This document shows, piece after piece, positions 1 through 64,000 of a stretch of 64,000 nt of DNA. Every line of letters begins with the position of its first letter. Within the stretch, counting starts at the first letter, position 1. The DNA lies in assembly GCA_903825285.1 (NCBI GenBank), contig CAIJZY010000007.1, forward strand, positions 62,001 through 126,000, written 5' to 3'. Position numbers and translations under genes: made by a program. The DNA is from an uncultured Opitutia bacterium (lineage in GTDB: Bacteria; Verrucomicrobiota; Verrucomicrobiia; Opitutales; Opitutaceae). The notes under the pieces are model-generated. The model made no database searches. It saw nothing but the letters and a program-made list of their open reading frames with translations, and was not told where the DNA came from.

Positions 1-939
1 CACCGCAATTACGACCGCCTCGACCGCACCGCGCGGCTGATCCGGGAAAAGACGCACCGCCACGGTGCCCGCTGGACGGTCATTGACGCGGAGGATGAAC
101 GCACGCGCGACCTGCGGGTCGGCCAGCTGCTCCTCGCCCAGTTTCGCCGGCAGCAGCAGCGCTTTGCCCGTCTGAAGCAGCCGACGGGCAGGACGGCGGT
201 CGAGCCGCTCCGTCCCTCCGGCCTGCGCCGGCTGCATGCCCTGCCGCTCGATCAGGATCTTTCCGAGAAGGACTACGACTCGCTCCGGGAAAAATGGCTG
301 GGGCGCCTGAGCCGCGCCGTGCGCGCGACCCTCGCGGCCGACCGCTCCATCGTCCTGGCCTTCGAAGGCTGGGATGCCGCCGGCAAGGGCGGTGCGATCC
401 GCCGGCTCACCAGCGCCATCGACCCGCGGGACTACCGCGTCATCCCGGTCGCCAAGCCGACGCCCGAGGAAAAGCACGCCCACTACCTCTGGCGGTTCTG
501 GCGGGACATCCCCCGCAACGGGCGCATGACGATCTTCGACCGCTCCTGGTACGGTCGCGTGCTGGTGGAGCGGCTCGAGGGTTTCTGCCGCCCGGAGGAG
601 TGGCGGCGCGCGTTCGCGGAGATCAACGACTTCGAGCGGGAGCTCACCGATCATGGCACGATCGTGCTGAAATTCTGGCTGCACGTGTCCCATGCGGAGC
701 AGCTGCGTCGGTTCCGCGAGCGCGAATCGACACCCCACAAGCGCCACAAGATGAATGAGGAGGACTGGCGCAACCGCCGGAAGCGGGGCGCGTACGAGAT
801 CGCGGTGGGCGACATGCTCGCCCTCACCGACACGGCCAATGCCCCGTGGCGGCTGGTGCCCGCCGACAACAAGCGCTTCGCGCGGCTCGAGGTCCTGCGC
901 TCCGCCAGCCGTCATCTCGAGGCCGCACTCGAGGTTTAA
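1..939 (+). CDS. pap: Polyphosphate:AMP phosphotransferase (PPK2 family), 3' part
   Basis: The gene is cut by the window edge; 312 codons are visible in frame 1. The first ~55 residues look like the end of one PPK2 domain (ARWTVIDAEDER, followed by a helix). From about residue 82 a complete second PPK2 domain follows, with Walker A FEGWDAAGKGG, Walker B MTIFDRSWYGR, the lid region STPHKRHKMNEEDW and the C-terminal APWRLVPADNKRFAR. Two fused PPK2 domains are the hallmark of PAP, which phosphorylates AMP to ADP from polyphosphate. A single-domain PPK2 is less likely because of the domain-like N-terminal remnant. The next gene starts 37 bases downstream. Confidence 0.88.
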   Translation, partial: HRNYDRLDRTARLIREKTHRHGARWTVIDAEDERTRDLRVGQLLLAQFRRQQQRFARLKQPTGRTAVEPLRPSGLRRLHALPLDQDLSEKDYDSLREKWLGRLSRAVRATLAADRSIVLAFEGWDAAGKGGAIRRLTSAIDPRDYRVIPVAKPTPEEKHAHYLWRFWRDIPRNGRMTIFDRSWYGRVLVERLEGFCRPEEWRRAFAEINDFERELTDHGTIVLKFWLHVSHAEQLRRFRERESTPHKRHKMNEEDWRNRRKRGAYEIAVGDMLALTDTANAPWRLVPADNKRFARLEVLRSASRHLEAALEV

Positions 940-976
940 TCTTCCCGCGCACCTTGGATTGTGTCCGGATTGGCGC

Positions 977-2251
977 ATGCGATTTTCCGGCCTGCCCTGC
1001 TTTGTCGCGCTGCTGACCCTGGCCGCCATCCCCGTCCATGCCGCGCCGCTGACGCCGGACGAGCAGAAGATCGTGGCTTACGTGGATGCGCACCGGGCGG
1101 ACTTCGCGGCGGACCTCGAGGCCGCCGTGCGCATCGACAGCGCGACGGAAAATCTCCCCGGCGTGCGGGAGATGGGGGAGTTTTTCCGCAGCCGCTTTGC
1201 CGCGCTGGGCTTCGAGAGCCGGTTCGTGCCGCTGCCGCCGGAAACCGGCCGGGCCGGGCATCTCGTGGCGGAGCACCGGGGCAAGCAGGGCCGGCGCGTG
1301 CTGCTGATCGGCCACCTCGACACGGTGTTCCCGGGCGGGACCTGGCGCCGCGAGGGCAATGTCGCCCACGGCTCGGGCGTGTCCGACATGAAGGGCGGCG
1401 ATGTGGTGATCCTTGAGGCGCTCCGGGCGCTGGCGGCCTCGGGCGCGCTTGAGGGGACCCAGATCATCGTGGTGTTTTCCGGGGACGAGGAGGCGGCCGG
1501 CAGCCCGCTGGCGGTGTCGCGGCGGGACATGCGCGAGGCCGCGGCGCGCAGCGACCTGGCGCTCGCCTTCGAGTCGGCCGTGGGGATGACCGGCACCGTC
1601 GCGCGCCGCGGGAGCATCACGTGGCACCTGGTCGTCCAGGGTGCGACTGGTCACTCCGCCGGCATCTTCTCGGCGGCCGACGGCAGCGGTTCGGTTTACG
1701 AGACCGCGCGGATCCTGCAGGGCTTTCATGACGAGCTGAGGAAGGTCGACGGCGTGACGGCCAATCCCGCCCTGATCGCCGGCGGCACCGAGGCGGCGCT
1801 CTCGCGCACCGGTGGCACGCTCACGGGCAAGACGAACATCATCGCGCAGCGGACGGAGGTGCGGGGCGACCTGCGCTTTGTCAGCGCCGAGCAGCTCGCA
1901 GACGTGCAGGCCCGCATGCAGGCAATCGTGGCGAAGCACCTGCCGCGCACCTCCGCCGAGCTGACGTTCGACGAGGGCTATCCGGCGATGCCGCCGCGCG
2001 AGGAAAATTACGCGCTGCTCGCGCAGCTCAGCCAGGTCAGCCAGGACCTCGGCACGGGCGAGATCACCGCCTTCGACCCCCGCGCCCGGGGAGCCGGCGA
2101 CATCGCCTTCGTCTCCCCGCCCCTCCCCGGCCTCGACGGCTTGGGCCTGGATGGGGTTGGTGCCCACAGCACCCGCGAATCCGCCGACCTCTCCCCCGCG
2201 CCCGACCTGATTAAGCGCACGGCGCTGCTGATCTACCGGCTGACCCGTTAG
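977..2251 (+). CDS. Exported M20-family metallopeptidase (carboxypeptidase G2-like)
   Basis: 424 residues. The ATG at 977 is chosen because it opens a signal peptide (MRFSGLPCFVALLTLAAIPVHA); the frame is open further upstream but there it overlaps the PAP gene. M20 motifs are in order: GHLDTVFPGG (metal His113, Asp115), GSGVSDMKGG (bridging Asp137), SGDEEAAG (catalytic Glu171 and metal Glu172), and a late GAHSTRESAD histidine. The family hydrolyses C-terminal amino acids or N-acyl amino acids with two zinc ions and has an inserted dimerisation domain, here about residues 205-325. The signal peptide places it in the periplasm. Exact substrate is unknown; glutamate carboxypeptidase is the closest named type. 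Confidence 0.88.
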   Translation: MRFSGLPCFVALLTLAAIPVHAAPLTPDEQKIVAYVDAHRADFAADLEAAVRIDSATENLPGVREMGEFFRSRFAALGFESRFVPLPPETGRAGHLVAEHRGKQGRRVLLIGHLDTVFPGGTWRREGNVAHGSGVSDMKGGDVVILEALRALAASGALEGTQIIVVFSGDEEAAGSPLAVSRRDMREAAARSDLALAFESAVGMTGTVARRGSITWHLVVQGATGHSAGIFSAADGSGSVYETARILQGFHDELRKVDGVTANPALIAGGTEAALSRTGGTLTGKTNIIAQRTEVRGDLRFVSAEQLADVQARMQAIVAKHLPRTSAELTFDEGYPAMPPREENYALLAQLSQVSQDLGTGEITAFDPRARGAGDIAFVSPPLPGLDGLGLDGVGAHSTRESADLSPAPDLIKRTALLIYRLTR

Positions 2252-2267
2252 TCGCCGCCAGCGATGC

Positions 2268-4100
2268 TCAGCGGTGAAGCAGCGTCACGTAACGCGCCAA
2301 CGCGACCACGGTGGCGTCATCGAGATATTCGTGGCCGGCCATTGCCGTGCCGGGGACCCCGAACTTGATCAGCCGGGCCAGGGCCACCTCGGGCGCGGCC
2401 TCCCCCGCGCGCAGATGCCGCCACGGCTCATGCTGAAAGTCGGGTGGACGAACCGCGAGCCGCGTGGCCAGTGGACCATCGCCGCGGGCCGAGGGACCAT
2501 GACAGGACGCACACAAGCGCCCAAACTGGCGCTGCGCCTCGGCCGCGGAGTCCGGGTGGCTGAGTGCCGCGGCGTCGGGCTGCCATGCCTCGATCTGGGC
2601 GCGACGCACTTCGAGCGTCGTTTCACCGAGGGAATCCAAATAGGCCACGAGGTCCGCTCCGCGACTGTCACTGTCCTTAAATAACCGCCCATAGCCCGGC
2701 ATCCGGGAGCCGGGCGATAGCGTGCGTGGCGCCACGAAGTGGAGCCGCTGCCACTCGGCCGAGCGCCGGTTGCCCACGTTCGTGAGGTCGGGACCCTGAC
2801 GGCGAATGCCGATCAGCGGCGGCGATTCCGCCAGCGTCTCGGCCAGGGGCCGCGCGGGCCCCCAGCGCACGACGTCCTCGGTCACCCCACGCCGCACGTA
2901 CTGCGAGTGACAGTTGATGCAGCCCTCCGCGATGTAGACCTCGCGGCCGCGTGCGATGGAGGGCTCGTCCGCCCGCGCCGGCGGCGCCAGGAAAAATCCT
3001 CCCACCAGCAGCAGCACGCCGGTCCCGCGCAGTTCGCCGCGACGCACCAGCAGCAGGCCCGCGATCACTGTCCCTGCGAGGGCGACAAACCACAGCGGCA
3101 GGGCGTGCAGGTCCTGCACCATCCCGATGCCGAGGGCCGAACCCACCCACCCCGCCACCGCGAAGAGGATGCCCGCGAGCCACGGCCGCGCGCCCCAGGC
3201 CGGATAATAGACCAACGCCACGGAATACGCCGACACCCCCAGCGTGTACGGCACGCCGGCATAGCCCCCGACCCCGCCCGCGAGCAGTATGTCGGCCAGC
3301 CCAAGCAGCAGCAGCGCCACCAAGATCGTGCCGCCCCAGCGGCGCGCATCGAGTGCCCATCCCGCCAGCACCGCGCCCACCAGATGCGTGAGCGCGTTGC
3401 CGTAAAGCCGCCAGGGGCCCTGCCAGGTCACGTCCCTCAGTCCAGGCGTGTGCTGCAGGACGTAGAAGCCGGCGGAATCGAGCCACACCAGCATCAGGAA
3501 AATCGCGATCCATCCCACGCAACCGCGTCCGGAAAAATCCGGCCCATCCGCGCGCTCCACCGTGTCGGCAGCCAGGAACCCCGCCGCCGCCAGCCCGGCC
3601 CCGGCCAGCATCAGCGCGATCACCGCCTGCACGCCGGGCCTTGCCTCGAACACCGGCGGCAGATTGCTCAGCGCATACGCCAGGCCCGTGCCCAGCCCGC
3701 AGCCCCGGCCCAGCCACCGCGTCCCGAGACTCGCGCGCAGCCGCATGCTGAGAAGAACGGTCGTCCAGCCGAGCCCAACGCCCACGCCGGCCGCCGCCCA
3801 CCAGAGCCACATTCCCCCGGCCGTGGCCAGCGCCGCCGCCATGGCACACCCGCCGAAGCCCGCGGCAAGGGCGCGCCGAGGATTGAGCCCGCTCGCGCCC
3901 GCCGCGAGCAGGCTCCCCGTGATTCCGCCCGCACCCAGCACGCCGAGCAGCAGACACAGCGCAAGCCCGGCGCCCAGCTCGCGGGTGGCGAGCTGCAGGA
4001 AGGCAAATTCGGCGAAGAGGAGAAAATAGCCGTAGGTCGCCGCGATGGCAACGATCGCCGCCACGACAGGCACGGTTCGCGGTTTGGTGCCGCCGTTCAT
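2268..4100 (-). CDS. MFS-like membrane domain fused to a di-heme c-type cytochrome (CcoO-like)
   Basis: 610 residues. Residues ~10-352 form about 11-12 hydrophobic segments with an MFS-like glycine-rich TM1-TM2 region. After TM segments and an AxA-like site (~376) come two haem c domains. The first has CINCHSQYVRR (394-404) and axial-ligand candidate Met467 (SRMPGY), closely resembling CcoO, the mono-haem subunit of cbb3 oxidase. The second has CASCHG (530-535) with Met587 (GTAMAGH), like a soluble class I cytochrome. It is the last gene of a four-gene unit; its ATG overlaps the stop of the oxidase-like gene (ATGA), so the two are probably co-translated. It probably moves electrons to or from that subunit across the periplasm. 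The role of the MFS-like half is unknown. Confidence 0.8.
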   Translation of the reverse strand: MNGGTKPRTVPVVAAIVAIAATYGYFLLFAEFAFLQLATRELGAGLALCLLLGVLGAGGITGSLLAAGASGLNPRRALAAGFGGCAMAAALATAGGMWLWWAAAGVGVGLGWTTVLLSMRLRASLGTRWLGRGCGLGTGLAYALSNLPPVFEARPGVQAVIALMLAGAGLAAAGFLAADTVERADGPDFSGRGCVGWIAIFLMLVWLDSAGFYVLQHTPGLRDVTWQGPWRLYGNALTHLVGAVLAGWALDARRWGGTILVALLLLGLADILLAGGVGGYAGVPYTLGVSAYSVALVYYPAWGARPWLAGILFAVAGWVGSALGIGMVQDLHALPLWFVALAGTVIAGLLLVRRGELRGTGVLLLVGGFFLAPPARADEPSIARGREVYIAEGCINCHSQYVRRGVTEDVVRWGPARPLAETLAESPPLIGIRRQGPDLTNVGNRRSAEWQRLHFVAPRTLSPGSRMPGYGRLFKDSDSRGADLVAYLDSLGETTLEVRRAQIEAWQPDAAALSHPDSAAEAQRQFGRLCASCHGPSARGDGPLATRLAVRPPDFQHEPWRHLRAGEAAPEVALARLIKFGVPGTAMAGHEYLDDATVVALARYVTLLHR

Positions 4101-5359
4101 GTGGCCACCCCTTCATTCGTCGCGCCGCGGGCATCACACCACCACGCCACCGACGCGCCCAGCATGCCCAGGCCCGCGACCAGCCGAAGGCCGTAGATCG
4201 CCTGCGTCCAGGGCGCCGAGTAAAACAGCTCGGCGCCATGGCCGAGCTCGCCCCAGCCGAGGAAGGCCAGCGCCGCGATCTGGACGGCGCACGCGATCTG
4301 CCAGAGCCAGAACCGGCGGAAGCGCCGCCCGGCGCCGAGTTCCTGCAGCACGGCCAGGTTCGCGCTCGTGACCAGTCCCGCCATGGCCAGGTGCGCGTGT
4401 CCGACCATCGCGTTCGTGAACTTCAGCCTCTCTGAGAATCCCGGGAGGAAATTCAGGAGTCCCAGCACCACCAGCAGCACCCACCACGCATAGGCCGCGG
4501 CCCACCAGCGCCGGGCCGCCGCGACGCCTTGCCCGCCGGTGAAATGGAACCAGGCCAGCGGGATCCAGCCCAGCAGCGTGGCGAGGCCGAGGATCTCGGC
4601 GGCCTCGTGATGCGAGGCGTTGCCATGCTCGATGGCCGCGCCCACCAGCGCGGAGAAACCGGCGTAGCCCCAGAACCAAGGCCCGCTGCGGCGCCGCGCC
4701 AGGCCGAGGATTTCCGCCAGCAGCCCGAAGATCACCACGATGCCGAGCGTCGAGAGCAGCAGCCGCGTGCCCGTGGCGCCGCCGCTGTCGGGATTGACGC
4801 TCGGGTAGACGCCGCGGCCGGCGGACCAGTACAGCACGCCCGGCACCGCGAGCAGCACAAGCAGGACGGCGGCGCGGCCGGCATGACCCGAACGGTCGGG
4901 TTCGCCGCGACGGCGCCAGGCGTGGCTGGCCAGCACGGCCCAGAGCACGACCATCGCGAGCGGCAGCAGCGGACGCGTCCAGCCGTGCCATTCCAGGAAC
5001 ATCTTGCCGCTGGATCCGCCGCCGAGCCAGGCCACCCCGCCGAGCAGCAGTGCCAGCGACCACAGCCCGACAGCCACGCGCGCCTGGGCGACGCCGGAGG
5101 GCGGCCGCTCGCCAAGGCACCATTGCAGCAGCACGGCCACCAGCGGCAGCGCGCACCCGCCGTAGAGCTGCCAGTCGAGGTGGAGCGGCACCCACCGGCC
5201 GTAGGTCAGGGGTCCCAGCACGTCGTTGAGGTCCGGCCAAAGCAGCAGCACGGCGAGCCCGACGCCGACGGCATTGGCCGCCACGAGCCAGCCCAGCGCA
5301 TGCCGTGCCGCAATGCCCGCGGCGGTCGGCGCGGCGCGCGCTGTCGTCGGTTCGCTCAC
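4097..5359 (-). CDS. Divergent haem-copper oxidase subunit I-like protein (CcoN/NorB-related)
   Basis: 420 residues, GTG start overlapping the stop of the upstream ATPase gene (GTGA). About 10-12 transmembrane segments. VPLHLDWQLYGG (His60) matches the TM II haem b ligand region of CcoN (LHTN). FTNAMVGHAHLAMAG (His321, His323) matches the TM X HxH that binds both haems in haem-copper oxidases. Histidines 245, 250 and 251 (IEHGNASHH) could represent CuB ligands, but no histidine lies where the TM VI CuB ligand is expected, so the copper site may be incomplete. Shorter than CcoN. It probably works with the CcoO-like cytochrome encoded next. Oxygen, NO or another acceptor, or a non-catalytic quinol/cytochrome link, all remain possible. 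Confidence 0.7.
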   Translation of the reverse strand: MSEPTTARAAPTAAGIAARHALGWLVAANAVGVGLAVLLLWPDLNDVLGPLTYGRWVPLHLDWQLYGGCALPLVAVLLQWCLGERPPSGVAQARVAVGLWSLALLLGGVAWLGGGSSGKMFLEWHGWTRPLLPLAMVVLWAVLASHAWRRRGEPDRSGHAGRAAVLLVLLAVPGVLYWSAGRGVYPSVNPDSGGATGTRLLLSTLGIVVIFGLLAEILGLARRRSGPWFWGYAGFSALVGAAIEHGNASHHEAAEILGLATLLGWIPLAWFHFTGGQGVAAARRWWAAAYAWWVLLVVLGLLNFLPGFSERLKFTNAMVGHAHLAMAGLVTSANLAVLQELGAGRRFRRFWLWQIACAVQIAALAFLGWGELGHGAELFYSAPWTQAIYGLRLVAGLGMLGASVAWWCDARGATNEGVAT

Positions 5360-6033
5360 TCCGCGCTCACCTTTCCATCGCGCACCCGCAGCCGGCGGTG
5401 GCAGGCGTCGGCGAACCGGCGCTCGTGCGTGGCCATCACGACGGCAACGCCTTCCCGGCGCGCCAGGTCCTTCAGCAGGTTGAAAACCGTTTCTCCTGAA
5501 ACCTCGTCGAGCGAGCCCGTGGGCTCGTCGGCCAGCAGCAGGCGCGGGCCGTTCATGAGCGCGCGGCAGATGGCCACGCGCTGACGCTCGCCGCCCGAGA
5601 GATCCTGAATCCGATGACCGAGCCGGTCCGTCATGCCCACCGCGGCGGCAAGGTCGCGCAACCGCGCGTGCGTCGCCCGGGCCGGCCGGCCGTCGGCCAT
5701 GGCCGGGACGCAGAGATTTTCCGCGACGGTCAGGTCGGGGATGAGATTGTGGAGCTGAAAGACAAATCCCAGGTGACGGCGACGCAGTGCCAGCCGGTTG
5801 GCCTCGACCCGCGGGTCCAGGCCGCAGATCTCCAGCTCGCCCTGGTCCGGCAGGTCGAGTCCGCCCAGCAGGTGCAGCAAGGTGCTCTTGCCGGAGCCCG
5901 ATGCGCCCCACAGCGCCACGACCTCGCCGGCCTGCACCTCGAGCGAGACATCGCGCAGCACCGTCACGCGGCCGCCGTCGTACGCCTTCCAGAGTCCCCG
6001 GGCGCGGATCAACTGGACCGGGGTGTCACTCAT
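5356..6033 (-). CDS. ABC transporter ATPase, LolD/MacB type
   Basis: 225 residues from the ATG at 6033. Walker A GASGSGKST (43-51), Q-loop FQLHNLIPDLTV, signature LSGGERQR, Walker B LLLADEPTGSLD, and H-loop MATHERRF. The combination of short length, DEPTGSLD and the HNLIP Q-loop is typical of the LolD/MacB/FtsE branch that powers FtsX-fold permeases rather than solute import. It overlaps the upstream permease by eight bases (ATGAGTGA) and the downstream oxidase-like gene by four, so the ABC pair and the redox proteins form one translationally coupled unit. Confidence 0.9.
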   Translation of the reverse strand: MSDTPVQLIRARGLWKAYDGGRVTVLRDVSLEVQAGEVVALWGASGSGKSTLLHLLGGLDLPDQGELEICGLDPRVEANRLALRRRHLGFVFQLHNLIPDLTVAENLCVPAMADGRPARATHARLRDLAAAVGMTDRLGHRIQDLSGGERQRVAICRALMNGPRLLLADEPTGSLDEVSGETVFNLLKDLARREGVAVVMATHERRFADACHRRLRVRDGKVSAE

Positions 6034-7138
6034 AACGCAGCGCCTCCGCCGGTTGAATGCGCGCCGCGTACCACGCCGGGTAAAGCGCGCCGCCCGCCGC
6101 GGTGAGCAACGCCGTGAGCGCAATGCCGGCCAGCACGACCGGGCCCACGTCGGCCCGCACATAGCCCTGGAACTGCGGCAGCCGCGGCAGCAGCGCCAGC
6201 ACGCCGGCGCCCAGGGTGAAACCCAGGACCAGTCCGGCCGCGGCGATGACAACCGCCTCGCCAAAGATCAGGACCGCCACCTGCCGGTGTGAGAACCCGC
6301 AGACGCGCAGCACCGCGATCTCGCGGATGCGGCTGAAGACGGAGAGCAGCATGGTGTTCGCGACGCCCAGCCCGCCCAGGAGGAACGCGCATAGCCCGAC
6401 CGCCCACGCGGTGGTCTGAAGGATGCGGAACGAGTGGTAGCCCTGGTTGAACTCCCGGTTCTCGAGCGCGATCAGCCGCGGCTGGGCCGACTCCACGGCC
6501 TGCTTGAAGCGCGCGCCGGTCGAGCGGTCGGACAGCTGCACGGCGATGACCGACGAGACCCCCGCGCGATGAAAGTAGGCCTGCGCGTCGCGCAGCGGCA
6601 GGAACACACCACCATCCTCGAAGCCGTTCTCCGTTTTCAGGATTCCGGCCACCCGCAGCTGAATCGGCCCGATCGGCAGCTCGTCGCCGAGGTGGGCGTG
6701 CAGGAACTCGGCCGCCCGGGCGCCGAGGAAGACCTCGCCCGGGTTCCGGCCGAAGTCGTCGCGCTGGCCCGCCAGCCACTCCGCGTGCGCCAAGCGCGGG
6801 TCGTCTGCCTCCACGCCGAAGCACGTGATCACCGGGTAGCCCGGCGAGGAGACGATGCCGAATAGCAGCGGATGCGCCGACGCCACGCCCGGTTGCGCGC
6901 GCAGGGCGGCCAGCTCGTCGTCCTTCACCGAGCTGAAGAAGAGGTCGGAGACGTTCTTCTCCATCACCAGGTAATGGCTGTCGGTGGAGAGGATGTGCTC
7001 AAACATCGTGATCGCGCCGTTGACGACCCCGAGGATCGCCAGCATCGCCGCCACGCCGAAGCCGATTCCGGCCACGCCAATCAGCGCCCGCAGCCGGTGA
7101 CGGCGCAGGTTGATCAGGATGAGGGACAGGAAATGCAT
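6026..7138 (-). CDS. ABC transporter permease, FtsX/MacB fold
   Basis: 370 residues. The topology is that of MacB/LolC permeases: one N-terminal transmembrane helix (~18-40), a ~200-residue periplasmic domain, then three helices at about 240-262, 287-308 and 328-350. The coupling segment RIREIAVLRVCGFSHRQV between TM2 and TM3 is a family signature. Such permeases do mechanical work in the periplasm (lipoprotein release, peptide or macrolide export) rather than channel transport. First gene of the four-gene unit that continues into the haem-copper-like proteins. The substrate is not predictable; coupling to a redox module is unusual. Confidence 0.87.
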   Translation of the reverse strand: MHFLSLILINLRRHRLRALIGVAGIGFGVAAMLAILGVVNGAITMFEHILSTDSHYLVMEKNVSDLFFSSVKDDELAALRAQPGVASAHPLLFGIVSSPGYPVITCFGVEADDPRLAHAEWLAGQRDDFGRNPGEVFLGARAAEFLHAHLGDELPIGPIQLRVAGILKTENGFEDGGVFLPLRDAQAYFHRAGVSSVIAVQLSDRSTGARFKQAVESAQPRLIALENREFNQGYHSFRILQTTAWAVGLCAFLLGGLGVANTMLLSVFSRIREIAVLRVCGFSHRQVAVLIFGEAVVIAAAGLVLGFTLGAGVLALLPRLPQFQGYVRADVGPVVLAGIALTALLTAAGGALYPAWYAARIQPAEALRYE

Positions 7139-7204
7139 GTCACGTGGCGGGTATCGCCTGCCAGCCTGCCAGAAAGAACCGTCCGTGTCCCGCGGTTAAG
7201 TGCG

Positions 7205-7320
7205 ATCCCTGCGAATCGCACGGACTGGTGCCCACGGAATACACGGGGGACACGGAATACCGGATTACGGCCTCAGGAATCATCCGTGGATGCCGTGCTG
7301 TCCGCGGGCACAACGAATGT
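7205..7320. repeat. Intergenic repeat-like sequence with near-palindromic halves
   Basis: The 225-base gap between the permease and YceI genes holds a stretch of the type cggaatacacgggggac / acggaatacc / catccgtggatgccgtgctg / tccgcggg. The same word set (xCCGCGGATnnCnCGGATG, TCCGCGGG) recurs in other gaps of this window (15.3, 19.5, 25.3, 33.9, 34.7 kb). I see no ORF or RNA in the gap. Confidence 0.45.
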
Positions 7321-7363
7321 TGGGTCTCAAGATTTTCGCGTGCGTCGCGTTATCAGTGGCAGC

Positions 7364-7942
7364 TCAAGCCGCCGGCACCGAGCCAACCAGATGAAAGTGC
7401 ACGACGACCAGGGGATCCACCTTGAGCAGGGCAAATTTGCGGATGACCGGCAGACCGAACAACCGCGTGTCCACCACGGCCTCGCCGTCCACGGTCAGCG
7501 CGCGGGCTTCCTGGTGCAGCGTCGCGGTGAACTCGATGGGACGGGTCACGCCGTGCAGCGTGAGCGCGCCCTTCACGAGCGACTTGCCGCCGCCCTGGTC
7601 CGCCAGGCTCGCCAGCGTGAAGGCGCCGTCCGGGAAATGGTCCGTCTGCTGCCACTCGTTCATCTCGCGGTCGCGCTTGTCATTGCCGGTTTTCACGTCC
7701 GCAAAATGAAAGGCAAACCGGGCGGCGCCGACGCGGCCGGTCGCGGGATCGGCGGTGATGGCCGCCTCGTAGTTCACGAGCCGGGCGACAAAGGAGTCGA
7801 CCGTGGCCTTGACGGAGATCTCAACGCGCGAGGCCGCGCGGTCGATGGCCACAGGGCCCTCGGCCACGCGCAGGGGGGCGGCCAGCAGGCCGCTCGTTAG
7901 GAGGCCGATCCAGAGGACACCGAGTTTGAGGAGTTTTGACAT
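7364..7942 (-). CDS. YceI family periplasmic lipid-binding protein
   Basis: 192 residues with a signal peptide (about 1-22, ending LLAA). The rest is a single YceI lipocalin-like domain: an early IDRAASRVEISVKATVDSF strand, the NDKRDREMNEWQQTDHFPDG loop, and the late LTLHGVTRPIEFTATL segment, all characteristic. YceI proteins bind amphiphilic molecules such as polyprenoids in an extended barrel. It lies 225 bases upstream of the ABC/redox unit in the same direction, with repeat DNA between, so co-transcription is uncertain. YceI genes are often found next to cytochrome or electron-transfer genes, which fits the location. Confidence 0.88.
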   Translation of the reverse strand: MSKLLKLGVLWIGLLTSGLLAAPLRVAEGPVAIDRAASRVEISVKATVDSFVARLVNYEAAITADPATGRVGAARFAFHFADVKTGNDKRDREMNEWQQTDHFPDGAFTLASLADQGGGKSLVKGALTLHGVTRPIEFTATLHQEARALTVDGEAVVDTRLFGLPVIRKFALLKVDPLVVVHFHLVGSVPAA

Positions 7943-8006
7943 AAAAGGGACGTGATTGGGACAGGGTGCGCACTCGAGGGAGCGGAATGCAGCGGCATCA
8001 TCGGAC

Positions 8007-9620
8007 TCAATTCGGACCGGTCCCGCCGGGCATCCGCACCTGAACCTCCGGCTGATTGATAAGCTGGTCCGGCGAGCACCATTCGGCTCCGATCAGGTAG
8101 GCGGCCCGGGCCTGCTTGGTGAGTTCGAGGAACTCGGGATCGCGGTGCAGGCTGGCAAACATGTAGTCCTCCCGCGCTTCCTTCATTTCCATCGCGCGGA
8201 CGGCCATGTAGCGCTCGTAGTCAGTGAAGTGGCGGCGAAGGAGTTCCATCGCCTTCGCGCGGTCCCCGACCTGCGCCCAGATCGCGGCCAGGTTGTAACT
8301 CGCCTCCAGCACCGATTCGTTCTGCTGCGCGATCTTGATCGCCTCCTCCTTGTGCCCAGCGGCGGCAAGATAGACGGCGGCAAAGATTCGGTTGTAGGTG
8401 TCGTACGGATCCAACGCCAGGGCCTGGCGCATGTAGCCGGCCGCCTTTTCCTGCTGCCCCTCGGAGAACCAGTAGACCGCGAGGTTGCGGTAGGTGATCG
8501 GCAGCGGATACGTGGCGATGGATTGCTGGAACATCCGCAGGCCCGCGGTGTAGCTGCCGGCGTGGATCGTCATCTTGCCGAGGCCGTGCAGGGCGACGGC
8601 ACGGGCAATCTGGTCGGACGGCTGGCTGAGAATTTGGCGAAATACGCGGCCGGCCTTGTCCCATTCCCCCGTCTGATGCCGGTAAAGTTCGCCCAGGTAG
8701 CGGAGCGCGGTCGTGTCGGCCGGGTCGCTCTCGACGGCCTCGCGGTAGAAGCCCTCGGCCACGCGGTAATGACCCGCGAGTTCCGCCTCGAGGCCCTGGC
8801 CCAGCAGCGGTTCCACCTCGCGGTGCGCATTGGCCGTGTCCGCGTCGGCCAGCGCGTCGGCCCCGAGGCGGTCCACGTCGGTCTGGCTCACCTCGATGCC
8901 CAGCTTGCGGAGGGCCTTGGCGGCCTTCTTGCCGAGGCTGGGAGCCAGGCAGCGCGCGGCCCAGACCTTCTGGAGATCATCGGCGGCGGCCTTGTCGCCG
9001 GCCTTGGCCCGCTTCGAGGCGGCGTCAAGCAGCGCCTGCAGCGCCTTTTCCCGCCGACTCAGCTCCGATTGTAGGGCCTGCTCCATGGCGCGAGCACCCA
9101 GCATCTCCTGGGGCCGATTCACGAGCCGCTGAACCTCCGTGCCGTCGGGATCAGCAAGCACCACGGCCTCCACGCCCGGGCCAATCTTGTAGTGTTGGCG
9201 TAGCGCGGTGTTGTCCACCGGCACCAGCACAGGGATCACGCAGCGCTCGTTGGCGGCGGTGAGGACCTTGGATCCATGCAGCCGGGAATCACGCGCGACC
9301 TCGATCGAGGAGGGAAACCAGATCACCAGCAGCGAGGCGCCCTGGATCTCGGCCAGGCCATTGCGCTGGTCCGCGAGCGTCCACGGCACGCGGTAGATGT
9401 TGCCGGAGTTGCCGCCGATGCCCGGGCTCATGGGCAGGCGGGAGTCGACCTGAGGCAGGTCGGGCATCATGGGCTGCGAGGCGCCCATGTTGGATGCCGG
9501 CACCGCCCCGCCCCGGCCCCCGCCTCCGCCGCCCCCGCAGGTGGCCTGGACGAGCGGCGCCAAGGCGACCGCCACGATAAGGAGCAACGCGGACCCGAGC
9601 CGGGCAGTGGGACGATGCAT
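8007..9620 (-). CDS. Exported thioredoxin-like / TPR repeat protein
   Basis: 537 residues from the ATG at 9620. Signal peptide 1-26 (SALLLIVAVALAPLVQA), then a glycine-rich linker. Residues ~75-150 resemble a thioredoxin fold lacking the CxxC motif (SLLVIWFPSSIEVARDS, later VLADPDGTEVQRLV). A charged helical region follows, then about six to seven TPR-type repeats from ~280 (for example YRVAEGFYREAVESDPAD, YRNLAVYWFSEGQQEKAAGYM). It probably serves as a periplasmic scaffold. The frame stays open beyond 9620, but that part has no signal peptide and shadows the divergent gene. The next gene downstream, yceI, is 64 bases away. Confidence 0.72.
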   Translation of the reverse strand: MHRPTARLGSALLLIVAVALAPLVQATCGGGGGGGRGGAVPASNMGASQPMMPDLPQVDSRLPMSPGIGGNSGNIYRVPWTLADQRNGLAEIQGASLLVIWFPSSIEVARDSRLHGSKVLTAANERCVIPVLVPVDNTALRQHYKIGPGVEAVVLADPDGTEVQRLVNRPQEMLGARAMEQALQSELSRREKALQALLDAASKRAKAGDKAAADDLQKVWAARCLAPSLGKKAAKALRKLGIEVSQTDVDRLGADALADADTANAHREVEPLLGQGLEAELAGHYRVAEGFYREAVESDPADTTALRYLGELYRHQTGEWDKAGRVFRQILSQPSDQIARAVALHGLGKMTIHAGSYTAGLRMFQQSIATYPLPITYRNLAVYWFSEGQQEKAAGYMRQALALDPYDTYNRIFAAVYLAAAGHKEEAIKIAQQNESVLEASYNLAAIWAQVGDRAKAMELLRRHFTDYERYMAVRAMEMKEAREDYMFASLHRDPEFLELTKQARAAYLIGAEWCSPDQLINQPEVQVRMPGGTGPN

Positions 9621-9842
9621 GGAGGATTTGGTCCGGATGATCGCCTGCCTGGCAAAGAAATCAGGGCAAGGGAGACTGACCGGGGGGAGACAAGTGGGAT
9701 ACAGGCACACAAAAAATGTTCCCAGTCCTTTCTTAGGACTGACCCCGGGCGCAGGGATTTCTGCATCGCCCGCGAGGGAAATCCGGTTGAGTGTCATAAG
9801 GTGCGCCGCCGGTGACCGGCCGCCGTGTTTCGCCCCCAACCC

Positions 9843-12812
9843 ATGACCCGAGACCCCTCCGCGTCCTCTCCCGCCGCTGATTTTGCCTATCGCACGTTCC
9901 GGCCGGACGAGGAGACCGGAGTCCACCGCTGGGACACCGCGGTAGCGGCGGAGTGCACCGTGCCACTCGCGGGACCGCCGGCGGGGGCAAAGTCCTGGGC
10001 CCTCGCGCTGCCGGTGCATGCCAGCCGCGCGACGATGCTGCTGGTCGAGGTCACGCTGGACTGCGATGCCACGCCCGCCGCCGCCGTGGCCTGCGGCTAC
10101 CACACGAGCTTCGTCGTCGAATGGGCGGGCTGGAACACCCTGCCCTTCACGCTCTCATCCCTCACCCGCATCGGCGAGCCGACCGGGCCCGCGTCCATCC
10201 GGCGCCTCCGGCTGAAGGCGGTGAGTGCGACGTTCGCGGGCACCGTGCTCGAACTGGGCCGTGCCACCTGGCCCGACGACTCGCCGCTCGTCCCGGTCAC
10301 GCCCTACGAGGACATGGTCGTGAATTTCCTGAGCCCGCGGCTGTGGGACCGCGCGGACTGGACGCACACCGGCCCCGCGCTGCTGCCCGCGGGCGAGGAG
10401 TCCCTGGACGTGGCGTGGATGTACGCCAACCTGCGCTATCTCCAGAAGCCCGGACGGCGTCACCAGACCGCCTACACCCGGCGGATGAACGTGGACCTCA
10501 CGCCGTACCAGGCGGTCACCGTCTTCACCGCGACCGATCTCCGCGCGAACTTCAGCCTGATCCTCGAGCTTGACGGGGTCGCGGTGCGCGCGATCGACCG
10601 GCGCCGCGGGCTGGGCGGCGGCGACGAGATCCGCGCGGAGATTCGCGGACGGCGGCTGACCGCCCTCACGCTCGAGCTCGAGCAGGCCGAGACGGAGAGC
10701 CACGAGGCCCTCGACGTCCAGGTGGCCACGTCCATCCGGTGGATCCTGCTGGAGCGGACAGGCACGGATCCCGCGCAGATCGGACAGGCCTGGGGCATCC
10801 CCGCCATCCCGCCGCCGGACCGAGTCGAGCCATTGGAAACCGGCATCCTCCCCGTCGGGCTGATGATCGGCCGCGAGGATTTCCTGCGGCTGCGCGACGA
10901 GGCGAAGCGCGGCGGGCGGCGCAAGCAACTCGCCGACGAGATCCTCGCGGAGGCGGCCACGCATCTCGATTACCATCCCGAGCGGTACGCCGGGCGCTAC
11001 CTGCCCGTGGACCTCGGCAACCAGGGTTGCGAGCGGCGGGTGTCACCGTGGGACCAGATGTACGACGTGAACAGCTGCATGGTGTACAGCGCGCTGGCCT
11101 ATGCGCTGACCGGCGACCTCCGCCACGGCCAGGCGGCGCGGCGCGGACTGTTCACGGCACTCCGCTGCACGACCTGGCAGGGAGGCTTTCCCAGCCGCAT
11201 CCCCGCCGGCCTGCCCGGATATCGGGCGCCGTTCATTGAAAGCGCCACCAGCGAGTCGGTCGCGGTCTGCTACGACTTCATCTACCCGCTCCTCTCCGAC
11301 GCCGAGCGCCGCGAGGTCGAGGATGGGCTCTACGAGAAAGGGCTCCCGTGGATCGACATGTACCTCCGCTATTATGGCGAGGGCTACCTCCTCAACAGCA
11401 ACCAGGGCGCGGTGTACGTCGCCGGCCTCGTGTTCGCCGCGCTGGTGGCGCGCCGCAGCCATCCCGACGTGGACGCCGTGCTTGAGCGCACGCTCCAGTG
11501 GTTCCCGCGGATGCTGAACAACTATTTCAAGGCGACCGGCGCCACCAACGAGGGCCCCGGCTACTGGGAGTACACGGCCGACAACACCGTCACGGCCCTG
11601 CTGGCCATCGCCCGCCACCGCGGCGGCGCGGTGCGCGACCACGCGCCGGCCCACCTCGGGAAGACGATCGACTACATCCTCCACCTCCGCTCGCTGGCGC
11701 GGACGCGGCTCTCGTTCCTCCCGCTCGGCGACAACATCGAGCGCATCGGCTTCGCGTTCATGAACAGCTCGCTCCTGTTCTTCGCGCGGCACTACGACGA
11801 CCCGCACGCGCTCTGGCTGTGGCGGAAGTTCTTCGCCGACCGGGCCAACCCGCCCGGCAGCGACTTCTTCGGCAAGCGCATGACCGGCGCCTATGCGCTG
11901 TCGGGACTCAAGGAGTTCATCCTCCACGTGGACGGCGACCCGGCCCCGCCGAAACTGCCGCCGGCGCACCGGTTCGAGGGCTGCGACCGCGTGACGCTCC
12001 GCACCGGATCCGAGCACGGCGACCTGCTGTTCCTCTTTGAGGGCGGGCCGCAGACCTTCGACCACACCCACAACGACAAGGGCCAGTTCATTCTCGAGGC
12101 CTTCGGCGAGCGGCTCGCGGCCGACCCGGGCGTCATCAAGTACCAGGACCCCGCGCACGTGTTCTACAAGGGCACGCCGTACCACAACCTCGTCACCCAC
12201 CGCGGCCGCGAGCAGGACTACCGCGATGCGGCGCACGCGGTCGTGCTCAACGAGCTGAGCTGCGGCGGGCCGTGCGACTTCCTCGACGCCGACCTGCGCA
12301 ACTCGTACCGGAGCCTCTCGCGCTACCGCCGGCGCATCGTGTTCGTCCGGCCGCATTATTTCCTGGTCCTCGACGACGTCGTGGCCGACGAGCCCGGCCT
12401 CGAGTGGAACTTCCACTCCGGCGTGCCGATCCGGTCACTCGACCTGGCCGCGGGCCTCGTGCGCTTCGAGGGCGAGTCGGCCGGGCTCGTGCTCGCGCTC
12501 GGCTGCCTGGAGCCGCTGACGGCCGCCACCGGCGAATACGCCGCGGACGGCACGGTGCTGAGCCACAACCTCGTCCTGAGCACCCCCACGCCCAGCGCCA
12601 CGCTCACCCTCGCCGCGTTGCTCGTCCCCTACCCGCGCACCCGCGGCGTGCCGGAAGTCCGGGTCCACCGCGCCCAGGGCGCCGTCGAGTTCGAGCTGTC
12701 CCATGCGGATGGCACCGACCGCGTGTGCTGCGGGTTCCAGACCGGCAGTGAACCGGTGATCACGGTCGCGCGCAAAACCGCGAACAAGGAGACGGTTATT
12801 TTTAACCGCTAA
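9843..12812 (+). CDS. Heparinase II/III-like polysaccharide lyase, large (989 aa)
   Basis: The ATG at 9843 gives 989 residues; a GTG at 9825 is an alternative. No signal peptide is visible. Residues 1-330 look like beta-sandwich modules; ~340-690 form an alpha/alpha toroid with NNYFKATGATNEGPGYWEYT (~560-578). The beta-sheet domain has FDHTHNDKGQFILEAFGERL (~737-756), the conserved His/Asp metal and catalytic motif of the heparinase II/III (PL12/15/17/21) clan. Such enzymes cleave uronic-acid polysaccharides by beta-elimination. First of three related but dissimilar genes in a row before an MFS transporter. Lack of a signal suggests cytoplasmic action on imported oligosaccharides. Confidence 0.78.
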   Translation: MTRDPSASSPAADFAYRTFRPDEETGVHRWDTAVAAECTVPLAGPPAGAKSWALALPVHASRATMLLVEVTLDCDATPAAAVACGYHTSFVVEWAGWNTLPFTLSSLTRIGEPTGPASIRRLRLKAVSATFAGTVLELGRATWPDDSPLVPVTPYEDMVVNFLSPRLWDRADWTHTGPALLPAGEESLDVAWMYANLRYLQKPGRRHQTAYTRRMNVDLTPYQAVTVFTATDLRANFSLILELDGVAVRAIDRRRGLGGGDEIRAEIRGRRLTALTLELEQAETESHEALDVQVATSIRWILLERTGTDPAQIGQAWGIPAIPPPDRVEPLETGILPVGLMIGREDFLRLRDEAKRGGRRKQLADEILAEAATHLDYHPERYAGRYLPVDLGNQGCERRVSPWDQMYDVNSCMVYSALAYALTGDLRHGQAARRGLFTALRCTTWQGGFPSRIPAGLPGYRAPFIESATSESVAVCYDFIYPLLSDAERREVEDGLYEKGLPWIDMYLRYYGEGYLLNSNQGAVYVAGLVFAALVARRSHPDVDAVLERTLQWFPRMLNNYFKATGATNEGPGYWEYTADNTVTALLAIARHRGGAVRDHAPAHLGKTIDYILHLRSLARTRLSFLPLGDNIERIGFAFMNSSLLFFARHYDDPHALWLWRKFFADRANPPGSDFFGKRMTGAYALSGLKEFILHVDGDPAPPKLPPAHRFEGCDRVTLRTGSEHGDLLFLFEGGPQTFDHTHNDKGQFILEAFGERLAADPGVIKYQDPAHVFYKGTPYHNLVTHRGREQDYRDAAHAVVLNELSCGGPCDFLDADLRNSYRSLSRYRRRIVFVRPHYFLVLDDVVADEPGLEWNFHSGVPIRSLDLAAGLVRFEGESAGLVLALGCLEPLTAATGEYAADGTVLSHNLVLSTPTPSATLTLAALLVPYPRTRGVPEVRVHRAQGAVEFELSHADGTDRVCCGFQTGSEPVITVARKTANKETVIFNR

Positions 12813-12960
12813 TTTTCGCTCATTCCCACTAATGGTTCGGAACCCAACCAATCCGGATTGGGATCGGATTAGCGGGAAATTCGCGAACATTAGCGGTTCC
12901 ACCCTGATTGTTCCGGCACTTGGGCGTTGAACGTTCGGCGTGGAACGTTGAGCGTTCAAT
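12813..12960. repeat. Intergenic repeat cluster (inverted ATTAGCGG-type and ACGTTGAACGTT-type)
   Basis: The gap between the first two heparinase-like genes carries two repeat types. The first is an interrupted inverted pair: aaccgctaattttcgctc near 12804 and cgaacattagcggttcc near 12886, flanking aatccggattgggatcgg. The second is ggcgttgaacgttcggcg followed by tggaacgttgagcgttc (12923-12957). Both are typical of dispersed non-coding repeats, and translation in any frame gives no family-like sequence. Confidence 0.6.
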
Positions 12961-12976
12961 TTCCTCCCCCCTCCCC

Positions 12977-15316
12977 ATGCACTTCACCCGGATCAACAGC
13001 GCCGAGGCGATCTTCGAGACCTTTTTCGACAAGCAGCTCCGGGAGATGGAGGCCTGGACCTGCGACGCCCCCGGTGCGACCGGCGTCAACCGCGTCCCGG
13101 GCTGGGCGTTCATCACCTTCCAGTGGACCCTCCCCGCGCCCGACGGCCTCGTGCACCGCATGCACCGCACGTACGCGTCGCCCGTGCCCTGCGCGGAATA
13201 CGACCGCCTGCTGGTGTGTCTCAACGTCCCCGAGGAAACCGTCATGACCATCCGCGCCGAGACCGATGCCGGCGTGCGCGAGCGCACCTCGGCGCCCGCG
13301 GGCGCCACGCGGCGCGAGGAGGCGGTCGAGCTCAAGGGCGCGAAGGAGATCCGCGCGCTCACGATCGAGGTCCGCAGCCCGCTGCGCCAGGCCGGCTCGG
13401 GCTGGCTGCTCTGGATCGGGCTGCAGCACTCGGAGCGGTTGAAGCACCACCTCAGGCAGTGGGAGGGATATGACGAGAGCTGGGACAAATATCTCCAGCC
13501 GCCCGAGTTCGAGCCCACCTTCGCCCCCACGTACGGGATCATCGTCACGGCCGAGGAGCTCGAGGGCGTGCGCCGGGAATTCGCGGACTCGCCCGTCACG
13601 CGCGAGCTCCGCTTCGTCGCCGAGCGCGCACGCGGCGAGCATCCGGAGGCCCAGATCGGCGAGAACCTGAATTTCTGGAGCGCGAACGTCTTCCGCCGCG
13701 AGCGCGACATCGGCAAGATGCTCTCCCAGCACGGCGGCAACGCCGCGCAGGCCGGCGTGCTCTGGCGCGACAAGGAGCTGTGCCGGCTCGCCGCGCGCTA
13801 TGCGCTCTGCCTCGTGCACTGCGACCACTGGGAGGACATCTTCTTCGCCCACATGCGCGGCAGCGCGTGGGACCAGCGCGGGTTCGTGCAGGCGATCGGG
13901 ACGTGGGACTGCGCGCTGGCGCTCGACCTGTGCGGCGAGTGGTTCACGCCCCTCGGCCGCGAGCTGGTGCTCCGCCGCATCGCCACCGAGGCCCACGGCG
14001 CGATGTGCCACGCCTCGTGGTGGTGGGAGTACATGTACCACACCAACCAGATGGCGTGGATCTCGCCCGCGCGCATCTACGGCCTCCTCGTGCTGGAGCG
14101 CACGATGCCGCTGCACCACGAGAACTACGCCAAGCCCGAGGTCTCGCGCGTGGCGCCGCACACCGACCTCGCCTGGCAGAACCTCGCCGAAAACATCAGC
14201 CACGCGCTGCTCCCCGACGGCGGCTACCTCGAGGGCCCGACCTACTTCACCTGGACCGCGCGGCAAGCCATCCTCGGCGCGCAGCTCTACGCGCGCAGCC
14301 GCGGGCGCGACCCGCGCGAGTTCGTCGCGCCGTCGCTCCTCCGCACCGGCCGGCTGGCCGAGATGCTCTACTCCACCGACGAGGGCCAGGAGATGATCCT
14401 GATCGGCGACGCGGTCATCACCGTCGGCGAGGGCGCCGCGATGCTCGCCTGGCTCCTGCCCCAGTCGCACTGGGTCACGATTTTCCGCAAGCAGCTCCAG
14501 CGCGCCGGCGCCGCGCCGTTTCTGCTCGCGCTGCAGCTCGCGCGCGAGGTGCCGGCCCAGGGGCCGGACTTCCTGCCGTTCCTGGAGATGACCGACACCG
14601 GCATGATGTGCTCGATGCGGCGGCTCGGACCCGAGTGGGTGAAGCTCTTCCTCATGGGCAACAAGGCCGGCGGCGACCACCAGCACGAGGACAAGGGCAG
14701 CTTCGTGCTCGAGTGCGCCGGCGACAGCTTCGCGTTCGACTTTGGCGTGGTGGACTATGCCAATCCGGTCACCGAGCTCCTCAAGCACTGCCAGCGTCAC
14801 AACATGCTCACGCCCTGGAGCGACGACGCGCGGCCGCGGCCGAAAAACCCGATCTTCGTGGACGTGAAGCCGCACGGCACGGGCGACGCGACGCAGTTTC
14901 ATGCCAAGATGGACCTCCGCGGCGGCTGGGAGGGGTGGTACGAGCGCTGGGACCGTTCCTGGGACTCGCCGACGCCCGACACGCTGGTCATCACCGACGA
15001 GTGGGCGGTGGCACAGGGGCGCGGCGTGGTCTTCCACTGGACGACCCAGCTCCCGATGCGCCTCGCGGGCAACCGCGTGATCATCGAGGGCCGCCGGGCC
15101 ACGGCCGAGCTGACGATTCCCGCGGGCGTCGAGGCCAAGATCGAGCATCTGCCGCTGCAGGATCCCCGCCGCACGGCGGTCGAGCAGGGCCGCCGCGACC
15201 TGATCCAGTTCGGCTGGAAGCTGGCCGAGACCCAGCCGGTGCTCACCCTCCGCCAAGCCGGCCGCAGCGGCACGCTGCGCATCGCGGTGAAGTTCACACT
15301 GAAGCCCGTAGGCTGA
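12977..15316 (+). CDS. Heparinase II/III-like protein (779 aa)
   Basis: The ATG at 12977 (MHFTRINSAEAIFETFF) is chosen; the open frame reaches back to 12908 but there it translates repeat DNA. 779 residues without a signal peptide. It has the toroid motifs WWWEYMYHTNQMAW (~352-365) and DGGYLEGPTYFTW (~413-426), and the sheet-domain motif DHQHEDKGSFVLECAG (~566-581) followed by FDFGVVDY. The N-terminal ~190 residues form a separate domain ending in GSGWLLWIGLQHSE, which has a counterpart (VWLYWIGCAHVQ) in the next gene. Likely an intracellular uronate oligosaccharide lyase; no known subfamily can be assigned by eye. Confidence 0.72.
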   Translation: MHFTRINSAEAIFETFFDKQLREMEAWTCDAPGATGVNRVPGWAFITFQWTLPAPDGLVHRMHRTYASPVPCAEYDRLLVCLNVPEETVMTIRAETDAGVRERTSAPAGATRREEAVELKGAKEIRALTIEVRSPLRQAGSGWLLWIGLQHSERLKHHLRQWEGYDESWDKYLQPPEFEPTFAPTYGIIVTAEELEGVRREFADSPVTRELRFVAERARGEHPEAQIGENLNFWSANVFRRERDIGKMLSQHGGNAAQAGVLWRDKELCRLAARYALCLVHCDHWEDIFFAHMRGSAWDQRGFVQAIGTWDCALALDLCGEWFTPLGRELVLRRIATEAHGAMCHASWWWEYMYHTNQMAWISPARIYGLLVLERTMPLHHENYAKPEVSRVAPHTDLAWQNLAENISHALLPDGGYLEGPTYFTWTARQAILGAQLYARSRGRDPREFVAPSLLRTGRLAEMLYSTDEGQEMILIGDAVITVGEGAAMLAWLLPQSHWVTIFRKQLQRAGAAPFLLALQLAREVPAQGPDFLPFLEMTDTGMMCSMRRLGPEWVKLFLMGNKAGGDHQHEDKGSFVLECAGDSFAFDFGVVDYANPVTELLKHCQRHNMLTPWSDDARPRPKNPIFVDVKPHGTGDATQFHAKMDLRGGWEGWYERWDRSWDSPTPDTLVITDEWAVAQGRGVVFHWTTQLPMRLAGNRVIIEGRRATAELTIPAGVEAKIEHLPLQDPRRTAVEQGRRDLIQFGWKLAETQPVLTLRQAGRSGTLRIAVKFTLKPVG

Positions 15317-15624
15317 ATTTTCCCCGCGGATAACGCGGATGGACACGGATGCGGCGGGCTCGTTTCCGCGCCGCCGCGCTTCCGCGATCAAAGCTGGCGG
15401 ATTGAATATTTTCACACCGAAGAGCGCGAAGCACGCGAAGAGTGATATCTCCGCGCTTCGTTTTCTTCGTGGGAAGAATGCCGGCTGAGTGGATCGCGGA
15501 GGCGCGGAGGCGAAGCGGAGGGTTGATCGGCCTTCGCGCGCTTTGCGATCTTCGCGGTGAAAATTTAACCACGGCCCCTGAGCGCGCGGTTGCCTTCGGG
15601 CATGTTTTCTCTCATCAGATTGCC
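15317..15624. repeat. Intergenic repeat cluster (CGCGGATAACGCGGATG and GAAGCACGCGAAG types)
   Basis: This 308-base gap has no gene. It contains ccgcggataacgcggatgg (15327-15345), the gaagagcgcgaagcacgcga stretch (15419-15438), its reverse-type partner cttcgcgcgctttgcgatct (15532-15551) ahead of tcgcggtgaaaa, and gcggaggcgcggaggcgaag. The open frame of the next gene runs through it, but the product there has the composition expected of repeat DNA. Confidence 0.6.
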
Positions 15625-17997
15625 ATGGCCGTTGCCCCCGCCCGGTTACCGGTGCCGTTGAACGAAGCCGAGGCCATTATCGAGGCCTTCTGGGACGAGC
15701 ACCTTTCGCCCCTTACCCGCTACACGCTGCGGGCCGCCCGAACCGCTCGACGCAAGGGCAAACGCCCGCCGCCGCTTGGGCCGCTGCCGCCCGACCAGGT
15801 CCGCGCCAGCCAGTTCTGGTGCTGGGTGACGCTCGCCTGGGAGCGTCCGGCCGGAACCGCGGCGAAAAGCCGCGGCGCGACGCCCGTCCTGAGCTTCGAG
15901 CGCCGCGTGCGCGTCAGCCTCGCCGGCCAGGACCGCCTCGTCGTGCGCGCGGCGTGCCCCAAGCATGTTTTCCTGACCGTCATCGCCATGATCGACGGCG
16001 TGGAACGCACCGTGGTCAGGTCCCAGCCAGGACGCAGCAAGGCGCACGAGTACGAGGGGCCGATCCGCGGACGCACCCTCGAGCGGATCCGGATCGAGGT
16101 CTCAACCACTCGCGACGGCGCCGACGAGGTGTGGCTCTACTGGATCGGCTGCGCGCACGTCCAGCGCCGCCGGACAATGCTCGCGCGCCCGACGCCCTTC
16201 ACCCCCGACTGGGCCGGCTGGCTGCAGCCCGCGGGCTTGCGCGGCAAGCTGGTTCCCCGGTTCGGCTTCTTCTTCGACGCGCAAGAGCTGGTCGCGCTCC
16301 GGCGCAAGGCCCGCTCGCCGCTCTACCGTCCGCTGATGGACCAGCTCCGCGCGCAGGCGCGCAGCGCGATGACCGACCGGCGCACCCCCGAGTCGCAGAT
16401 CGGGCGCTTCCTCGCATCGGGCGACGTCTGGTCCATCCAGTCCCGCGAGCGGGACGCCGGCACCCGCTCCTTCCACATCGACGCCCCCGTGTGCGCGTTT
16501 GTCGGGCTGATTGACCAGGACCCGGAGTGCCTGCGCTTCGCGGCGCGGGTCGCGGTCTGCCTCGCGCACACCACCACCTGGGCGCCGCACTTCATGCAGA
16601 GCTTCCCCGGCTCGACCTGGGACACGCGCGGCTTCCCCGAGTCGCATGTCTGCACCGGGCTCGCGCTCGTGCTCGACTGGGCGGGCGCGTGGTTCACGCC
16701 GTCGGGCGAGCACCTCGTCCGCTACGCCATCGCCACGAAGGGACTGCCCCGGGCCCGCGAGGCGTTCCTTCAGTACGAGTACATGTGGAACTGCAACCAG
16801 CATCACATGGTCGGCCTTGGGCGCCTGCTCGGGCTGCTCGTGCTGCAGCGCGCATGGCCGCGCACGATGGCGGACATCGACGTGTTCGAGCGCGACTTGT
16901 ACGAGATCATCGACCGCTACATCCAGGCCGACGGCTCGACCCACGAGGGCGTGGGCTACTGGTCGAACAGCTTCCGCTCGACCCTGCCCGCATTGGCGGC
17001 GCTGGCCCGCCTGCGCGGCAAACGGCTGATAGACCTCGTGCCGCCCAAGCTGCGGACCATGGACCGCTACATCGCCTCGCTCCTCTCCACGGCCGGCGAG
17101 CCCGGCGCGTACCACCCGATCGCGGACACCGTCGGGGACGCGGTGGCGGTGGACGCCATCTCGATGATGGCCGCGGCGCTCGACGCGCCCCTGTGGCGGG
17201 GCCTGATGGCGGACTGCCTGCGGCACGGCAAGATCGTGAAGCGCGATTGGACCTTCGACGGCTGCTTCGCGATCATCCACGGGCCCGAGCGCTGCCCGAA
17301 GGAGGATGTCAGCCTCCCCGCGTTCACCAAGCTGGCGAAGGCTGGCACCGTCTCCAGCTTCCGGCGGCTCGGCCGCGCGGGCGTGCGGCTCTTCCTCGTC
17401 GGCGCGATGGAGAACGCCGGGCACTGTCACCGCGACAAGGGCTCGTTCATCCTCGAGGCCGGTGGCGAGCCGTTCGCGATCGACCGCGGGGCCGTGCCAT
17501 ACGAGGACGCCGCGAACCTCCCGTTCATGAAGAGCGAGGTCTCCCACAACCTCGCGGTGCCCACGGGCTGCGGGCAGGAGAACCCCTCGCCGCATGCGTC
17601 CGACTGGATCGCCCGGGGCAACGCGACCTCCCTGACCGCGACGATCGACACGGGCCGCACCTGGCTGCCGCCCGTGCTTGCCTGCCGCCGGCGGCTGCAC
17701 TCGCCCACCCCCGGGCGCATTGAGATCACCGATGAGTTCGAGCTCGCCGAGCCGCTGGCCGTGACCTTCTACCTCCACTCGCCGCTGCCGATGCGCTGCG
17801 AGGGCGGGCGCGCCTCGATCCGCGGCCGGGCGCTCACGCTGGACGTCGCGGCCGACTGGGCCGTGGCAGGCACGGCGGAGCCCTGCGGCGTGAACTGGAG
17901 CTACACCCCCATACACCGCCTTGCGCTCGCCTCGGCCCCGGCGCGCCGCCACCGTCTCGTCACCGTGCTCACCCTCCGGCCGGGCCGGCGCGGCTGA
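15625..17997 (+). CDS. Heparinase II/III-like protein (790 aa)
   Basis: The ATG at 15625 (MAVAPARLPVPLNEAEAII) is preferred because upstream codons lie in repeats. 790 residues, no signal peptide. Motifs parallel the preceding gene: VWLYWIGCAHVQ, QYEYMWNCNQHHM (~385), ADGSTHEGVGYWSN (~434-447) and AGHCHRDKGSFILEAGGE (~597-614) followed by AIDRGAVPY. Overall similarity to the preceding product looks low outside these motifs, so this is an old divergence rather than a recent duplication. It ends 17 bases before the MFS gene, probably the same transcript. Confidence 0.72.
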   Translation: MAVAPARLPVPLNEAEAIIEAFWDEHLSPLTRYTLRAARTARRKGKRPPPLGPLPPDQVRASQFWCWVTLAWERPAGTAAKSRGATPVLSFERRVRVSLAGQDRLVVRAACPKHVFLTVIAMIDGVERTVVRSQPGRSKAHEYEGPIRGRTLERIRIEVSTTRDGADEVWLYWIGCAHVQRRRTMLARPTPFTPDWAGWLQPAGLRGKLVPRFGFFFDAQELVALRRKARSPLYRPLMDQLRAQARSAMTDRRTPESQIGRFLASGDVWSIQSRERDAGTRSFHIDAPVCAFVGLIDQDPECLRFAARVAVCLAHTTTWAPHFMQSFPGSTWDTRGFPESHVCTGLALVLDWAGAWFTPSGEHLVRYAIATKGLPRAREAFLQYEYMWNCNQHHMVGLGRLLGLLVLQRAWPRTMADIDVFERDLYEIIDRYIQADGSTHEGVGYWSNSFRSTLPALAALARLRGKRLIDLVPPKLRTMDRYIASLLSTAGEPGAYHPIADTVGDAVAVDAISMMAAALDAPLWRGLMADCLRHGKIVKRDWTFDGCFAIIHGPERCPKEDVSLPAFTKLAKAGTVSSFRRLGRAGVRLFLVGAMENAGHCHRDKGSFILEAGGEPFAIDRGAVPYEDAANLPFMKSEVSHNLAVPTGCGQENPSPHASDWIARGNATSLTATIDTGRTWLPPVLACRRRLHSPTPGRIEITDEFELAEPLAVTFYLHSPLPMRCEGGRASIRGRALTLDVAADWAVAGTAEPCGVNWSYTPIHRLALASAPARRHRLVTVLTLRPGRRG

Positions 17998-18014
17998 CGT
18001 CCCCTGGTTTCCGC

Positions 18015-19439
18015 ATGTCCCTCCCCGACTCCTCGGCCGCACCAGCGGCGCCCGGCCCCAAGACCTACCGGGTCGGCACGCTCACGTACACGCGGTACGG
18101 GCTGCTTCAGGTGATGTTCTGGATGCTGTGGGGCGACTTTTTCTTCCAGCTGATGGAGTCGATGCAGACCGTGACCCCGCTGCTGCTGCGCTGGAACGGC
18201 GCAAGTGACACGGTGATCGGGCTCGTCGGCGGCAGCCTCTCCTCGGCGCTCGCCTTTTTCTGGTATCCCGTCGTCGCCACGCAGAGCGACCGTCACCGCA
18301 GCCGGCTCGGACGGCGCCGGCCCTTCCTCCTCTGGGGCACGCCGCCGGTGGTGCTCAGCCTCGCCTTCCTCGGCGCGGCCAAGCCCGCGGGCGCGTGGCT
18401 GCAGCGCGGGCTGGTGATGCTCGGGGCCGGGACCCCGTCGGCCAACGCCTGCGCGGTCGCGTGGATCAGCGTGTGGCTCGTGATCTTCCTCCTGTTCAAC
18501 GCGTACATCGTCCAGGTCTTCGCCTGCCTCATCGCCGACGTGATTCCCCAGGAGGTGATGGGCAAGTTCACCGGCCTCTACCGCGCGGTCGGCGCGGTCG
18601 GCAGCCTGGCCTTCAGCCGCTGGGCGCTCGGCTGGGCGGAGGCGTACACGGTGCACGTCTACGTGATCATCGGGCTCATCTTCGCCGTGGCGTTCATCAT
18701 CATCATCTGGAACGTGAAGGAGGGCGACTATCCCCCGCCCCCGCCGCGCGCGCCGGGCGGGCGGCTGGGGGCGATCCGCGAGTATTTCGTGACCAGCTTC
18801 CGGCATCCGTTCTACCTGAATTACTTCGCCGTGACATTTTTCTACTGGGCCTCGCTGGTCCCGCTGAACTACGTGGCCTTCTTCGGCACGCAGGCCGGCC
18901 GGGCGGGTTACGCGCCGACGCTGGGGCTTTCGCTGCAGGCGTTCGGCGAGGTGAAGGGCTGGACCTTCATCGTGCAGATCCCGGTGTTCTTCATCGTGGG
19001 CGTGTTTGTGGACCGCTTCCATCCGATGCGCGTGGCGGTCATCGGCATGCTCCTCACGGCGGCGACGTACTTCGGGTGCTTCTTCCTCGTGCACGACAAG
19101 GACTCGCTGCTGTTCTGGTGGTGCCTGAACCAGGTGGCGATCGCGACCTTCCTCGGCGCGGCCACGGCGATGTCGCCCCAGCTGCTCCCGCGGGAGCGCT
19201 ACGGGCAGTTCGTGAGCGCCAACCTCATCTTCGGCATGGTGGGCCTGGTGATCGCGCCGCCGGTGGTCGGCGGACTCCTGCAGTGGGTCGCGGACTACCG
19301 GTACGCCTTCGCGTTCTGCGGGGTGCTGACCAGCCTCTCGCTGGCCGCCCTGCTCCTGCTGCAGGCCCAGTGGCAGCGCCTCGGCGGCGTCAAGGGCTTC
19401 GTCCCGCCGGACCCGGCCCTGCCGGCCGCCCGATCCTAA
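18015..19439 (+). CDS. MFS transporter (sugar/oligosaccharide symporter type)
   Basis: 474 residues with 12 predicted transmembrane helices. The loop after TM2 carries the MFS signature SDRHRSRLGRRRPFLLWGTP, the version found in GPH/sucrose-type sugar symporters. A long cytoplasmic loop (NVKEGDYPPPPPRAPGGR) separates the two halves. It directly follows three heparinase-like genes, so the likely cargo is an unsaturated or intact uronate oligosaccharide that those enzymes act on in the cytoplasm. Substrate assignment rests on context only. Confidence 0.85.
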   Translation: MSLPDSSAAPAAPGPKTYRVGTLTYTRYGLLQVMFWMLWGDFFFQLMESMQTVTPLLLRWNGASDTVIGLVGGSLSSALAFFWYPVVATQSDRHRSRLGRRRPFLLWGTPPVVLSLAFLGAAKPAGAWLQRGLVMLGAGTPSANACAVAWISVWLVIFLLFNAYIVQVFACLIADVIPQEVMGKFTGLYRAVGAVGSLAFSRWALGWAEAYTVHVYVIIGLIFAVAFIIIIWNVKEGDYPPPPPRAPGGRLGAIREYFVTSFRHPFYLNYFAVTFFYWASLVPLNYVAFFGTQAGRAGYAPTLGLSLQAFGEVKGWTFIVQIPVFFIVGVFVDRFHPMRVAVIGMLLTAATYFGCFFLVHDKDSLLFWWCLNQVAIATFLGAATAMSPQLLPRERYGQFVSANLIFGMVGLVIAPPVVGGLLQWVADYRYAFAFCGVLTSLSLAALLLLQAQWQRLGGVKGFVPPDPALPAARS

Positions 19440-19449
19440 GCGACTCCCA

Positions 19450-19560
19450 CCACGGGATTTTCCTGCGGGGCCGCGCAGCGCGCGGATCAATCCGATCCAA
19501 TCCCCATCATCGCGTAATCCGCGGGAAAGCATGCGATCGCAGCTCAACCGAAGACTCCGC
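19450..19560. repeat. Intergenic repeat (CGCGGATCAATCCGATCC / ATCCGCGGGAAA type)
   Basis: The gap after the MFS gene contains gcgcgcggatcaatccga and cgcgtaatccgcgggaaa, an inverted arrangement of the same words seen in several other gaps here. No gene is visible in the gap apart from the leader of the next CDS. Confidence 0.5.
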
Positions 19561-19633
19561 GTTTAGGACACTCCACGCCTCGTATTGGTTTCCCTTGCGC
19601 GGTGGAAGGCGCTCAATGGGGCGTTTTACCACC

Positions 19634-20398
19634 ATGAAACGCCTCCTGGTTCTCCTGTCCGCCCTCGCCTGCGGCATCCTTTCCGCGGCAGAGTCCGCGT
19701 CCCCGGCCCCGGCCAAGCCCGTCATCCTGTTCGTCCACGGCGCCTGGGGTGGCGGCTGGCAGTTCCGCAAGGTCGCGCCGCTGCTGGAATCACGCGGCTA
19801 CACCGTCTACCGGCCCTCGCTGACGGGGCTGGGCGAGCGAGCGCACCTCGCGACTCCGATGGTCGGACTCGACACGCACATCGAGGACATCGTGAACGTG
19901 ATCCGCTTCGAGAACCTGCACGACGTCATCCTCGTCGGCCACAGCTACGGCGGCATGGTCGTGACCGGAGTCGCGGACCGCGTGCCCGACCGCATCAAGC
20001 GCGTGATCTACCTCGATGCCATGCTGCCCAACGACGGTGACAGCATTGCCACGCTGCGTCCGACCGAGGCCGCGGCGCTGCTGGCGAAGGCGCATGACGG
20101 CTTCATCCCCGCGTGGTGGGTGAAGCCGGACAAGCCCTTCCCCCGTGACGTGCCCCAAGCCGCGCGGACGATCACCGATGTGCTGCACCTGTCGCATCCC
20201 CCGGCGGCGGGCATCCGCTGGATCTACATTCTCACCGTGGAGCCCGGAAAGAAGGCCTCCGAGGACGATTTTGCGTGGGCGGCCGAGCGCGCAAGGCAGC
20301 GCGGCTGGCCGGTGCTCGAGATGGCCGCTGACCACAATCCCGAGTGGTTCCAGCCCGCGGCCACGGCCGAGCTGCTGGACCGCGCGTGCCGGATGTGA
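19634..20398 (+). CDS. Exported alpha/beta-hydrolase (plant esterase/hydroxynitrile lyase-like)
   Basis: 254 residues with a signal peptide (MKRLLVLLSALACGILSAAE). An in-frame ATG at 19616 is an alternative start. Oxyanion-hole segment LFVHGAWGGGWQF, nucleophile elbow GHSYGG (Ser ~103) and a late histidine in MAADHNPEW give a complete triad outline. The VHGAWGGGW plus GLGERAHLATP pattern is that of the small esterase family that includes plant methylesterases and bacterial pyrethroid hydrolase-like enzymes. It may remove ester groups from substrates of the polysaccharide island upstream, but that is inference from position. Confidence 0.82.
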   Translation: MKRLLVLLSALACGILSAAESASPAPAKPVILFVHGAWGGGWQFRKVAPLLESRGYTVYRPSLTGLGERAHLATPMVGLDTHIEDIVNVIRFENLHDVILVGHSYGGMVVTGVADRVPDRIKRVIYLDAMLPNDGDSIATLRPTEAAALLAKAHDGFIPAWWVKPDKPFPRDVPQAARTITDVLHLSHPPAAGIRWIYILTVEPGKKASEDDFAWAAERARQRGWPVLEMAADHNPEWFQPAATAELLDRACRM

Positions 20399-20419
20399 GC
20401 CGCGCGGTGGCGGACCCTC

Positions 20420-20905
20420 TCAGTCCACCGCCTCGGCGGGCTGGGGTCGAGCCAGGTCCACGATGACATCGATCGCGGGCGGCGGCGTAAAGGTGCCGGG
20501 GTCGAGCGTGAGCAGGCGCGGGGTCATGCGACGAAATTCCACAAGGGAATTCTGCTCGTCCACGGTCACCTCGATGGCGGTGTGTCCCGCCACGGCTTTG
20601 GCCGGCAGCCAGCCAAAGGCGCGGATGCGGACATGGTCGCCGGGCTGCATGAGTGCGCCGGCGGACGGAGTGACGCGCAGCTCGCCCTCGGCCCCGAAGC
20701 GCACGTGGCAGATCGCCCGGCTGCCGCGGGTGAGGTTGCAGATCTCGACCTGCTCGAATTCCCCGAGGCAGGCCGCCCAGCAGACCCGCTGGCCGATCTC
20801 GATCGCGCCGGTGTCGCGGCCCGTCGTCCCGGCCAGCACGCCCGTCAGGCGCATCCGCGGGATGGCGGCGCACAGAAAGAGTCGGGAGTGTCCCTCAGCA
20901 CTCAT
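20420..20905 (-). CDS. Hypothetical protein with an MSP/ASH-like immunoglobulin-fold segment
   Basis: 161 residues, not a family I can name with certainty. Residues ~52-100 read VEICNLTRGSRAICHVRF, then LRVTPSAGALMQPGDHVRIR, which follows the pattern of major sperm protein/ASPM-SPD2-Hydin domains (LTN-S---A--V----LRV-P-xGxLxPGxxVxIxV). The protein lacks a signal peptide or membrane segment. Its ATG overlaps the stop of the racemase gene (ATGA), so it is translated with it. A PilZ domain was considered but the arginine motif is absent. Function unknown; a protein-protein interaction role would fit the fold. Confidence 0.6.
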   Translation of the reverse strand: MSAEGHSRLFLCAAIPRMRLTGVLAGTTGRDTGAIEIGQRVCWAACLGEFEQVEICNLTRGSRAICHVRFGAEGELRVTPSAGALMQPGDHVRIRAFGWLPAKAVAGHTAIEVTVDEQNSLVEFRRMTPRLLTLDPGTFTPPPAIDVIVDLARPQPAEAVD

Positions 20906-21693
20906 GCCGTGGCGTTCAGCTTAGAGCGTTTCACAAGGCGCAGCCCCGGCGTGTCCGACAGCGTCACGCGGCTGAAGTCCGCGGGCCCCCTCGCCTCGCC
21001 CAGCGCCCAGCGTACGGCGTGGGCGGCGTGCAGTTCAGTGCTGTCGTCCAGCCAGACCGGCTGGTCGGCGGCGGGCACGAGGAGGGCGAGCTCGGACGAG
21101 GCCAGGATGACGCGGCGGGCGCCCTTGGTGCGGAGCTCGCGCGCGATGCGCAGGACCTCCTCGCCCGACTCCGGCCGGATCAAACCCCGGCAGAGCTCGT
21201 TGAAGATGATCTCATCCAGGCGGGTGCGGTCGCTTGAGACCGGAAGGTGGATGCGGCGCTTGTGCCAGTGCGGGTAATCCGGGCGCGGTTCGAGCAGGAA
21301 ACCCTTCTCCAGGGTGAAGCGTGTGCCGATCAATCCGACATCGTCGCGGGTTCGCCCGAGCGACTGCCCGATGGCCGGCCCGATGTGCAGGAGCGGGATG
21401 GAGACCGCGGCCTGGATGGCATCAGCGACAAAGTGCATCTGGTTCGAGCACAGGACCACGGCGTCGGCGCCGGCGCGTTCGAGTCGCTGGGCGGCGTCCG
21501 CCAGCATCGCGCCGGCCTCGTTCCAGCGGTTCGTGCGCACCAGCGTGTCCAACGGGTCGAAGGACAGGCTGTTCACGAGCAGCCGCGCGGAATGCAGGCT
21601 GCCGAACCGGCGGCGCATGTTCTCGTTGAGGTGGCGGTAGTAGAGGGCGGTGGACTCCCACCCGATGCCGCCGATGAGCCCGAGGCATTTCAT
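20902..21693 (-). CDS. Aspartate/glutamate racemase family protein with one catalytic Cys replaced
   Basis: 263 residues from the ATG at 21693 (MKCLGLIGGIGWESTALYYR, the classic family N-terminus). The first catalytic site is present (VLCSNQMH, Cys82). At the second, where the family has GCTE, this protein has ASSE (198-201), so the usual cysteine is a serine. PLP-independent racemases use two cysteines; members with one altered cysteine are known to be stereochemically restricted or to catalyse other reactions. It lies 4 bases after a small membrane-protein gene and overlaps the MSP-like gene; a FAD amine oxidoreductase is two genes upstream, suggesting D-amino-acid metabolism. Confidence 0.85.
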   Translation of the reverse strand: MKCLGLIGGIGWESTALYYRHLNENMRRRFGSLHSARLLVNSLSFDPLDTLVRTNRWNEAGAMLADAAQRLERAGADAVVLCSNQMHFVADAIQAAVSIPLLHIGPAIGQSLGRTRDDVGLIGTRFTLEKGFLLEPRPDYPHWHKRRIHLPVSSDRTRLDEIIFNELCRGLIRPESGEEVLRIARELRTKGARRVILASSELALLVPAADQPVWLDDSTELHAAHAVRWALGEARGPADFSRVTLSDTPGLRLVKRSKLNATA

Positions 21694-21697
21694 GGGC

Positions 21698-21865
21698 TCA
21701 TTGGAATCCCGCCGAGTGGTGGGCGCGGGCCGGCTGGGCGCGGTCGTGGGCGTAGCCGCGGCAGACGTCGGCGGCGTGGAACAGCCAGGCGGCGATCGCA
21801 ATGGCCAGGAGCAGGACGACGGCCACGGCGCCGAGCGTCTCGTGCGGTTGATCAGCGGACTTCAT
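21698..21865 (-). CDS. Small single-pass membrane protein (55 aa), hypothetical
   Basis: ATG at 21865, TGA four bases before the racemase start. The product has a polar N-terminus (MKSADQPHE), one hydrophobic segment LGAVAVVLLLAIAIAAWLF (~11-29) and a His/Arg-rich tail. The tight spacing to the racemase gene and the clean single transmembrane helix support it as a real small gene, but codon evidence is thin at this length. No family recognised. Confidence 0.5.
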   Translation of the reverse strand: MKSADQPHETLGAVAVVLLLAIAIAAWLFHAADVCRGYAHDRAQPARAHHSAGFQ

Positions 21866-22036
21866 GAATGGAAGACGGCCACGCGGGCCGTGGTTCTGCC
21901 GCCGCCGGTAAGTCCGGCCCGGCGGCGGCGAACACGATACCTACACAACCCCGATGGCTACCATCCATGGGGCAAAGCAGACAGGCCAGGTGCGTCCGGC
22001 CGATGGAAGACGGGATGAAGCCTCATGGGAGGCGGC

Positions 22037-22510
22037 TCAGCAGGAGGACGCCGCGAGGGCGGGCTCGTCAAACCGGGCGGTGCTCAGGGCATTGAGGTAG
22101 ATCTCGCGCACGCGGGAGCGGTAGGCGCCGCTGATGCGCAGGCGGGTGCCGTCGCGCAGGACGACGGCGTAGTGTCGCTCGCGGAACGGGCTGATCTTCT
22201 CGATCCGGTCGAGGTTGACGAAGGTCGAGCGGTGGATCCGGAGGAACCGCGCGGGATCGATGCTGCGCTCGAGGACCTTCATGGTCATGCGGACCAGGCA
22301 GCCCTTGGGCCCGAGGTGAAACTTCACGTAGTCACCCTGCGCCTCGATCCAGTCGACCTCGGCGAAGCGCAGGAAGATGAAGCTGCCCTCGGACTTGACC
22401 GTGAAGCGGTCGGGAAACCGCCGGGGCGCGGACTCGGGCGGATAGACCGGGGCCGGCGGCGGCACGAAGGCCGGCGCAGCCGTGAGTGAATCAGGAGGGG
22501 TTGCGATCAT
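22037..22510 (-). CDS. LytTR-domain DNA-binding protein without receiver
   Basis: 157 residues. A proline-rich N-terminus (~1-32) precedes a LytTR domain (~36-145): DRFTVKSEGSFIFLRFAEVDW, IEAQGDYVKFHL, RFLRIHRSTFVNLDRIEKI and YAVVLRDGTRLRISGAYRSR are the usual blocks. LytTR domains bind direct repeats upstream of target promoters. A response-regulator receiver is absent, so activity must be set by level, by a partner, or by the short N-terminus. It starts 5 bases after the FAD oxidoreductase gene and is probably co-transcribed. Confidence 0.9.
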   Translation of the reverse strand: MIATPPDSLTAAPAFVPPPAPVYPPESAPRRFPDRFTVKSEGSFIFLRFAEVDWIEAQGDYVKFHLGPKGCLVRMTMKVLERSIDPARFLRIHRSTFVNLDRIEKISPFRERHYAVVLRDGTRLRISGAYRSRVREIYLNALSTARFDEPALAASSC

Positions 22511-22515
22511 GGGTG

Positions 22516-23667
22516 CTAGTTAAGGTTGGGTGAGTGCGGAAAGGTGCGGGCCTGGCGCAGCAGCTCGGCCCAGCCGGAGCGGACCTGGCAGGCGATCCGG
22601 GCCGCGGCGCGACCGCAGAGGCGCCCGGTGATGTTGCCCGTCCCCGAGTACGCGCCGGTCGCGATGATGCGCTCCCGCACCTCCTCGAGCACCGGCAGGC
22701 GGTCCGCGGTATAGGCGACGCTCGCCGCCCAGCGGTGCGTGATCGGCGCGGTGACCCTGAGGTGGGTGCGCAGAAAATCCTCGAGCAGCTGCTGCACGGC
22801 TCCGCCCGGCTCGCCGCTGCTGGTCCATTCGCCCTCGCCGCCGACATCGCGGAATCCGCCCAGCGCGATCTCGCCCGAGCGCAGCTGCTGCCAGTACTCG
22901 TGGCCGTGGCGGTAGTAGACCGGCCGGGGAAAGTAGACCTCCCGCGCCGGCGCAGTGGCGAGCATCTGCAGGCGGGCGGTGCGCACGCGGGATCGCAGCT
23001 CGGGGAAAAGGTCCTCCAGCCCGCCGTCCACCGCGGCGACGATGGTGCGGCAGTGCACCTCGCCCCGCCGGGTGACCACCCGGCCCGGGCTCAGGGACAC
23101 GACCGGGGAATCCTCATGCAGCGCGATTCCGCGTTCCGTCAGGTGGGCGGCGTGCTCCTGCACGCAGCGCCGCGGCTGGTACACCGCATCCATCGGCAGG
23201 TACAGCCCCTCGCCCTCGGCGCCGGCATAACGGAGCGCATCAAATCCGGCCGACTGCAAAGCGGCCAGGTGCGCGTGGCAGTCCGTGACCTCCTCCGGCG
23301 TGGCGGCGATGCGCAGCGAGCCGGTGGTGCGCACCTGGTTGGGAAACTCCAGCGCGAGCCGGTGGATCTCCTCCAGCGTGCAGCGGTAGATCGTCGCGGC
23401 ATTCGACAGCCCGATCCGGGTGACGAGCCGGTGGAAGAAATCCGCCAGCCCGCCCAGGAGGAATCCGCCGTTGGCCCCGGCTGCACGGCCGCCGACCTCG
23501 CCGGCATCCACCCCGACTACCGTCGCGCCCAGCATGCTGGCCTCCTCGACGGCGGTCAGGCCCGAGCCCCCCAGCCCGACCACGCAGACGTCGGCCTTCA
23601 CCACCCCGGTCAATTCCGGGAGCGGCTTCCAGGGTTCGTCGGTCCAGATCGGGCGGTTCATGGGCAT
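22516..23667 (-). CDS. FAD-dependent oxidoreductase (DadA/glycine oxidase type)
   Basis: 383 residues. The N-terminal Rossmann motif DVCVVGLGGSGLTAVEEA (~26-43) is followed by VVGVDAGEVGGRAAGANGGF, as in the DAO family; a C-terminal TADRLPVLEEV and IIATGAYSGTGNITG segment closes the FAD site. The family oxidises secondary amines or D-amino acids to imino acids. Its ATG shares one base with the stop of the preceding arm-like gene (TGATG). No signal peptide. The racemase homologue downstream makes an amino-acid substrate plausible; the exact one is not predictable. Confidence 0.87.
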   Translation of the reverse strand: MPMNRPIWTDEPWKPLPELTGVVKADVCVVGLGGSGLTAVEEASMLGATVVGVDAGEVGGRAAGANGGFLLGGLADFFHRLVTRIGLSNAATIYRCTLEEIHRLALEFPNQVRTTGSLRIAATPEEVTDCHAHLAALQSAGFDALRYAGAEGEGLYLPMDAVYQPRRCVQEHAAHLTERGIALHEDSPVVSLSPGRVVTRRGEVHCRTIVAAVDGGLEDLFPELRSRVRTARLQMLATAPAREVYFPRPVYYRHGHEYWQQLRSGEIALGGFRDVGGEGEWTSSGEPGGAVQQLLEDFLRTHLRVTAPITHRWAASVAYTADRLPVLEEVRERIIATGAYSGTGNITGRLCGRAAARIACQVRSGWAELLRQARTFPHSPNLN

Positions 23668-24059
23668 CAGGCCATGGCCGGGGCGGTTTCAGCCGGGACG
23701 AGGTTGGCGGCCAGCGCGGTGGCGAGGACATCCGCCACGCGGTCCTGCCACGGCACCGCGCGGCGTTCCGCGGGAACCTGGCTGAGGGCGGAGAGCATGA
23801 CCGGCGACTGCCGCCGCAGCCGCACCTCAAGGCCCTCGGCATGCAGCCCGTGCAGGAAAATGTCGCGGCGCAGCCGCGCCGTCAGCAGGCACTTCGTCCG
23901 CAGCGAGAAACCGAGCTTCTCCTTGGTCCTCGGCGTGGCGTTGATGGAGCAGCAAACCCACCAGTATTCCCGGTTCAGCACGAGGTGATGGTCGGGGTCT
24001 TCGGGCGGCGTGACCGGCTGGGCGGTGGGCCGGGGTTTGGACGGGGTCCGGACAGGCAT
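23667..24059 (-). CDS. Integrase-arm-like small protein, copy A (130 aa)
   Basis: Residues 21-76 (DPDHHLVLNREYWWVCC, then TKEKLGFSLRTKCLLTARLRRD) resemble the N-terminal arm-type DNA-binding domain of tyrosine recombinases: a three-stranded sheet followed by a helix with the SLxTxxxxxARxRRD pattern. No catalytic recombinase domain follows; instead there is a short C-terminal helix VPWQDRVADVLATALAANL. It aligns without gaps over residues 21-76 with the product of the gene just upstream (24170-24592), so the two are tandem paralogues. Probably a stand-alone DNA-binding protein. Translation is coupled to the FAD oxidoreductase gene. Confidence 0.65.
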   Translation of the reverse strand: MPVRTPSKPRPTAQPVTPPEDPDHHLVLNREYWWVCCSINATPRTKEKLGFSLRTKCLLTARLRRDIFLHGLHAEGLEVRLRRQSPVMLSALSQVPAERRAVPWQDRVADVLATALAANLVPAETAPAMA

Positions 24060-24169
24060 GGTGCGTGTGGGGTGAACGGGGTCCGATTGAGGGGGTCACG
24101 AGTGTCGCGCAGCCCCGGGGCCAGGGCTTGTCCCGCCGGTCCACCAATGACCGGACCGGCGGGACTCGC

Positions 24170-24592
24170 TTAACAACACAACTGTAACTTCCCCTGACCG
24201 GCCTCCACGGAGGAGGCCGAAAGGCTGGAGGATTCGGGTTTGCGCGACATGACGGTCGCCAAGGCCAGGTCGACGCGCTGCTGCCAGGTGAGCCCCGGCG
24301 AGGGCTCGATTGCGCGCAAGGTGGTCTCGCCCGGCCGCGCCATCGCGCGGATCCGGCCGAGCATCCCCTCCGCCTGCAGCAGGCGGAACAGCTCGTCGCG
24401 GCGGAAGCGCGCCACCTCGACGGACTCGGTGCACAGCGAACGGCGCAGCTTGTCCTTTGTGCAGTGCGTCGGGTTGACGGCGCAGTAGACCCACCAATTT
24501 CGCCCGTGGAGCCACAGGTGGTGATTGGGGTTCTTGGCCGTGGCCACGGAACGCCGGTTGGTTCGTTCGAGCGTGCTGGTTGAGCGGGGCAT
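24170..24592 (-). CDS. Integrase-arm-like small protein, copy B (140 aa)
   Basis: The ATG at 24592 (MPRSTSTLERTN) is used because it lies 8 bases after the LuxR-type gene and makes the conserved part start at the same residue as in copy A. Residues 21-76: NPNHHLWLHGRNWWVYCAVN, then KDKLRRSLCTESVEVARFRRDELF; C-terminal helix LTWQQRVDLALATVMSRK matches copy A. The tail ends in GQGKLQLCC. The family resemblance is to the arm-binding domain of phage-type integrases, without the catalytic part. A 110-base gap separates it from copy A. Confidence 0.65.
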   Translation of the reverse strand: MPRSTSTLERTNRRSVATAKNPNHHLWLHGRNWWVYCAVNPTHCTKDKLRRSLCTESVEVARFRRDELFRLLQAEGMLGRIRAMARPGETTLRAIEPSPGLTWQQRVDLALATVMSRKPESSSLSASSVEAGQGKLQLCC

Positions 24593-24600
24593 AAACAGGG

Positions 24601-24870
24601 TCAGGAAAGGAAGCTCCCCGCGGCTTGGTCGTGCAGCCACGCGATCAGCCGGCACCGCGTGGGCATGTCGAGTTTGCGCAGAATCGACGCCACCTGCGCC
24701 TTTACCGTCGCCGGCGACTTGCCGAGCGCGGCGGCGATCTCCTTGTTCGAAAGCCCCATGCGGACATGCATCGTCACCGCCCGCTCCGCCGGCGTGAGCA
24801 TCGTCAGCAGCGGCGAAGTCGGCTCCAGATTAGCCGTGAAATCGGACCAATTCACAGTGGAGTGGATCAA
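24601..24870 (-). CDS. LuxR-type HTH protein without receiver (89 aa)
   Basis: Residues ~24-85 are a LuxR/GerE helix-turn-helix: LTPAERAVTMHVRMGLSNKEIAAALGKSPATVKAQVASILRKLDM. There is no receiver or ligand domain, as in GerE. The longest frame starts with TTG at 24870; no Shine-Dalgarno sequence supports this over the GTG at position 6, so the start is uncertain. It is the first gene of a minus-strand series that includes the two arm-like proteins, the FAD oxidoreductase and the LytTR protein, and it could autoregulate that unit. Confidence 0.85.
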   Translation of the reverse strand: MIHSTVNWSDFTANLEPTSPLLTMLTPAERAVTMHVRMGLSNKEIAAALGKSPATVKAQVASILRKLDMPTRCRLIAWLHDQAAGSFLS

Positions 24871-25384
24871 GGCGGGGAAAATTTCGGGTTGCTAAGCAAG
24901 ACCCGCTCACGCCGCCCAACGATGAGGAGTCATCGTCGGATACGACCAGGTCCACCTATGAAGACGGTCCACCTCTCGGATTACACTATAGGTATGACAG
25001 AAGAATTTTCATTTCTGGTTACAGGTGAGCGCATCATTAGCTGAACGCATGACCCCGGCGCACACCGACCCTGCATAACGTACGCAAGTTGCGATGTTCG
25101 CACCACCTGCAGTCATCGTCCTCACGCGTGTGCACCGAGTGAATTTCGCCGCATCACTCCCTGGTATTAACCCGCGTTAAGCGTAGCTCATCCGCAAGTG
25201 TAGCGCTTTCGGGCTAGATGCGCTGGACAGACCCCGGAGTTGTCGGAGTGCAGATTTTCCCGCGGATCACGCGGGAAGGATTGCCCGTTCCCGGAGCGTA
25301 CCCGCGCGCGCAACCTGAATTCCTGATTTCCCCTTCCCGAGTTTGCTTCCTGCGACGAGAACCGGCAAAGCCCATCGCTGCGCG
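24871..25384. other. 514-base intergenic region, relatively AT-rich, no gene seen
   Basis: This is the longest gene-free gap in the window and is clearly less GC-rich than its surroundings. It separates the minus-strand regulator unit from the plus-strand GH43-like gene. It holds the direct repeat ggtccacct (24950, 24967), the candidate promoter above, a ttaacccgcgttaa palindrome near 25167-25180 and a cccgcggatcacgcggga repeat word at about 25258. A 28-codon frame from 24958 is probably chance. Confidence 0.5.
24985..25012 (-). promoter_or_regulatory. Possible sigma70-type promoter for the LuxR-type gene
   Basis: On the minus strand, ATGAAA (25012-25007) and TATAGT (24990-24985) are separated by 16 bases within a locally AT-rich stretch about 115 bases upstream of the LuxR-type start. 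The match is 4/6 and 5/6 to TTGACA/TATAAT. It is the best-looking candidate in this gap, but verrucomicrobial promoter consensus is not well known to me. Confidence 0.25.
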
Positions 25385-26284
25385 ATGCCCCTGCTCCACT
25401 CCGACGAAATCCAGATCCGCGACCCGTTCGTGCTGCCCGTGCCGGAGGATCATTGTTATTACCTCTACGGCACCACCGATCACGCGCCTTACCGTGAGAG
25501 GGAGTCGACTGGGTTCGACACCTATGTCAGCCGCGATCTTACCCTGTGGGAGGGGCCGTTCCCGGCGTTCCGTCCGCCGGCGGAATTCTGGGGACGCATC
25601 GATTTCTGGGCGCCCGAGGTGCACCGCTGGCAAGGACGGTTCTTCATGTTCGCGAGCTTCAAGGGAAGCGGACATCACCGGGGTACGCAGGTGCTGGTGG
25701 CCGATTCGCCACGGGGACCGTTCCGGCCGCACAGCCCGCTCGCGGTGACGCCGCCTGAGTGGGAATGCCTCGACGGCACGCTCTACGTCGCGCGGGACGG
25801 CCAGCCCTGGATGATCTTCAGCCGTGACTGGCCGCAGACCACCGTCGGCGCCTATGCCGCGCTGCCGCTGACGCCCGACCTCTCCGCCGCGGCGGGACCG
25901 GCGTTCGAGCTGTTCCGCGTCAATGCCGCGCCGTGGGTGGTCACGCCGCCATGGCAGGAGCAGCGCGCGACCGAGGGCCTGCCGCCCTGCTTCGTGGCCG
26001 ACGGCGCGTTTCCTTTCCGCGCGGAGTATGGCGAACTCTGCCTGCTGTTCTCGAGCTGGGGGACGGACGGCTATGCCACCGGCATCGCCCGGTCGGCCAG
26101 CGGCGACCTGCGCGGGCCGTGGACATTCGACCCCGCACCGATCTTCGCGGCCAACGGCGGCCATGCGATGATCTTCCCCGATTTCGGCGGACAGATCCGT
26201 CTCACGCTCCACCAGCCAAATAATCCGCCTCCGGAGCGACCGCGCTTTTTTCCCTTCACACACGGACACCCGCTGCGCGCATGA
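25385..26284 (+). CDS. GH43-type glycoside hydrolase
   Basis: 299 residues from the ATG at 25385. IQIRDPFVLPVPEDHCYYLYGTTD is the typical first-blade start of five-bladed GH43 enzymes with the catalytic base Asp; RIDFWAPEVHRWQGRFFMFAS matches the second-blade WAPEV motif; and a W-E-CLDGTLYVARDGQPWMIFS region carries the likely acid Glu. No signal peptide, so it is predicted to be cytoplasmic. GH43 enzymes mostly release arabinose, xylose or galactose residues; the sequence alone does not tell which. GH32/GH117-type propellers are the alternative. Confidence 0.75.
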   Translation: MPLLHSDEIQIRDPFVLPVPEDHCYYLYGTTDHAPYRERESTGFDTYVSRDLTLWEGPFPAFRPPAEFWGRIDFWAPEVHRWQGRFFMFASFKGSGHHRGTQVLVADSPRGPFRPHSPLAVTPPEWECLDGTLYVARDGQPWMIFSRDWPQTTVGAYAALPLTPDLSAAAGPAFELFRVNAAPWVVTPPWQEQRATEGLPPCFVADGAFPFRAEYGELCLLFSSWGTDGYATGIARSASGDLRGPWTFDPAPIFAANGGHAMIFPDFGGQIRLTLHQPNNPPPERPRFFPFTHGHPLRA

Positions 26285-26294
26285 AACGCGGTAC

Positions 26295-26400
26295 GCATAG
26301 TTGAAAGTTGAAGGTTGAGAGTTGAAAGCAACGAGCCCGCCCGGTCGCTTCGCATCCGGCTTTCAAATTTCAACCCTCCACTTTCAGCTCGGTCAGCCCG
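26295..26400. repeat. Intergenic inverted repeat (GTTGAAAGTTGAAGG type)
   Basis: agttgaaagttgaaggttga (26299-26318) and gagttgaaagc are followed about 40 bases later by the inverted counterpart gctttcaaatttcaaccct and ccactttcagctcgg. The two arms can pair imperfectly. This is a non-coding dispersed-repeat type between the GH43-like gene and the pilin terminator. Confidence 0.5.
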
Positions 26401-26415
26401 GCTGAGCGCAGCGAC

Positions 26416-26447
26416 AAAAAAAGCCGTCCGCGGTAAGCGGACGGCTT
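26416..26447 (-). terminator. Rho-independent terminator of the pilin gene
   Basis: Read on the minus strand: stem AAGCCGTCCGC, loop TTACC, stem GCGGACGGCTT, then a run of T (26420-26416). The 11-bp stem is perfect. It starts 23 bases after the pilin stop codon. This is the clearest terminator in the window, fitting a highly expressed gene. Confidence 0.92.
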
Positions 26448-26470
26448 GAAGTCTGGCATCTGCGAGCGGA

Positions 26471-26815
<345 letters not shown>

Positions 26816-27128
26816 GGAATTTTTGGACGATGGTTTAGTAGATATTCACGCACCAGCGTGAGGGATAATGTAACGCTCCGGAAAAAATAATTCCGCAGGC
26901 GAATTTCAAGTCCGTTTTGGCGAAATTCCAAAAATGCATATGACTAGCTTGCATGGTGTTAGCACCCTCTTTGGCCAAACAATGCAGGCCGCGATTCCTG
27001 AATGACTGATGTGAGCCCTTTGCAACGGGTGGCAGCGTGAACGGGTCGCGGGAGCATGGAAGTCACCGGGCGGCGAAGGACCGGCGCTTGACGCGCTGCC
27101 GCCAATCCGCGTCTGCTTGTCCTCCAAT
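26816..27128. other. Intergenic region between divergent pilin and Gfo/Idh/MocA genes
   Basis: 313 bases without a gene. The first ~130 bases, upstream of the pilin, are distinctly AT-rich (aaaaaataattcc, ttttggcgaaattcc), as expected for a strong promoter and untranslated leader, but I could not place a convincing -35/-10 or RpoN site. The half nearer the dehydrogenase gene is GC-rich and featureless. Confidence 0.5.
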
Positions 27129-28235
27129 ATGTCCCGCAAAGTGAACGTCGGAATCGTCGGCTGCGGCAATATCAGCGACGCATACTTCATTGGCTCGAAG
27201 AAATTCGACATCCTGAACATCGTGGCTTGCGCCGACTTGGATCCGGCCCGGGCCCAGGCCAAGGCGGCCCAATATGGGATCCGCGCCTGTGCCACGGTGA
27301 AGGACCTGCTCAACGACCCCGAGGTTGAGGTCGTGGTGAATCTCACGGTTCCGAAGGCCCACGCCGAGGTGAACGTCCTCGCGCTCAAGGCCGGCAAACA
27401 CGCGTACTGCGAGAAGCCGTTCGCGCTCAATTCCAAGGACGGCGCCAAGGTCCTCGCCCTGGCGGCCAAGAAAAACCTACTCGTCGGCAGCGCGCCCGAC
27501 ACGTTTCTCGGCGGCGGCATCCAAACCGCGCGCAAGGCGGTGGACGACGGCGCGATCGGCCGTCCGGTCGCCGCGCTGGCGTTCATGACCTGCCGCGGCC
27601 ACGAGAGCTGGCATCCGAGCCCGCAGTTCTACTACCAGAAGGGCGGCGGCCCGATGTTCGACATGGGCCCCTACTACGTCACGGCGCTCGTCAATCTCCT
27701 TGGACCCGTCACCCGCGTCGCGGGCTCGACCTCCACCGCGTTCCCCGAGCGGCTCATCACCAGCCAGCCCCTGGCCGGCACGCGGGTGCCGGTGGAGACG
27801 CCCACGCACCTCACCGGCACGCTCGACTTCGCGGGTGGCGGCACGGGCACGCTCGTCATGAGTTTCGACACCTGGCCCTACCCGCTGCCCTGCCTCGTGC
27901 TATACGGCACGGAGAGCACGCTCGAGGTGCCGGACCCGAACAGCTTCGGCGGGCCGGTGCGGCTGCGCAGCAAGGACGGCAAGACCTACGACGAGCTGCC
28001 GCACACGCACACGACCGACCGCGGCCGCGGGGCCGGCGTCGCGGACATGGCCTACTCGATCCTCCGCCGCGACCGCGCGCACCGCGCCAGCGGCCAGCTC
28101 GCGCAGCACGTCGTCGAGATCATGGAGTCGTTCGAGAAGTCGTCCGTCTCCAACCGCCACGTGCTGCTCAAGACCACCTGCGCGCGCCCGGCGGCCCTGC
28201 CGGTCGGCCTCGGCGCCAACGAGCTCGACGCCTGA
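27129..28235 (+). CDS. Gfo/Idh/MocA family oxidoreductase
   Basis: 368 residues from the ATG at 27129; a TTG four codons earlier is less likely. Rossmann motif VGIVGCGNISDAYF (~6-19), the EKPFAL motif (~98-103) with the substrate lysine, and GGGPMFDMGPYYVTALVNLLG (~178-198), which includes the catalytic-region aspartate and GPYY signature. Family members oxidise or reduce sugars and cyclitols with NAD(P). The ThuA-like gene starts 7 bases downstream, a common pairing in glycan-degrading bacteria where 3-keto-sugars are intermediates. Confidence 0.9.
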   Translation: MSRKVNVGIVGCGNISDAYFIGSKKFDILNIVACADLDPARAQAKAAQYGIRACATVKDLLNDPEVEVVVNLTVPKAHAEVNVLALKAGKHAYCEKPFALNSKDGAKVLALAAKKNLLVGSAPDTFLGGGIQTARKAVDDGAIGRPVAALAFMTCRGHESWHPSPQFYYQKGGGPMFDMGPYYVTALVNLLGPVTRVAGSTSTAFPERLITSQPLAGTRVPVETPTHLTGTLDFAGGGTGTLVMSFDTWPYPLPCLVLYGTESTLEVPDPNSFGGPVRLRSKDGKTYDELPHTHTTDRGRGAGVADMAYSILRRDRAHRASGQLAQHVVEIMESFEKSSVSNRHVLLKTTCARPAALPVGLGANELDA

Positions 28236-28242
28236 TTTCCCT

Positions 28243-28890
28243 ATGAAAAATGCCCTCATTGTCTGGGGTGGCTGGGATGGCCACGAACCGAAACAATGCG
28301 CCGACCTGTTCGCCGCCAAGCTCGCGGAGCGCGGCTTCAAGGTCGACGTTGCGAGCTCGCTCGACGCCTTCAACGACGCGTCGCGCCTCGCGGCCCTGTC
28401 CCTGATCGTGCCGATCTGGACGGGCGGCAGCCTGACACCCGAGCAGACCAAGAACGTGGTCGACGCGGTGCAGTCCGGCGTCGGCCTCGCGGGCTTTCAC
28501 GGGGGCATGTGCGACGCCTTCCGCGGCAACATCGACTGGCACTGGATGACGGGCGGGCAGTTCCTCGCCCATCCGGACAACATGAAGGAGTACACGATCA
28601 ACATCGTGAACAAGTCCGACCCGATCATGGCCGGGATGACCGACTTCAAGGTGCGCAGCGAGCAGTACTACATGTTCGTGGATCCGCGCAACGAGGTGCT
28701 CGCCACCACGACCCACCACTCCGTCAGCGCCCCCTGGACCAACGGGGTCGTCATGCCCTTCGTCTGGAAGAAGCTCCACGGCCGCGGCCGCGTCTTCTTC
28801 GCCGCGATGGGTCATGTCTGCGCCGAGTTTACCACCTACCCGCAGCAGCTGGAAATCACGCTGCGCGGCATGGCGTGGGCGGCGCGATAG
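28243..28890 (+). CDS. ThuA-like domain protein
   Basis: 215 residues covering one ThuA domain: KNALIVWGGWDGHEPKQCADLF at the start, GLAGFHGGMCDAFRGNIDWHWMTGGQFLAHP (~86-116) and a late FFAAMGHVCAEF. ThuA is a glutamine-amidotransferase-like fold protein first linked to trehalose/sucrose utilisation through 3-keto-glycosides. It follows the Gfo/Idh/MocA gene by 7 bases and is certainly in the same unit. No signal peptide. The precise reaction of this branch is not established. Confidence 0.88.
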   Translation: MKNALIVWGGWDGHEPKQCADLFAAKLAERGFKVDVASSLDAFNDASRLAALSLIVPIWTGGSLTPEQTKNVVDAVQSGVGLAGFHGGMCDAFRGNIDWHWMTGGQFLAHPDNMKEYTINIVNKSDPIMAGMTDFKVRSEQYYMFVDPRNEVLATTTHHSVSAPWTNGVVMPFVWKKLHGRGRVFFAAMGHVCAEFTTYPQQLEITLRGMAWAAR

Positions 28891-28900
28891 CCGATCCGGC

Positions 28901-29968
28901 TCAGAGCACTTCCTTCGGCAGGTGCGGCATCAGTTGCTTGATGTCGCCGACCTTGTCGCGGTGACAGACGAGGATCGCGTCCGGGGTCTCGACCACGACG
29001 AGGTCGTTGACGCCGACGAGCGCGATCACGCGCCCGTTGCTCACGGCGATGTTGTTCGCCGCGCCGGCCGTGCTCACCACGTGGCCGCGATGGGTGTTGC
29101 CCGCGGCGTCGGCGGGCAGGTGCGCCGGCAGCGCCGTCCAGAGCCCGACATCGTCCCAGTCAAACTCCGCCAGCATCGTCTCCACGGCCGCGGCCTTCTC
29201 CATGATCGCGTAGTCCACGGAAACCTGGGGCTCGAGGGTCGGAAAGCGGAGCGCGAGGAAGCTCGAGGGATCCCCGTCGGGAAACTCCCGGATGAACGCC
29301 GCCAGCGCGGGCGCGTGCCGCTCCGCCTCGGCAAGAAACGCCGCCGTGCTCCACATGAACATGCCCGCGTTCCAGGCAAAGGTCCCGAGTTCGAGGTACC
29401 GGGCCGCGGCGGCCGCGTTGGGCTTCTCCACGAAGCGCACGACCCGGCGGAAGCCGTGGCCACCGGCCACGAGGTCGCCCACCTCGAGGTAGCCGAAGCC
29501 GGTCGCGGGATGCGTGGGCTTCACGGCAAAGGTCAGCAGCGACGACGACTGCGCCGCATGCGTCAGCCCGGTGCGCAGCTGCGTGGCGAAGGCCGCGGCG
29601 TCGCGGATGAAGGCGTCCGCCGGCAGCAGCGCCATCACCGCCTTCGGGTCGCGCGCCCGCACCAGTCCCGTGGCCAGCGCCGCCGCCGCCGCGGTGTCGC
29701 GCTTGGCGGGCTCGGCGATGATCTGCTCGGGCGGCAGCAACTCGGCCAGCGCCGCCCGGGTGGCGGCGAGCTGGACGGTGTTGGTGAGCACGAACACGTT
29801 GGCCCGCGGCACCACGCGCTCCACGCGCCGCACGGTCTCCTCGACCAGCGTGCGGTGGGAGAACAGCTTCAGCAGGTGCTTCGGCGTGCGCTGCCGGCTC
29901 ATCGGCCAGAAGCGCTCGCCGCTTCCGCCGGCCATGATGCAGACATACGCGTGGGGTAGTTCCTTCAT
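28901..29968 (-). CDS. manC: Mannose-1-phosphate guanylyltransferase
   Basis: 355 residues from the ATG at 29968. Nucleotidyltransferase signature MAGGSGERFWPMSRQRTPKHL (~12-32), LLPADAFI (~112-119), RFVEKP (~172-177) and the FDWDDVGLWTAL region. It makes GDP-mannose from mannose-1-phosphate and GTP for surface glycans and GDP-sugars. It is shorter than bifunctional ManC/AlgA, so it lacks the phosphomannose isomerase part. Divergent from the rhamnosidase gene with 111 bases between starts. The open frame extends upstream across that gene but only as a shadow. Confidence 0.9.
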   Translation of the reverse strand: MKELPHAYVCIMAGGSGERFWPMSRQRTPKHLLKLFSHRTLVEETVRRVERVVPRANVFVLTNTVQLAATRAALAELLPPEQIIAEPAKRDTAAAAALATGLVRARDPKAVMALLPADAFIRDAAAFATQLRTGLTHAAQSSSLLTFAVKPTHPATGFGYLEVGDLVAGGHGFRRVVRFVEKPNAAAAARYLELGTFAWNAGMFMWSTAAFLAEAERHAPALAAFIREFPDGDPSSFLALRFPTLEPQVSVDYAIMEKAAAVETMLAEFDWDDVGLWTALPAHLPADAAGNTHRGHVVSTAGAANNIAVSNGRVIALVGVNDLVVVETPDAILVCHRDKVGDIKQLMPHLPKEVL

Positions 29969-30079
29969 GCGGTCGCCGAGGTTCTCCCACTCCCGCGCCG
30001 CCGCGCCAAGCCTGATTGTTCGCGCACCGCACCCTTGCCTCGCTCCCGGCTCCTCGCTTTTGCTGGAGCACCCTTTGCC

Positions 30080-32764
30080 ATGCCCTCCCCCACCCTCGCC
30101 GTCCAGCTGCGTTGCAACCATCTCGATCATCCCCTCGGCGTCCATGACGCCACGCCCCGCCTGAGCTGGCGGCTGGCCACCGACGGCCGCCGCGGCGCGC
30201 GGCAGACGGCCTACCGCGTCGTGGTCTCCACGCAGCGCCACGGCCCCGCCAACCTCTGGGACAGCGGCCGGGTGAAGTCCGACGCGACCACGCAGATCGC
30301 CTACCGCGGCCGCGCCCTCGGCTCGCGCCAGCGCGCCTGGTGGCGCGTGGAGGTCTGGGACGAGAAGAACCGCCGCAGCGAGAGCGCCCCGGCGTACTGG
30401 GAGGCCGGCCTGCTCGCGCGCGCCGACTGGCGCGGCCGCTGGATCGGAGCCGCCCTCGCCGGCGGCCCCGAGAACGGCGCCCCGAGCCCCTATCTCCGCA
30501 CCATTTTCAACATCGGCAAAAAGGTCGTCTCCGCCCGCCTCTACGCCACCGCCCTCGGCCTGTACGAATTCCGCATCAACGGCCACCGCGTCGGGTCCGA
30601 CGTCTTCACGCCCGGCTGGACGGAGTACAAGAAGCGCGTCCAGTACCAGGCCTACGACGTCACCAGCCTCCTCCGCTCCGGCGCCAACGCCGCGGGCGCC
30701 ATCCTCGGCGACGGCTGGTACTGCGGCCACCTCGGCTGGCGCGAGCGCAATTACTACGGCGAGCGTCCGCAGCTGCTCGCCCAGCTGGTCCTGACCTTCT
30801 CCGACGGCTCCACGCAGGTCATCGCCACCGACAGCTCCTGGAAGACGGCCTTCGGCGCCATCGTCGAGTCCGACCTGATCAACGGCGAGACCCACGACGC
30901 GCGGCGCGAGCTGCACGGCTGGGACGAGCCGATCTACGACGACGGCGCGTGGGTGCCGGTCACCCTCGGCGAGGATCCCGGCATCGAGCTCGCGCCCACC
31001 CTGGGCCCGTGCGTGCGCGCCACGCAGGAGCTCAAGCCCATCGCCCCGCCCGTGAAGGCGGCGGCCTGGCCCTCCTCCAAGTGGATCTTCGACCTCGGCC
31101 AGAACATGGTCGGACGCGTCCGGCTCCACGTCCGCGGCCCCGCCGGCCAGGTCATCCGCCTGCGCTTCGGCGAGATGCTCAGCCCCGACGGCTCGCTCTA
31201 CACGGACAACCTGCGCGAGGCCCGCCAGACCGACCACTACATCCTGCGCGGCGACCCGCGCGGCGAGACCTGGGAGTCAAAGTTCACGTTCCACGGCTTC
31301 CGCTACGTCGAGCTCCGCGGCCATCCCGAGCCCGAGGCCCTGCTGCCCGACGCCATCACCGGCATCGTGCTGCACAGCGACACGCCCCGCACCGGCACCT
31401 TCTCCTGCAGCGACCGCCTCATCAACCAGCTCCAGAGCAACATCGACTGGGGCCAGCGCGGCAATTTCCTCGAGGTCCCGACCGACTGCCCGCAGCGCAA
31501 CGAGCGCCTGGGCTGGATGGGCGACGCCCAGGTCTTCTCCCGCACGGCCGCGTGGAACCGCGACGTCGCCGGTTTCTTCAGCAAGTGGATGCGCGACGTC
31601 GTGGACGCCCAGGGCGCCGAGGGCCAGATGCCCTCCGTGGCCCCGCACATCCACGGCGTGGGCGACGACGGCGGCCCCGCCTGGGCCGACGCCGCCGTGA
31701 TCAGCCCGTGGACGATGTACCTCTGCTACGGCGACAAGGCGCTCCTCGCGCGGCACTTCGAGGCGCTCGCCCGCTTCGTCGGCTACCTCGAGGCCAAGGC
31801 CAAGGACCTGATCCGCTCGCATCCCGACACCAAGGTCTGGCACGGCTACGGCGACTGGCTCGCGCTCGACGGCAGCGGCAATGTCTTCGGCAACACGCCG
31901 AAGGACCTGATCGGCACCGCCATGTTCGCCTACAGCGCCGGGCTGCTCGCCAAGATGGCCCGCGTCCTCGGCCGCTCCGCGGAGGCCGCGCGCTACGAGC
32001 GGCTCACCGAGCGCGTCCGCCGCGCCTACCAGAAGCGCTTCCTCACCGGCGACGGCGTCGCCGCCGGGCTCACGCAGACGAGCTACGTGCTCACGCTCCA
32101 GTTCGACCTGGCGCCCGAGGCGATGCGTCCGAAGCTGATGAACGAGCTGCTCCGCGACATCGAGCAGCGCGGCAACAAGCTCACCACGGGCTTCGTCGGC
32201 GCCTCCTACCTGCCGCACGTGCTCTCGCGCTTCGGCCGCACCGACGTCGCCTACAAGCTCCTCCACCAGAAGGCCTGGCCTTCCTGGCTCTACGCGGTCA
32301 CGCAGGGCGCGACCACGATCTGGGAGCGCTGGGACGGCTGGACCAAGGAAAACGGCTTCCAGGACAAGGGCATGAACTCGTTCAACCACTATGCGTACGG
32401 CGCCATCGGCTCCTGGCTCTACGCGGTGGTGGCGGGCGTCGATGTCGACCCGGCCCAGGCCGGCTACAAGCACATCCTCCTCGCGCCGCAGCCCGGCGGC
32501 GAGCTGACCTCCGCCCGCGGCACGCTGCAGAGCGTGCACGGCGAGATCCTGAGCAGCTGGAAGCTCCGCGCTGGCCGCTTTGAATGGGAGGTCATCGTGC
32601 CGCCCAACACCACCGCGTCCGCCACCTTCCCCGTCCCCGCCGGCGCCAAGCTCACCGAGGGCCGCACCACGCTCGCCAAGGCCGCCGGCATCACCGGCGT
32701 CCGCGATCGCCGCTGCACGCTGGCCGCGGGTCACTACCAGTTCACCGCGACCTGGAAGGCCTAG
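30080..32764 (+). CDS. Alpha-L-rhamnosidase, GH78
   Basis: 894 residues from the ATG at 30080 (MPSPTLAVQLRCNHLDHPLGV). Domain order is that of GH78: N-terminal Ig-like domain (~15-110), carbohydrate-binding beta-sandwich (~130-310; FRINGHRVGSDVFTPGWTEY), a second sandwich (~320-430), then the alpha6/alpha6 barrel with DCPQRNERLGWMGDAQ (~468-483), which holds catalytic acid residues, and TTIWERWDGW (~746-755). A C-terminal beta domain closes it. It removes terminal rhamnose from plant glycosides or rhamnogalacturonan side chains. No signal peptide seen, so probably cytoplasmic. Usual family length. Confidence 0.93.
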   Translation: MPSPTLAVQLRCNHLDHPLGVHDATPRLSWRLATDGRRGARQTAYRVVVSTQRHGPANLWDSGRVKSDATTQIAYRGRALGSRQRAWWRVEVWDEKNRRSESAPAYWEAGLLARADWRGRWIGAALAGGPENGAPSPYLRTIFNIGKKVVSARLYATALGLYEFRINGHRVGSDVFTPGWTEYKKRVQYQAYDVTSLLRSGANAAGAILGDGWYCGHLGWRERNYYGERPQLLAQLVLTFSDGSTQVIATDSSWKTAFGAIVESDLINGETHDARRELHGWDEPIYDDGAWVPVTLGEDPGIELAPTLGPCVRATQELKPIAPPVKAAAWPSSKWIFDLGQNMVGRVRLHVRGPAGQVIRLRFGEMLSPDGSLYTDNLREARQTDHYILRGDPRGETWESKFTFHGFRYVELRGHPEPEALLPDAITGIVLHSDTPRTGTFSCSDRLINQLQSNIDWGQRGNFLEVPTDCPQRNERLGWMGDAQVFSRTAAWNRDVAGFFSKWMRDVVDAQGAEGQMPSVAPHIHGVGDDGGPAWADAAVISPWTMYLCYGDKALLARHFEALARFVGYLEAKAKDLIRSHPDTKVWHGYGDWLALDGSGNVFGNTPKDLIGTAMFAYSAGLLAKMARVLGRSAEAARYERLTERVRRAYQKRFLTGDGVAAGLTQTSYVLTLQFDLAPEAMRPKLMNELLRDIEQRGNKLTTGFVGASYLPHVLSRFGRTDVAYKLLHQKAWPSWLYAVTQGATTIWERWDGWTKENGFQDKGMNSFNHYAYGAIGSWLYAVVAGVDVDPAQAGYKHILLAPQPGGELTSARGTLQSVHGEILSSWKLRAGRFEWEVIVPPNTTASATFPVPAGAKLTEGRTTLAKAAGITGVRDRRCTLAAGHYQFTATWKA

Positions 32765-32806
32765 CGATTAGCGAGGGCGATTCCGGAATCACGACCAAGT
32801 CCGGAA

Positions 32807-33805
32807 TCAGGGCGCCACGCGGAGGACGATTTTCCCGAATTGCCCTCCGCGCTCCATGAGCGCGAAGGCCTCGGCCGCCTGTTCCAGGGGCAGCACATCG
32901 CTGACCACGGGCTTCAGCTGGTGCATGCCGACGTACTGGGTCATCGCGGCAAACTCGGCCGGCGAGCCCATGGTCGAGCCCAGCACCGAGATCTGTCGCC
33001 AGAAAACCTTCCTCAGGGTGAACGACGCCGGGTTGCCGCGCGTGGCGCCGTAGTTCACCACCCGGCCGCCCGGGAGCGTCAAATCGATCAGCTCCGGGAA
33101 GCCCTCGCCGCCCGCGCTGTCGATCACCGCGTGGAAGCCGCCGGAGCGCTTCAGCAGGTCCGCGGCCCAGCCCGCCGTCGTGTAGTTCGCGCCGTCCTTC
33201 GCGCCGAGTGCGACGGCCCGCGCGAGCTTGTCCGCGCTGCTGGACGTCACCCAGACCTCCGCCCCGTGGTTCACGGCGAACACCAGCGCCAGCAGCGCCA
33301 CGCCGCCGCCGATGCCCGTGATCAGCACGCGTTCGCCCGGCAGCACCGCCGCGCGGGTGACGACCGACCGCCACGCCGTGAGCCCGCCCAGCGGCAGGGC
33401 CGCGGCCTCCTCCCACGACAAATGCGCGGGACGCCCCGCCAGCTGGCTCGCCGGCACGCAGACGCGCTCCGCGAGGGTGCCGTCGCGGGGCAGGCCGAGG
33501 ATCGAGAACTTCGGGCCCTGCGCGGCGGAATTCGCGCCCCAGTCGAGCGACGGGTTGATGATCACCTCGCGTCCCACCCAGGCGCGGTCGACGCCCGCGC
33601 CGACCGCCGCCACCACCCCCGCGCCGTCGGAGCCCGGGATGCACGGCCACTTCACGCCGGCATAGACGCCGGCCTTGATGTAGGCATCGCGGTGGTTGAG
33701 CGACGCGGCCTTGACCGCGACGACCGCCTCGCCCGCCGCCGGGACGGGATCGGGCACGGTCGCAAGTTTCATTTCGTTGGCCGCCGTGAACTGGATCGCA
33801 CGCAT
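32807..33805 (-). CDS. MDR superfamily zinc-free alcohol dehydrogenase/quinone oxidoreductase
   Basis: 332 residues from the ATG at 33805. N-terminal GroES-like domain with SLNHRDAYIKAGVYAG and PGSDGAGVVAAVG; Rossmann motif VLITGIGGGVALLAL (~162-176); C-terminal QFGKIVLRV. The usual catalytic cysteine and structural zinc cysteines are absent, which places it with NADPH:quinone or enone reductases. It shares no obvious unit with its neighbours: both flanks are intergenic repeats or the convergent GH78 gene. Confidence 0.88.
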   Translation of the reverse strand: MRAIQFTAANEMKLATVPDPVPAAGEAVVAVKAASLNHRDAYIKAGVYAGVKWPCIPGSDGAGVVAAVGAGVDRAWVGREVIINPSLDWGANSAAQGPKFSILGLPRDGTLAERVCVPASQLAGRPAHLSWEEAAALPLGGLTAWRSVVTRAAVLPGERVLITGIGGGVALLALVFAVNHGAEVWVTSSSADKLARAVALGAKDGANYTTAGWAADLLKRSGGFHAVIDSAGGEGFPELIDLTLPGGRVVNYGATRGNPASFTLRKVFWRQISVLGSTMGSPAEFAAMTQYVGMHQLKPVVSDVLPLEQAAEAFALMERGGQFGKIVLRVAP

Positions 33806-33894
33806 GGAATGATTGGGATTGCGCTTACCCTCGCAGAAACCCGTAAAAACGAAAGCGCGGAGGCGATTCTGTGATCCAGATGTTGGCCCCCACG

Positions 33895-34075
33895 AAACAT
33901 ACGAAACACCCGAAAACAGAAGATTTCCGCGGATGGCTCGGATGATCTTGGATATAGGAGGACTGGTATCCCTATCCGATTTATCCGTGTTATCCGCGGG
34001 AAATTCCGGATCAGGCCTTCGCGCCCTTCGCGTACTTTGCGGTGAGAAAAATCTCCCGCCCGTCCGCGTTAACTG
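33895..34075. repeat. Intergenic repeat cluster upstream of the pseudouridine synthase gene
   Basis: Contains aacatacgaaacacccgaaa, tttccgcggatggctcggat, tgttatccgcgggaaattcc and ccttcgcgcccttcgcgtac with tttgcggtgagaaaa. These are the same word types as in the 15.3, 19.5, 34.7 and 35.6 kb gaps. The open frame of the next gene continues through it but the translation is not protein-like. Confidence 0.6.
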
Positions 34076-34088
34076 TCTGACTGGCCCC

Positions 34089-34664
34089 GTGCTGCTCGCC
34101 TTCCACAAGCCTTACGGCGTCCTCTCCCAGTTCACCCCCGAGCCAGGCTCGAAATGGCGGACGCTGGCGGAGTTCGGTCTGCCGCGCGACGTCTATGCGC
34201 TTGGCCGGCTCGACGCCGACTCCGAGGGCCTGCTGCTGCTAAGCGACGAGCCTGGCCTGAACACGCGCCTCCTCGACCCGGCGCAGGCCCACCGCCGCGA
34301 ATACTGGGCCCAGGTCGAGCGGGAGCCCGACGACGCCTCCCTCGCCCGCCTGGAACGCGGCGGCCTGGTGATCGAGGACTACCGCACGCTCCCCTGCCGC
34401 GCTCGCCGGCTCGATCCCGCTCCTATCATCGCCCCGCGCGATCCACCCATTCGCTTCCGGAAGAACGTTCCAGACGCATGGATCGCCCTGGAGCTCATCG
34501 AGGGCAAGAACCGCCAGGTCCGTCGCATGACCGCCGCCATCGGCCATCCCACCCTGCGCCTCCTCCGCGTTCGCATCGGCGACTTCGCGCTCGGCGACCT
34601 GCTCCCGGGCAAGTGGCGCGAGCTCACCGCTCTGGAGCGCACGCAGATCCTGCAGGGAAGCTGA
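34089..34664 (+). CDS. 23S rRNA pseudouridine synthase, RluE/RsuA family
   Basis: 191 residues from the GTG at 34089 (VLLAFHKPYGVLSQFTPEPG, the family's conserved first strand). Catalytic motif GRLDADSEGLLLLSDE with the nucleophile Asp42; later EGKNRQVRRMTAAIGHPTLRL, the RNA-binding KxRQVRRM signature. There is no S4 domain, as in RluE, which modifies U2457 of 23S rRNA in E. coli. The start lies just after repeat DNA; no upstream ATG yields a plausible extension. Confidence 0.88.
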   Translation: MLLAFHKPYGVLSQFTPEPGSKWRTLAEFGLPRDVYALGRLDADSEGLLLLSDEPGLNTRLLDPAQAHRREYWAQVEREPDDASLARLERGGLVIEDYRTLPCRARRLDPAPIIAPRDPPIRFRKNVPDAWIALELIEGKNRQVRRMTAAIGHPTLRLLRVRIGDFALGDLLPGKWRELTALERTQILQGS

Positions 34665-34667
34665 GGT

Positions 34668-34775
34668 TGTTTTTCCGCGGATGGCACGGATGGATGATGG
34701 GCCACACTCCGCTTCAGAGGTCTTTCCGTATCCGTGCCAGCCGCGTCATCCGCGGGAAAAATTGGACTCGGCCCG
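34668..34775. repeat. Intergenic repeat (CCGCGGATGGCACGGATGG / GTCATCCGCGGGAAAAA)
   Basis: tccgcggatggcacggatgg (34676-34695) and the inverse-type gtatccgtgccagccgcg followed by tcatccgcgggaaaaa (34729-34760) flank a unique core. The two ends are mutually inverted, so the transcript could fold. No ORF. Confidence 0.55.
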
Positions 34776-34847
34776 CGACCGGGCCGATTGCGGCGGCGGG
34801 TAATTTGGCTAGAGTTAGCTGCCTTCCGCAGCTAATCCTCCCTCACC

Positions 34848-35603
34848 ATGTCAATGTATCCCCGATTTGGTGGCGCCTTTCCTCGGGCCGCGCGCCTGCT
34901 CTCACTGTTGGCCGCGGTCGGCGGGTTGGCCGGCTCCCTCCGCGGCAACATCGACGAGATCAACCGACTGATGATCACCACGGTCGACGTGACGAAGGAG
35001 GGCAAGGAGGTCGCGCCGCCAACGCCGGCGAACCCCGCCTACTACGTGCCGGTGGTCATCGGCTACAAGGAGCGGGGCGAGATCATCAAGCACTACGAGC
35101 GCCAGCCGCCGGAGGATGCGCTTCTCATCTTGCTGGCCACGAAGCTGGCCGATCAGGGCTACCTCCTGGCCTCGCGGGAACATCCCCCGAGCCTCACCAT
35201 CACACTCGAATGGGGCACGATCGCCCCCATCTACATCCGGCGCAGCGTGCTCAACACCGGCGAGATGCGCATGATCATCCTCGGCGAGAGCCAGCGGGAT
35301 GTCTCCACCCTGATGGCCGGCTACTCCGACGAGATGCGGAGCCTGGGCGCGCGGCATTACCTGCTCATTTCGGCCTTCCGCTACCAGCGCTCCGCCAAGA
35401 CTCCGGACGTGCTGCTGTGGCGGGCGCATTCGACGACCGATGCGTGGGGCGAGTACCTCGAGAAACTCGTGACGCCCATGGTCAAGGCCGTCGCCCCCGG
35501 GTTCGGCCGGCCGCTGAAACCCGGCGCCGCCTGGCTCGATGAGCGCACCGGCAATGTCACGATCGGCGAGCTCAAGGTCATCGAGGACTCCGGCAAGAAA
35601 TAG
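34848..35603 (+). CDS. Hypothetical exported protein (251 aa)
   Basis: Not recognised. ATG at 34848; residues 12-30 (RAARLLSLLAAVGGLAGSL) form a signal-like hydrophobic stretch. The remainder is mixed alpha/beta without transmembrane segments: YYVPVVIGYKERGEIIKHYE, DALLILLATKLADQGYLLAS, a central MRMIILGESQRDVSTLMAGY and a C-terminal LLWRAHSTTDAWGEYLEKLV. The pattern of a surface-exposed or periplasmic lipoprotein-like accessory factor fits, but no lipobox cysteine is present. It stands alone between repeats. Confidence 0.7.
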   Translation: MSMYPRFGGAFPRAARLLSLLAAVGGLAGSLRGNIDEINRLMITTVDVTKEGKEVAPPTPANPAYYVPVVIGYKERGEIIKHYERQPPEDALLILLATKLADQGYLLASREHPPSLTITLEWGTIAPIYIRRSVLNTGEMRMIILGESQRDVSTLMAGYSDEMRSLGARHYLLISAFRYQRSAKTPDVLLWRAHSTTDAWGEYLEKLVTPMVKAVAPGFGRPLKPGAAWLDERTGNVTIGELKVIEDSGKK

Positions 35604-35609
35604 CGGCCG

Positions 35610-35685
35610 GGCCGTTTTTCACCGCGAAAGACGCCAAGCACGCACAGGGCGGACGCTTCGCGGTAATAAACCGTCTTCAACACAC
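35610..35685. repeat. Intergenic repeat (ACCGCGAAAGACGCCAAGCACGC type)
   Basis: tcaccgcgaaagacgccaag, then cacgcacagggcgg and cttcgcggtaataaacc, between convergent genes. It belongs to the GCGAAGnnCGCGAAG-type repeats seen at 15.4 and 34.0 kb. Confidence 0.5.
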
Positions 35686-35688
35686 GCC

Positions 35689-36759
35689 TCACCACGCGCG
35701 CGCGTATTGGTTCGGCGCCGGCAGCGTGGGGGCCTGACCGAGCTCGCGGGCCGCGTGGGCCGGCCAGTAGGCATCGCGCAGCGACGCCCGCGCCAGCAGC
35801 ACCAGGTCGGCGCGGCCCGCGCGGATGATCTCGTCGGCCTGCTTGGCCTCCGTGATCATCCCCACGGCGGCCGTGGCGATGCCCGCCTCGCGCCGGATGC
35901 GCTCGGCAAACTGAACCTGATAGCCCGGACCCACCGGAATCTTCGCCGTGGCCACGCCACCGCCCGAGCTGCAGTCCAGCAGGTCAACCCCCTCGGCCTT
36001 CAACCGGCGGGCCAGCTCGACCGACTGGTCGGCATCCCAGCCGCCCTCGGTCCAGTCGGTGCAGGACAGCCGCACCGTCAGCGGCAGATTTTCGGGCCAG
36101 ACAGCGCGCACCGCCCGGGTCGTCTCGAGCAGGAACCGGATGCGGTTCTCAAAGCTGCCGCCATAGGCATCCGTGCGCTGGTTCGAGAGGGGCGATAGAA
36201 ATTCATGGGAAAGGTAGCCGTGCGCCGAGTGCAGCTCGACCCACTCATAGCCCGCCGCCAGCGCGCGCTTCGCCGCCAAGGCGAAATCGCCCTGGATGCG
36301 CCGGATCTCCGGCACCGTCAGCTCCCGCGGCACGCGGCCCAGATCGCCCCCGAACGCCAGCGGGCTCGGCGCCAGCGGCGTCCAGCCGCCGGCCTCGTCC
36401 GCCAGATGCGCCCCGCCGTTCCACGGCAGGGCCGCGCCGGCCTTGCGCCCGGCGTGCGCCAGCTGGATGCCCGGGACGGCCCCGTGGTGCTTCTGGAAAC
36501 GCGTGATGCGGCTGAGCGGCTCAATGTGCTCCTCGCCCCAGATGCCGGCGTCGCCCGGGGTGATGCGCCCCTCCGGCGACACCGCCGTGGCCTCCGCGAT
36601 GATCAGGCCCGCGCCGCCGACGGCGCGCGCGCCGAGGTGGACGAGGTGCCAGTCCGTGGCCAGTCCGTCGGTGGACGAATACTGGCACATCGGGGAGATG
36701 CCGATGCGGTTGCGGAGCGTGATGGACCTGAGCGTGAGGGGGGCGAAGAGATGCGACAT
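35689..36759 (-). CDS. NADH:flavin oxidoreductase, Old Yellow Enzyme (YqjM type)
   Basis: 356 residues. FMN TIM barrel: N-terminal LRNRIGISPMCQYSSTDG with the YqjM-type cysteine, the QLAHAGRKA active-site histidine-adjacent segment, ELHSAHGYLSHEFLSPLSNQ (~174-193) with RTDAYGGSFENRIRF, and a phosphate-binding AVGMITEAKQADEII. Thermophilic-like OYEs reduce activated alkenes with NADPH. The GNAT gene lies 56 bases upstream in the same direction. Physiological substrate unknown. Confidence 0.93.
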   Translation of the reverse strand: MSHLFAPLTLRSITLRNRIGISPMCQYSSTDGLATDWHLVHLGARAVGGAGLIIAEATAVSPEGRITPGDAGIWGEEHIEPLSRITRFQKHHGAVPGIQLAHAGRKAGAALPWNGGAHLADEAGGWTPLAPSPLAFGGDLGRVPRELTVPEIRRIQGDFALAAKRALAAGYEWVELHSAHGYLSHEFLSPLSNQRTDAYGGSFENRIRFLLETTRAVRAVWPENLPLTVRLSCTDWTEGGWDADQSVELARRLKAEGVDLLDCSSGGGVATAKIPVGPGYQVQFAERIRREAGIATAAVGMITEAKQADEIIRAGRADLVLLARASLRDAYWPAHAARELGQAPTLPAPNQYARAW

Positions 36760-36815
36760 GGTCGAAGCGCAGCCAAGCGGCCCCCGGACGAATTAGCAAA
36801 CCACGCCGCGCGGTC

Positions 36816-37106
36816 TCAGCCCAGCAGCGGCTGGAACTCCGCGTGGCGCTGGATGAACGTCGCGACGTAGCTGCACTGCGGCACGACCCGGCGGCCCTCC
36901 GCCCTCGCCCACTCCAGCCCGGCGCGGACGAGACGCTCGGCCAGGCCGCGCCCCCGCAGTTCCGGCGGCACGAAGGTGTGGGTGAAGATGACGCGGCCGT
37001 CCGCCAGCTCATACTCCGCGACCGCGGTGAAGGCCTCCACCTGGACCACGAAGCGCTGCGCGGCAGGCTCGTGGAGCACGGGCGGGACGGCGGCGGGCGA
37101 GCTCAT
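36816..37106 (-). CDS. GNAT-type N-acetyltransferase (YjdJ/Gcn5-like, 96 aa)
   Basis: A minimal GNAT domain: VQVEAFTAVAEYELADGRVIFTHTFV, the acetyl-CoA loop PPELRGRGLAERLVRAGLEWA and VVPQCSYVATFIQRHAEF, which is the CSYV--Y---H-EY ending of the small YjdJ/GtN family. These roughly 90-residue proteins are of unknown acceptor specificity. It starts 3 bases after the murJ stop codon and is probably co-transcribed with murJ. Confidence 0.85.
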   Translation of the reverse strand: MSSPAAVPPVLHEPAAQRFVVQVEAFTAVAEYELADGRVIFTHTFVPPELRGRGLAERLVRAGLEWARAEGRRVVPQCSYVATFIQRHAEFQPLLG

Positions 37107-37109
37107 GGG

Positions 37110-38666
37110 CTAGCGCTTGAACGGCAGGTAGCGCCGGGCGAGCGTGGCGAATTCATCGCGGCCCTCGACGCGGAGCAGCCAGATCCCCGCGGCGTAGACG
37201 GCCACGCCCAGCGGAATGATCCCCACCACGGTGATCAGGTCGGTCGGGCGCTGGTGGAGGTGCGCGCCGCGCAGCAGGTGCCAGCCGCCGAATACGACCA
37301 GGCTCATCAGGGCCGTGGCGGCGAGGACCTTGCCCACGGTCCGCCAGAGGTCGCCGAACTCCATGCCCGGGAGCGCGCGAACCAGCAGCCGCTGCATCAG
37401 GAGGGTTTGGATGATGATCGCCACCGTGCTGGCCAGCACCAGGCCGGGCGCGCCGAGGACGTCCTTCAGCCACCAGCTCAGCCCGAGGTTCACGACGAAG
37501 CTCAGCGCCGCCAGCTTCACCGGCGTCACCGTGTCCTTCACGGCGTAAAAGGCGCGCGTCGTCAGGCTCACCACCGAGAAGAACGGCATGCCCACGGCAA
37601 ACAGCGCGAGCAGCGGCACCATGGCCCGCGTGTCGGCGGCGACGAAGCGCCCGTGCTGGAACAGCAGCCGCACGATCGGCTCGCTGAGCAGCGCCAGCCC
37701 GGCGGCCGCCGGCAGGTTGATGATCAGGATCAGGCGCACGCCCTTGCGGTAGTCCTCCGCCATGTGCACGAAGTCCCGCGCCACCGCGTGCCGGGCGATC
37801 AGCGGGTAGACCACCGTGGCCACCGCGATGGCGAAGACGCCGATGGGCAGCTCCATCAGCCGGTTCGCCGAGAAGAGCAGCGCGGCCGAGGACTCGTCGA
37901 TCGAGAAGGCGAACAGCCGCGAGATGTAGACGTTGATCTGGTAGATCGCGGACCCGAACAGGCCCGGCGCCATCAGCGCCACGATCTCGCGCACCCGCGG
38001 GGACCGGCCCAGGTCGAAGCGCGGCCGCCAGCCGTCGCGCATCAGCACGCCCGCCGGCACCAGCATCTGCAGCAGCCCGCCGGCCAGCACGCCCGCGCAG
38101 AGCCAGTGCATCCGGCCCAGCTCGGTGTGCGCCAGGTTCCAGCCGGCCCCGCCCAGCGAGGCAATCATGGTCAGGTTGAGCCAGATCGGCGACAGTGCCG
38201 GTTCCGTGAACCGCTCAAACACGTTCAGCGTGGCGTTGAGCGCGGCCGCGAGGCAGATCATCGCGAGGTACGGGAAGAGGATCGCGGTGAGGTCCGCGGC
38301 AAGGTACCAGCGCTCGGGCTGGCCGGCGAACATCCGCGATTGGCTGAAGCCCAGCATCGCCACCAGGACCATGCCGCCGGTGACAACCGCCAGCCAGCTC
38401 ACGACCTTGTTCAGCAGGTCCAGCGCGCCCTCGCGTCCGCTCTCGTGCAGCTCGTCCTGCAGCGTGGGCACGAACGCCGCCGTCAGCGAGCCCTCGCCCA
38501 GCAGCCGGCGGAACAGGTTCGGCAGGCTGAAGGCCGTGACGAACGCCGAGTAGTACTCGCCCGTCCCGAAGATCGCCAGGGCCAGCGTGTCGCGCATTAG
38601 GCCCAGCACCCGCGACACCACGGTCAGCAGGGAGACGATGCCGATGTTCTGGAGCTTCTTCGACAC
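37110..38666 (-). CDS. murJ: Lipid II flippase MurJ
   Basis: 518 residues with about 14 transmembrane helices. MviN-family features: SLLTVVSRVLGLMRDTLALAIFG near the N-terminus, SLPNLFRRLLGEGSLTAAFVP (~48-68), and a central SLTTRAFYAVKDTVTPVK. MurJ flips lipid II to the outer face of the inner membrane for peptidoglycan synthesis and is essential where studied. It stands 56 bases downstream of an anchored hypothetical gene, same strand. Length and motifs are normal. Confidence 0.94.
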   Translation of the reverse strand: MSKKLQNIGIVSLLTVVSRVLGLMRDTLALAIFGTGEYYSAFVTAFSLPNLFRRLLGEGSLTAAFVPTLQDELHESGREGALDLLNKVVSWLAVVTGGMVLVAMLGFSQSRMFAGQPERWYLAADLTAILFPYLAMICLAAALNATLNVFERFTEPALSPIWLNLTMIASLGGAGWNLAHTELGRMHWLCAGVLAGGLLQMLVPAGVLMRDGWRPRFDLGRSPRVREIVALMAPGLFGSAIYQINVYISRLFAFSIDESSAALLFSANRLMELPIGVFAIAVATVVYPLIARHAVARDFVHMAEDYRKGVRLILIINLPAAAGLALLSEPIVRLLFQHGRFVAADTRAMVPLLALFAVGMPFFSVVSLTTRAFYAVKDTVTPVKLAALSFVVNLGLSWWLKDVLGAPGLVLASTVAIIIQTLLMQRLLVRALPGMEFGDLWRTVGKVLAATALMSLVVFGGWHLLRGAHLHQRPTDLITVVGIIPLGVAVYAAGIWLLRVEGRDEFATLARRYLPFKR

Positions 38667-38722
38667 GCGCGGAGTGTCCCGGCCGCGGCGCGGCCGGGCA
38701 AGTCCTTAACCGCCCGCGCGGC

Positions 38723-39424
38723 TCACGACTGCGGCATCGAGAGCTTCAGCGTGGCGCCGTCGATCGTGACGTCCGCCAGCTTGCCCCATGCCTCGACGAG
38801 GTCCGCCGGGAAGCGCTGCGCGCCGAGAAACTTGCCCACCACGGCCCCGCTCACGCCCGGCAGGCGCTGCATGGGGCACGAGCCGACGTAGAGCGTGGAC
38901 GGCGCGAAGACGAAGCGGTCGCCCGACTTCTCGAAGGTGCCGGTCGCCTGGACGAGGAAGGTGGCGTCGAGCCCGACGAGCGCGTAGCGCACGCGCACCG
39001 GGACCGTGACCTGCAGGGTGCCCTCGTGGAGGCGGAAGTTGAGCGCGCCGGGCGTGAGCACCTCGGCGGGCTCGGCGGCCGCGACCGGGGCCGGGGCCTT
39101 GCTGCCGGGGGCCTTGCCCGCGGGGGCGGAGGGCGGCATGGCGGCGAAGTTGAGCTCGTCCTCGACCACCGCGATCGAGCCGCCCGCGAGGAAGATCTTC
39201 TGCTTGGACGCGACGCGGCGGGCCTTGGCGGAATCATGCGAGCCCTCGATGTAGTAGACCTGGTCGGCGACGGGCTCCTTCGGGAGCTCCTTGACCTGCA
39301 CCACGGGCTTGAAGACGAGGTAGGCCGCCGCGAGGACGACGCCAAGGGCCAGGCTGAGGCAGGCCCCGAGGATGACTTCCATCCAGCTGGGGCCGTTGAG
39401 GGCGCGATCGAGTTTCTTGCTCAT
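38723..39424 (-). CDS. Hypothetical membrane-anchored protein (233 aa)
   Basis: Not recognised as a named family. A short cytoplasmic N-terminus, one transmembrane helix (ILGACLSLALGVVLAAAYLVF, ~18-38), then an extracytoplasmic part with an Ala/Pro-rich linker (~98-122) and a beta-rich C-terminal domain (FRLHEGTLQVTVPVRVRYAL, FVFAPSTLYVGSCPMQRLPG). It starts 10 bases after the FmdB-type gene, so the two are likely co-transcribed, with murJ following. A role at the cell envelope is suggested by its neighbours only. Confidence 0.75.
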   Translation of the reverse strand: MSKKLDRALNGPSWMEVILGACLSLALGVVLAAAYLVFKPVVQVKELPKEPVADQVYYIEGSHDSAKARRVASKQKIFLAGGSIAVVEDELNFAAMPPSAPAGKAPGSKAPAPVAAAEPAEVLTPGALNFRLHEGTLQVTVPVRVRYALVGLDATFLVQATGTFEKSGDRFVFAPSTLYVGSCPMQRLPGVSGAVVGKFLGAQRFPADLVEAWGKLADVTIDGATLKLSMPQS

Positions 39425-39434
39425 GGGGTGAAAG

Positions 39435-39695
39435 TCACTTGGCCGCCACGGCCGGTGCCGCGGGGGCGGACGCGGCCTTGTCGCCGCCGGACTTCTCCGG
39501 CGCCTTGGGCTTGGCCTTGTAATCGGTGATGTAGAAGCCCGAGCCCTTGAAGATCAGCCCCGCGCCGCCGCCGATCAGGCGTTTCACGCCCTTCTTCTTG
39601 CACTTCGGGCACAGGGTCACGGGCGCGTCGCGCATCGACTGGAACAGCTCAAAGGCGTGGCCGCATTTCGGGCAGGCGTACTCGTAGGTGGGCAT
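39435..39695 (-). CDS. FmdB-family zinc ribbon protein
   Basis: 86 residues. MPTYEYACPKCGHAFELFQS followed by CPKCKKKGVKRLIGGG: cysteines 8, 11, 29 and 32 form a zinc ribbon, as in the FmdB/CxxC_CxxC_SSSS family. The central IFKGSGFYITDYK is the usual family ending; the Lys/Ala/Pro tail is low-complexity. Regulation of formamidase was claimed for the founder, but the general role is unclear. First gene of the unit that goes on to the anchored protein and murJ. Confidence 0.9.
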   Translation of the reverse strand: MPTYEYACPKCGHAFELFQSMRDAPVTLCPKCKKKGVKRLIGGGAGLIFKGSGFYITDYKAKPKAPEKSGGDKAASAPAAPAVAAK

Positions 39696-39824
39696 CGGAA
39701 AAACCAAGGTCTTATGGTTTGGAGATCCGCCGTTGGCGAGTCCCTTCTGGCCGACGGGCGCCGCCGGCCGGCCGCCGATGCGGGGGATTGCGCCGGGACC
39801 GGTTTTGGCCCACGCAAGGGGGCG

Positions 39825-40745
39825 ATGGATTTTCCCGCCAAACTCAAACGCCTGGTGGACCGCGTCGAGCGCGGGCTCGACCTGCATCTGCCGCCCGCGG
39901 CCACCCGGCCCGCCCGCCTGCACGAGGCGATGCGCTACAGCCTCCAGGCCGGCGGCAAGCGCCTGCGGCCCGTGCTGGTGCTGGCGGTGCATGAGCTCCT
40001 CGCGGGACAAAATGCCAAGGCCCAGGGGCCAGGGGCCAAATCGACCCCGGCCGACCCGTTGGCCGCGGCGGTCGCCATCGAGTGCCTGCACACCTACTCG
40101 CTGATCCACGACGACCTGCCGTGCATGGACAACGACGACCTGCGCCGCGGCCGGCCCACGGCGCACCGGCAGTTCGACGAGGCTACGGCGCTGCTCGCGG
40201 GCGACGCGCTGCTCACCCATGCGTTCGCGCTGCTTGCGGAGGCGTATGCGGATCGCCCCGTGCTGGCCCACGCCCTCGTCCGCGAGCTGGCCGACGCGGC
40301 CGGCAGCCGCCGGCTTATCGGCGGCCAGATGGCGGACGTGCTGGCCGAGAAGCACGCCACCGCGACGGCCGACGACCTCGAGTTCATCCACCGCAACAAG
40401 ACCGCCGCCATGATCGAGGCCGCGCTGGTCATGGGCGGACTCGCCGCCGAGGCGGGACCCGCGCCGCTGGCCACCCTGCGCCGCCTCGGACAGCACCTGG
40501 GCCTGGCCTTCCAGATCGTGGACGACGTCCTGGATGCCACCGCCGACACGGCCACGCTCGGCAAGACCGCCGGGAAGGACGCCCAGGCCGGCAAGGTCAC
40601 CTTCGTAAAACTCCATGGCCTCGCCGAGTCCCGCCGGCTCGCCCAGGTCCACTCCGACGCCGCCCGCGCCGCACTGGCCGACCTGCCGGGCGACCCGGCC
40701 TTCCTGGGCGCCCTGATCGAGTCCATGGCCGCGCGCAATAAATAG
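39825..40745 (+). CDS. ispA: Polyprenyl (farnesyl/geranyl) diphosphate synthase
   Basis: 306 residues from the ATG at 39825, preceded by a good purine-rich site (aaggggg). First Asp-rich motif SLIHDDLPCMDNDDLRRGRP (~92-111) with the two-residue insertion typical of bacterial FPP synthases; second motif QIVDDVLDAT (~232-241); GGKRLRP at the N-terminus binds IPP. Makes C15 (or C10/C20) prenyl diphosphate for undecaprenol, quinones and hopanoids. A short Gly/Pro/Gln insert encoded by ggcccaggggccaggggcca (~64-71) looks like a repeat-derived loop. Chain length cannot be fixed by eye. Confidence 0.9.
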   Translation: MDFPAKLKRLVDRVERGLDLHLPPAATRPARLHEAMRYSLQAGGKRLRPVLVLAVHELLAGQNAKAQGPGAKSTPADPLAAAVAIECLHTYSLIHDDLPCMDNDDLRRGRPTAHRQFDEATALLAGDALLTHAFALLAEAYADRPVLAHALVRELADAAGSRRLIGGQMADVLAEKHATATADDLEFIHRNKTAAMIEAALVMGGLAAEAGPAPLATLRRLGQHLGLAFQIVDDVLDATADTATLGKTAGKDAQAGKVTFVKLHGLAESRRLAQVHSDAARAALADLPGDPAFLGALIESMAARNK

Positions 40746-40832
40746 CGCCTGCTCACCTGTAACGTGCGTATTTCCCCGCCCCATGTCCGGGGTTGAAATC
40801 CCGCCCAAGTCGGAGAAACTAACGTCGTTCCC

Positions 40833-41054
40833 GTGGCCACCCAACGCACCAAAGAGCATCCAATCCGCGAGCTGCTGCTGCATGGGCAGCACCCGTTTCC
40901 CAAGGACATGGAGGAAATGATCCTGCGGCTGAACCTGAAGCCGAACGCGATCTCGGCCGAGATTGCGCTGGATGCCTACGACTGGGAGCGCGGCGAGCAG
41001 CTCGAACGCGGCCGCAAGAAGCTGCACGCGCTGTGCGCGCTGCACGGCGTCTGA
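40833..41054 (+). CDS. Small conserved-looking hypothetical protein (73 aa)
   Basis: GTG start at 40833. The product is helical and charged: HPIRELLLHGQHPFPKDMEE, then ILRLNLKPNAISAEIALDAY and WERGEQLERGRKKLHALCAL. No transmembrane segment, no metal motif. It lies 87 bases downstream of the prenyl synthase gene. Not a family I can name; the amphipathic helices suggest a small interaction protein. Confidence 0.55.
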   Translation: MATQRTKEHPIRELLLHGQHPFPKDMEEMILRLNLKPNAISAEIALDAYDWERGEQLERGRKKLHALCALHGV

Positions 41055-41132
41055 GCGGGATTACAGCTCCGCGCTCAAAGGCCCTTTGTTTCCGATCACG
41101 CGCCGGTTGATCGTCTCAACATTCGGGGACCC

Positions 41133-41600
41133 ATGACGGATGCAAAGTACTCCGAGGTGTTCGCCGGACTGCGCGCGATCCTGTCGCGGCACGTCGGCTC
41201 GCTGACCATCGCGGAAGACCGTCCCGGCCGCTACTGCCTCACCGGCGGATGTCATCCCACGCACCGGACGCCCCTGCCGATCGCCTGGGTCCAGGTGGGC
41301 AAGGCGTACGTGAGCTTTCATCACATGGGCGTCTATGTCCGCCCCGACCTGCTCCAGGGAGCCTCCCAGGCGCTGCGGGCGCGCATGCAGGGGAAGTCAT
41401 GCTTCAACTTCACCACGGTCGACCCGGTGCTGTTCGCGGAGCTCGAGACGCTCACCGTGCGGGCCTTTGCGGCGTTCCGGAACGCTCCCTTCATGAAAGG
41501 CGAGACCGACCGAAAGCGGGCGGGGACGAACGCCCAGCGCCAAAGCAAAGGGAGCCGCCCGCCGACCCGAGGGCGAGGGCGAGGGCGAGTGGCGCGTTAA
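41133..41600 (+). CDS. Hypothetical protein resembling YdhG/DUF1801-type proteins
   Basis: 155 residues. The core (~1-117), with PIAWVQVGKAYVSFHHMGVY, RMQGKSCFNFTTVDPVLFAE and LTVRAFAAFRNAPF, resembles the small alpha/beta DUF1801/YdhG-like proteins with their K-YVSFH and KGCF-F patterns. Function of that family is unknown. The C-terminal ~35 residues are Arg/Gly/Thr-rich and encoded by a gagggcgagggcgagggcga triplet-like repeat, so the true stop of the ancestral gene may have been earlier. Confidence 0.65.
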   Translation: MTDAKYSEVFAGLRAILSRHVGSLTIAEDRPGRYCLTGGCHPTHRTPLPIAWVQVGKAYVSFHHMGVYVRPDLLQGASQALRARMQGKSCFNFTTVDPVLFAELETLTVRAFAAFRNAPFMKGETDRKRAGTNAQRQSKGSRPPTRGRGRGRVAR

Positions 41601-41672
41601 GCGTTCAGCGCGGGATGTTGGGCGCGGGACGTTTGTCCCCCGCCCTGCAATCGCGTCACTCTCCGCGGCGGG

Positions 41673-42440
41673 TTACTTGATCGCCGCCGCCGCGCGGATC
41701 AGCTCCACGAAGCTGCGGGCCTCGAGCGAGGCGCCGCCGATGAGACCGCCGTCGATGTCCTTCTGCGCGAGCAGCTCGGGGGCGTTCGCCGGCTTCATCG
41801 AGCCGCCGTAGAGGATGCGGACGCGCTGCGCGACCGGCTCGGCGAAGAGCTTCACGAGCAGCCCGCGGATGAAGGCGTGCACCTCCTGCGCCTGGTCGGT
41901 GGTCGCCACCTTGCCGGTGCCGATCGCCCAGACGGGCTCATAGGCGACGACGAGGGCGGCCGCCTGCTCCTTGCTGACGCCCTGCAGCCCGGCCTCGAGC
42001 TGGGTCTGCACGACCTTGAGCGTGGTGCCCGCCTCGCGCTCGGCGAGTGACTCGCCGACGCAGAGGATGGGCTTGAGCTGGTTCTTCAGCGCGGCGAGGA
42101 CCTTCTGGTTGATGAAGGCGTCCGTCTCGCCGAACAGGCTGCGGCGCTCGCTGTGGCCGATGATGGCGTGCGTGGTGAACAGCGCGCGGAGCATCGGGGC
42201 GGAGACCTCGCCGGTGAAGGCGCCGCTGGCCTCGGGGTGCAGGTTCTGCGCGCCGAGCTTCACGGTCGAGCCGTCGAGGACCTTCGCCACCGCGTCGAGC
42301 GCGGTGAATGGCGGGCACACGACGACGTCGACATCGGTCTGCTTGCCGACGGTGGCGACGAGCTCGGCCACGAGGGCCGCGCCGTCGGCCGGCGTCTTGT
42401 TCATTTTCCAGTTACCGGCGATGAGTTTTTTGCGGAGCAT
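41673..42440 (-). CDS. tpiA: Triosephosphate isomerase
   Basis: 255 residues, full length. LIAGNWKMNKTP (substrate Asn/Lys), IIGHSERRSLFGE with the electrophilic His, VAYEPVWAIGTGKVAT with the catalytic Glu and loop 6, and ILYGGSMKPANAPELL phosphate site. Interconverts DHAP and glyceraldehyde-3-phosphate. Last gene of a gap-pgk-tpiA operon; it follows pgk by 18 bases. Confidence 0.97.
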   Translation of the reverse strand: MLRKKLIAGNWKMNKTPADGAALVAELVATVGKQTDVDVVVCPPFTALDAVAKVLDGSTVKLGAQNLHPEASGAFTGEVSAPMLRALFTTHAIIGHSERRSLFGETDAFINQKVLAALKNQLKPILCVGESLAEREAGTTLKVVQTQLEAGLQGVSKEQAAALVVAYEPVWAIGTGKVATTDQAQEVHAFIRGLLVKLFAEPVAQRVRILYGGSMKPANAPELLAQKDIDGGLIGGASLEARSFVELIRAAAAIK

Positions 42441-42458
42441 GATGGAGGGAGGGTGAAA

Positions 42459-43703
<1,245 letters not shown>

Positions 43704-43785
43704 GGTGGAATTCGGAGTTCGGTGATCGACGGGCGGAGATCGGCCATGGGCAAACGACCGAGGGAAAGACTGGGCCGCGGACAAA

Positions 43786-43860
43786 AAAAGAGCGAGTAGC
43801 GAGGCGCGGAACGAGCAATTATCATGCTCGCTACTCGCGACCCGCTACTCGCTACTTTGG
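43786..43860. repeat. Inverted repeat GCGAGTAGCGAG between gap and pgk
   Basis: gcgagtagcgag (43792-43803) is exactly inverted as ctcgctactcgc (43827-43838), with a 23-base loop, and a further cgctactcgctac copy follows at 43843. The hairpin lies inside the gap-pgk intergenic region, right upstream of aaaaaaa on the other strand, so on the minus strand a T-run (43789-43783) follows the stem: it could act as a partial terminator after gap. It is also compatible with a dispersed GCGAGTA repeat. Confidence 0.6.
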
Positions 43861-43872
43861 GCGCGCCGGGGC

Positions 43873-47521
<3,649 letters not shown>

Positions 47522-47582
47522 GGAGAAAGCACAGCATCCTCCGCGCCGCGCGGCGGACAAGCTGGAAACTCGCCGCGGGCGG

Positions 47583-48512
47583 TTACGATCCGGGGGCGAA
47601 CGCGTCGCGCACCGGCTGGCCGTCAAGGTACGGCGGCAGCGGCAGGCCCAGCAGCCAGCACGCCGTCGCGCCGGTGTCCTCCGTCCGGACCTCGATCCGC
47701 ACGTTCTGCGTCAGGTCGTAGCCGGGTCGGACCCCGGGGCCGACCGCGACCCAGGGAATGTGACGGCTGCGGGGATCCTCGCCGCCGTGCGTCCGGCCCG
47801 CGCCGCCGTGGTCCGCCGAGAGCACCACAACAGTGGAGCCGCGCATCCCCGCGCGCTCGAGCGCGGCGAACACCTGCTCAATCGCGCGGTCGGTCCGCGC
47901 GATCTGCGCGAGCTGCTCCGGGGAGCCCCAGCCCTTCGCGTGGCCGACGACGTCCACGTCGGGAAAGTGGATGCACATCAGCGCGGGCCGGAAGGCCGTG
48001 ATGATCTTGGCCGCCTCGGCCGCGACCTCCTCGTCGCTGCACTTCCCGCCCGCCGCCGGCAGGAAGACGTGCGTGACCGCGCCGGAAGGGGCGAGCGCGA
48101 CAAACTTGGATTTCCCCGCCACCAGCGCCGTGTCGTAGCCCGCGCGCGTGGCCATTTCCAGCACCGTCGGCACCGCCGGGTAGGCCTGCTTGCCCGCCGG
48201 CAGGTCGCGGTTCCAGTCCACGTGGTGCTTGGCCGGGCTCACCCCCGTCAGCATGCTCGTGCACGACGGCAGCGTGATCGCCACCGAGGTGGTCCGCGCC
48301 CAGAACGTGTAGGCGCCCGTCCGCGCCATCGCATGGATCGTCGGCGTGTCCGCCAGCAGCGCGCAGTCGGGCCGCAGCCCGTCCACGATCAGGATCACCA
48401 CATGCTCGATCTGGGGCCGCGGCCGCACCGGGGTCGCCATGGCGGCCGTCCGGGACGCCGGCGACAGCAGCACCGCGGCCACCATCAGGACGGCGGAGGA
48501 GACGTGTCTCAT
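47583..48512 (-). CDS. Exported alkaline-phosphatase-superfamily phosphodiesterase (NPP type)
   Basis: 309 residues, ATG at 48512 with signal peptide (MRHVSSAVLMVAAVLLSPAS). Metal and nucleophile motifs of the NPP group: ILIVDGLRPDCALL, TLPSCTSMLTGVSPAKHHVDWN (catalytic Thr/Ser region), IHFPDVDVVGHAKGW and VVLSADHGGAGRTHG. Two zinc ions and a Thr nucleophile hydrolyse phosphodiesters or phosphonates. Divergent from a histidine phosphatase gene with 126 bases between starts, so both may be phosphate-responsive; no Pho box is recognisable by eye. Confidence 0.88.
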   Translation of the reverse strand: MRHVSSAVLMVAAVLLSPASRTAAMATPVRPRPQIEHVVILIVDGLRPDCALLADTPTIHAMARTGAYTFWARTTSVAITLPSCTSMLTGVSPAKHHVDWNRDLPAGKQAYPAVPTVLEMATRAGYDTALVAGKSKFVALAPSGAVTHVFLPAAGGKCSDEEVAAEAAKIITAFRPALMCIHFPDVDVVGHAKGWGSPEQLAQIARTDRAIEQVFAALERAGMRGSTVVVLSADHGGAGRTHGGEDPRSRHIPWVAVGPGVRPGYDLTQNVRIEVRTEDTGATACWLLGLPLPPYLDGQPVRDAFAPGS

Positions 48513-48638
48513 GAAGATTCCACTATTGGCTCCGCCGCGGCCGCAGCAAGCGGTTTGCTTTGACAAAGCCGGGCCCGGGCGCGTCGTTTTGCCGCATTTC
48601 CCACGCCTGGAAGGCCAGGGCAACCGGACCAGAAAACC

Positions 48639-49976
48639 ATGAATCCCATCCGCCGCCCGAGTTCGGGCTTTCACCTCCTGATTCGCCTGGCCGTCGGCCT
48701 GCTCCTGCTCGCCCCTTGGCTGGCGACCGCGGGCCGGGCCGCCGATGCCGACAGCGAGCTGAAGCTCGTCGTCATCCTGACGCGCCACGGCGTGCGTTCG
48801 CCGCTGCGCACGAATGAGCAGCTCGGGCAATACTCGGCGGAACCCTGGCCCGCCTGGTCTGTGGCGCCCGGCATCCTCACCCCGCACGGCAAGCAGGAGA
48901 TGCTGCTCATGGGGGCCTATTATCGGATGCGCTTGATCGACGAGGGGCTGCTCACCGGCCGCGTGGCCGACGACCTGCCGCGGATCTATTTCCGCTCGGA
49001 CAGCGACCAGCGCACCATGGAGACGGCGCGGGACTTGGCGGCAGGACTTGTCCCCGGCACCGACCCGGACCCGCACGCCCTGCCGCACCAGCAGGCGGAT
49101 CCGCTCTTTCAGCCGGTGAAGCTTAATCTCGGTTCGCCGGACCGCAACGCCGGCGTGGCGGCCGTGCTCGGCCGCGTCGGGCACGATCCGGCGAATGTCA
49201 TCCGGGCCAACCGCGCGGCCTTCCTCGCCCTGCAGCAGGTGCTCCTGGGGCCGTCGGGCGTGACGCCCGCCGGCAAGATCAACCTGCTCGACCTGCCCTC
49301 CGAGGTGCAGCCCGGCAAGCTCGACCACACCGTGGGGTTCGAGGGCCCGCTGCATGTCGCGGAGCAGATCGTGGACGCCCTCATCCTGGAGTACGCGGAG
49401 GGCCTGCCCATGTCGCAGGTCGGCTGGGGCCGCCTGTCCCCCGAGACGCTCACGCAGCTGATCCAGCTGCACGCGCTGCACTTTGACCTGGTCGGGGCGA
49501 CGTTCTATCCCGCCCAGGTGCAGGGCTCGAACCTCTCCAGCCATCTGCTCGACACGCTCGACCAGGCGGCCACGGGCCAGGCCCGCGCCGGCGCCTTCGG
49601 TCACCCCGGCCAGAACGTGGTGGTGGTGGTCGGACACGACACCAACATCGCGAACCTCGGCGGGCTGCTCGGACTCGGCTGGTGGCTGCCCGGCACGCAG
49701 GCCAATCCCGTCCTGCCCGGCGGCGCCCTCGTCTTCGAACTGCGCCAGCGCCGCAGCGACGGAAAGAAGGTTGTGCGGACCTACTACGTCAGCCAGACCC
49801 TGCTGCAGACGCGCGAGCTGAGCCCCCTCACGCTGGAGCACCCGCCCGCCCTCGCCCCGATCTACGTCCCAAACTGCAGCGAGCCCGGCCCGACCTGCGA
49901 CGTGCCCCTGGAGAAATTCACCGCGCTGCTCCGGCGCGTCATCGATCCCCGCTACGTGGTGCCCGGCGCCCCCTAG
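48639..49976 (+). CDS. Exported histidine acid phosphatase
   Basis: 445 residues; signal peptide about 1-34 (LAVGLLLLAPWLATAGRA). Catalytic LTRHGVRSPLRT with the nucleophile His50 and Arg residues, and VVVVGHDTNIANLGGLLGL with the proton-donor HD (~331), as in AppA/Agp-type phytase and glucose-1-phosphatase. Six cysteines fewer than eukaryotic phytases; bacterial length is normal. Acts in the periplasm on sugar or inositol phosphates. mnmA begins 18 bases downstream. Confidence 0.92.
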   Translation: MNPIRRPSSGFHLLIRLAVGLLLLAPWLATAGRAADADSELKLVVILTRHGVRSPLRTNEQLGQYSAEPWPAWSVAPGILTPHGKQEMLLMGAYYRMRLIDEGLLTGRVADDLPRIYFRSDSDQRTMETARDLAAGLVPGTDPDPHALPHQQADPLFQPVKLNLGSPDRNAGVAAVLGRVGHDPANVIRANRAAFLALQQVLLGPSGVTPAGKINLLDLPSEVQPGKLDHTVGFEGPLHVAEQIVDALILEYAEGLPMSQVGWGRLSPETLTQLIQLHALHFDLVGATFYPAQVQGSNLSSHLLDTLDQAATGQARAGAFGHPGQNVVVVVGHDTNIANLGGLLGLGWWLPGTQANPVLPGGALVFELRQRRSDGKKVVRTYYVSQTLLQTRELSPLTLEHPPALAPIYVPNCSEPGPTCDVPLEKFTALLRRVIDPRYVVPGAP

Positions 49977-49994
49977 CCCGCCGTCTTTCCCGCA

Positions 49995-51074
49995 GTGCCC
50001 GCCGAACGCATCCTCGTCGCCCTCTCCGGCGGAGTCGACAGCTCCGTCGCCGCGCTCCTGCTCAAGGAGCAGGGACACGACCTCGTCGGCGCGTACATGA
50101 AGAACTGGATCAACGAGGACGAGGTGATCGGCCATTGCCCGTGGCAGCAGGACATCGCGGATGCCCGGGCCGTCAGCGAGCAGCTCGGCATCGAGTTCCG
50201 CGTCGTGAACCTCATGGCCGAATACCGCGAGCGCGTCGTGGCGTACCTCCTTGACGGCTACGCCCGGGGCCTCACGCCCAACCCGGACATCATGTGCAAC
50301 CGCGAGATCAAGTTCGGCGTGTTCCGCGCCTGGGCGCGCGAGCACGGCTTCGCCGGCGTGGCGACGGGGCACTACGCGCGGCGCCTCGCCCAGTCCGACG
50401 GCACCTTCGCGCTGCACGAGGGCGCCGACGCGAACAAGGACCAGTCCTACTTCCTCGCGCTGCTCAGCCAGGCCCAGCTTGCCGACGCGCGCTTCCCGGT
50501 GGGCCATCTCGCGAAGCCCGAACTGCGCCGCCTCGCGCGCGCCGCCGGGCTCCCCACCGCCGACAAGAAGGACAGCCAGGGCATCTGCTTCATCGGCGAG
50601 GTGAAGATGGCGGACTTCCTGCGCGCCTACGTGCCCGACGCGCCCGGCCCGATCGTGCGGGCGCACGACGGCCGCGAGCTCGGCCAGCACCGCGGGCTGC
50701 ACTTCTACACGCTCGGCCAACGCCGCGGCATCGGCGTGCCCTCGAACACCGACCACGAGGCCTACGTCGTCGTCGGCAAGCGCGCGTCCGACCGCGCCCT
50801 GCTCGTCGCCTTCGACCACCCCGACGCGCCCGGGCTGTTCCAGGACGCGGTGCGCGTGCACTCCCTGAGCTGGCTCGGCGCGCCGGTGGAGGCGCCCCGC
50901 GCCCTCGAGGGCCGCGTGCGGTACCGCGACCCGCGCGTCGCGCTGGAGTTCATCCCCGAGGGCGGCGGCACGGCCCTGGTCCGCTTCCACGAGCCGCAGC
51001 GCGGCCTCGCGGCCGGCCAGATCCTCGCCCTCTACGACGGCGACCGCCTGCTCGGCGGCGGCGTGTACCAGTGA
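49995..51074 (+). CDS. mnmA: tRNA-specific 2-thiouridylase MnmA
   Basis: 359 residues from the GTG at 49995. PP-loop [15 protein letters not shown] (8-22), catalytic Cys101 in [18 protein letters not shown], and second catalytic Cys198 in [12 protein letters not shown], followed by [10 protein letters not shown] and a C-terminal beta barrel ending LLGGGVYQ. Thiolates U34 of Lys, Glu and Gln tRNAs with sulfur relayed from cysteine desulfurase. Cysteine spacing matches E. coli MnmA. The GTG is the only start giving the exact family N-terminus. Confidence 0.96.
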
Positions 51075-51138
51075 CCGCGGCCGGCGGGGCGCGCCGCAAT
51101 ACGCGTGACGCGTCCCGGGTTTCTCCCACGATGCCGCC

Positions 51139-53313
51139 ATGAACGCGAAGGGCCTGCTCGCCGGCCTCGGCCGCCTGGCCGGGCGCGAGGCGCTATATCC
51201 CGACCTCCGCCGCGCCCTGCGCACGACGGCCGCGTTCATGGCGCCGCTGGTGCTCGCGCAACTCGGGCTGATCACCGGGCCCGCGGCCTTCGCGGCCATC
51301 GCCGCGCAGAACATCGCCCTCGTCGACGTGCGCGGCGCCTACCGCGGCCGCATCAGCCTGCTGCTGGCCATGGCGCTGATCCTCGCCGCCGCCACCGGGC
51401 TCGGCGCCGCGGCGTCCGGTCACCCCATTGGCGCGATCCTCGCCACGGTCCTCGTCGCGCTGGCGATGGGCGCGTGGCGCCACCTCAGCCCGGACTACGG
51501 CCCCTCCCTCGCCGCCGCCTCCGCCCTCCTCTTCCTCATCGGCCTGGCGCTGCCGGGCGCCCCGGCGGAGCAGTGCGCCGTCTATGCCCTTGGCGGCGGA
51601 CTCTGGGGCGTGGTCCTCCAGGCCTCGCTCTGGCCGTTCCGCCCGCAGCACCCGCTCCGCCAGACCGCCGCCGACACCTGGCTCGCCCTCGGCGAACTGT
51701 TCGCCGCGATGGCCTACGACGACACCCGCGACGAGGCCACCCGGCATGCGGAGATCGCCGCCCGGGAGACCGCGGTGCGCGCCACGCTGGACCGGACCAC
51801 CGCGCTGCTCGCCGCCGCGCCGGTCTCCCCGCTGCGCAGCCAGCTCGAGGCCCTGAACCTCTCCGCGGCCCGGGTGGCGACCCGCGCCGTGGTCTTTCAC
51901 GCCGCGCTCGACGCGCTCCGGGCGCGCCCCGAATTTCCGCGCATCACCGCCACGGTGCAGCCGCTGCTCACCTCGCTCACCAACACCAGCCGCACCCTGG
52001 CGCTGGCCATCGTGACCCGGCAGGCCTCGCAGCTCGCCACCAGCGAGGTCCGCCTCCAGCGGCTCGCCAACCTTGTCCAGGTGCTCCAGGCCCGCATCGC
52101 CGCGCACGCCGCCGACCCTTCCGTGGGCGCCGAGCTGGGCGACCTGCTCCGGCAGCTCGCCGAGCAGCTGCCCGTCCTGCGCCGGCAGCTGCGGGCCTCC
52201 ATCGACGACGGGCCCGAGGGCCGCGCCTGGTCGCTGGAGCTGTCCGACCTCGACACCTGGACCTTCCGGCCGCTGGCCGCCTCGCTGCACCTCAGCTGGC
52301 ACGTGGACGCGGCCCTGCGGCGCTTCACCGCGCGCCTCGGCGTGCTGCTGGTCCTCGGCGTGCTGATCTTCGAGTACGGCCACATCGCCCGCGGCTACTG
52401 GCTGCCGCTGACCATCGTCGTCGTCCTCCAGCCCGACTACGGTTCCACGCGCGTGCGCGCCGCCCAGCGCCTGTTCGGCACGCTGGCCGGCGGCGCCGTG
52501 GCCAGCCTGCTGCTTTTCCTCTCGCTCCCGCCCGCCGCGCTGCTGGCGGCCATCACCGTCACGATGTTCGGCTTTTCCTACCACCTCCGGCGGCACTACG
52601 CCATCGCCGTGTTCTACATCACGCTGATGATCGTGCTCCTCACCGAGGCGACGAGCGGGGTGACCGTGCAGTTCACGCTGGAGCGCTTCTTCGCCACGAT
52701 GGCCGGCGGCACCATGGCCATGCTGGCGGCGCTGCTGTTCTGGCCCGTCTGGGAGTGGCAGCGCTTTCCGGCCTTCCTCGCGGCCGCCCTGCGGGCGAAC
52801 CGCGACTTCCTCCATCTCCTCCATTCCCGCCTGCAAGCCGGCGGCGCCTACGACCCGGCGGTCGTCGCCGCCAAGCGCCACGCCGAGGCGGCCAACGGCG
52901 CGCTGTTCGCGTCGCTGCAGCGCATGGCCGGCGACCCCAAGCACCAGCAGGACCGGCTCGCCCAGGCCGCCGCCCTCGCCAACGGCAACCAGCGCCTCAC
53001 CCGCGCCCTCACCACTGTCGCCCTGCACCTGACCCCGGGCGCCCCGCTCGACCACCCCGCCGGGACGCGCTTCGTCGTTCTGGCGGCCGACGCCCTTGAC
53101 GCCCTGGCGCGTCACGCCGCGCCCGGGACAGGGCCCGCGCCGGACCTCGCCCCGCTGCGCGCGGCGCTCGACGCGTTCGAGGCCCCGCTGGCCACCGCCG
53201 GCGCCGACCAGCCGCACGCCCAGCGCGACCGGTGGATCTTCGGGCAGATGAGCCGGGCCGCCGTCGAGCTCGAGGCCATGCTGCTGGCCGCGCAGTCCGA
53301 GACCGCGACCTGA
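51139..53313 (+). CDS. FUSC-family membrane protein (YccS/aromatic acid exporter-like)
   Basis: 724 residues. Two blocks of about five to six transmembrane helices (~30-165 and ~405-545), each starting with a FUSC-type segment (FAAIAAQNIALVDVRGAYRGR; WLPLTIVVVLQPDYGSTRVR). A helical cytoplasmic domain (~170-395) lies between them, with another helical C-terminus. This duplicated layout is that of YccS/FUSC proteins and AaeB-type aromatic acid efflux. No partner AaeA-like gene lies nearby. Ends in front of the REPIN-like inverted repeat. Confidence 0.85.
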   Translation: MNAKGLLAGLGRLAGREALYPDLRRALRTTAAFMAPLVLAQLGLITGPAAFAAIAAQNIALVDVRGAYRGRISLLLAMALILAAATGLGAAASGHPIGAILATVLVALAMGAWRHLSPDYGPSLAAASALLFLIGLALPGAPAEQCAVYALGGGLWGVVLQASLWPFRPQHPLRQTAADTWLALGELFAAMAYDDTRDEATRHAEIAARETAVRATLDRTTALLAAAPVSPLRSQLEALNLSAARVATRAVVFHAALDALRARPEFPRITATVQPLLTSLTNTSRTLALAIVTRQASQLATSEVRLQRLANLVQVLQARIAAHAADPSVGAELGDLLRQLAEQLPVLRRQLRASIDDGPEGRAWSLELSDLDTWTFRPLAASLHLSWHVDAALRRFTARLGVLLVLGVLIFEYGHIARGYWLPLTIVVVLQPDYGSTRVRAAQRLFGTLAGGAVASLLLFLSLPPAALLAAITVTMFGFSYHLRRHYAIAVFYITLMIVLLTEATSGVTVQFTLERFFATMAGGTMAMLAALLFWPVWEWQRFPAFLAAALRANRDFLHLLHSRLQAGGAYDPAVVAAKRHAEAANGALFASLQRMAGDPKHQQDRLAQAAALANGNQRLTRALTTVALHLTPGAPLDHPAGTRFVVLAADALDALARHAAPGTGPAPDLAPLRAALDAFEAPLATAGADQPHAQRDRWIFGQMSRAAVELEAMLLAAQSETAT

Positions 53314-53375
53314 TTGGTGTCGCGGAGCCCGGGGCGGAGAAATTACCGGATATTGATTGCTGATGCAGTGACAGA

Positions 53376-53436
53376 TGTGGGAGCGAGCTTGCTCGCGACA
53401 TGCTGCCCCAAGGTCGCGAGCAAGCTCGCTCCCACA
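53376..53436. repeat. REPIN-like perfect inverted repeat resembling Pseudomonas REP
   Basis: A 24-base arm beginning tgtgggagcgagcttgct (53376-53399) is repeated exactly inverted at 53413-53436, with a 13-base loop (53400-53412). Each arm is itself nearly palindromic (gcgagc-tt-gctcgc). It sits between two convergent genes, a typical REP position, and could end transcription from both sides or stabilise 3' ends. The arm sequence is very like the GTGGGAGCGAGC-type REPs of Pseudomonas. Confidence 0.85.
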
Positions 53437-53481
53437 TTTGGACATAGAGCTTCCGCATCCGCGGGATCCGTGGGAAATAGC

Positions 53482-54477
53482 CTATTGGCCCAGCGGCGGC
53501 CACGCGCGGACCTCGGCGAAGGTCGGCTGGGTGCGGGCGTAGACGTCGCGGAGCCGGACGTACTCGGCATAGTCCACCACCCGCTCGGGATGCGACGCGC
53601 TGGCGACGACGAAGTCGGCCTCGGGCGGGTAGCAGGCGACATTCACCTGGGCATAAAACGCGTCGTCCGCCCGGCCGGCGGCATCGAGGTGCGCGGGCTC
53701 GAGACCGACGTTGTTCGGCACATCGGCGGCCTTGTAGCGGAGGTCGACGCTCCACCGGATGTGGTCGGAGTCGTTCGGCGTTGAGCAGTGCGGCGTGCGG
53801 TTCGTCATGAACACCGCGCCGCCCCGCGGGCAGGCCGCGGTGATCGCGCCCAGCGGGTCCGCGGGCAGGTCCTCGTCCCGGATCACCAGGAAATCCGCGT
53901 TGCCGCCCGTGCGGTGCGGGACGACCCCGCCCCGGTGCGTGCGCGGCAGGATCTGCATGCAGCCGTTCCGCGCCGTCGCGTCCACGAACGGCACCCAGCA
54001 CGTGATGATGAGGTGGGAGTCGCAGTGCTCCGCAAGGTAGCCGCTGTCCTGGTGCCACGGCACCACGCCGCGCCCGAAGTTCGGCAGCTTGGGCCGGATG
54101 CGGTAGGGCGAGGCCACGATCTCGCCCGAGCCCACCAGCGCGGCGGTGATGGCGAGCAAGGCCGGTTGCGTGATCAGCGCGAACATCTCGGGACAGTAAT
54201 AACCGCCGCCGCGCAGGCCGATGAGGGCACGCACGATCGCCTCGCCGACCTCCGGCGCGTCGCGGTGGATTGCGGCCAGCTGCCGGTCGAAGCCAAGTTC
54301 CTCGTGCAGCTCGGCCAGCCGGCCCTCCGCCAGGTGGCCGCGCGCGAGCCGGTTGATCTCGGCGTGCAGCGCGCCGCGGAGGGGCTCGAGCTCCGACGCC
54401 AGAAAAGCGTCGGGCACGATCAGGTAGCCCTGCTCGTGAAAAAATTCGACCTGCCGGGGGTGCAGCGGCGGACGCAT
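53482..54477 (-). CDS. Phytanoyl-CoA dioxygenase (PhyH) family protein
   Basis: 331 residues from the ATG at 54477. FFHEQGYLIVPDAFL opens the domain as usual; the Fe(II) HxD pair is in VVPWHQDSGYL; NGCMQILPRTHRGG and the distal histidine in MTNRTPHCS, with Arg in DHIRWSVDLRY for 2-oxoglutarate, complete the double-stranded beta-helix. Fe(II)/2-oxoglutarate oxygenases of this family hydroxylate diverse small molecules, including ectoine. Neighbours give no substrate hint. Confidence 0.9.
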   Translation of the reverse strand: MRPPLHPRQVEFFHEQGYLIVPDAFLASELEPLRGALHAEINRLARGHLAEGRLAELHEELGFDRQLAAIHRDAPEVGEAIVRALIGLRGGGYYCPEMFALITQPALLAITAALVGSGEIVASPYRIRPKLPNFGRGVVPWHQDSGYLAEHCDSHLIITCWVPFVDATARNGCMQILPRTHRGGVVPHRTGGNADFLVIRDEDLPADPLGAITAACPRGGAVFMTNRTPHCSTPNDSDHIRWSVDLRYKAADVPNNVGLEPAHLDAAGRADDAFYAQVNVACYPPEADFVVASASHPERVVDYAEYVRLRDVYARTQPTFAEVRAWPPLGQ

Positions 54478-54530
54478 CACGGCGGGAAAATGCCCAGCCG
54501 CGCGCGGAGCGCAAGCCTTGCGGTCCGGGC

Positions 54531-55163
54531 TCAGCGCATGACCGCGAGGGCCAGGCTGACCGCGAAGCCGAGGAAAACGACGCCCAGCGCGCGGTCGATC
54601 CAGTGCCCGTGGCGCAGGAACCGGCGGCGCACGCCGTCGCGGGTGAACATGACGGCGACCAGCGTGAACCACCCCATCGTGGCCAGCGCCATCCACAGCC
54701 CGTAGCCGGCCTGGATCAGCTTGGGCGTCCGCGGATTCACCACCATCACGAACAGCGACAGGAAGAACAGCGTGGCCTTGGGGTTCAGCGCGTTCGTGAG
54801 GAAACCCGTGGCGAACGCCCCGTGCGACTTCGGCGGCGCGACCGGGCTGGCGCCCGGGTCCGCCTCACCGCGCGGCCGCGCCCGCAGCGACTGCAGGCCG
54901 AGCCACGCGATGTAGACTGCGCCGGCGGCCTTCGCGACGTTGAACCACAGGACCGAGCCGCGGATCAGCAGGCCCAGCCCGAGCAGCGAGTACGAGACAT
55001 GCAGCAGGATGCCCGTGCCCACGCCGATGGCAGTCCAGACCGCGGTGCGGCGGCCGTGGACCAGGCTCTGCCGGAGCACGATCGCGAAGTCCGGACCGGG
55101 GCTGGCCACGGCCAGCAGGTGGGCCACGGCGACCTTTGCGAACTCGAGCCAGTAGTCGGACAT
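54531..55163 (-). CDS. LysE/RhtB-family amino acid exporter
   Basis: 210 residues with six hydrophobic segments. VAHLLAVASPGPDFAIVLRQSL near the N-terminus is the LysE signature (SPGPdfa), then AAGAVYIAWLGLQSLRAR and FATGFLTNALNPKATLFFLSLF. Exports amino acids such as homoserine, threonine or lysine. It starts 15 bases after a TPR lipoprotein gene, same direction. Confidence 0.92.
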   Translation of the reverse strand: MSDYWLEFAKVAVAHLLAVASPGPDFAIVLRQSLVHGRRTAVWTAIGVGTGILLHVSYSLLGLGLLIRGSVLWFNVAKAAGAVYIAWLGLQSLRARPRGEADPGASPVAPPKSHGAFATGFLTNALNPKATLFFLSLFVMVVNPRTPKLIQAGYGLWMALATMGWFTLVAVMFTRDGVRRRFLRHGHWIDRALGVVFLGFAVSLALAVMR

Positions 55164-55178
55164 CCGTCGGCCGGCCGC

Positions 55179-55679
55179 TCAGGGGGCGAGTTGCTTGAAA
55201 TCCGGGTCGGCCAGCATGCGGTCGAGCTCGCGGTTCTCGGCAAACCGCCGCAGCGACCGGTCGTTGGGCAGATCGCGCCGCGCCTGTTCCAGCGTCGCCC
55301 GCGCGTCGTCCGCCTGGCCCAGCAGGGCCAGCACGTACACCTGCTGGAGCACGGGGGCGGATTCGTCCGGGTGACGCTTCGCGACCGCCCGCGCGGCCTT
55401 GAGGGCCTGGCCGTAGGCGTCCTTCGCGTCGCCGCGCCGGTCGAGCCGGCGGCGCGCGGAGCCCAGCGCCAGCCAGTAGTCGGCGTTGTCGGGACAGGCC
55501 TCGACCGCCTGGGACATGAGCTTCTCCGCCCGCGCGTAATCGCGGAGCGTCAGCGCAAAGCTGGCCTCGCTCGCCAGGCTCGCGCCCTGCTTGCGCTGGA
55601 GCGGCGTGACCTCCTTCGGTCCGCAGCCGGTGAGGCCGGCGGCGAGCAGGCCGAGGAGCACGGGGAAAAGGCGACGCAT
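55179..55679 (-). CDS. Lipoprotein with TPR-like repeats
   Basis: 166 residues from the ATG at 55679. Lipobox LLAAGLTGC (Cys ~20) follows a short basic N-terminus, so the protein is lipid-anchored. Two to three TPR-like helical pairs follow (LTLRDYARAEKLMSQAVEAC, DYWLALGSARRRLDRRGDAK, LQQVYVLALLGQADDARATL). 31 bases upstream lies the GspE/PilB-type ATPase gene in the same direction. A pilotin or assembly role is possible but only from context. Confidence 0.82.
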   Translation of the reverse strand: MRRLFPVLLGLLAAGLTGCGPKEVTPLQRKQGASLASEASFALTLRDYARAEKLMSQAVEACPDNADYWLALGSARRRLDRRGDAKDAYGQALKAARAVAKRHPDESAPVLQQVYVLALLGQADDARATLEQARRDLPNDRSLRRFAENRELDRMLADPDFKQLAP

Positions 55680-55710
55680 GGCGGAAAAGTCGGGGCGCGC
55701 CCCGGCGGCC

Positions 55711-57420
55711 TCACAGGTCCGGCGGGACCGTGGCGATGGCCTCCTCGAGGGTGGTGATGCCATCCTTGACCTTGAGCAGGCTGTCCTGGTGAAGCGACTT
55801 CATGCCCCCGCGCATCGCGACCCGCTTCAGCTCGGCAGTCTCGACCTCCTTGTTGATCGCATCGACGAGCTCGTCGTTCGAGACCATCAGCTCGTGGATG
55901 CCGACCCGGCCCTTGTAGCCGCTGCCGCCACACTTGGAGCAGCCGCGCGGGTTGTGCCGGTAGATCGTGCCGCTCCAGCTGATGCCCCGCTCGAGGATCT
56001 CCTTCTCGCGGCCCTGCGGCTGGTAGCTGACGCGGCAGGTCTTGCAGACCCGGCGCATCAGGCGCTGGGAGCAGACGCACAGGAGAGAGGACGAGATCAT
56101 GAACGGCTCGATGCCCATGTCGGTGAGGCGGGCCACCGTGCTCGGCGCGTCGTTCGTGTGCAGCGTGCTCATGAGCAAGTGACCGGTGAGCGCGGCCTCG
56201 ACGGCGACGTCAGCCGTCTCCTTGTCGCGGATCTCACCGACGAGGATGATGTCGGGGTCTTGCCGGAGGAAGGAGCGCAGCGCGCTCGCGAACGTCAGGC
56301 CGATCTGCCGGTGCATCTGCATCTGGTTGATGCCCATCAGCGTGTACTCAATCGGGTCCTCCGCCGTGCGGATGACCAGCTCCGGCGAGTTGATCTCGTT
56401 GAGCGCGGAGTAGAGGGTCATCGACTTGCCCGAGCCGGTCGGGCCGCAATGCAGGATCATGCCGTACGGCTGGCGGATGACCTCGCGGTAGCGGACCAGC
56501 GCCTCCTCGGAGAAGCCGAGCGCGGGCAGCGGCAGCGTGGCCTTCTGCTTGTCGAGGATACGCATGACCAGCCCCTCGCCGTGGTTCAGCGGCGCGGTCG
56601 AGACGCGCAGGTCGAGGTCGAGCGACTTCTTGGTGAACTGCTTGAAGACAATGCGCCCGTCCTGCGGCAGCCGCCGCTCGGCGATGTCCAGGTTACACAT
56701 GATCTTGATGCGCGCGACGAGCGCCGGGCCGACCTTGGCGGGCAGGCGGAGCTTTTCCTGGCACAGGCCGTCGATGCGGTACCGGACAATGATCTCGTTC
56801 TCCTGCGGCTCGACGTGGATATCGCTCGCCCCCGCGAAGTAGGCGTCCTCGATCACGCGGTTCGCGAGCTGGATGATCGGGCCGGACTCCTCGTTGACGG
56901 ACTCCTCCTCGCCGACCTGCAGGGCCGTGCCGAACTCCGCGCCGATCTGCTGGACGACGTCGTCGAAGCCCGTCGCGCGGTTGTCCTGTCCCTGGCTGAA
57001 CTTGTCGCGGATGTCCTTCTCGCGGCCGAGCATCCGGACAACCCGCAGGCCGGTCATCTCGTGGATCTTGGCCGGGACGGTGACCTCAAAGGGGTTGGCG
57101 AACACCACCAGCAGCAGGTCGCCGACCGTGCCGACCGGGATGACGAGGTTCTCCTCGCAGAATTCCCGCGGGATGCGCTCGAAGGTGCCGGGGGTGACGC
57201 GGAAGCGGACGATGTTGTAGGGCGCGAGGCCGAGCGCCCGGCCCTTGGCGACGAGGATCTGGAGCGGCGTGACGCGGTACTCCTCCTGCAGCAGCCGGTC
57301 GAGGGCGTCGCCGTTCAGGTCGGCGGTCACCGCCGCGATCACGTCGCGCTGCCGGCCGGAGATGCGGCCCATCTCGACGAGCTTGGCGACGATCTGAGTC
57401 TGGACTTTTCCCAGGGGCAT
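55711..57420 (-). CDS. Type II secretion / type IV pilus assembly ATPase (GspE/PilB)
   Basis: 569 residues. N-terminal MshEN/GspE_N-type domain (~1-150), Walker [16 protein letters not shown], Asp box ASDIHVEPQ, Walker B-like [12 protein letters not shown], His box [17 protein letters not shown] and a tetracysteine zinc site (CKTC ... CSKC) in the C-domain. Powers pilin or pseudopilin assembly at the inner membrane. It starts 4 bases after a gene for a companion protein. The pilin-like gene at 26.5 kb could be its cargo. Confidence 0.94.
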
Positions 57421-57424
57421 GGCG

Positions 57425-58114
57425 TCAGTTCAGGGCCGAGCCGGAGGGCGGCGGCGGGACGGCGGCCGGGGGGAAGGGTGTGGCGCTGGCGGGCTTGGCC
57501 GGGGGGATCTGGGGCGTGCCGCTGCCCTTGGGGAAGGGCGTCGCGGTGCCGGTGCCGAAGGGTGAGCGCGTGCCCGTCGGGGCGCCGAACGGCGAGCGGG
57601 TGCCGGTGGGCAGCGGCGGCGGCGGCGCGGCGCGCTCCACGGTGAGCTTTTCCAGATAGTCGGCGATGACCTCCAGCGTGGTGCCGAACCACAGGATCGG
57701 GCCGGTGAACTGCTTCTCCCAGAAGCTCCGGACCGCCGGGCTGAGGTAGTACGCCGTGGCGATGAAGTAGAAGTCCTCGTCGTGGTCGAACGGCACCGAC
57801 CAGGTGGCCCAGGAGGTCGCCACGTCGATGGTCTTCTTCACCTCGTCATGCACCTCGTAGCCACGCAGATCCACGAGGCCGATGCCCTCGTTGTCCACGC
57901 AGTGCTGGAGGATGTCCTCCTCGCGGAACGCCTTGAGCTCGTAGGCCAGGATGCCCAGCACCGTGCTCTGGCGCGGCTGGTCGGTCGCCACGATCTCCAG
58001 CAGGCGCTCGTTGGCCTTCTCCAGGTCCTCCAGCTTGACCAGGTTGGCCTCCACCAGGCCCGCACCCAGCAGCCGGTTGGCGCGCATCAGGAGTTGACGG
58101 TGTTCCGAAGACAT
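57425..58114 (-). CDS. GspE N-domain-like companion protein with Pro/Thr/Gly-rich tail
   Basis: 229 residues. Residues ~1-165 ([20 protein letters not shown], then [40 protein letters not shown]) resemble the GspE_N/MshEN domains that precede secretion ATPases, but there is no ATPase part. The rest is low-complexity with imperfect repeats of the type TGTRSPFG. It lies 4 bases before the GspE/PilB gene, so both are made together, and it may regulate the ATPase or bind c-di-GMP-like ligands. Family assignment is tentative. Confidence 0.6.
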
Positions 58115-58135
58115 GAGGTCAGCCCGGAAGGTGGC

Positions 58136-59242
<1,107 letters not shown>

Positions 59243-61258
59243 TCAGACCGCGAGCGTCGCCGTGACCGGCCGGTCCGGATAGGCGAGCAGCACCTCGCCG
59301 GGCTGCTCCGCCAGCACGCGGCCGTCGGTGACCGCCGTCGCGGCCTCGCGCGTCTTCCGGCGCCGGGTATGCAGTGTCACGCGCTGCCCGCGCACCGTCA
59401 CCGCGGCTTCCAGCCCGCGCAGCCCGTCGAGCAGCCGCGGCCGGAGCCGCAGGCCGCCTTCCTCGGGCCGCACGCCGAGGATGTGGTGGACGTAAAGCAC
59501 GATGAGCTCCGCCCAGTTCCAGACCACGATGCCAACCTGCGGGAACGGCGGCGCCAGCCGCCGGCCGTAGAACTCGAACCAGGTGCCGGCGCGCGCGCCG
59601 GCCACGCCGCCGAGCCAGTTGAGGATGCGCGCGACCTTCGCCGAGTCCCCCGCCTCCACCGCCGCGCGCGCCACGAAGAGCGACGCGAACGGCCACGCGC
59701 CGGGCGAGTCGGGCTCGCTGCTGACGTCGTAGCGGCCGTACCCGCCGTGGGCCCAGTCCTGGTTCCAAAGCGTCTCCAGCGTCGCAAGGGTGCGCCGCGC
59801 CAGCGGGGAATCGCCCGGGATCGTGCCGAGCGCGATCGGGAGGGCCGAGGAGGTGTCCGGGTTGATCCGGTGCGGGCCCGGGCCGCCCAGCGGCACCGCG
59901 GTGGGCAGCGCCGCCTCGGGGTGCGCCGTGATGGTCTCCTGCACGCTCCCGTCGGGGGCGCGACGCTTGATGAAGCCGCGCGCGTCGTGCATCCGGAACC
60001 GCGGGTCCTCCAGCAGCGCCGTGCGCAGGCGGGCGCCCTCGGCGTCCCAGCGCGCCGCCTCGCGGGCATGCCCGGTCAGCCGCGCGAGCGTCGCCGCCGC
60101 CGTCAGGCCGTGCGCCACGTAAAGCTGGTACACGAGTTCCATGCCGGGCTCGATGCCGTGGATCTTGTGCCGCTCCCAGAACTCGCGGCGGTTCTGCAGC
60201 AGCCCGCTCGCGGCGTGGCGAAACACCGGCCGCAGCGGGAATTCCGCGGCCGCCACGATCTTCGCCCACTTCGCGCGGACAAGCGCCACGTTGCCGGTCC
60301 ACAGGACATGGTCCCGGAGCGTGCAGAGCAGGATGCCGTTCTGGTCGAGTTCCACGTCCGCCGGGTCGCGCTTCACGCTGGAGTCCAGCGTGTCGCCCTC
60401 CGGCGTCACGAACTTGTCCAGCAGCCGCGTGAACACCGTCGTCGCCGGGCCGGTCGCGCCGATCATGGTCAGCGCCAGCGCCACCATCGACTGGTCGCGC
60501 AGCCACTCCAGGTTGTACTGCCAGATGCTGCCGTCGATGCAGCCCGCGCGCGACACGCCGGCGGGCAGCTGGCACGCCGAGGCGCGGAAGAAATGGTCCC
60601 AGTCGGCCCGGCCCAGCGACACGCCCGCCAGGCCCGCCCAGAAAGCCCGCGCCGCGCGGTCGGGCGTGGCGGTGGCGCGCCACGCGCCGCGCACGGAGTC
60701 GGCCCGGACATTCAGGGTGTAGCCAACCACAAGGGTCCGGGACGCGCCGGCGGCCAGCCGGAAGGAGCGCTTGAGCCCGCGGGTCTTCACGCCGGTCGTG
60801 ACGGTGAGCGCCGCGGCGCGGCGCTGTGTGTTGGTGATGATGATTTCCCGGCAGAGGGCGGCGGCCGACCAGGACGGGCAGCTGAAGCGCTCGCGCACGC
60901 GCAGGCCCGGGGCGGACCAGCCCACCTCGACGGTGGGGACCGGCGCAGCCTGGACCCACGCGGCCGCGGCGCGGCCGGCAGCGGCGAAGGTGTGGCCGTC
61001 GCGCGCGATGCAGACGCGGGTCGCGGCCAGGCCCGTGGCCGGGTCCATCGTGAGCGCCTCGCGCTTCTTGCGCAGGCGGTCGGGGTTCATCACCAGCAGC
61101 CCGACCGGCGTGCCGTCGCCGGCGGGGGCGACCTGGACGGCGGCCTGGATCAGGCCGTTGCCGAGGAAAAAGTAGTCCACGCCCCGGAGCTCGGTGCGGA
61201 CGTCGGGCGGCCCGACATTCGGGTCGTCGTGGTAGAAATGCTCGCTGGCTTCGATCAT
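59243..61258 (-). CDS. GH15-like six-hairpin glycosidase
   Basis: 671 residues from the ATG at 61258 (MIEASEHFYHDDPNVGPPDV). N-terminal beta-sandwich (~1-230) followed by an alpha/alpha toroid with IDGSIWQYNLEWLRDQSMV (~264-282), typical of glucoamylase/GH15 and related six-hairpin enzymes, VWNWAELIVLYVHHILG and a C-terminal beta segment. No signal peptide. Probably hydrolyses or phosphorylyses alpha-linked or rhamnose-type glycosides. Its place between obg and ftsZ is unusual and looks like an insertion into the division cluster. Confidence 0.68.
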   Translation of the reverse strand: MIEASEHFYHDDPNVGPPDVRTELRGVDYFFLGNGLIQAAVQVAPAGDGTPVGLLVMNPDRLRKKREALTMDPATGLAATRVCIARDGHTFAAAGRAAAAWVQAAPVPTVEVGWSAPGLRVRERFSCPSWSAAALCREIIITNTQRRAAALTVTTGVKTRGLKRSFRLAAGASRTLVVGYTLNVRADSVRGAWRATATPDRAARAFWAGLAGVSLGRADWDHFFRASACQLPAGVSRAGCIDGSIWQYNLEWLRDQSMVALALTMIGATGPATTVFTRLLDKFVTPEGDTLDSSVKRDPADVELDQNGILLCTLRDHVLWTGNVALVRAKWAKIVAAAEFPLRPVFRHAASGLLQNRREFWERHKIHGIEPGMELVYQLYVAHGLTAAATLARLTGHAREAARWDAEGARLRTALLEDPRFRMHDARGFIKRRAPDGSVQETITAHPEAALPTAVPLGGPGPHRINPDTSSALPIALGTIPGDSPLARRTLATLETLWNQDWAHGGYGRYDVSSEPDSPGAWPFASLFVARAAVEAGDSAKVARILNWLGGVAGARAGTWFEFYGRRLAPPFPQVGIVVWNWAELIVLYVHHILGVRPEEGGLRLRPRLLDGLRGLEAAVTVRGQRVTLHTRRRKTREAATAVTDGRVLAEQPGEVLLAYPDRPVTATLAV

Positions 61259-61336
61259 GGCGGAGAAACGAGTGGAATCAGCACCGCGAATGGACCCGGC
61301 GGCGCGGCGCCGCAACCCCAGAATGTCGCCCGGCGC

Positions 61337-62620
61337 TCAGAGCGCGACCTTGATGCCCTTGCGCAGGTAGGTGGGGACGTCGAGGTCCTGGCCGTCAAAG
61401 AGGTTGCGATCGGTCTTCTCGAAGTGCCCGCGGCTCTCGACCTCGCCGAAGCCGAACTCCTCCTGGGCGGTTTTTGCCGCGGCCACGGCGGCGGCGGTGG
61501 CCGGCTCGGGCGCCAGCGGGGACGTGGAGCCGCCCGGGACGGGCGCGACCGGGGCCGGGGCGGGCGCCGGGGCCTCAGGCCGGGCGAAGGGGGACTTGGT
61601 GCGGCCCGCCGGCACCGGGCGCCGGGGCGGCAGCGAGCGGCCCGCCATGTCGCTCATGCCCAGCACGCAGACCTCGACCCGGTGCTGCATGCCCTCGTCG
61701 ATCACGGCGCCCATGATGACGTGCGACTCGCGGCCGAACTGCTCGGTGATCGCCGTCATGAGCTCGTTGACCTTCGGCAGGGTGAGGTCGGTGCCGCCGA
61801 TGATGTTGACGAGCAGGCGGTCGGCCTTGCGGGAAAACTCGGGCGTGTGCAGCAGCGGGCACAGCTTGAGGCTGGCGATCGCGTCGGCGACGGCGTTCTC
61901 GCCCGCGCCCTCGCCGAGGCCGAAGAGCGTCTTGCCGCCGCGGTGCTGGAACACCTGGCGCAGCGTGGCGAAGTCGAGGTTGATCAGCCCGGTCTTGAAC
62001 AGCATCGCCCAGATGGACTTCACGCCCCGGCCGATCCACTCGTCGGCCCGCGCGAAGGAGTCGAGCACGCTGGCGTCCTCCGACCCTTCCTGGAGCAGGA
62101 TGTCGTTGGGCAGCGGGATCACGGCGTCGCACACCCGCCGGAGCGCGCCCAGTCCCTCCTCGGCCTGCTTCAGGCGGCGGCCGCCCTCGAAGCTGAAGGG
62201 CAGCGTGACGAAGGCGATGACGAGGGCGCCCTGCTCCGCGGCCAGCTCGGCGACGACGGGCAGCGCGCCGCTGCCGGTGCCGCCGCCCATGCCGCCGATG
62301 AGGAACACGAGGTCGCAGTCCTTGACCACCGCGGTGATCTTCTCCCGGTCGGCCTCGGCCGCCTCGCGGCCGAGTTCGGGGTCGCCGCCGGCGCCGAGCC
62401 CGCGGGTCACGCTCATGCCGATCAGCACCTTGTCCTGCACCGGCGAGCTGGCCAGCGCCTGGTAGTCGGTGTTGAGGACCGCGAGCTGCAGGCGCTCGAG
62501 ATTCTCCATCTTGAGCCGGTCGACGGCGTTGGCGCCGGCGCCGCCGACGCCCACCAGCTTGATGGCGAGGTTGCGGTCGGTGAGCAGGGCGTGCTCGAGC
62601 GGCAGTTCGTTCAGGTCCAT
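61337..62620 (-). CDS. ftsZ: Cell division protein FtsZ, with altered T7 loop
   Basis: 427 residues from the ATG at 62620. GTP-binding KLVGVGGAGANAVDRL, tubulin signature GGMGGGTGSGALP (~109-121), and the T7 synergy loop GLINLDFATLRQVF (211-224). The usual loop is NxDFADV; here the second aspartate is Thr219, while Asn214 and Asp216 are kept. A Pro/Ala-rich linker (~330-385) leads to the C-terminal peptide DLDVPTYLRKGIKVAL, which binds FtsA. Lies 46 bases after ftsA. Polymerises into the division ring. Confidence 0.95.
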   Translation of the reverse strand: MDLNELPLEHALLTDRNLAIKLVGVGGAGANAVDRLKMENLERLQLAVLNTDYQALASSPVQDKVLIGMSVTRGLGAGGDPELGREAAEADREKITAVVKDCDLVFLIGGMGGGTGSGALPVVAELAAEQGALVIAFVTLPFSFEGGRRLKQAEEGLGALRRVCDAVIPLPNDILLQEGSEDASVLDSFARADEWIGRGVKSIWAMLFKTGLINLDFATLRQVFQHRGGKTLFGLGEGAGENAVADAIASLKLCPLLHTPEFSRKADRLLVNIIGGTDLTLPKVNELMTAITEQFGRESHVIMGAVIDEGMQHRVEVCVLGMSDMAGRSLPPRRPVPAGRTKSPFARPEAPAPAPAPVAPVPGGSTSPLAPEPATAAAVAAAKTAQEEFGFGEVESRGHFEKTDRNLFDGQDLDVPTYLRKGIKVAL

Positions 62621-62666
62621 GGGCGCAGGCGGTGGGTCGGGTGGAAAATCGCGGGGCGGGCCGGCA

Positions 62667-63881
62667 TCAGCTGCTCGCAAAGAGCCGCTTCACATTGGCA
62701 AGGAAGCCGCCGCGGCGGCGGGCGGTGGGCGCGCGCTCGTGCTGGGCGCTGACGCCGTAATAGAGCAGGCCGAGGGCGGTGTTGTTGCCGGGGTCGCGGA
62801 GGTTCTCGGCGACCCAGGAGGGCGTCTCGCCGAGATGGGCGGGGACGCCGAAGACCTTCGCGGCGGTCTCGGCGATGCCGGCGAGCTTGGCGGTGCCGCC
62901 GGTGAGGACGACGCCGGCGGCGCAGGTCTCGGGGGAGAAGGACGAGCCGAGCTTCTTCTTCACGACCTCCAGCAGCTCCCAGGTGCGCGCCGCGGTGATC
63001 TGCTCGATCGCCTGGCGGGGAAACTGGCGGTCGCCGATGGAGAAGTTGCCGTCGAGCCAGACCTTGTCGGCCTTGTCCCGGGCCTGCACGGTGGCGCGGC
63101 CGAAGCGCAGCTTGAGCTTCTCCGCCTGGCTCTCGGTGAGCCGGAGGCCGATGCTGAGGTCGTTGGTCAGATGCGAGCCGCCCACCGGCACCACGCCGGT
63201 GGTGTGCGGGCTGCCGTCGCGGTAGAGCACGTAGTCCGTCGTGCCCGCCCCGAGGTCGATCGCGAGCACGCCGTGCTGGCGGTCCTCCGGGGTCGTGATC
63301 ATGTGGCCCGAGGCGAGGCTGGAGAGCACGAGCTCGCGCACCTCGAGGTTGAAGCCGCGGATGACGTGGATGTTGTCGGCAAGGCGCTGCTCCTGGCCGT
63401 GCACGGTCCAGTAGCCGACGTCCAGGCGCTGCCCGACGAGGTTCTCCGGCGTACCGGGGACAAGGCGGCCGTCCACCCGGAACGGACGGCGGATGTGGTG
63501 CACGACCATGCGGCCGGCGGGCAGCTCCTTGGCCTTCGCCAGGTCGCTCACCGTGCGGATGTCGGTCGCGTCGATCATGTTGTCCGCGGCCTTCACGTTC
63601 ACCGCCGCCTCGTTGTAGAAGCCCTCGAGGTGCCCTCCGGTCTGCGCGAGGAAGACGACCTCGATGCGCTCGCCGGCGTCGCGCTCCGCCTGCTCCAGCG
63701 CGCTGTGCGTGCACTCGCTCGCGGCCTTGTAGTCGACGACGGCGCCCTTGATGACGCCGCGCGAGGAGCATTCGCCGTGGCCGATGATCGCGAGCTCGCG
63801 GCCGTTGTACTCGCCGACGAGCGTGGTGATCTTGGAGGTGCCGATCTCGACGGCGCCGATGAAAAGGGGACGGGAACTCAC
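62667..63881 (-). CDS. ftsA: Cell division protein FtsA
   Basis: 404 residues from the GTG at 63881 (VSSRPLFIGAVEIGTSKITT). Actin-like fold with ATP-binding IGAVEIGTSKITTLVGE, AIDLGAGTTDYVLYRDG and VVLTGGTAKLAGIAETAAKVF; SHS2-type 1C domain inserted (~85-165). The C-terminal amphipathic helix GGFLANVKRLFASS is the membrane anchor. Tethers FtsZ to the membrane. The upstream gene ends 16 bases before, consistent with a ddl-ftsQ-ftsA-ftsZ order. Confidence 0.95.
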   Translation of the reverse strand: MSSRPLFIGAVEIGTSKITTLVGEYNGRELAIIGHGECSSRGVIKGAVVDYKAASECTHSALEQAERDAGERIEVVFLAQTGGHLEGFYNEAAVNVKAADNMIDATDIRTVSDLAKAKELPAGRMVVHHIRRPFRVDGRLVPGTPENLVGQRLDVGYWTVHGQEQRLADNIHVIRGFNLEVRELVLSSLASGHMITTPEDRQHGVLAIDLGAGTTDYVLYRDGSPHTTGVVPVGGSHLTNDLSIGLRLTESQAEKLKLRFGRATVQARDKADKVWLDGNFSIGDRQFPRQAIEQITAARTWELLEVVKKKLGSSFSPETCAAGVVLTGGTAKLAGIAETAAKVFGVPAHLGETPSWVAENLRDPGNNTALGLLYYGVSAQHERAPTARRRGGFLANVKRLFASS

Positions 63882-63897
63882 GGTGTGGGGAAAGGGG

Positions 63898-64000
63898 TCA
63901 GTTGCGGTGCAGGCCGGTGAAGAGCGGGCGGGGCGACGACGCCGGGGTGCGGCTCGGCGGGGCCGCGACCGGGTCCGTTGCGGCCGGCGCAAACGCCACC
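63898..64000 (-). CDS. C-terminal end of the gene upstream of ftsA, probably ftsQ (partial)
   Basis: 33 codons before the stop at 63898 are visible: an Ala/Pro/Ser-rich tail ending in PLFTGLHRN. The gene runs off the window. Position directly before ftsA suggests FtsQ, whose C-terminus is often a variable Pro-rich extension, but the visible sequence itself carries no family motif. Confidence 0.45.
   Translation of the reverse strand, partial: VAFAPAATDPVAAPPSRTPASSPRPLFTGLHRN

Follow-up and report, generated by a model that had tools for sequence, protein, structure and literature searches.

The cbb3-type heme-copper oxidases (C family) are built around CcoN, a twelve-helix subunit I that binds heme through a helix-II histidine and a helix-X HxH motif and holds CuB with three histidines, one from helix VI and two from helix VII. 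CcoN is joined by the mono-heme cytochrome c subunit CcoO (FixO) and by CcoP, which adds a further heme c domain. In nitric oxide reductases, the FeB site consists of three histidines and a conserved glutamate. Among transporters, LolCDE combines the LolD ATPase with LolC and LolE permeases and works with LolA, the periplasmic carrier of lipoproteins. In Burkholderia cenocepacia, the YceI lipocalin BcnA and the cytochrome b561 LcoA provide protection from lipid peroxyl radicals, and re-reduction of BcnA-bound ubiquinone has been put forward there as a proposal (PMC9113575). According to the same study, several YceI structures hold an isoprenoid in the barrel (PMC9113575).

The locus described here lies in a stretch of 64,000 nucleotides (the window) from an uncultured Opitutia bacterium and joins relatives of CcoN and CcoO to an ABC pair and a YceI protein. 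Four minus-strand genes run from 7138 to 2268 and overlap by 8, 4 and 4 bases according to the ORF and start calls (Table 1). The overlapping array of permease, ATPase, oxidase-like protein and fusion that an earlier note on this DNA described is thus real. The four parts named in that note stand, and the YceI gene, which lies outside its coordinates on the same strand and is separated from the permease gene by a 225-base gap, was missed. The loci of relatives additionally contain a polyprenyl synthase and a small membrane protein, neither of which is present at the window's locus. Promoter and terminator scans yielded no clear operon limits at this locus, and Rfam yielded no match in the window at gathering scores.

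Table 1. Features of the gene set in the window
Feature	Position	Strand	Details
YceI-family gene	7364..7942	-	PF04264 2.8e-18; first gene of the set
FtsX/MacB-type permease	6026..7138	-	ATG, 370 aa; MacB periplasmic core domain and FtsX C-terminal domain
LolD-like ABC ATPase	5356..6033	-	ATG, 225 aa; start overlaps end of permease gene by 8 bases
CcoN-fold (heme-copper oxidase subunit I-like) protein	4097..5359	-	GTG, 420 aa; 4-base overlap with ATPase gene
His60 codon	5180..5182	-	aligned to CcoN helix-II heme b ligand; His in 94/94
His250 codon	4610..4612	-	His in 90/94, Asn in 4/94; possible remnant of helix-VII CuB His pair
H321-A-H323 codons, helix-X HxH motif	4391..4399	-	His321 in 94/94, His323 in 81/94
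MFS-fold/FixO/cytochrome c fusion	2268..4100	-	ATG, 610 aa; 4-base overlap with CcoN-like gene
MFS-fold half of fusion, residues ~1-370	2991..4100	-	Foldseek 6zgs, E 3.5e-6
FixO/CcoO-like heme c domain, residues 384-477	2670..2951	-	PF02433 6.6e-26
Second class-I cytochrome c domain, residues 520-605	2286..2543	-	PF00034 2.3e-12

Relatives of the CcoN-like protein were collected from a contig collection. A scan with the single protein gave 20 pattern matches, none confirmed as relatives, and an alignment-based scan confirmed 121 stretches, 80 of which were taken, giving 79 loci. With 19 others and the window's own, 99 loci were examined. Excluding L092 (CcoN-like frame shorter than 370 residues) and four duplicates left 94 sequences, and gene content was counted in the 62 non-redundant loci with flanks of at least 4.8 kb upstream and at least 5 kb downstream. 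Of 387 Verrucomicrobiota genomes, 20 encode the CcoN-like protein; in the contig collection it was also found in Acidobacteriota and Bdellovibrionota, which places the set in three phyla. A FixO-type cytochrome accompanies the CcoN-like protein in 62/62 loci, a permease orthologue in 56, a YceI gene, same-strand and no more than 9 kb away, in 56 and a polyprenyl synthase in 55; all five genes stand together in 46/62. The ATPase tally of 59/62 includes L031, L032 and L098, whose matches are weak and fall on other ABC ATPases, and 56 is the fair figure. Among the 387 genomes, 17 have both the permease orthologue (E ≤ 1e-70, a chosen threshold) and the CcoN-like protein, 3 the CcoN-like protein only, 1 the permease only and 366 neither (Fisher p 1e-25, uncorrected for relatedness). 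In the 49 loci with all eight genes, the permease has a mean pairwise identity of 57.5%; the distance correlations of 0.66 to 0.93 partly reflect shared ancestry and stand without an unlinked control gene alongside. Since the same gene order is found in loci of several phyla, chance is untenable as an explanation. Thus, the conservation of the ABC pair with the CcoN-like and CcoO-like parts as one set is genuine, and the adjacency of the four genes is not local to one genome.

What kind of protein is the oxidase-like subunit of this set? Its relationship to CcoN is carried by fold evidence, because the profile comparison of its family alignment with CcoN reached only a weak probability (22.9%, E 9e-4). 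The sequence scored below the cut-off against the COX1 profile (E 0.071) and found nothing meaningful in the PDB (best E 0.2). The AlphaFold2 model (pLDDT 85.5) contains 12 long helices, in keeping with the subunit I fold of cbb3 oxidases, and matches CcoN with a Foldseek E of 2.9e-9 and a VIA Z of 28.1 (rmsd 4.1, 389 residues); cNOR comes next, with a Z of 26.6. The helix-II histidine and helix-X HxH motif shared with CcoN are all present in 81 of the 94 sequences, including the window's protein. His60 and His321 are invariant, and with His323 lost in 13/94, the aligned positions indicate that the low-spin heme site is incomplete in part of the family.

The CuB site sets the family apart from cbb3 oxidases. 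A complete three-histidine set occurs in 0/94 sequences, and the column of the CcoN helix-VI histidine is a gap in all 94. Three sequences (L074, L077 and L079) have a histidine at position 198, one or two places from the helix-VI histidine, and an asparagine at position 250. His250, together with His251 (66/94), may match the helix-VII CuB pair, a placement on which hhalign and MAFFT disagree. A true cbb3 oxidase was dropped as a candidate on the incomplete CuB set in 94/94, and the best reading is that the predicted complex lacks a complete CuB site and hence would not be an oxygen reductase. A nitric oxide reductase was dropped as well, since the cNOR/qNOR three-histidine set is found in 0/94 and a glutamate in the helix-VI segment is limited to the Acidobacteriota branch (12/94). 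A terminal reductase of a related kind is conceivable, in which a b3-type heme without a full copper site would act on NO, peroxide or lipid hydroperoxide, with the ABC pair, YceI and the synthase serving envelope repair. Such an enzyme would suit the CcoN fold with cNOR as a close second, the invariant His321, the retention of His250 at or near the former CuB position in most sequences, the glutamate of the Acidobacteriota branch and two c-type hemes that would supply electrons as in cbb3. However, the helix-VI segment carries no family-wide histidine or glutamate, the polyprenyl synthase would be left unexplained, and we regard this enzyme as rather unlikely.

The distribution of conserved residues also bears on this question. 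At the chosen threshold of 95%, 33 of 150 helix residues in the predicted periplasmic half are conserved versus 5 of 147 in the cytoplasmic half. At 80%, the periplasmic-to-cytoplasmic ratios are 52:17, 52:17 and 49:18 in three CcoN-like samples, whereas 18 CcoN relatives, a mixed set of distant oxidases beside true CcoN that is imperfectly aligned (histidine at the aligned ligand columns in only 13 to 15 of 18), gave 14 and 19. The mixed control was used because Opitutales CcoN alone is too uniform (83% mean column identity). Such a skew toward the periplasmic side distinguishes the CcoN-like family from cbb3 oxidases and leaves few of the conserved cytoplasmic-side residues that a small-oxidant reductase would be expected to need for proton uptake.

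The fusion protein provides the c-type cytochromes of the set. Its FixO domain corresponds to the CcoO partner that adjoins CcoN, with GCxxCH in 87/87 extracted relatives and the methionine-ligand motif S-x-M-P-x-Y in 82/87. The second cytochrome c domain recalls the additional heme c domain of CcoP; it is absent from 4/62 loci and retains CxxCH in 83/83 extracted relatives. In contrast to cbb3, the CcoO part shares its chain with an MFS-fold domain, CcoP and CcoQ were not noticed as separate proteins, and the neighbouring genes are lipid-related. The N-terminal half has no Pfam MFS match despite its MFS fold by Foldseek. This half is an optional part of the set, being absent from 4/62 loci (L031, L032, L035 and L062). 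CcoA-like (CalT) MFS copper importers carry MxxxM and HxxxM motifs, and CcoA supplies copper to cbb3 (PMC6362234). Among 17 aligned MFS halves, no invariant or nearly invariant methionine was found beyond the start methionine, and a CcoA-type copper importer was dropped as a candidate on the absence of conserved MxxxM/HxxxM. The invariant His239 of the MFS half is followed by LVGA in the window's protein.

The MFS and ABC parts adjoin a CcoN/CcoO paralogue, and a true ccoN is present elsewhere in the genome (C53:72603-74000, 640.5 bits versus a cut-off of 583.15). Both features could be expected of a biogenesis module that serves true cbb3 or cytochromes c through CydDC-like export and CcoA-like copper import and is not itself an enzyme. 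However, the CcoN-like protein keeps its heme-ligand positions, its FixO partner keeps the heme motif, and the three same-genus genomes that figure in all three genome searches (G060, G348 and G372) have a true ccoN without a CcoN-like or permease orthologue, which makes such a module highly improbable.

Two-component genes are frequent neighbours. Response regulator and kinase matches lie within 9 kb in 31/62 loci and on the same strand in 24/62, counted as tblastn matches that need not form one pair. The one pair compared with NCBIfam, one kinase and one regulator from L026, fits best to the heavy-metal, CusRS-like models TIGR01386/TIGR01387, below cut-off. These neighbours could be a sign of metal or envelope stress and not of lipid redox. 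The CcoN/CcoO-like complex might then be a sensor that informs the two-component system about respiration, copper or the state of the envelope, with the ABC pair as effector, and the supply of copper to cbb3 by the MFS importer CcoA (PMC6362234) would offer a parallel. Nevertheless, half of the loci lack a nearby regulator/kinase pair, the MFS half lacks the conserved copper motifs, and two heme c domains in one chain exceed the needs of a sensor. We therefore consider a sensory role improbable.

The ABC pair resembles LolCDE more than any other named transporter. The permease (MacB_PCD 1.4e-21, FtsX 2.5e-17) has lolCE as its best named model at 81.8 bits, far below the cut-off of 362.45 (TIGR02212). 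The best NCBIfam matches of the ATPase (ABC_tran 1.1e-34) are two LolD models, at 213.8 versus 360 bits (NF008639) and 213.3 versus 307.75 bits (TIGR02211). LolCDE membership was dropped on these scores; moreover, the set has one permease gene instead of LolC and LolE, and YceI would, by analogy, take the place of LolA. The MacB_PCD domain is shared with MacAB-TolC, whereas the ATPase and permease are separate here and no MacA-type adaptor was recognised among the recurrent neighbours, of which some ORFs were annotated. The ABC signature motif is present in 84 of 86 extracted ATPases, and the two misses (L031 and L032) are weak matches to an unrelated sugar-type ATPase; a Walker A pattern proved too strict (42/86) and was left out of the evidence.

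The earlier note suggested a redox complex that depends on the ABC pair. The linkage holds, and a strict need does not, as 6/62 loci keep the CcoN-like and FixO genes without a permease in the locus. L040, one of these six, has its ABC pair on another contig of its genome. An RND/MMPL transporter is found in 5/94 loci, all five lacking the permease at its usual place. Among adequately flanked loci, it occurs in 0/56 with the permease and 3/6 without (Fisher p 5e-4). The other two, L076 and L094, have short flanks; since their synthase gene immediately precedes ccoN, the slot that the permease would normally fill between them is empty. In L098, the one locus whose transporter was tested, the closest named model is that of the hopanoid transporter HpnN of the MMPL/HAE3 family (310 bits, below cut-off). 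The swap of RND for ABC does not represent five independent events, as the RND loci are largely one clade; the CcoN-like family tree is a quick tree. At L031 and L032, the sequence covered contains no permease and no RND transporter, and no permease orthologue came up in either genome.

The remaining members of the set are YceI and the polyprenyl synthase. The window's YceI scores 67.2 bits against PF04264 (gathering score 23.7) and has a hydrophobic N-terminus that, by eye, resembles a signal peptide. The gene lies ahead of the CcoN-like gene in 49 loci, behind the cytochrome genes in 7 (six in the Acidobacteriota branch) and is missing in 6/62; its presence on either side shows that the association outlives changes of position. 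The BcnA–LcoA pair is comparable in that a YceI gene adjoins a b-type membrane redox protein and that redox cycling of a YceI-bound prenylquinone has been proposed. Its redox protein is a cytochrome b561, whereas that of the set is an oxidase-derived complex, and an ABC pair, an RND transporter, a polyprenyl synthase and c-type hemes go unmentioned in the relevant parts of that report (PMC9113575). A tblastn search of the 99 loci with the L056 b561 as single query placed cytochrome b561 only beside yceI in L056 and L057 and beside the synthase at a contig end in L060. It found none at the window's locus (L046), and a distant b561 could escape such a search.

The strict synthase motif DDLPxMD[DN] is present in 69 of 78 extracted synthases, and a loose, permissive Asp-rich pattern in 78/78. 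The synthase is missing in 7/62 loci, including the window's, and six of these seven keep the permease. Both synthase and permease of L040 are encoded elsewhere in its genome. The best match to the cluster-type synthase in the window's source genome is distant (33% identity), and the polyprenyl synthase at 39657-40745 of the window is probably a housekeeping enzyme. NCBIfam checks of the synthase and the RND transporter, like those of the kinase and the regulator, covered one protein each. Quinone-type genes are occasional neighbours. An isochorismate synthase lies beside yceI and the synthase in L081 (TIGR00543 above cut-off) and L082 (Pfam only), a MenH-like gene below cut-off lies directly before ccoN in L040/L117, and a UbiA-type prenyltransferase follows the RND gene in L094 (TIGR01475 above cut-off). 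Such genes are rare in the 62 loci, with two menF-like (L081; L088 weak), two menH-like (L040; L038 at 9 kb) and one UbiA on the opposite strand.

Taken together, YceI and the polyprenyl synthase suggest that what unites the set is an isoprenoid lipid. The heme complex might modify this lipid, oxidising a terpenoid derived from prenyl diphosphate that the ABC pair or RND transporter then exports. The synthase in 55/62 loci fits this function, and a PAP2 phosphatase (9/62) and an MBL-fold hydrolase (24/62) could release and process a prenyl alcohol. However, we know of no heme-copper-oxidase-fold enzyme that hydroxylates lipids, and the recurrent neighbours yielded no recognisable terpene cyclase or carotenoid gene, a weak point given that only some clusters were annotated. 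Lipid modification thus seems distinctly unlikely.

We tentatively propose, as a possibility short of probable, that the set is an isoprenoid-lipid redox system of the cell envelope. In its best reading, a periplasm-facing heme complex is coupled to machinery that extracts and carries an isoprenoid lipid, which is probably a prenylquinone. This proposal builds directly on the observed gene content, conservation, predicted fold, kept and lost ligand positions, the periplasmic skew and the transporter replacement, and the few quinone-type neighbours, the b561 genes beside yceI and the BcnA–LcoA analogue speak for it as well. The locus-encoded synthase would make the prenyl chain of the lipid, most likely a prenylquinone, and in the window's genome the synthase at 39657-40745 could stand in for the lost one. 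The LolD-like ATPase and FtsX/MacB-type permease, or an HpnN-like RND transporter in some loci, would lift the lipid from the inner membrane, and lipocalin-like YceI, as its putative acceptor, would carry it through the periplasm, analogous to LolA with lipoproteins. At the periplasmic face of the CcoN–CcoO-derived complex, electrons would be exchanged between the predicted b and c hemes and the lipid. We infer the direction of electron flow and its purpose from this arrangement; the carried lipid may be kept reduced, for example as an envelope antioxidant, or used as a shuttle. A more specific version is doubtful, in which the former heme-copper oxidase is a periplasm-facing lipid oxidoreductase, the ABC or RND transporter extracts prenylquinone, YceI ferries it, and the b and c hemes charge or discharge it as an electron shuttle between inner and outer membranes. 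The synthase gap in 7/62 loci, the YceI gap in 6/62, the rarity of quinone genes, the lack of permease and RND transporter in L031/L032 and the loss of His323 in 13/94 count against the isoprenoid redox reading.

The composition of the system appears new, as judged by searches of open-access full text aimed at the set, in which no description of it was found; this newness concerns the composition and not the mechanism. No named respiratory complex was found to match it either, in agreement with the earlier note. Some seven conserved genes here link a relative of the oxidases that lacks a complete CuB site with isoprenoid synthesis, transport powered by ATP and a lipocalin. If the isoprenoid redox reading is true, the loading and reduction of YceI-bound periplasmic isoprenoids, for which the relevant parts of PMC9113575 offer a proposal only, become testable, a heme-copper oxidase scaffold serves something other than gas reduction, and the set may represent a new route by which lipids of the cell envelope relay electrons. 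Even with the mechanism wrong, the family is easily mistaken for cbb3 and could mislead predictions of aerobic respiration. Carriers include the isolates Terriglobus roseus, Edaphobacter modestus, Acidipila rosea and Haloferula luteola. One further carrier contig, L093, is titled Rhodanobacteraceae yet groups with Acidobacteriota and is probably misbinned.

The set in the window occupies five minus-strand genes (see table). The permease, ATPase, oxidase-like and fusion genes overlap in turn by 8, 4 and 4 bases, which confirms the coupled arrangement described in the earlier note. The oxidase-like protein is barely recognisable by sequence (COX1, E 0.071 only). CcoN of the cbb3 oxidases is the top match of its predicted model (mean pLDDT 85.5; Foldseek E 2.9e-9), aligning with CcoN (VIA) at Z 28.1 and rmsd 4.1 over 389 residues, followed by cNOR at Z 26.6. 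An MFS fold is predicted for the fusion protein's membrane half (pLDDT 81.8; Foldseek 6zgs, E 3.5e-6). The window locus is a reduced version of a larger set, as the polyprenyl synthase and small membrane protein genes are gone, likewise in its relatives L047 and L050; the closest synthase in the genome (33% identity) lies inside the window at 39657-40745 and appears to resemble a housekeeping enzyme.

Genes of the set in the window and their family assignments
Gene	Coordinates	Strand	Remarks
yceI	7942-7364	-	first gene of the set
permease	7138-6026	-	MacB_PCD + FtsX (Pfam, NCBIfam); 225 bases after yceI
ABC ATPase	6033-5356	-	LolD-like (Pfam, NCBIfam)
oxidase-like membrane protein	5359-4097	-	GTG start
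fusion protein	4100-2268	-	FixO + cytochrome c domains in C-terminal half (Pfam, NCBIfam)

These genes form a conserved system. The CcoN-like protein is present in 20 of 387 Verrucomicrobiota genomes and a permease orthologue (E<=1e-70) in 18; both occur in 17, the CcoN-like protein only in three (G169, G181, G038) and the permease only in one (G155). A collection scan adds at least 79 loci from Verrucomicrobiota, Acidobacteriota and Bdellovibrionota, and one further locus, titled Rhodanobacteraceae, is probably misbinned. Its distribution is patchy: three sampled members of the same genus (G060, G348, G372) hold neither the CcoN-like protein nor the permease orthologue. Its parts are kept even when separated, because in genome G215 the set is divided among three contigs: CcoN-like protein and fusion (L040), ABC pair (L167), and yceI and synthase (L168). 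Typically the genes run yceI, polyprenyl synthase, permease, ATPase, CcoN-like protein, a small membrane protein (weakly DUF4345) and MFS-FixO-cytochrome c. Flanks are long enough for counting in 62 of the 94 non-redundant loci. The FixO-type cytochrome is found in all 62 (60 within 9 kb), the MFS half and the second cytochrome c domain in 58 each (each 56 within 9 kb), yceI and permease in 56 each, the polyprenyl synthase in 55 and the small protein in 52; yceI, synthase, permease and FixO occur together in 46/62. The yceI gene follows rather than precedes the cytochrome genes in seven loci, of which six belong to the Acidobacteriota branch, and still stays with the set. The distances of the individual genes between loci correlate with one another at 0.66-0.93 for the eight genes (49 loci with all eight), and at 0.93 for permease and CcoN-like protein, values for which shared ancestry accounts in part. 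A response regulator and a kinase often come after the MFS-FixO-cytochrome c gene, with matches at most 9 kb away in 31/62 loci and on the same strand in 24/62; that a system with such neighbours is itself a sensor is improbable in our view. No description of this gene set was found in searches of the open-access literature.

The low-spin heme b of CcoN has two His ligands, one in helix II and the other being the second His of the helix-X HxH motif, whose first His binds the high-spin heme. We read the corresponding positions from an alignment of the CcoN-like family to true CcoN (window protein numbering). His60 and His321 are each kept in 94/94 sequences and His323 in 81/94, the other 13, of which 12 belong to the Acidobacteriota branch, having Leu, Ile, Phe or Asp. 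The helix-VI CuB ligand of CcoN aligns to a gap in all 94 sequences. His250 occurs in 90/94 and His251 in 66/94, and these residues may be a remnant of the helix-VII CuB pair, on which two alignment methods disagree. All three CuB His were found together in 0/94 sequences; with His60 and His321 invariant, the heme-ligand positions are thus kept and the canonical CuB site is absent. Judged by these positions, the CcoN-like protein would not be an oxygen reductase of known type.

Three loci (L074, L077, L079) have a His near the helix-VI ligand place, at position 198, and Asn at 250, as though these residues lay opposite one another. Twelve Acidobacteriota-branch loci (L078, L087, L091, L093, L096, L104, L106-L108, L110, L113, L114) have Leu, Ile or Phe at the second helix-X His with His60 kept, and exactly these have the helix-VI sequence QLES; the His loss and the helix-VI Glu may be a coupled change at the predicted heme site.

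With topology taken from homology to CcoN, positions at least 95% conserved among the 94 sequences number 50 in the periplasmic half versus 5 in the cytoplasmic half (chance p 1.8e-8), or 33/150 versus 5/147 in helices only. A control of 18 CcoN relatives has no such skew at 80% conservation (14 periplasmic versus 19 cytoplasmic), whereas three random samples of 18 CcoN-like sequences give 52:17, 52:17 and 49:18 at comparable mean identity (control 37%, samples 40-42%). The working face of the protein is thereby predicted to be periplasmic. So few conserved positions on the cytoplasmic side speak against proton uptake to support oxygen chemistry, and favour an outer-face substrate; that the complex is a reductase for another oxidant is rather unlikely.

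The neighbouring genes point to lipids. The strict motif DDLPxMD[DN] is present in 69/78 extracted locus synthases and a looser Asp-rich pattern in 78/78; short-chain farnesyl/geranylgeranyl synthase models fit best, below cut-off, to the one tested (L026). Terpenoid modification as the role of the set is about as improbable as a sensor role. An RND/MMPL transporter occurs in 5/94 loci, with the usual permease place empty in all five, and among loci with adequate flanks in 0/56 with the permease versus 3/6 without (Fisher p 5e-4, some of these loci belonging to a single clade). HpnN is the best model for that of L098. In L037, L081, L094 and L098 the cytochrome genes are followed by an MBL-fold hydrolase gene and then by the transporter gene. 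These pairs of hydrolase and HpnN-like RND transporter, at the set's end in loci without the ABC pair, span L081 13571-16661, L094 4709-7755, L098 13602-16676 and L037 3668-6654. A few of all the loci have quinone-type genes. L081 and L082 have one for isochorismate synthase adjoining yceI and polyprenyl synthase, L040/L117 a MenH-like gene immediately ahead of the ccoN-like gene, and L094 a UbiA-type prenyltransferase gene downstream of the RND gene. Among the 62 loci such genes are rare (menF-like 2, menH-like 2, UbiA 1).

One paper (PMC9113575) describes YceI proteins as lipocalins inside which octaprenyl lipids or ubiquinone-8 were found, and the BcnA-LcoA pair of Burkholderia cenocepacia as protecting from lipid peroxyl radicals. 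Cytochrome b561 adjoins yceI in L056 and L057 and precedes the synthase at a contig end in L060, which recalls BcnA-LcoA. We tentatively propose that the set forms an envelope system in which an isoprenoid lipid is made, extracted, carried and repeatedly oxidised and reduced; this is the simplest reading that takes in every component. A CcoN/CcoO-derived complex, putatively heme-bearing, would be the redox partner in place of b561 and YceI the acceptor. The analysis directly shows which genes make up the set, their conservation, the predicted fold, the ligand positions kept and lost, the periplasmic skew and the exchange of transporters; heme content, the identity of the lipid, the acceptor role of YceI and the direction of electron flow are inferences from these.

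Genome G155 retains the permease, ATPase, one yceI and a free-standing MFS protein; the CcoN-like protein was not found in this genome, nor FixO in the stretches examined. By eye, a ferredoxin-type protein, a b-type membrane protein and a multiheme cytochrome lie between yceI and permease (L166 8266-18795), and the same module is near the set in L035 (13336-17962), from the same Opitutaceae-family genus. These two genomes suggest a core for lipid transport whose redox partner can be exchanged.

The window's genome has a true ccoN elsewhere (C53:72603-74000, 640.5 bits, above cut-off), a further strong COX1 protein (C53:9957-11300) and a third, distant oxidase on contig C12. A biogenesis module is a very unlikely reading of the set. 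Locus L043 (G000:C12, 1-6427) holds a divergent oxidase subunit I and a CcoO-like protein after genes resembling, by eye, alternative complex III subunits.

In L036, L039 and L042 (G251, G327, G307), one open frame of ~1,120-1,150 codons spans the CcoN-like and MFS-cytochrome genes, and the small membrane-protein gene spans the join in a different frame; the two genes may have fused across an embedded one, or the frame may be open by chance. Relatives of a small, apparently secreted protein, which in L084 bears the motif FKANDQHGQ, are encoded near the set in 23/99 loci (L080, L084, L089 and 20 others), 16 of them among the counted 62 and 15 of these on the opposite strand; the protein is redoxin-like by eye, and the L084 protein has no Pfam match. 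In the window at 9825-17997 (+), three large proteins in a row show similarity to the heparinase II/III C-terminal domain (below cut-off for the second), and an MFS transporter gene comes next at 18015-19439; together these are likely a polysaccharide-lyase locus.
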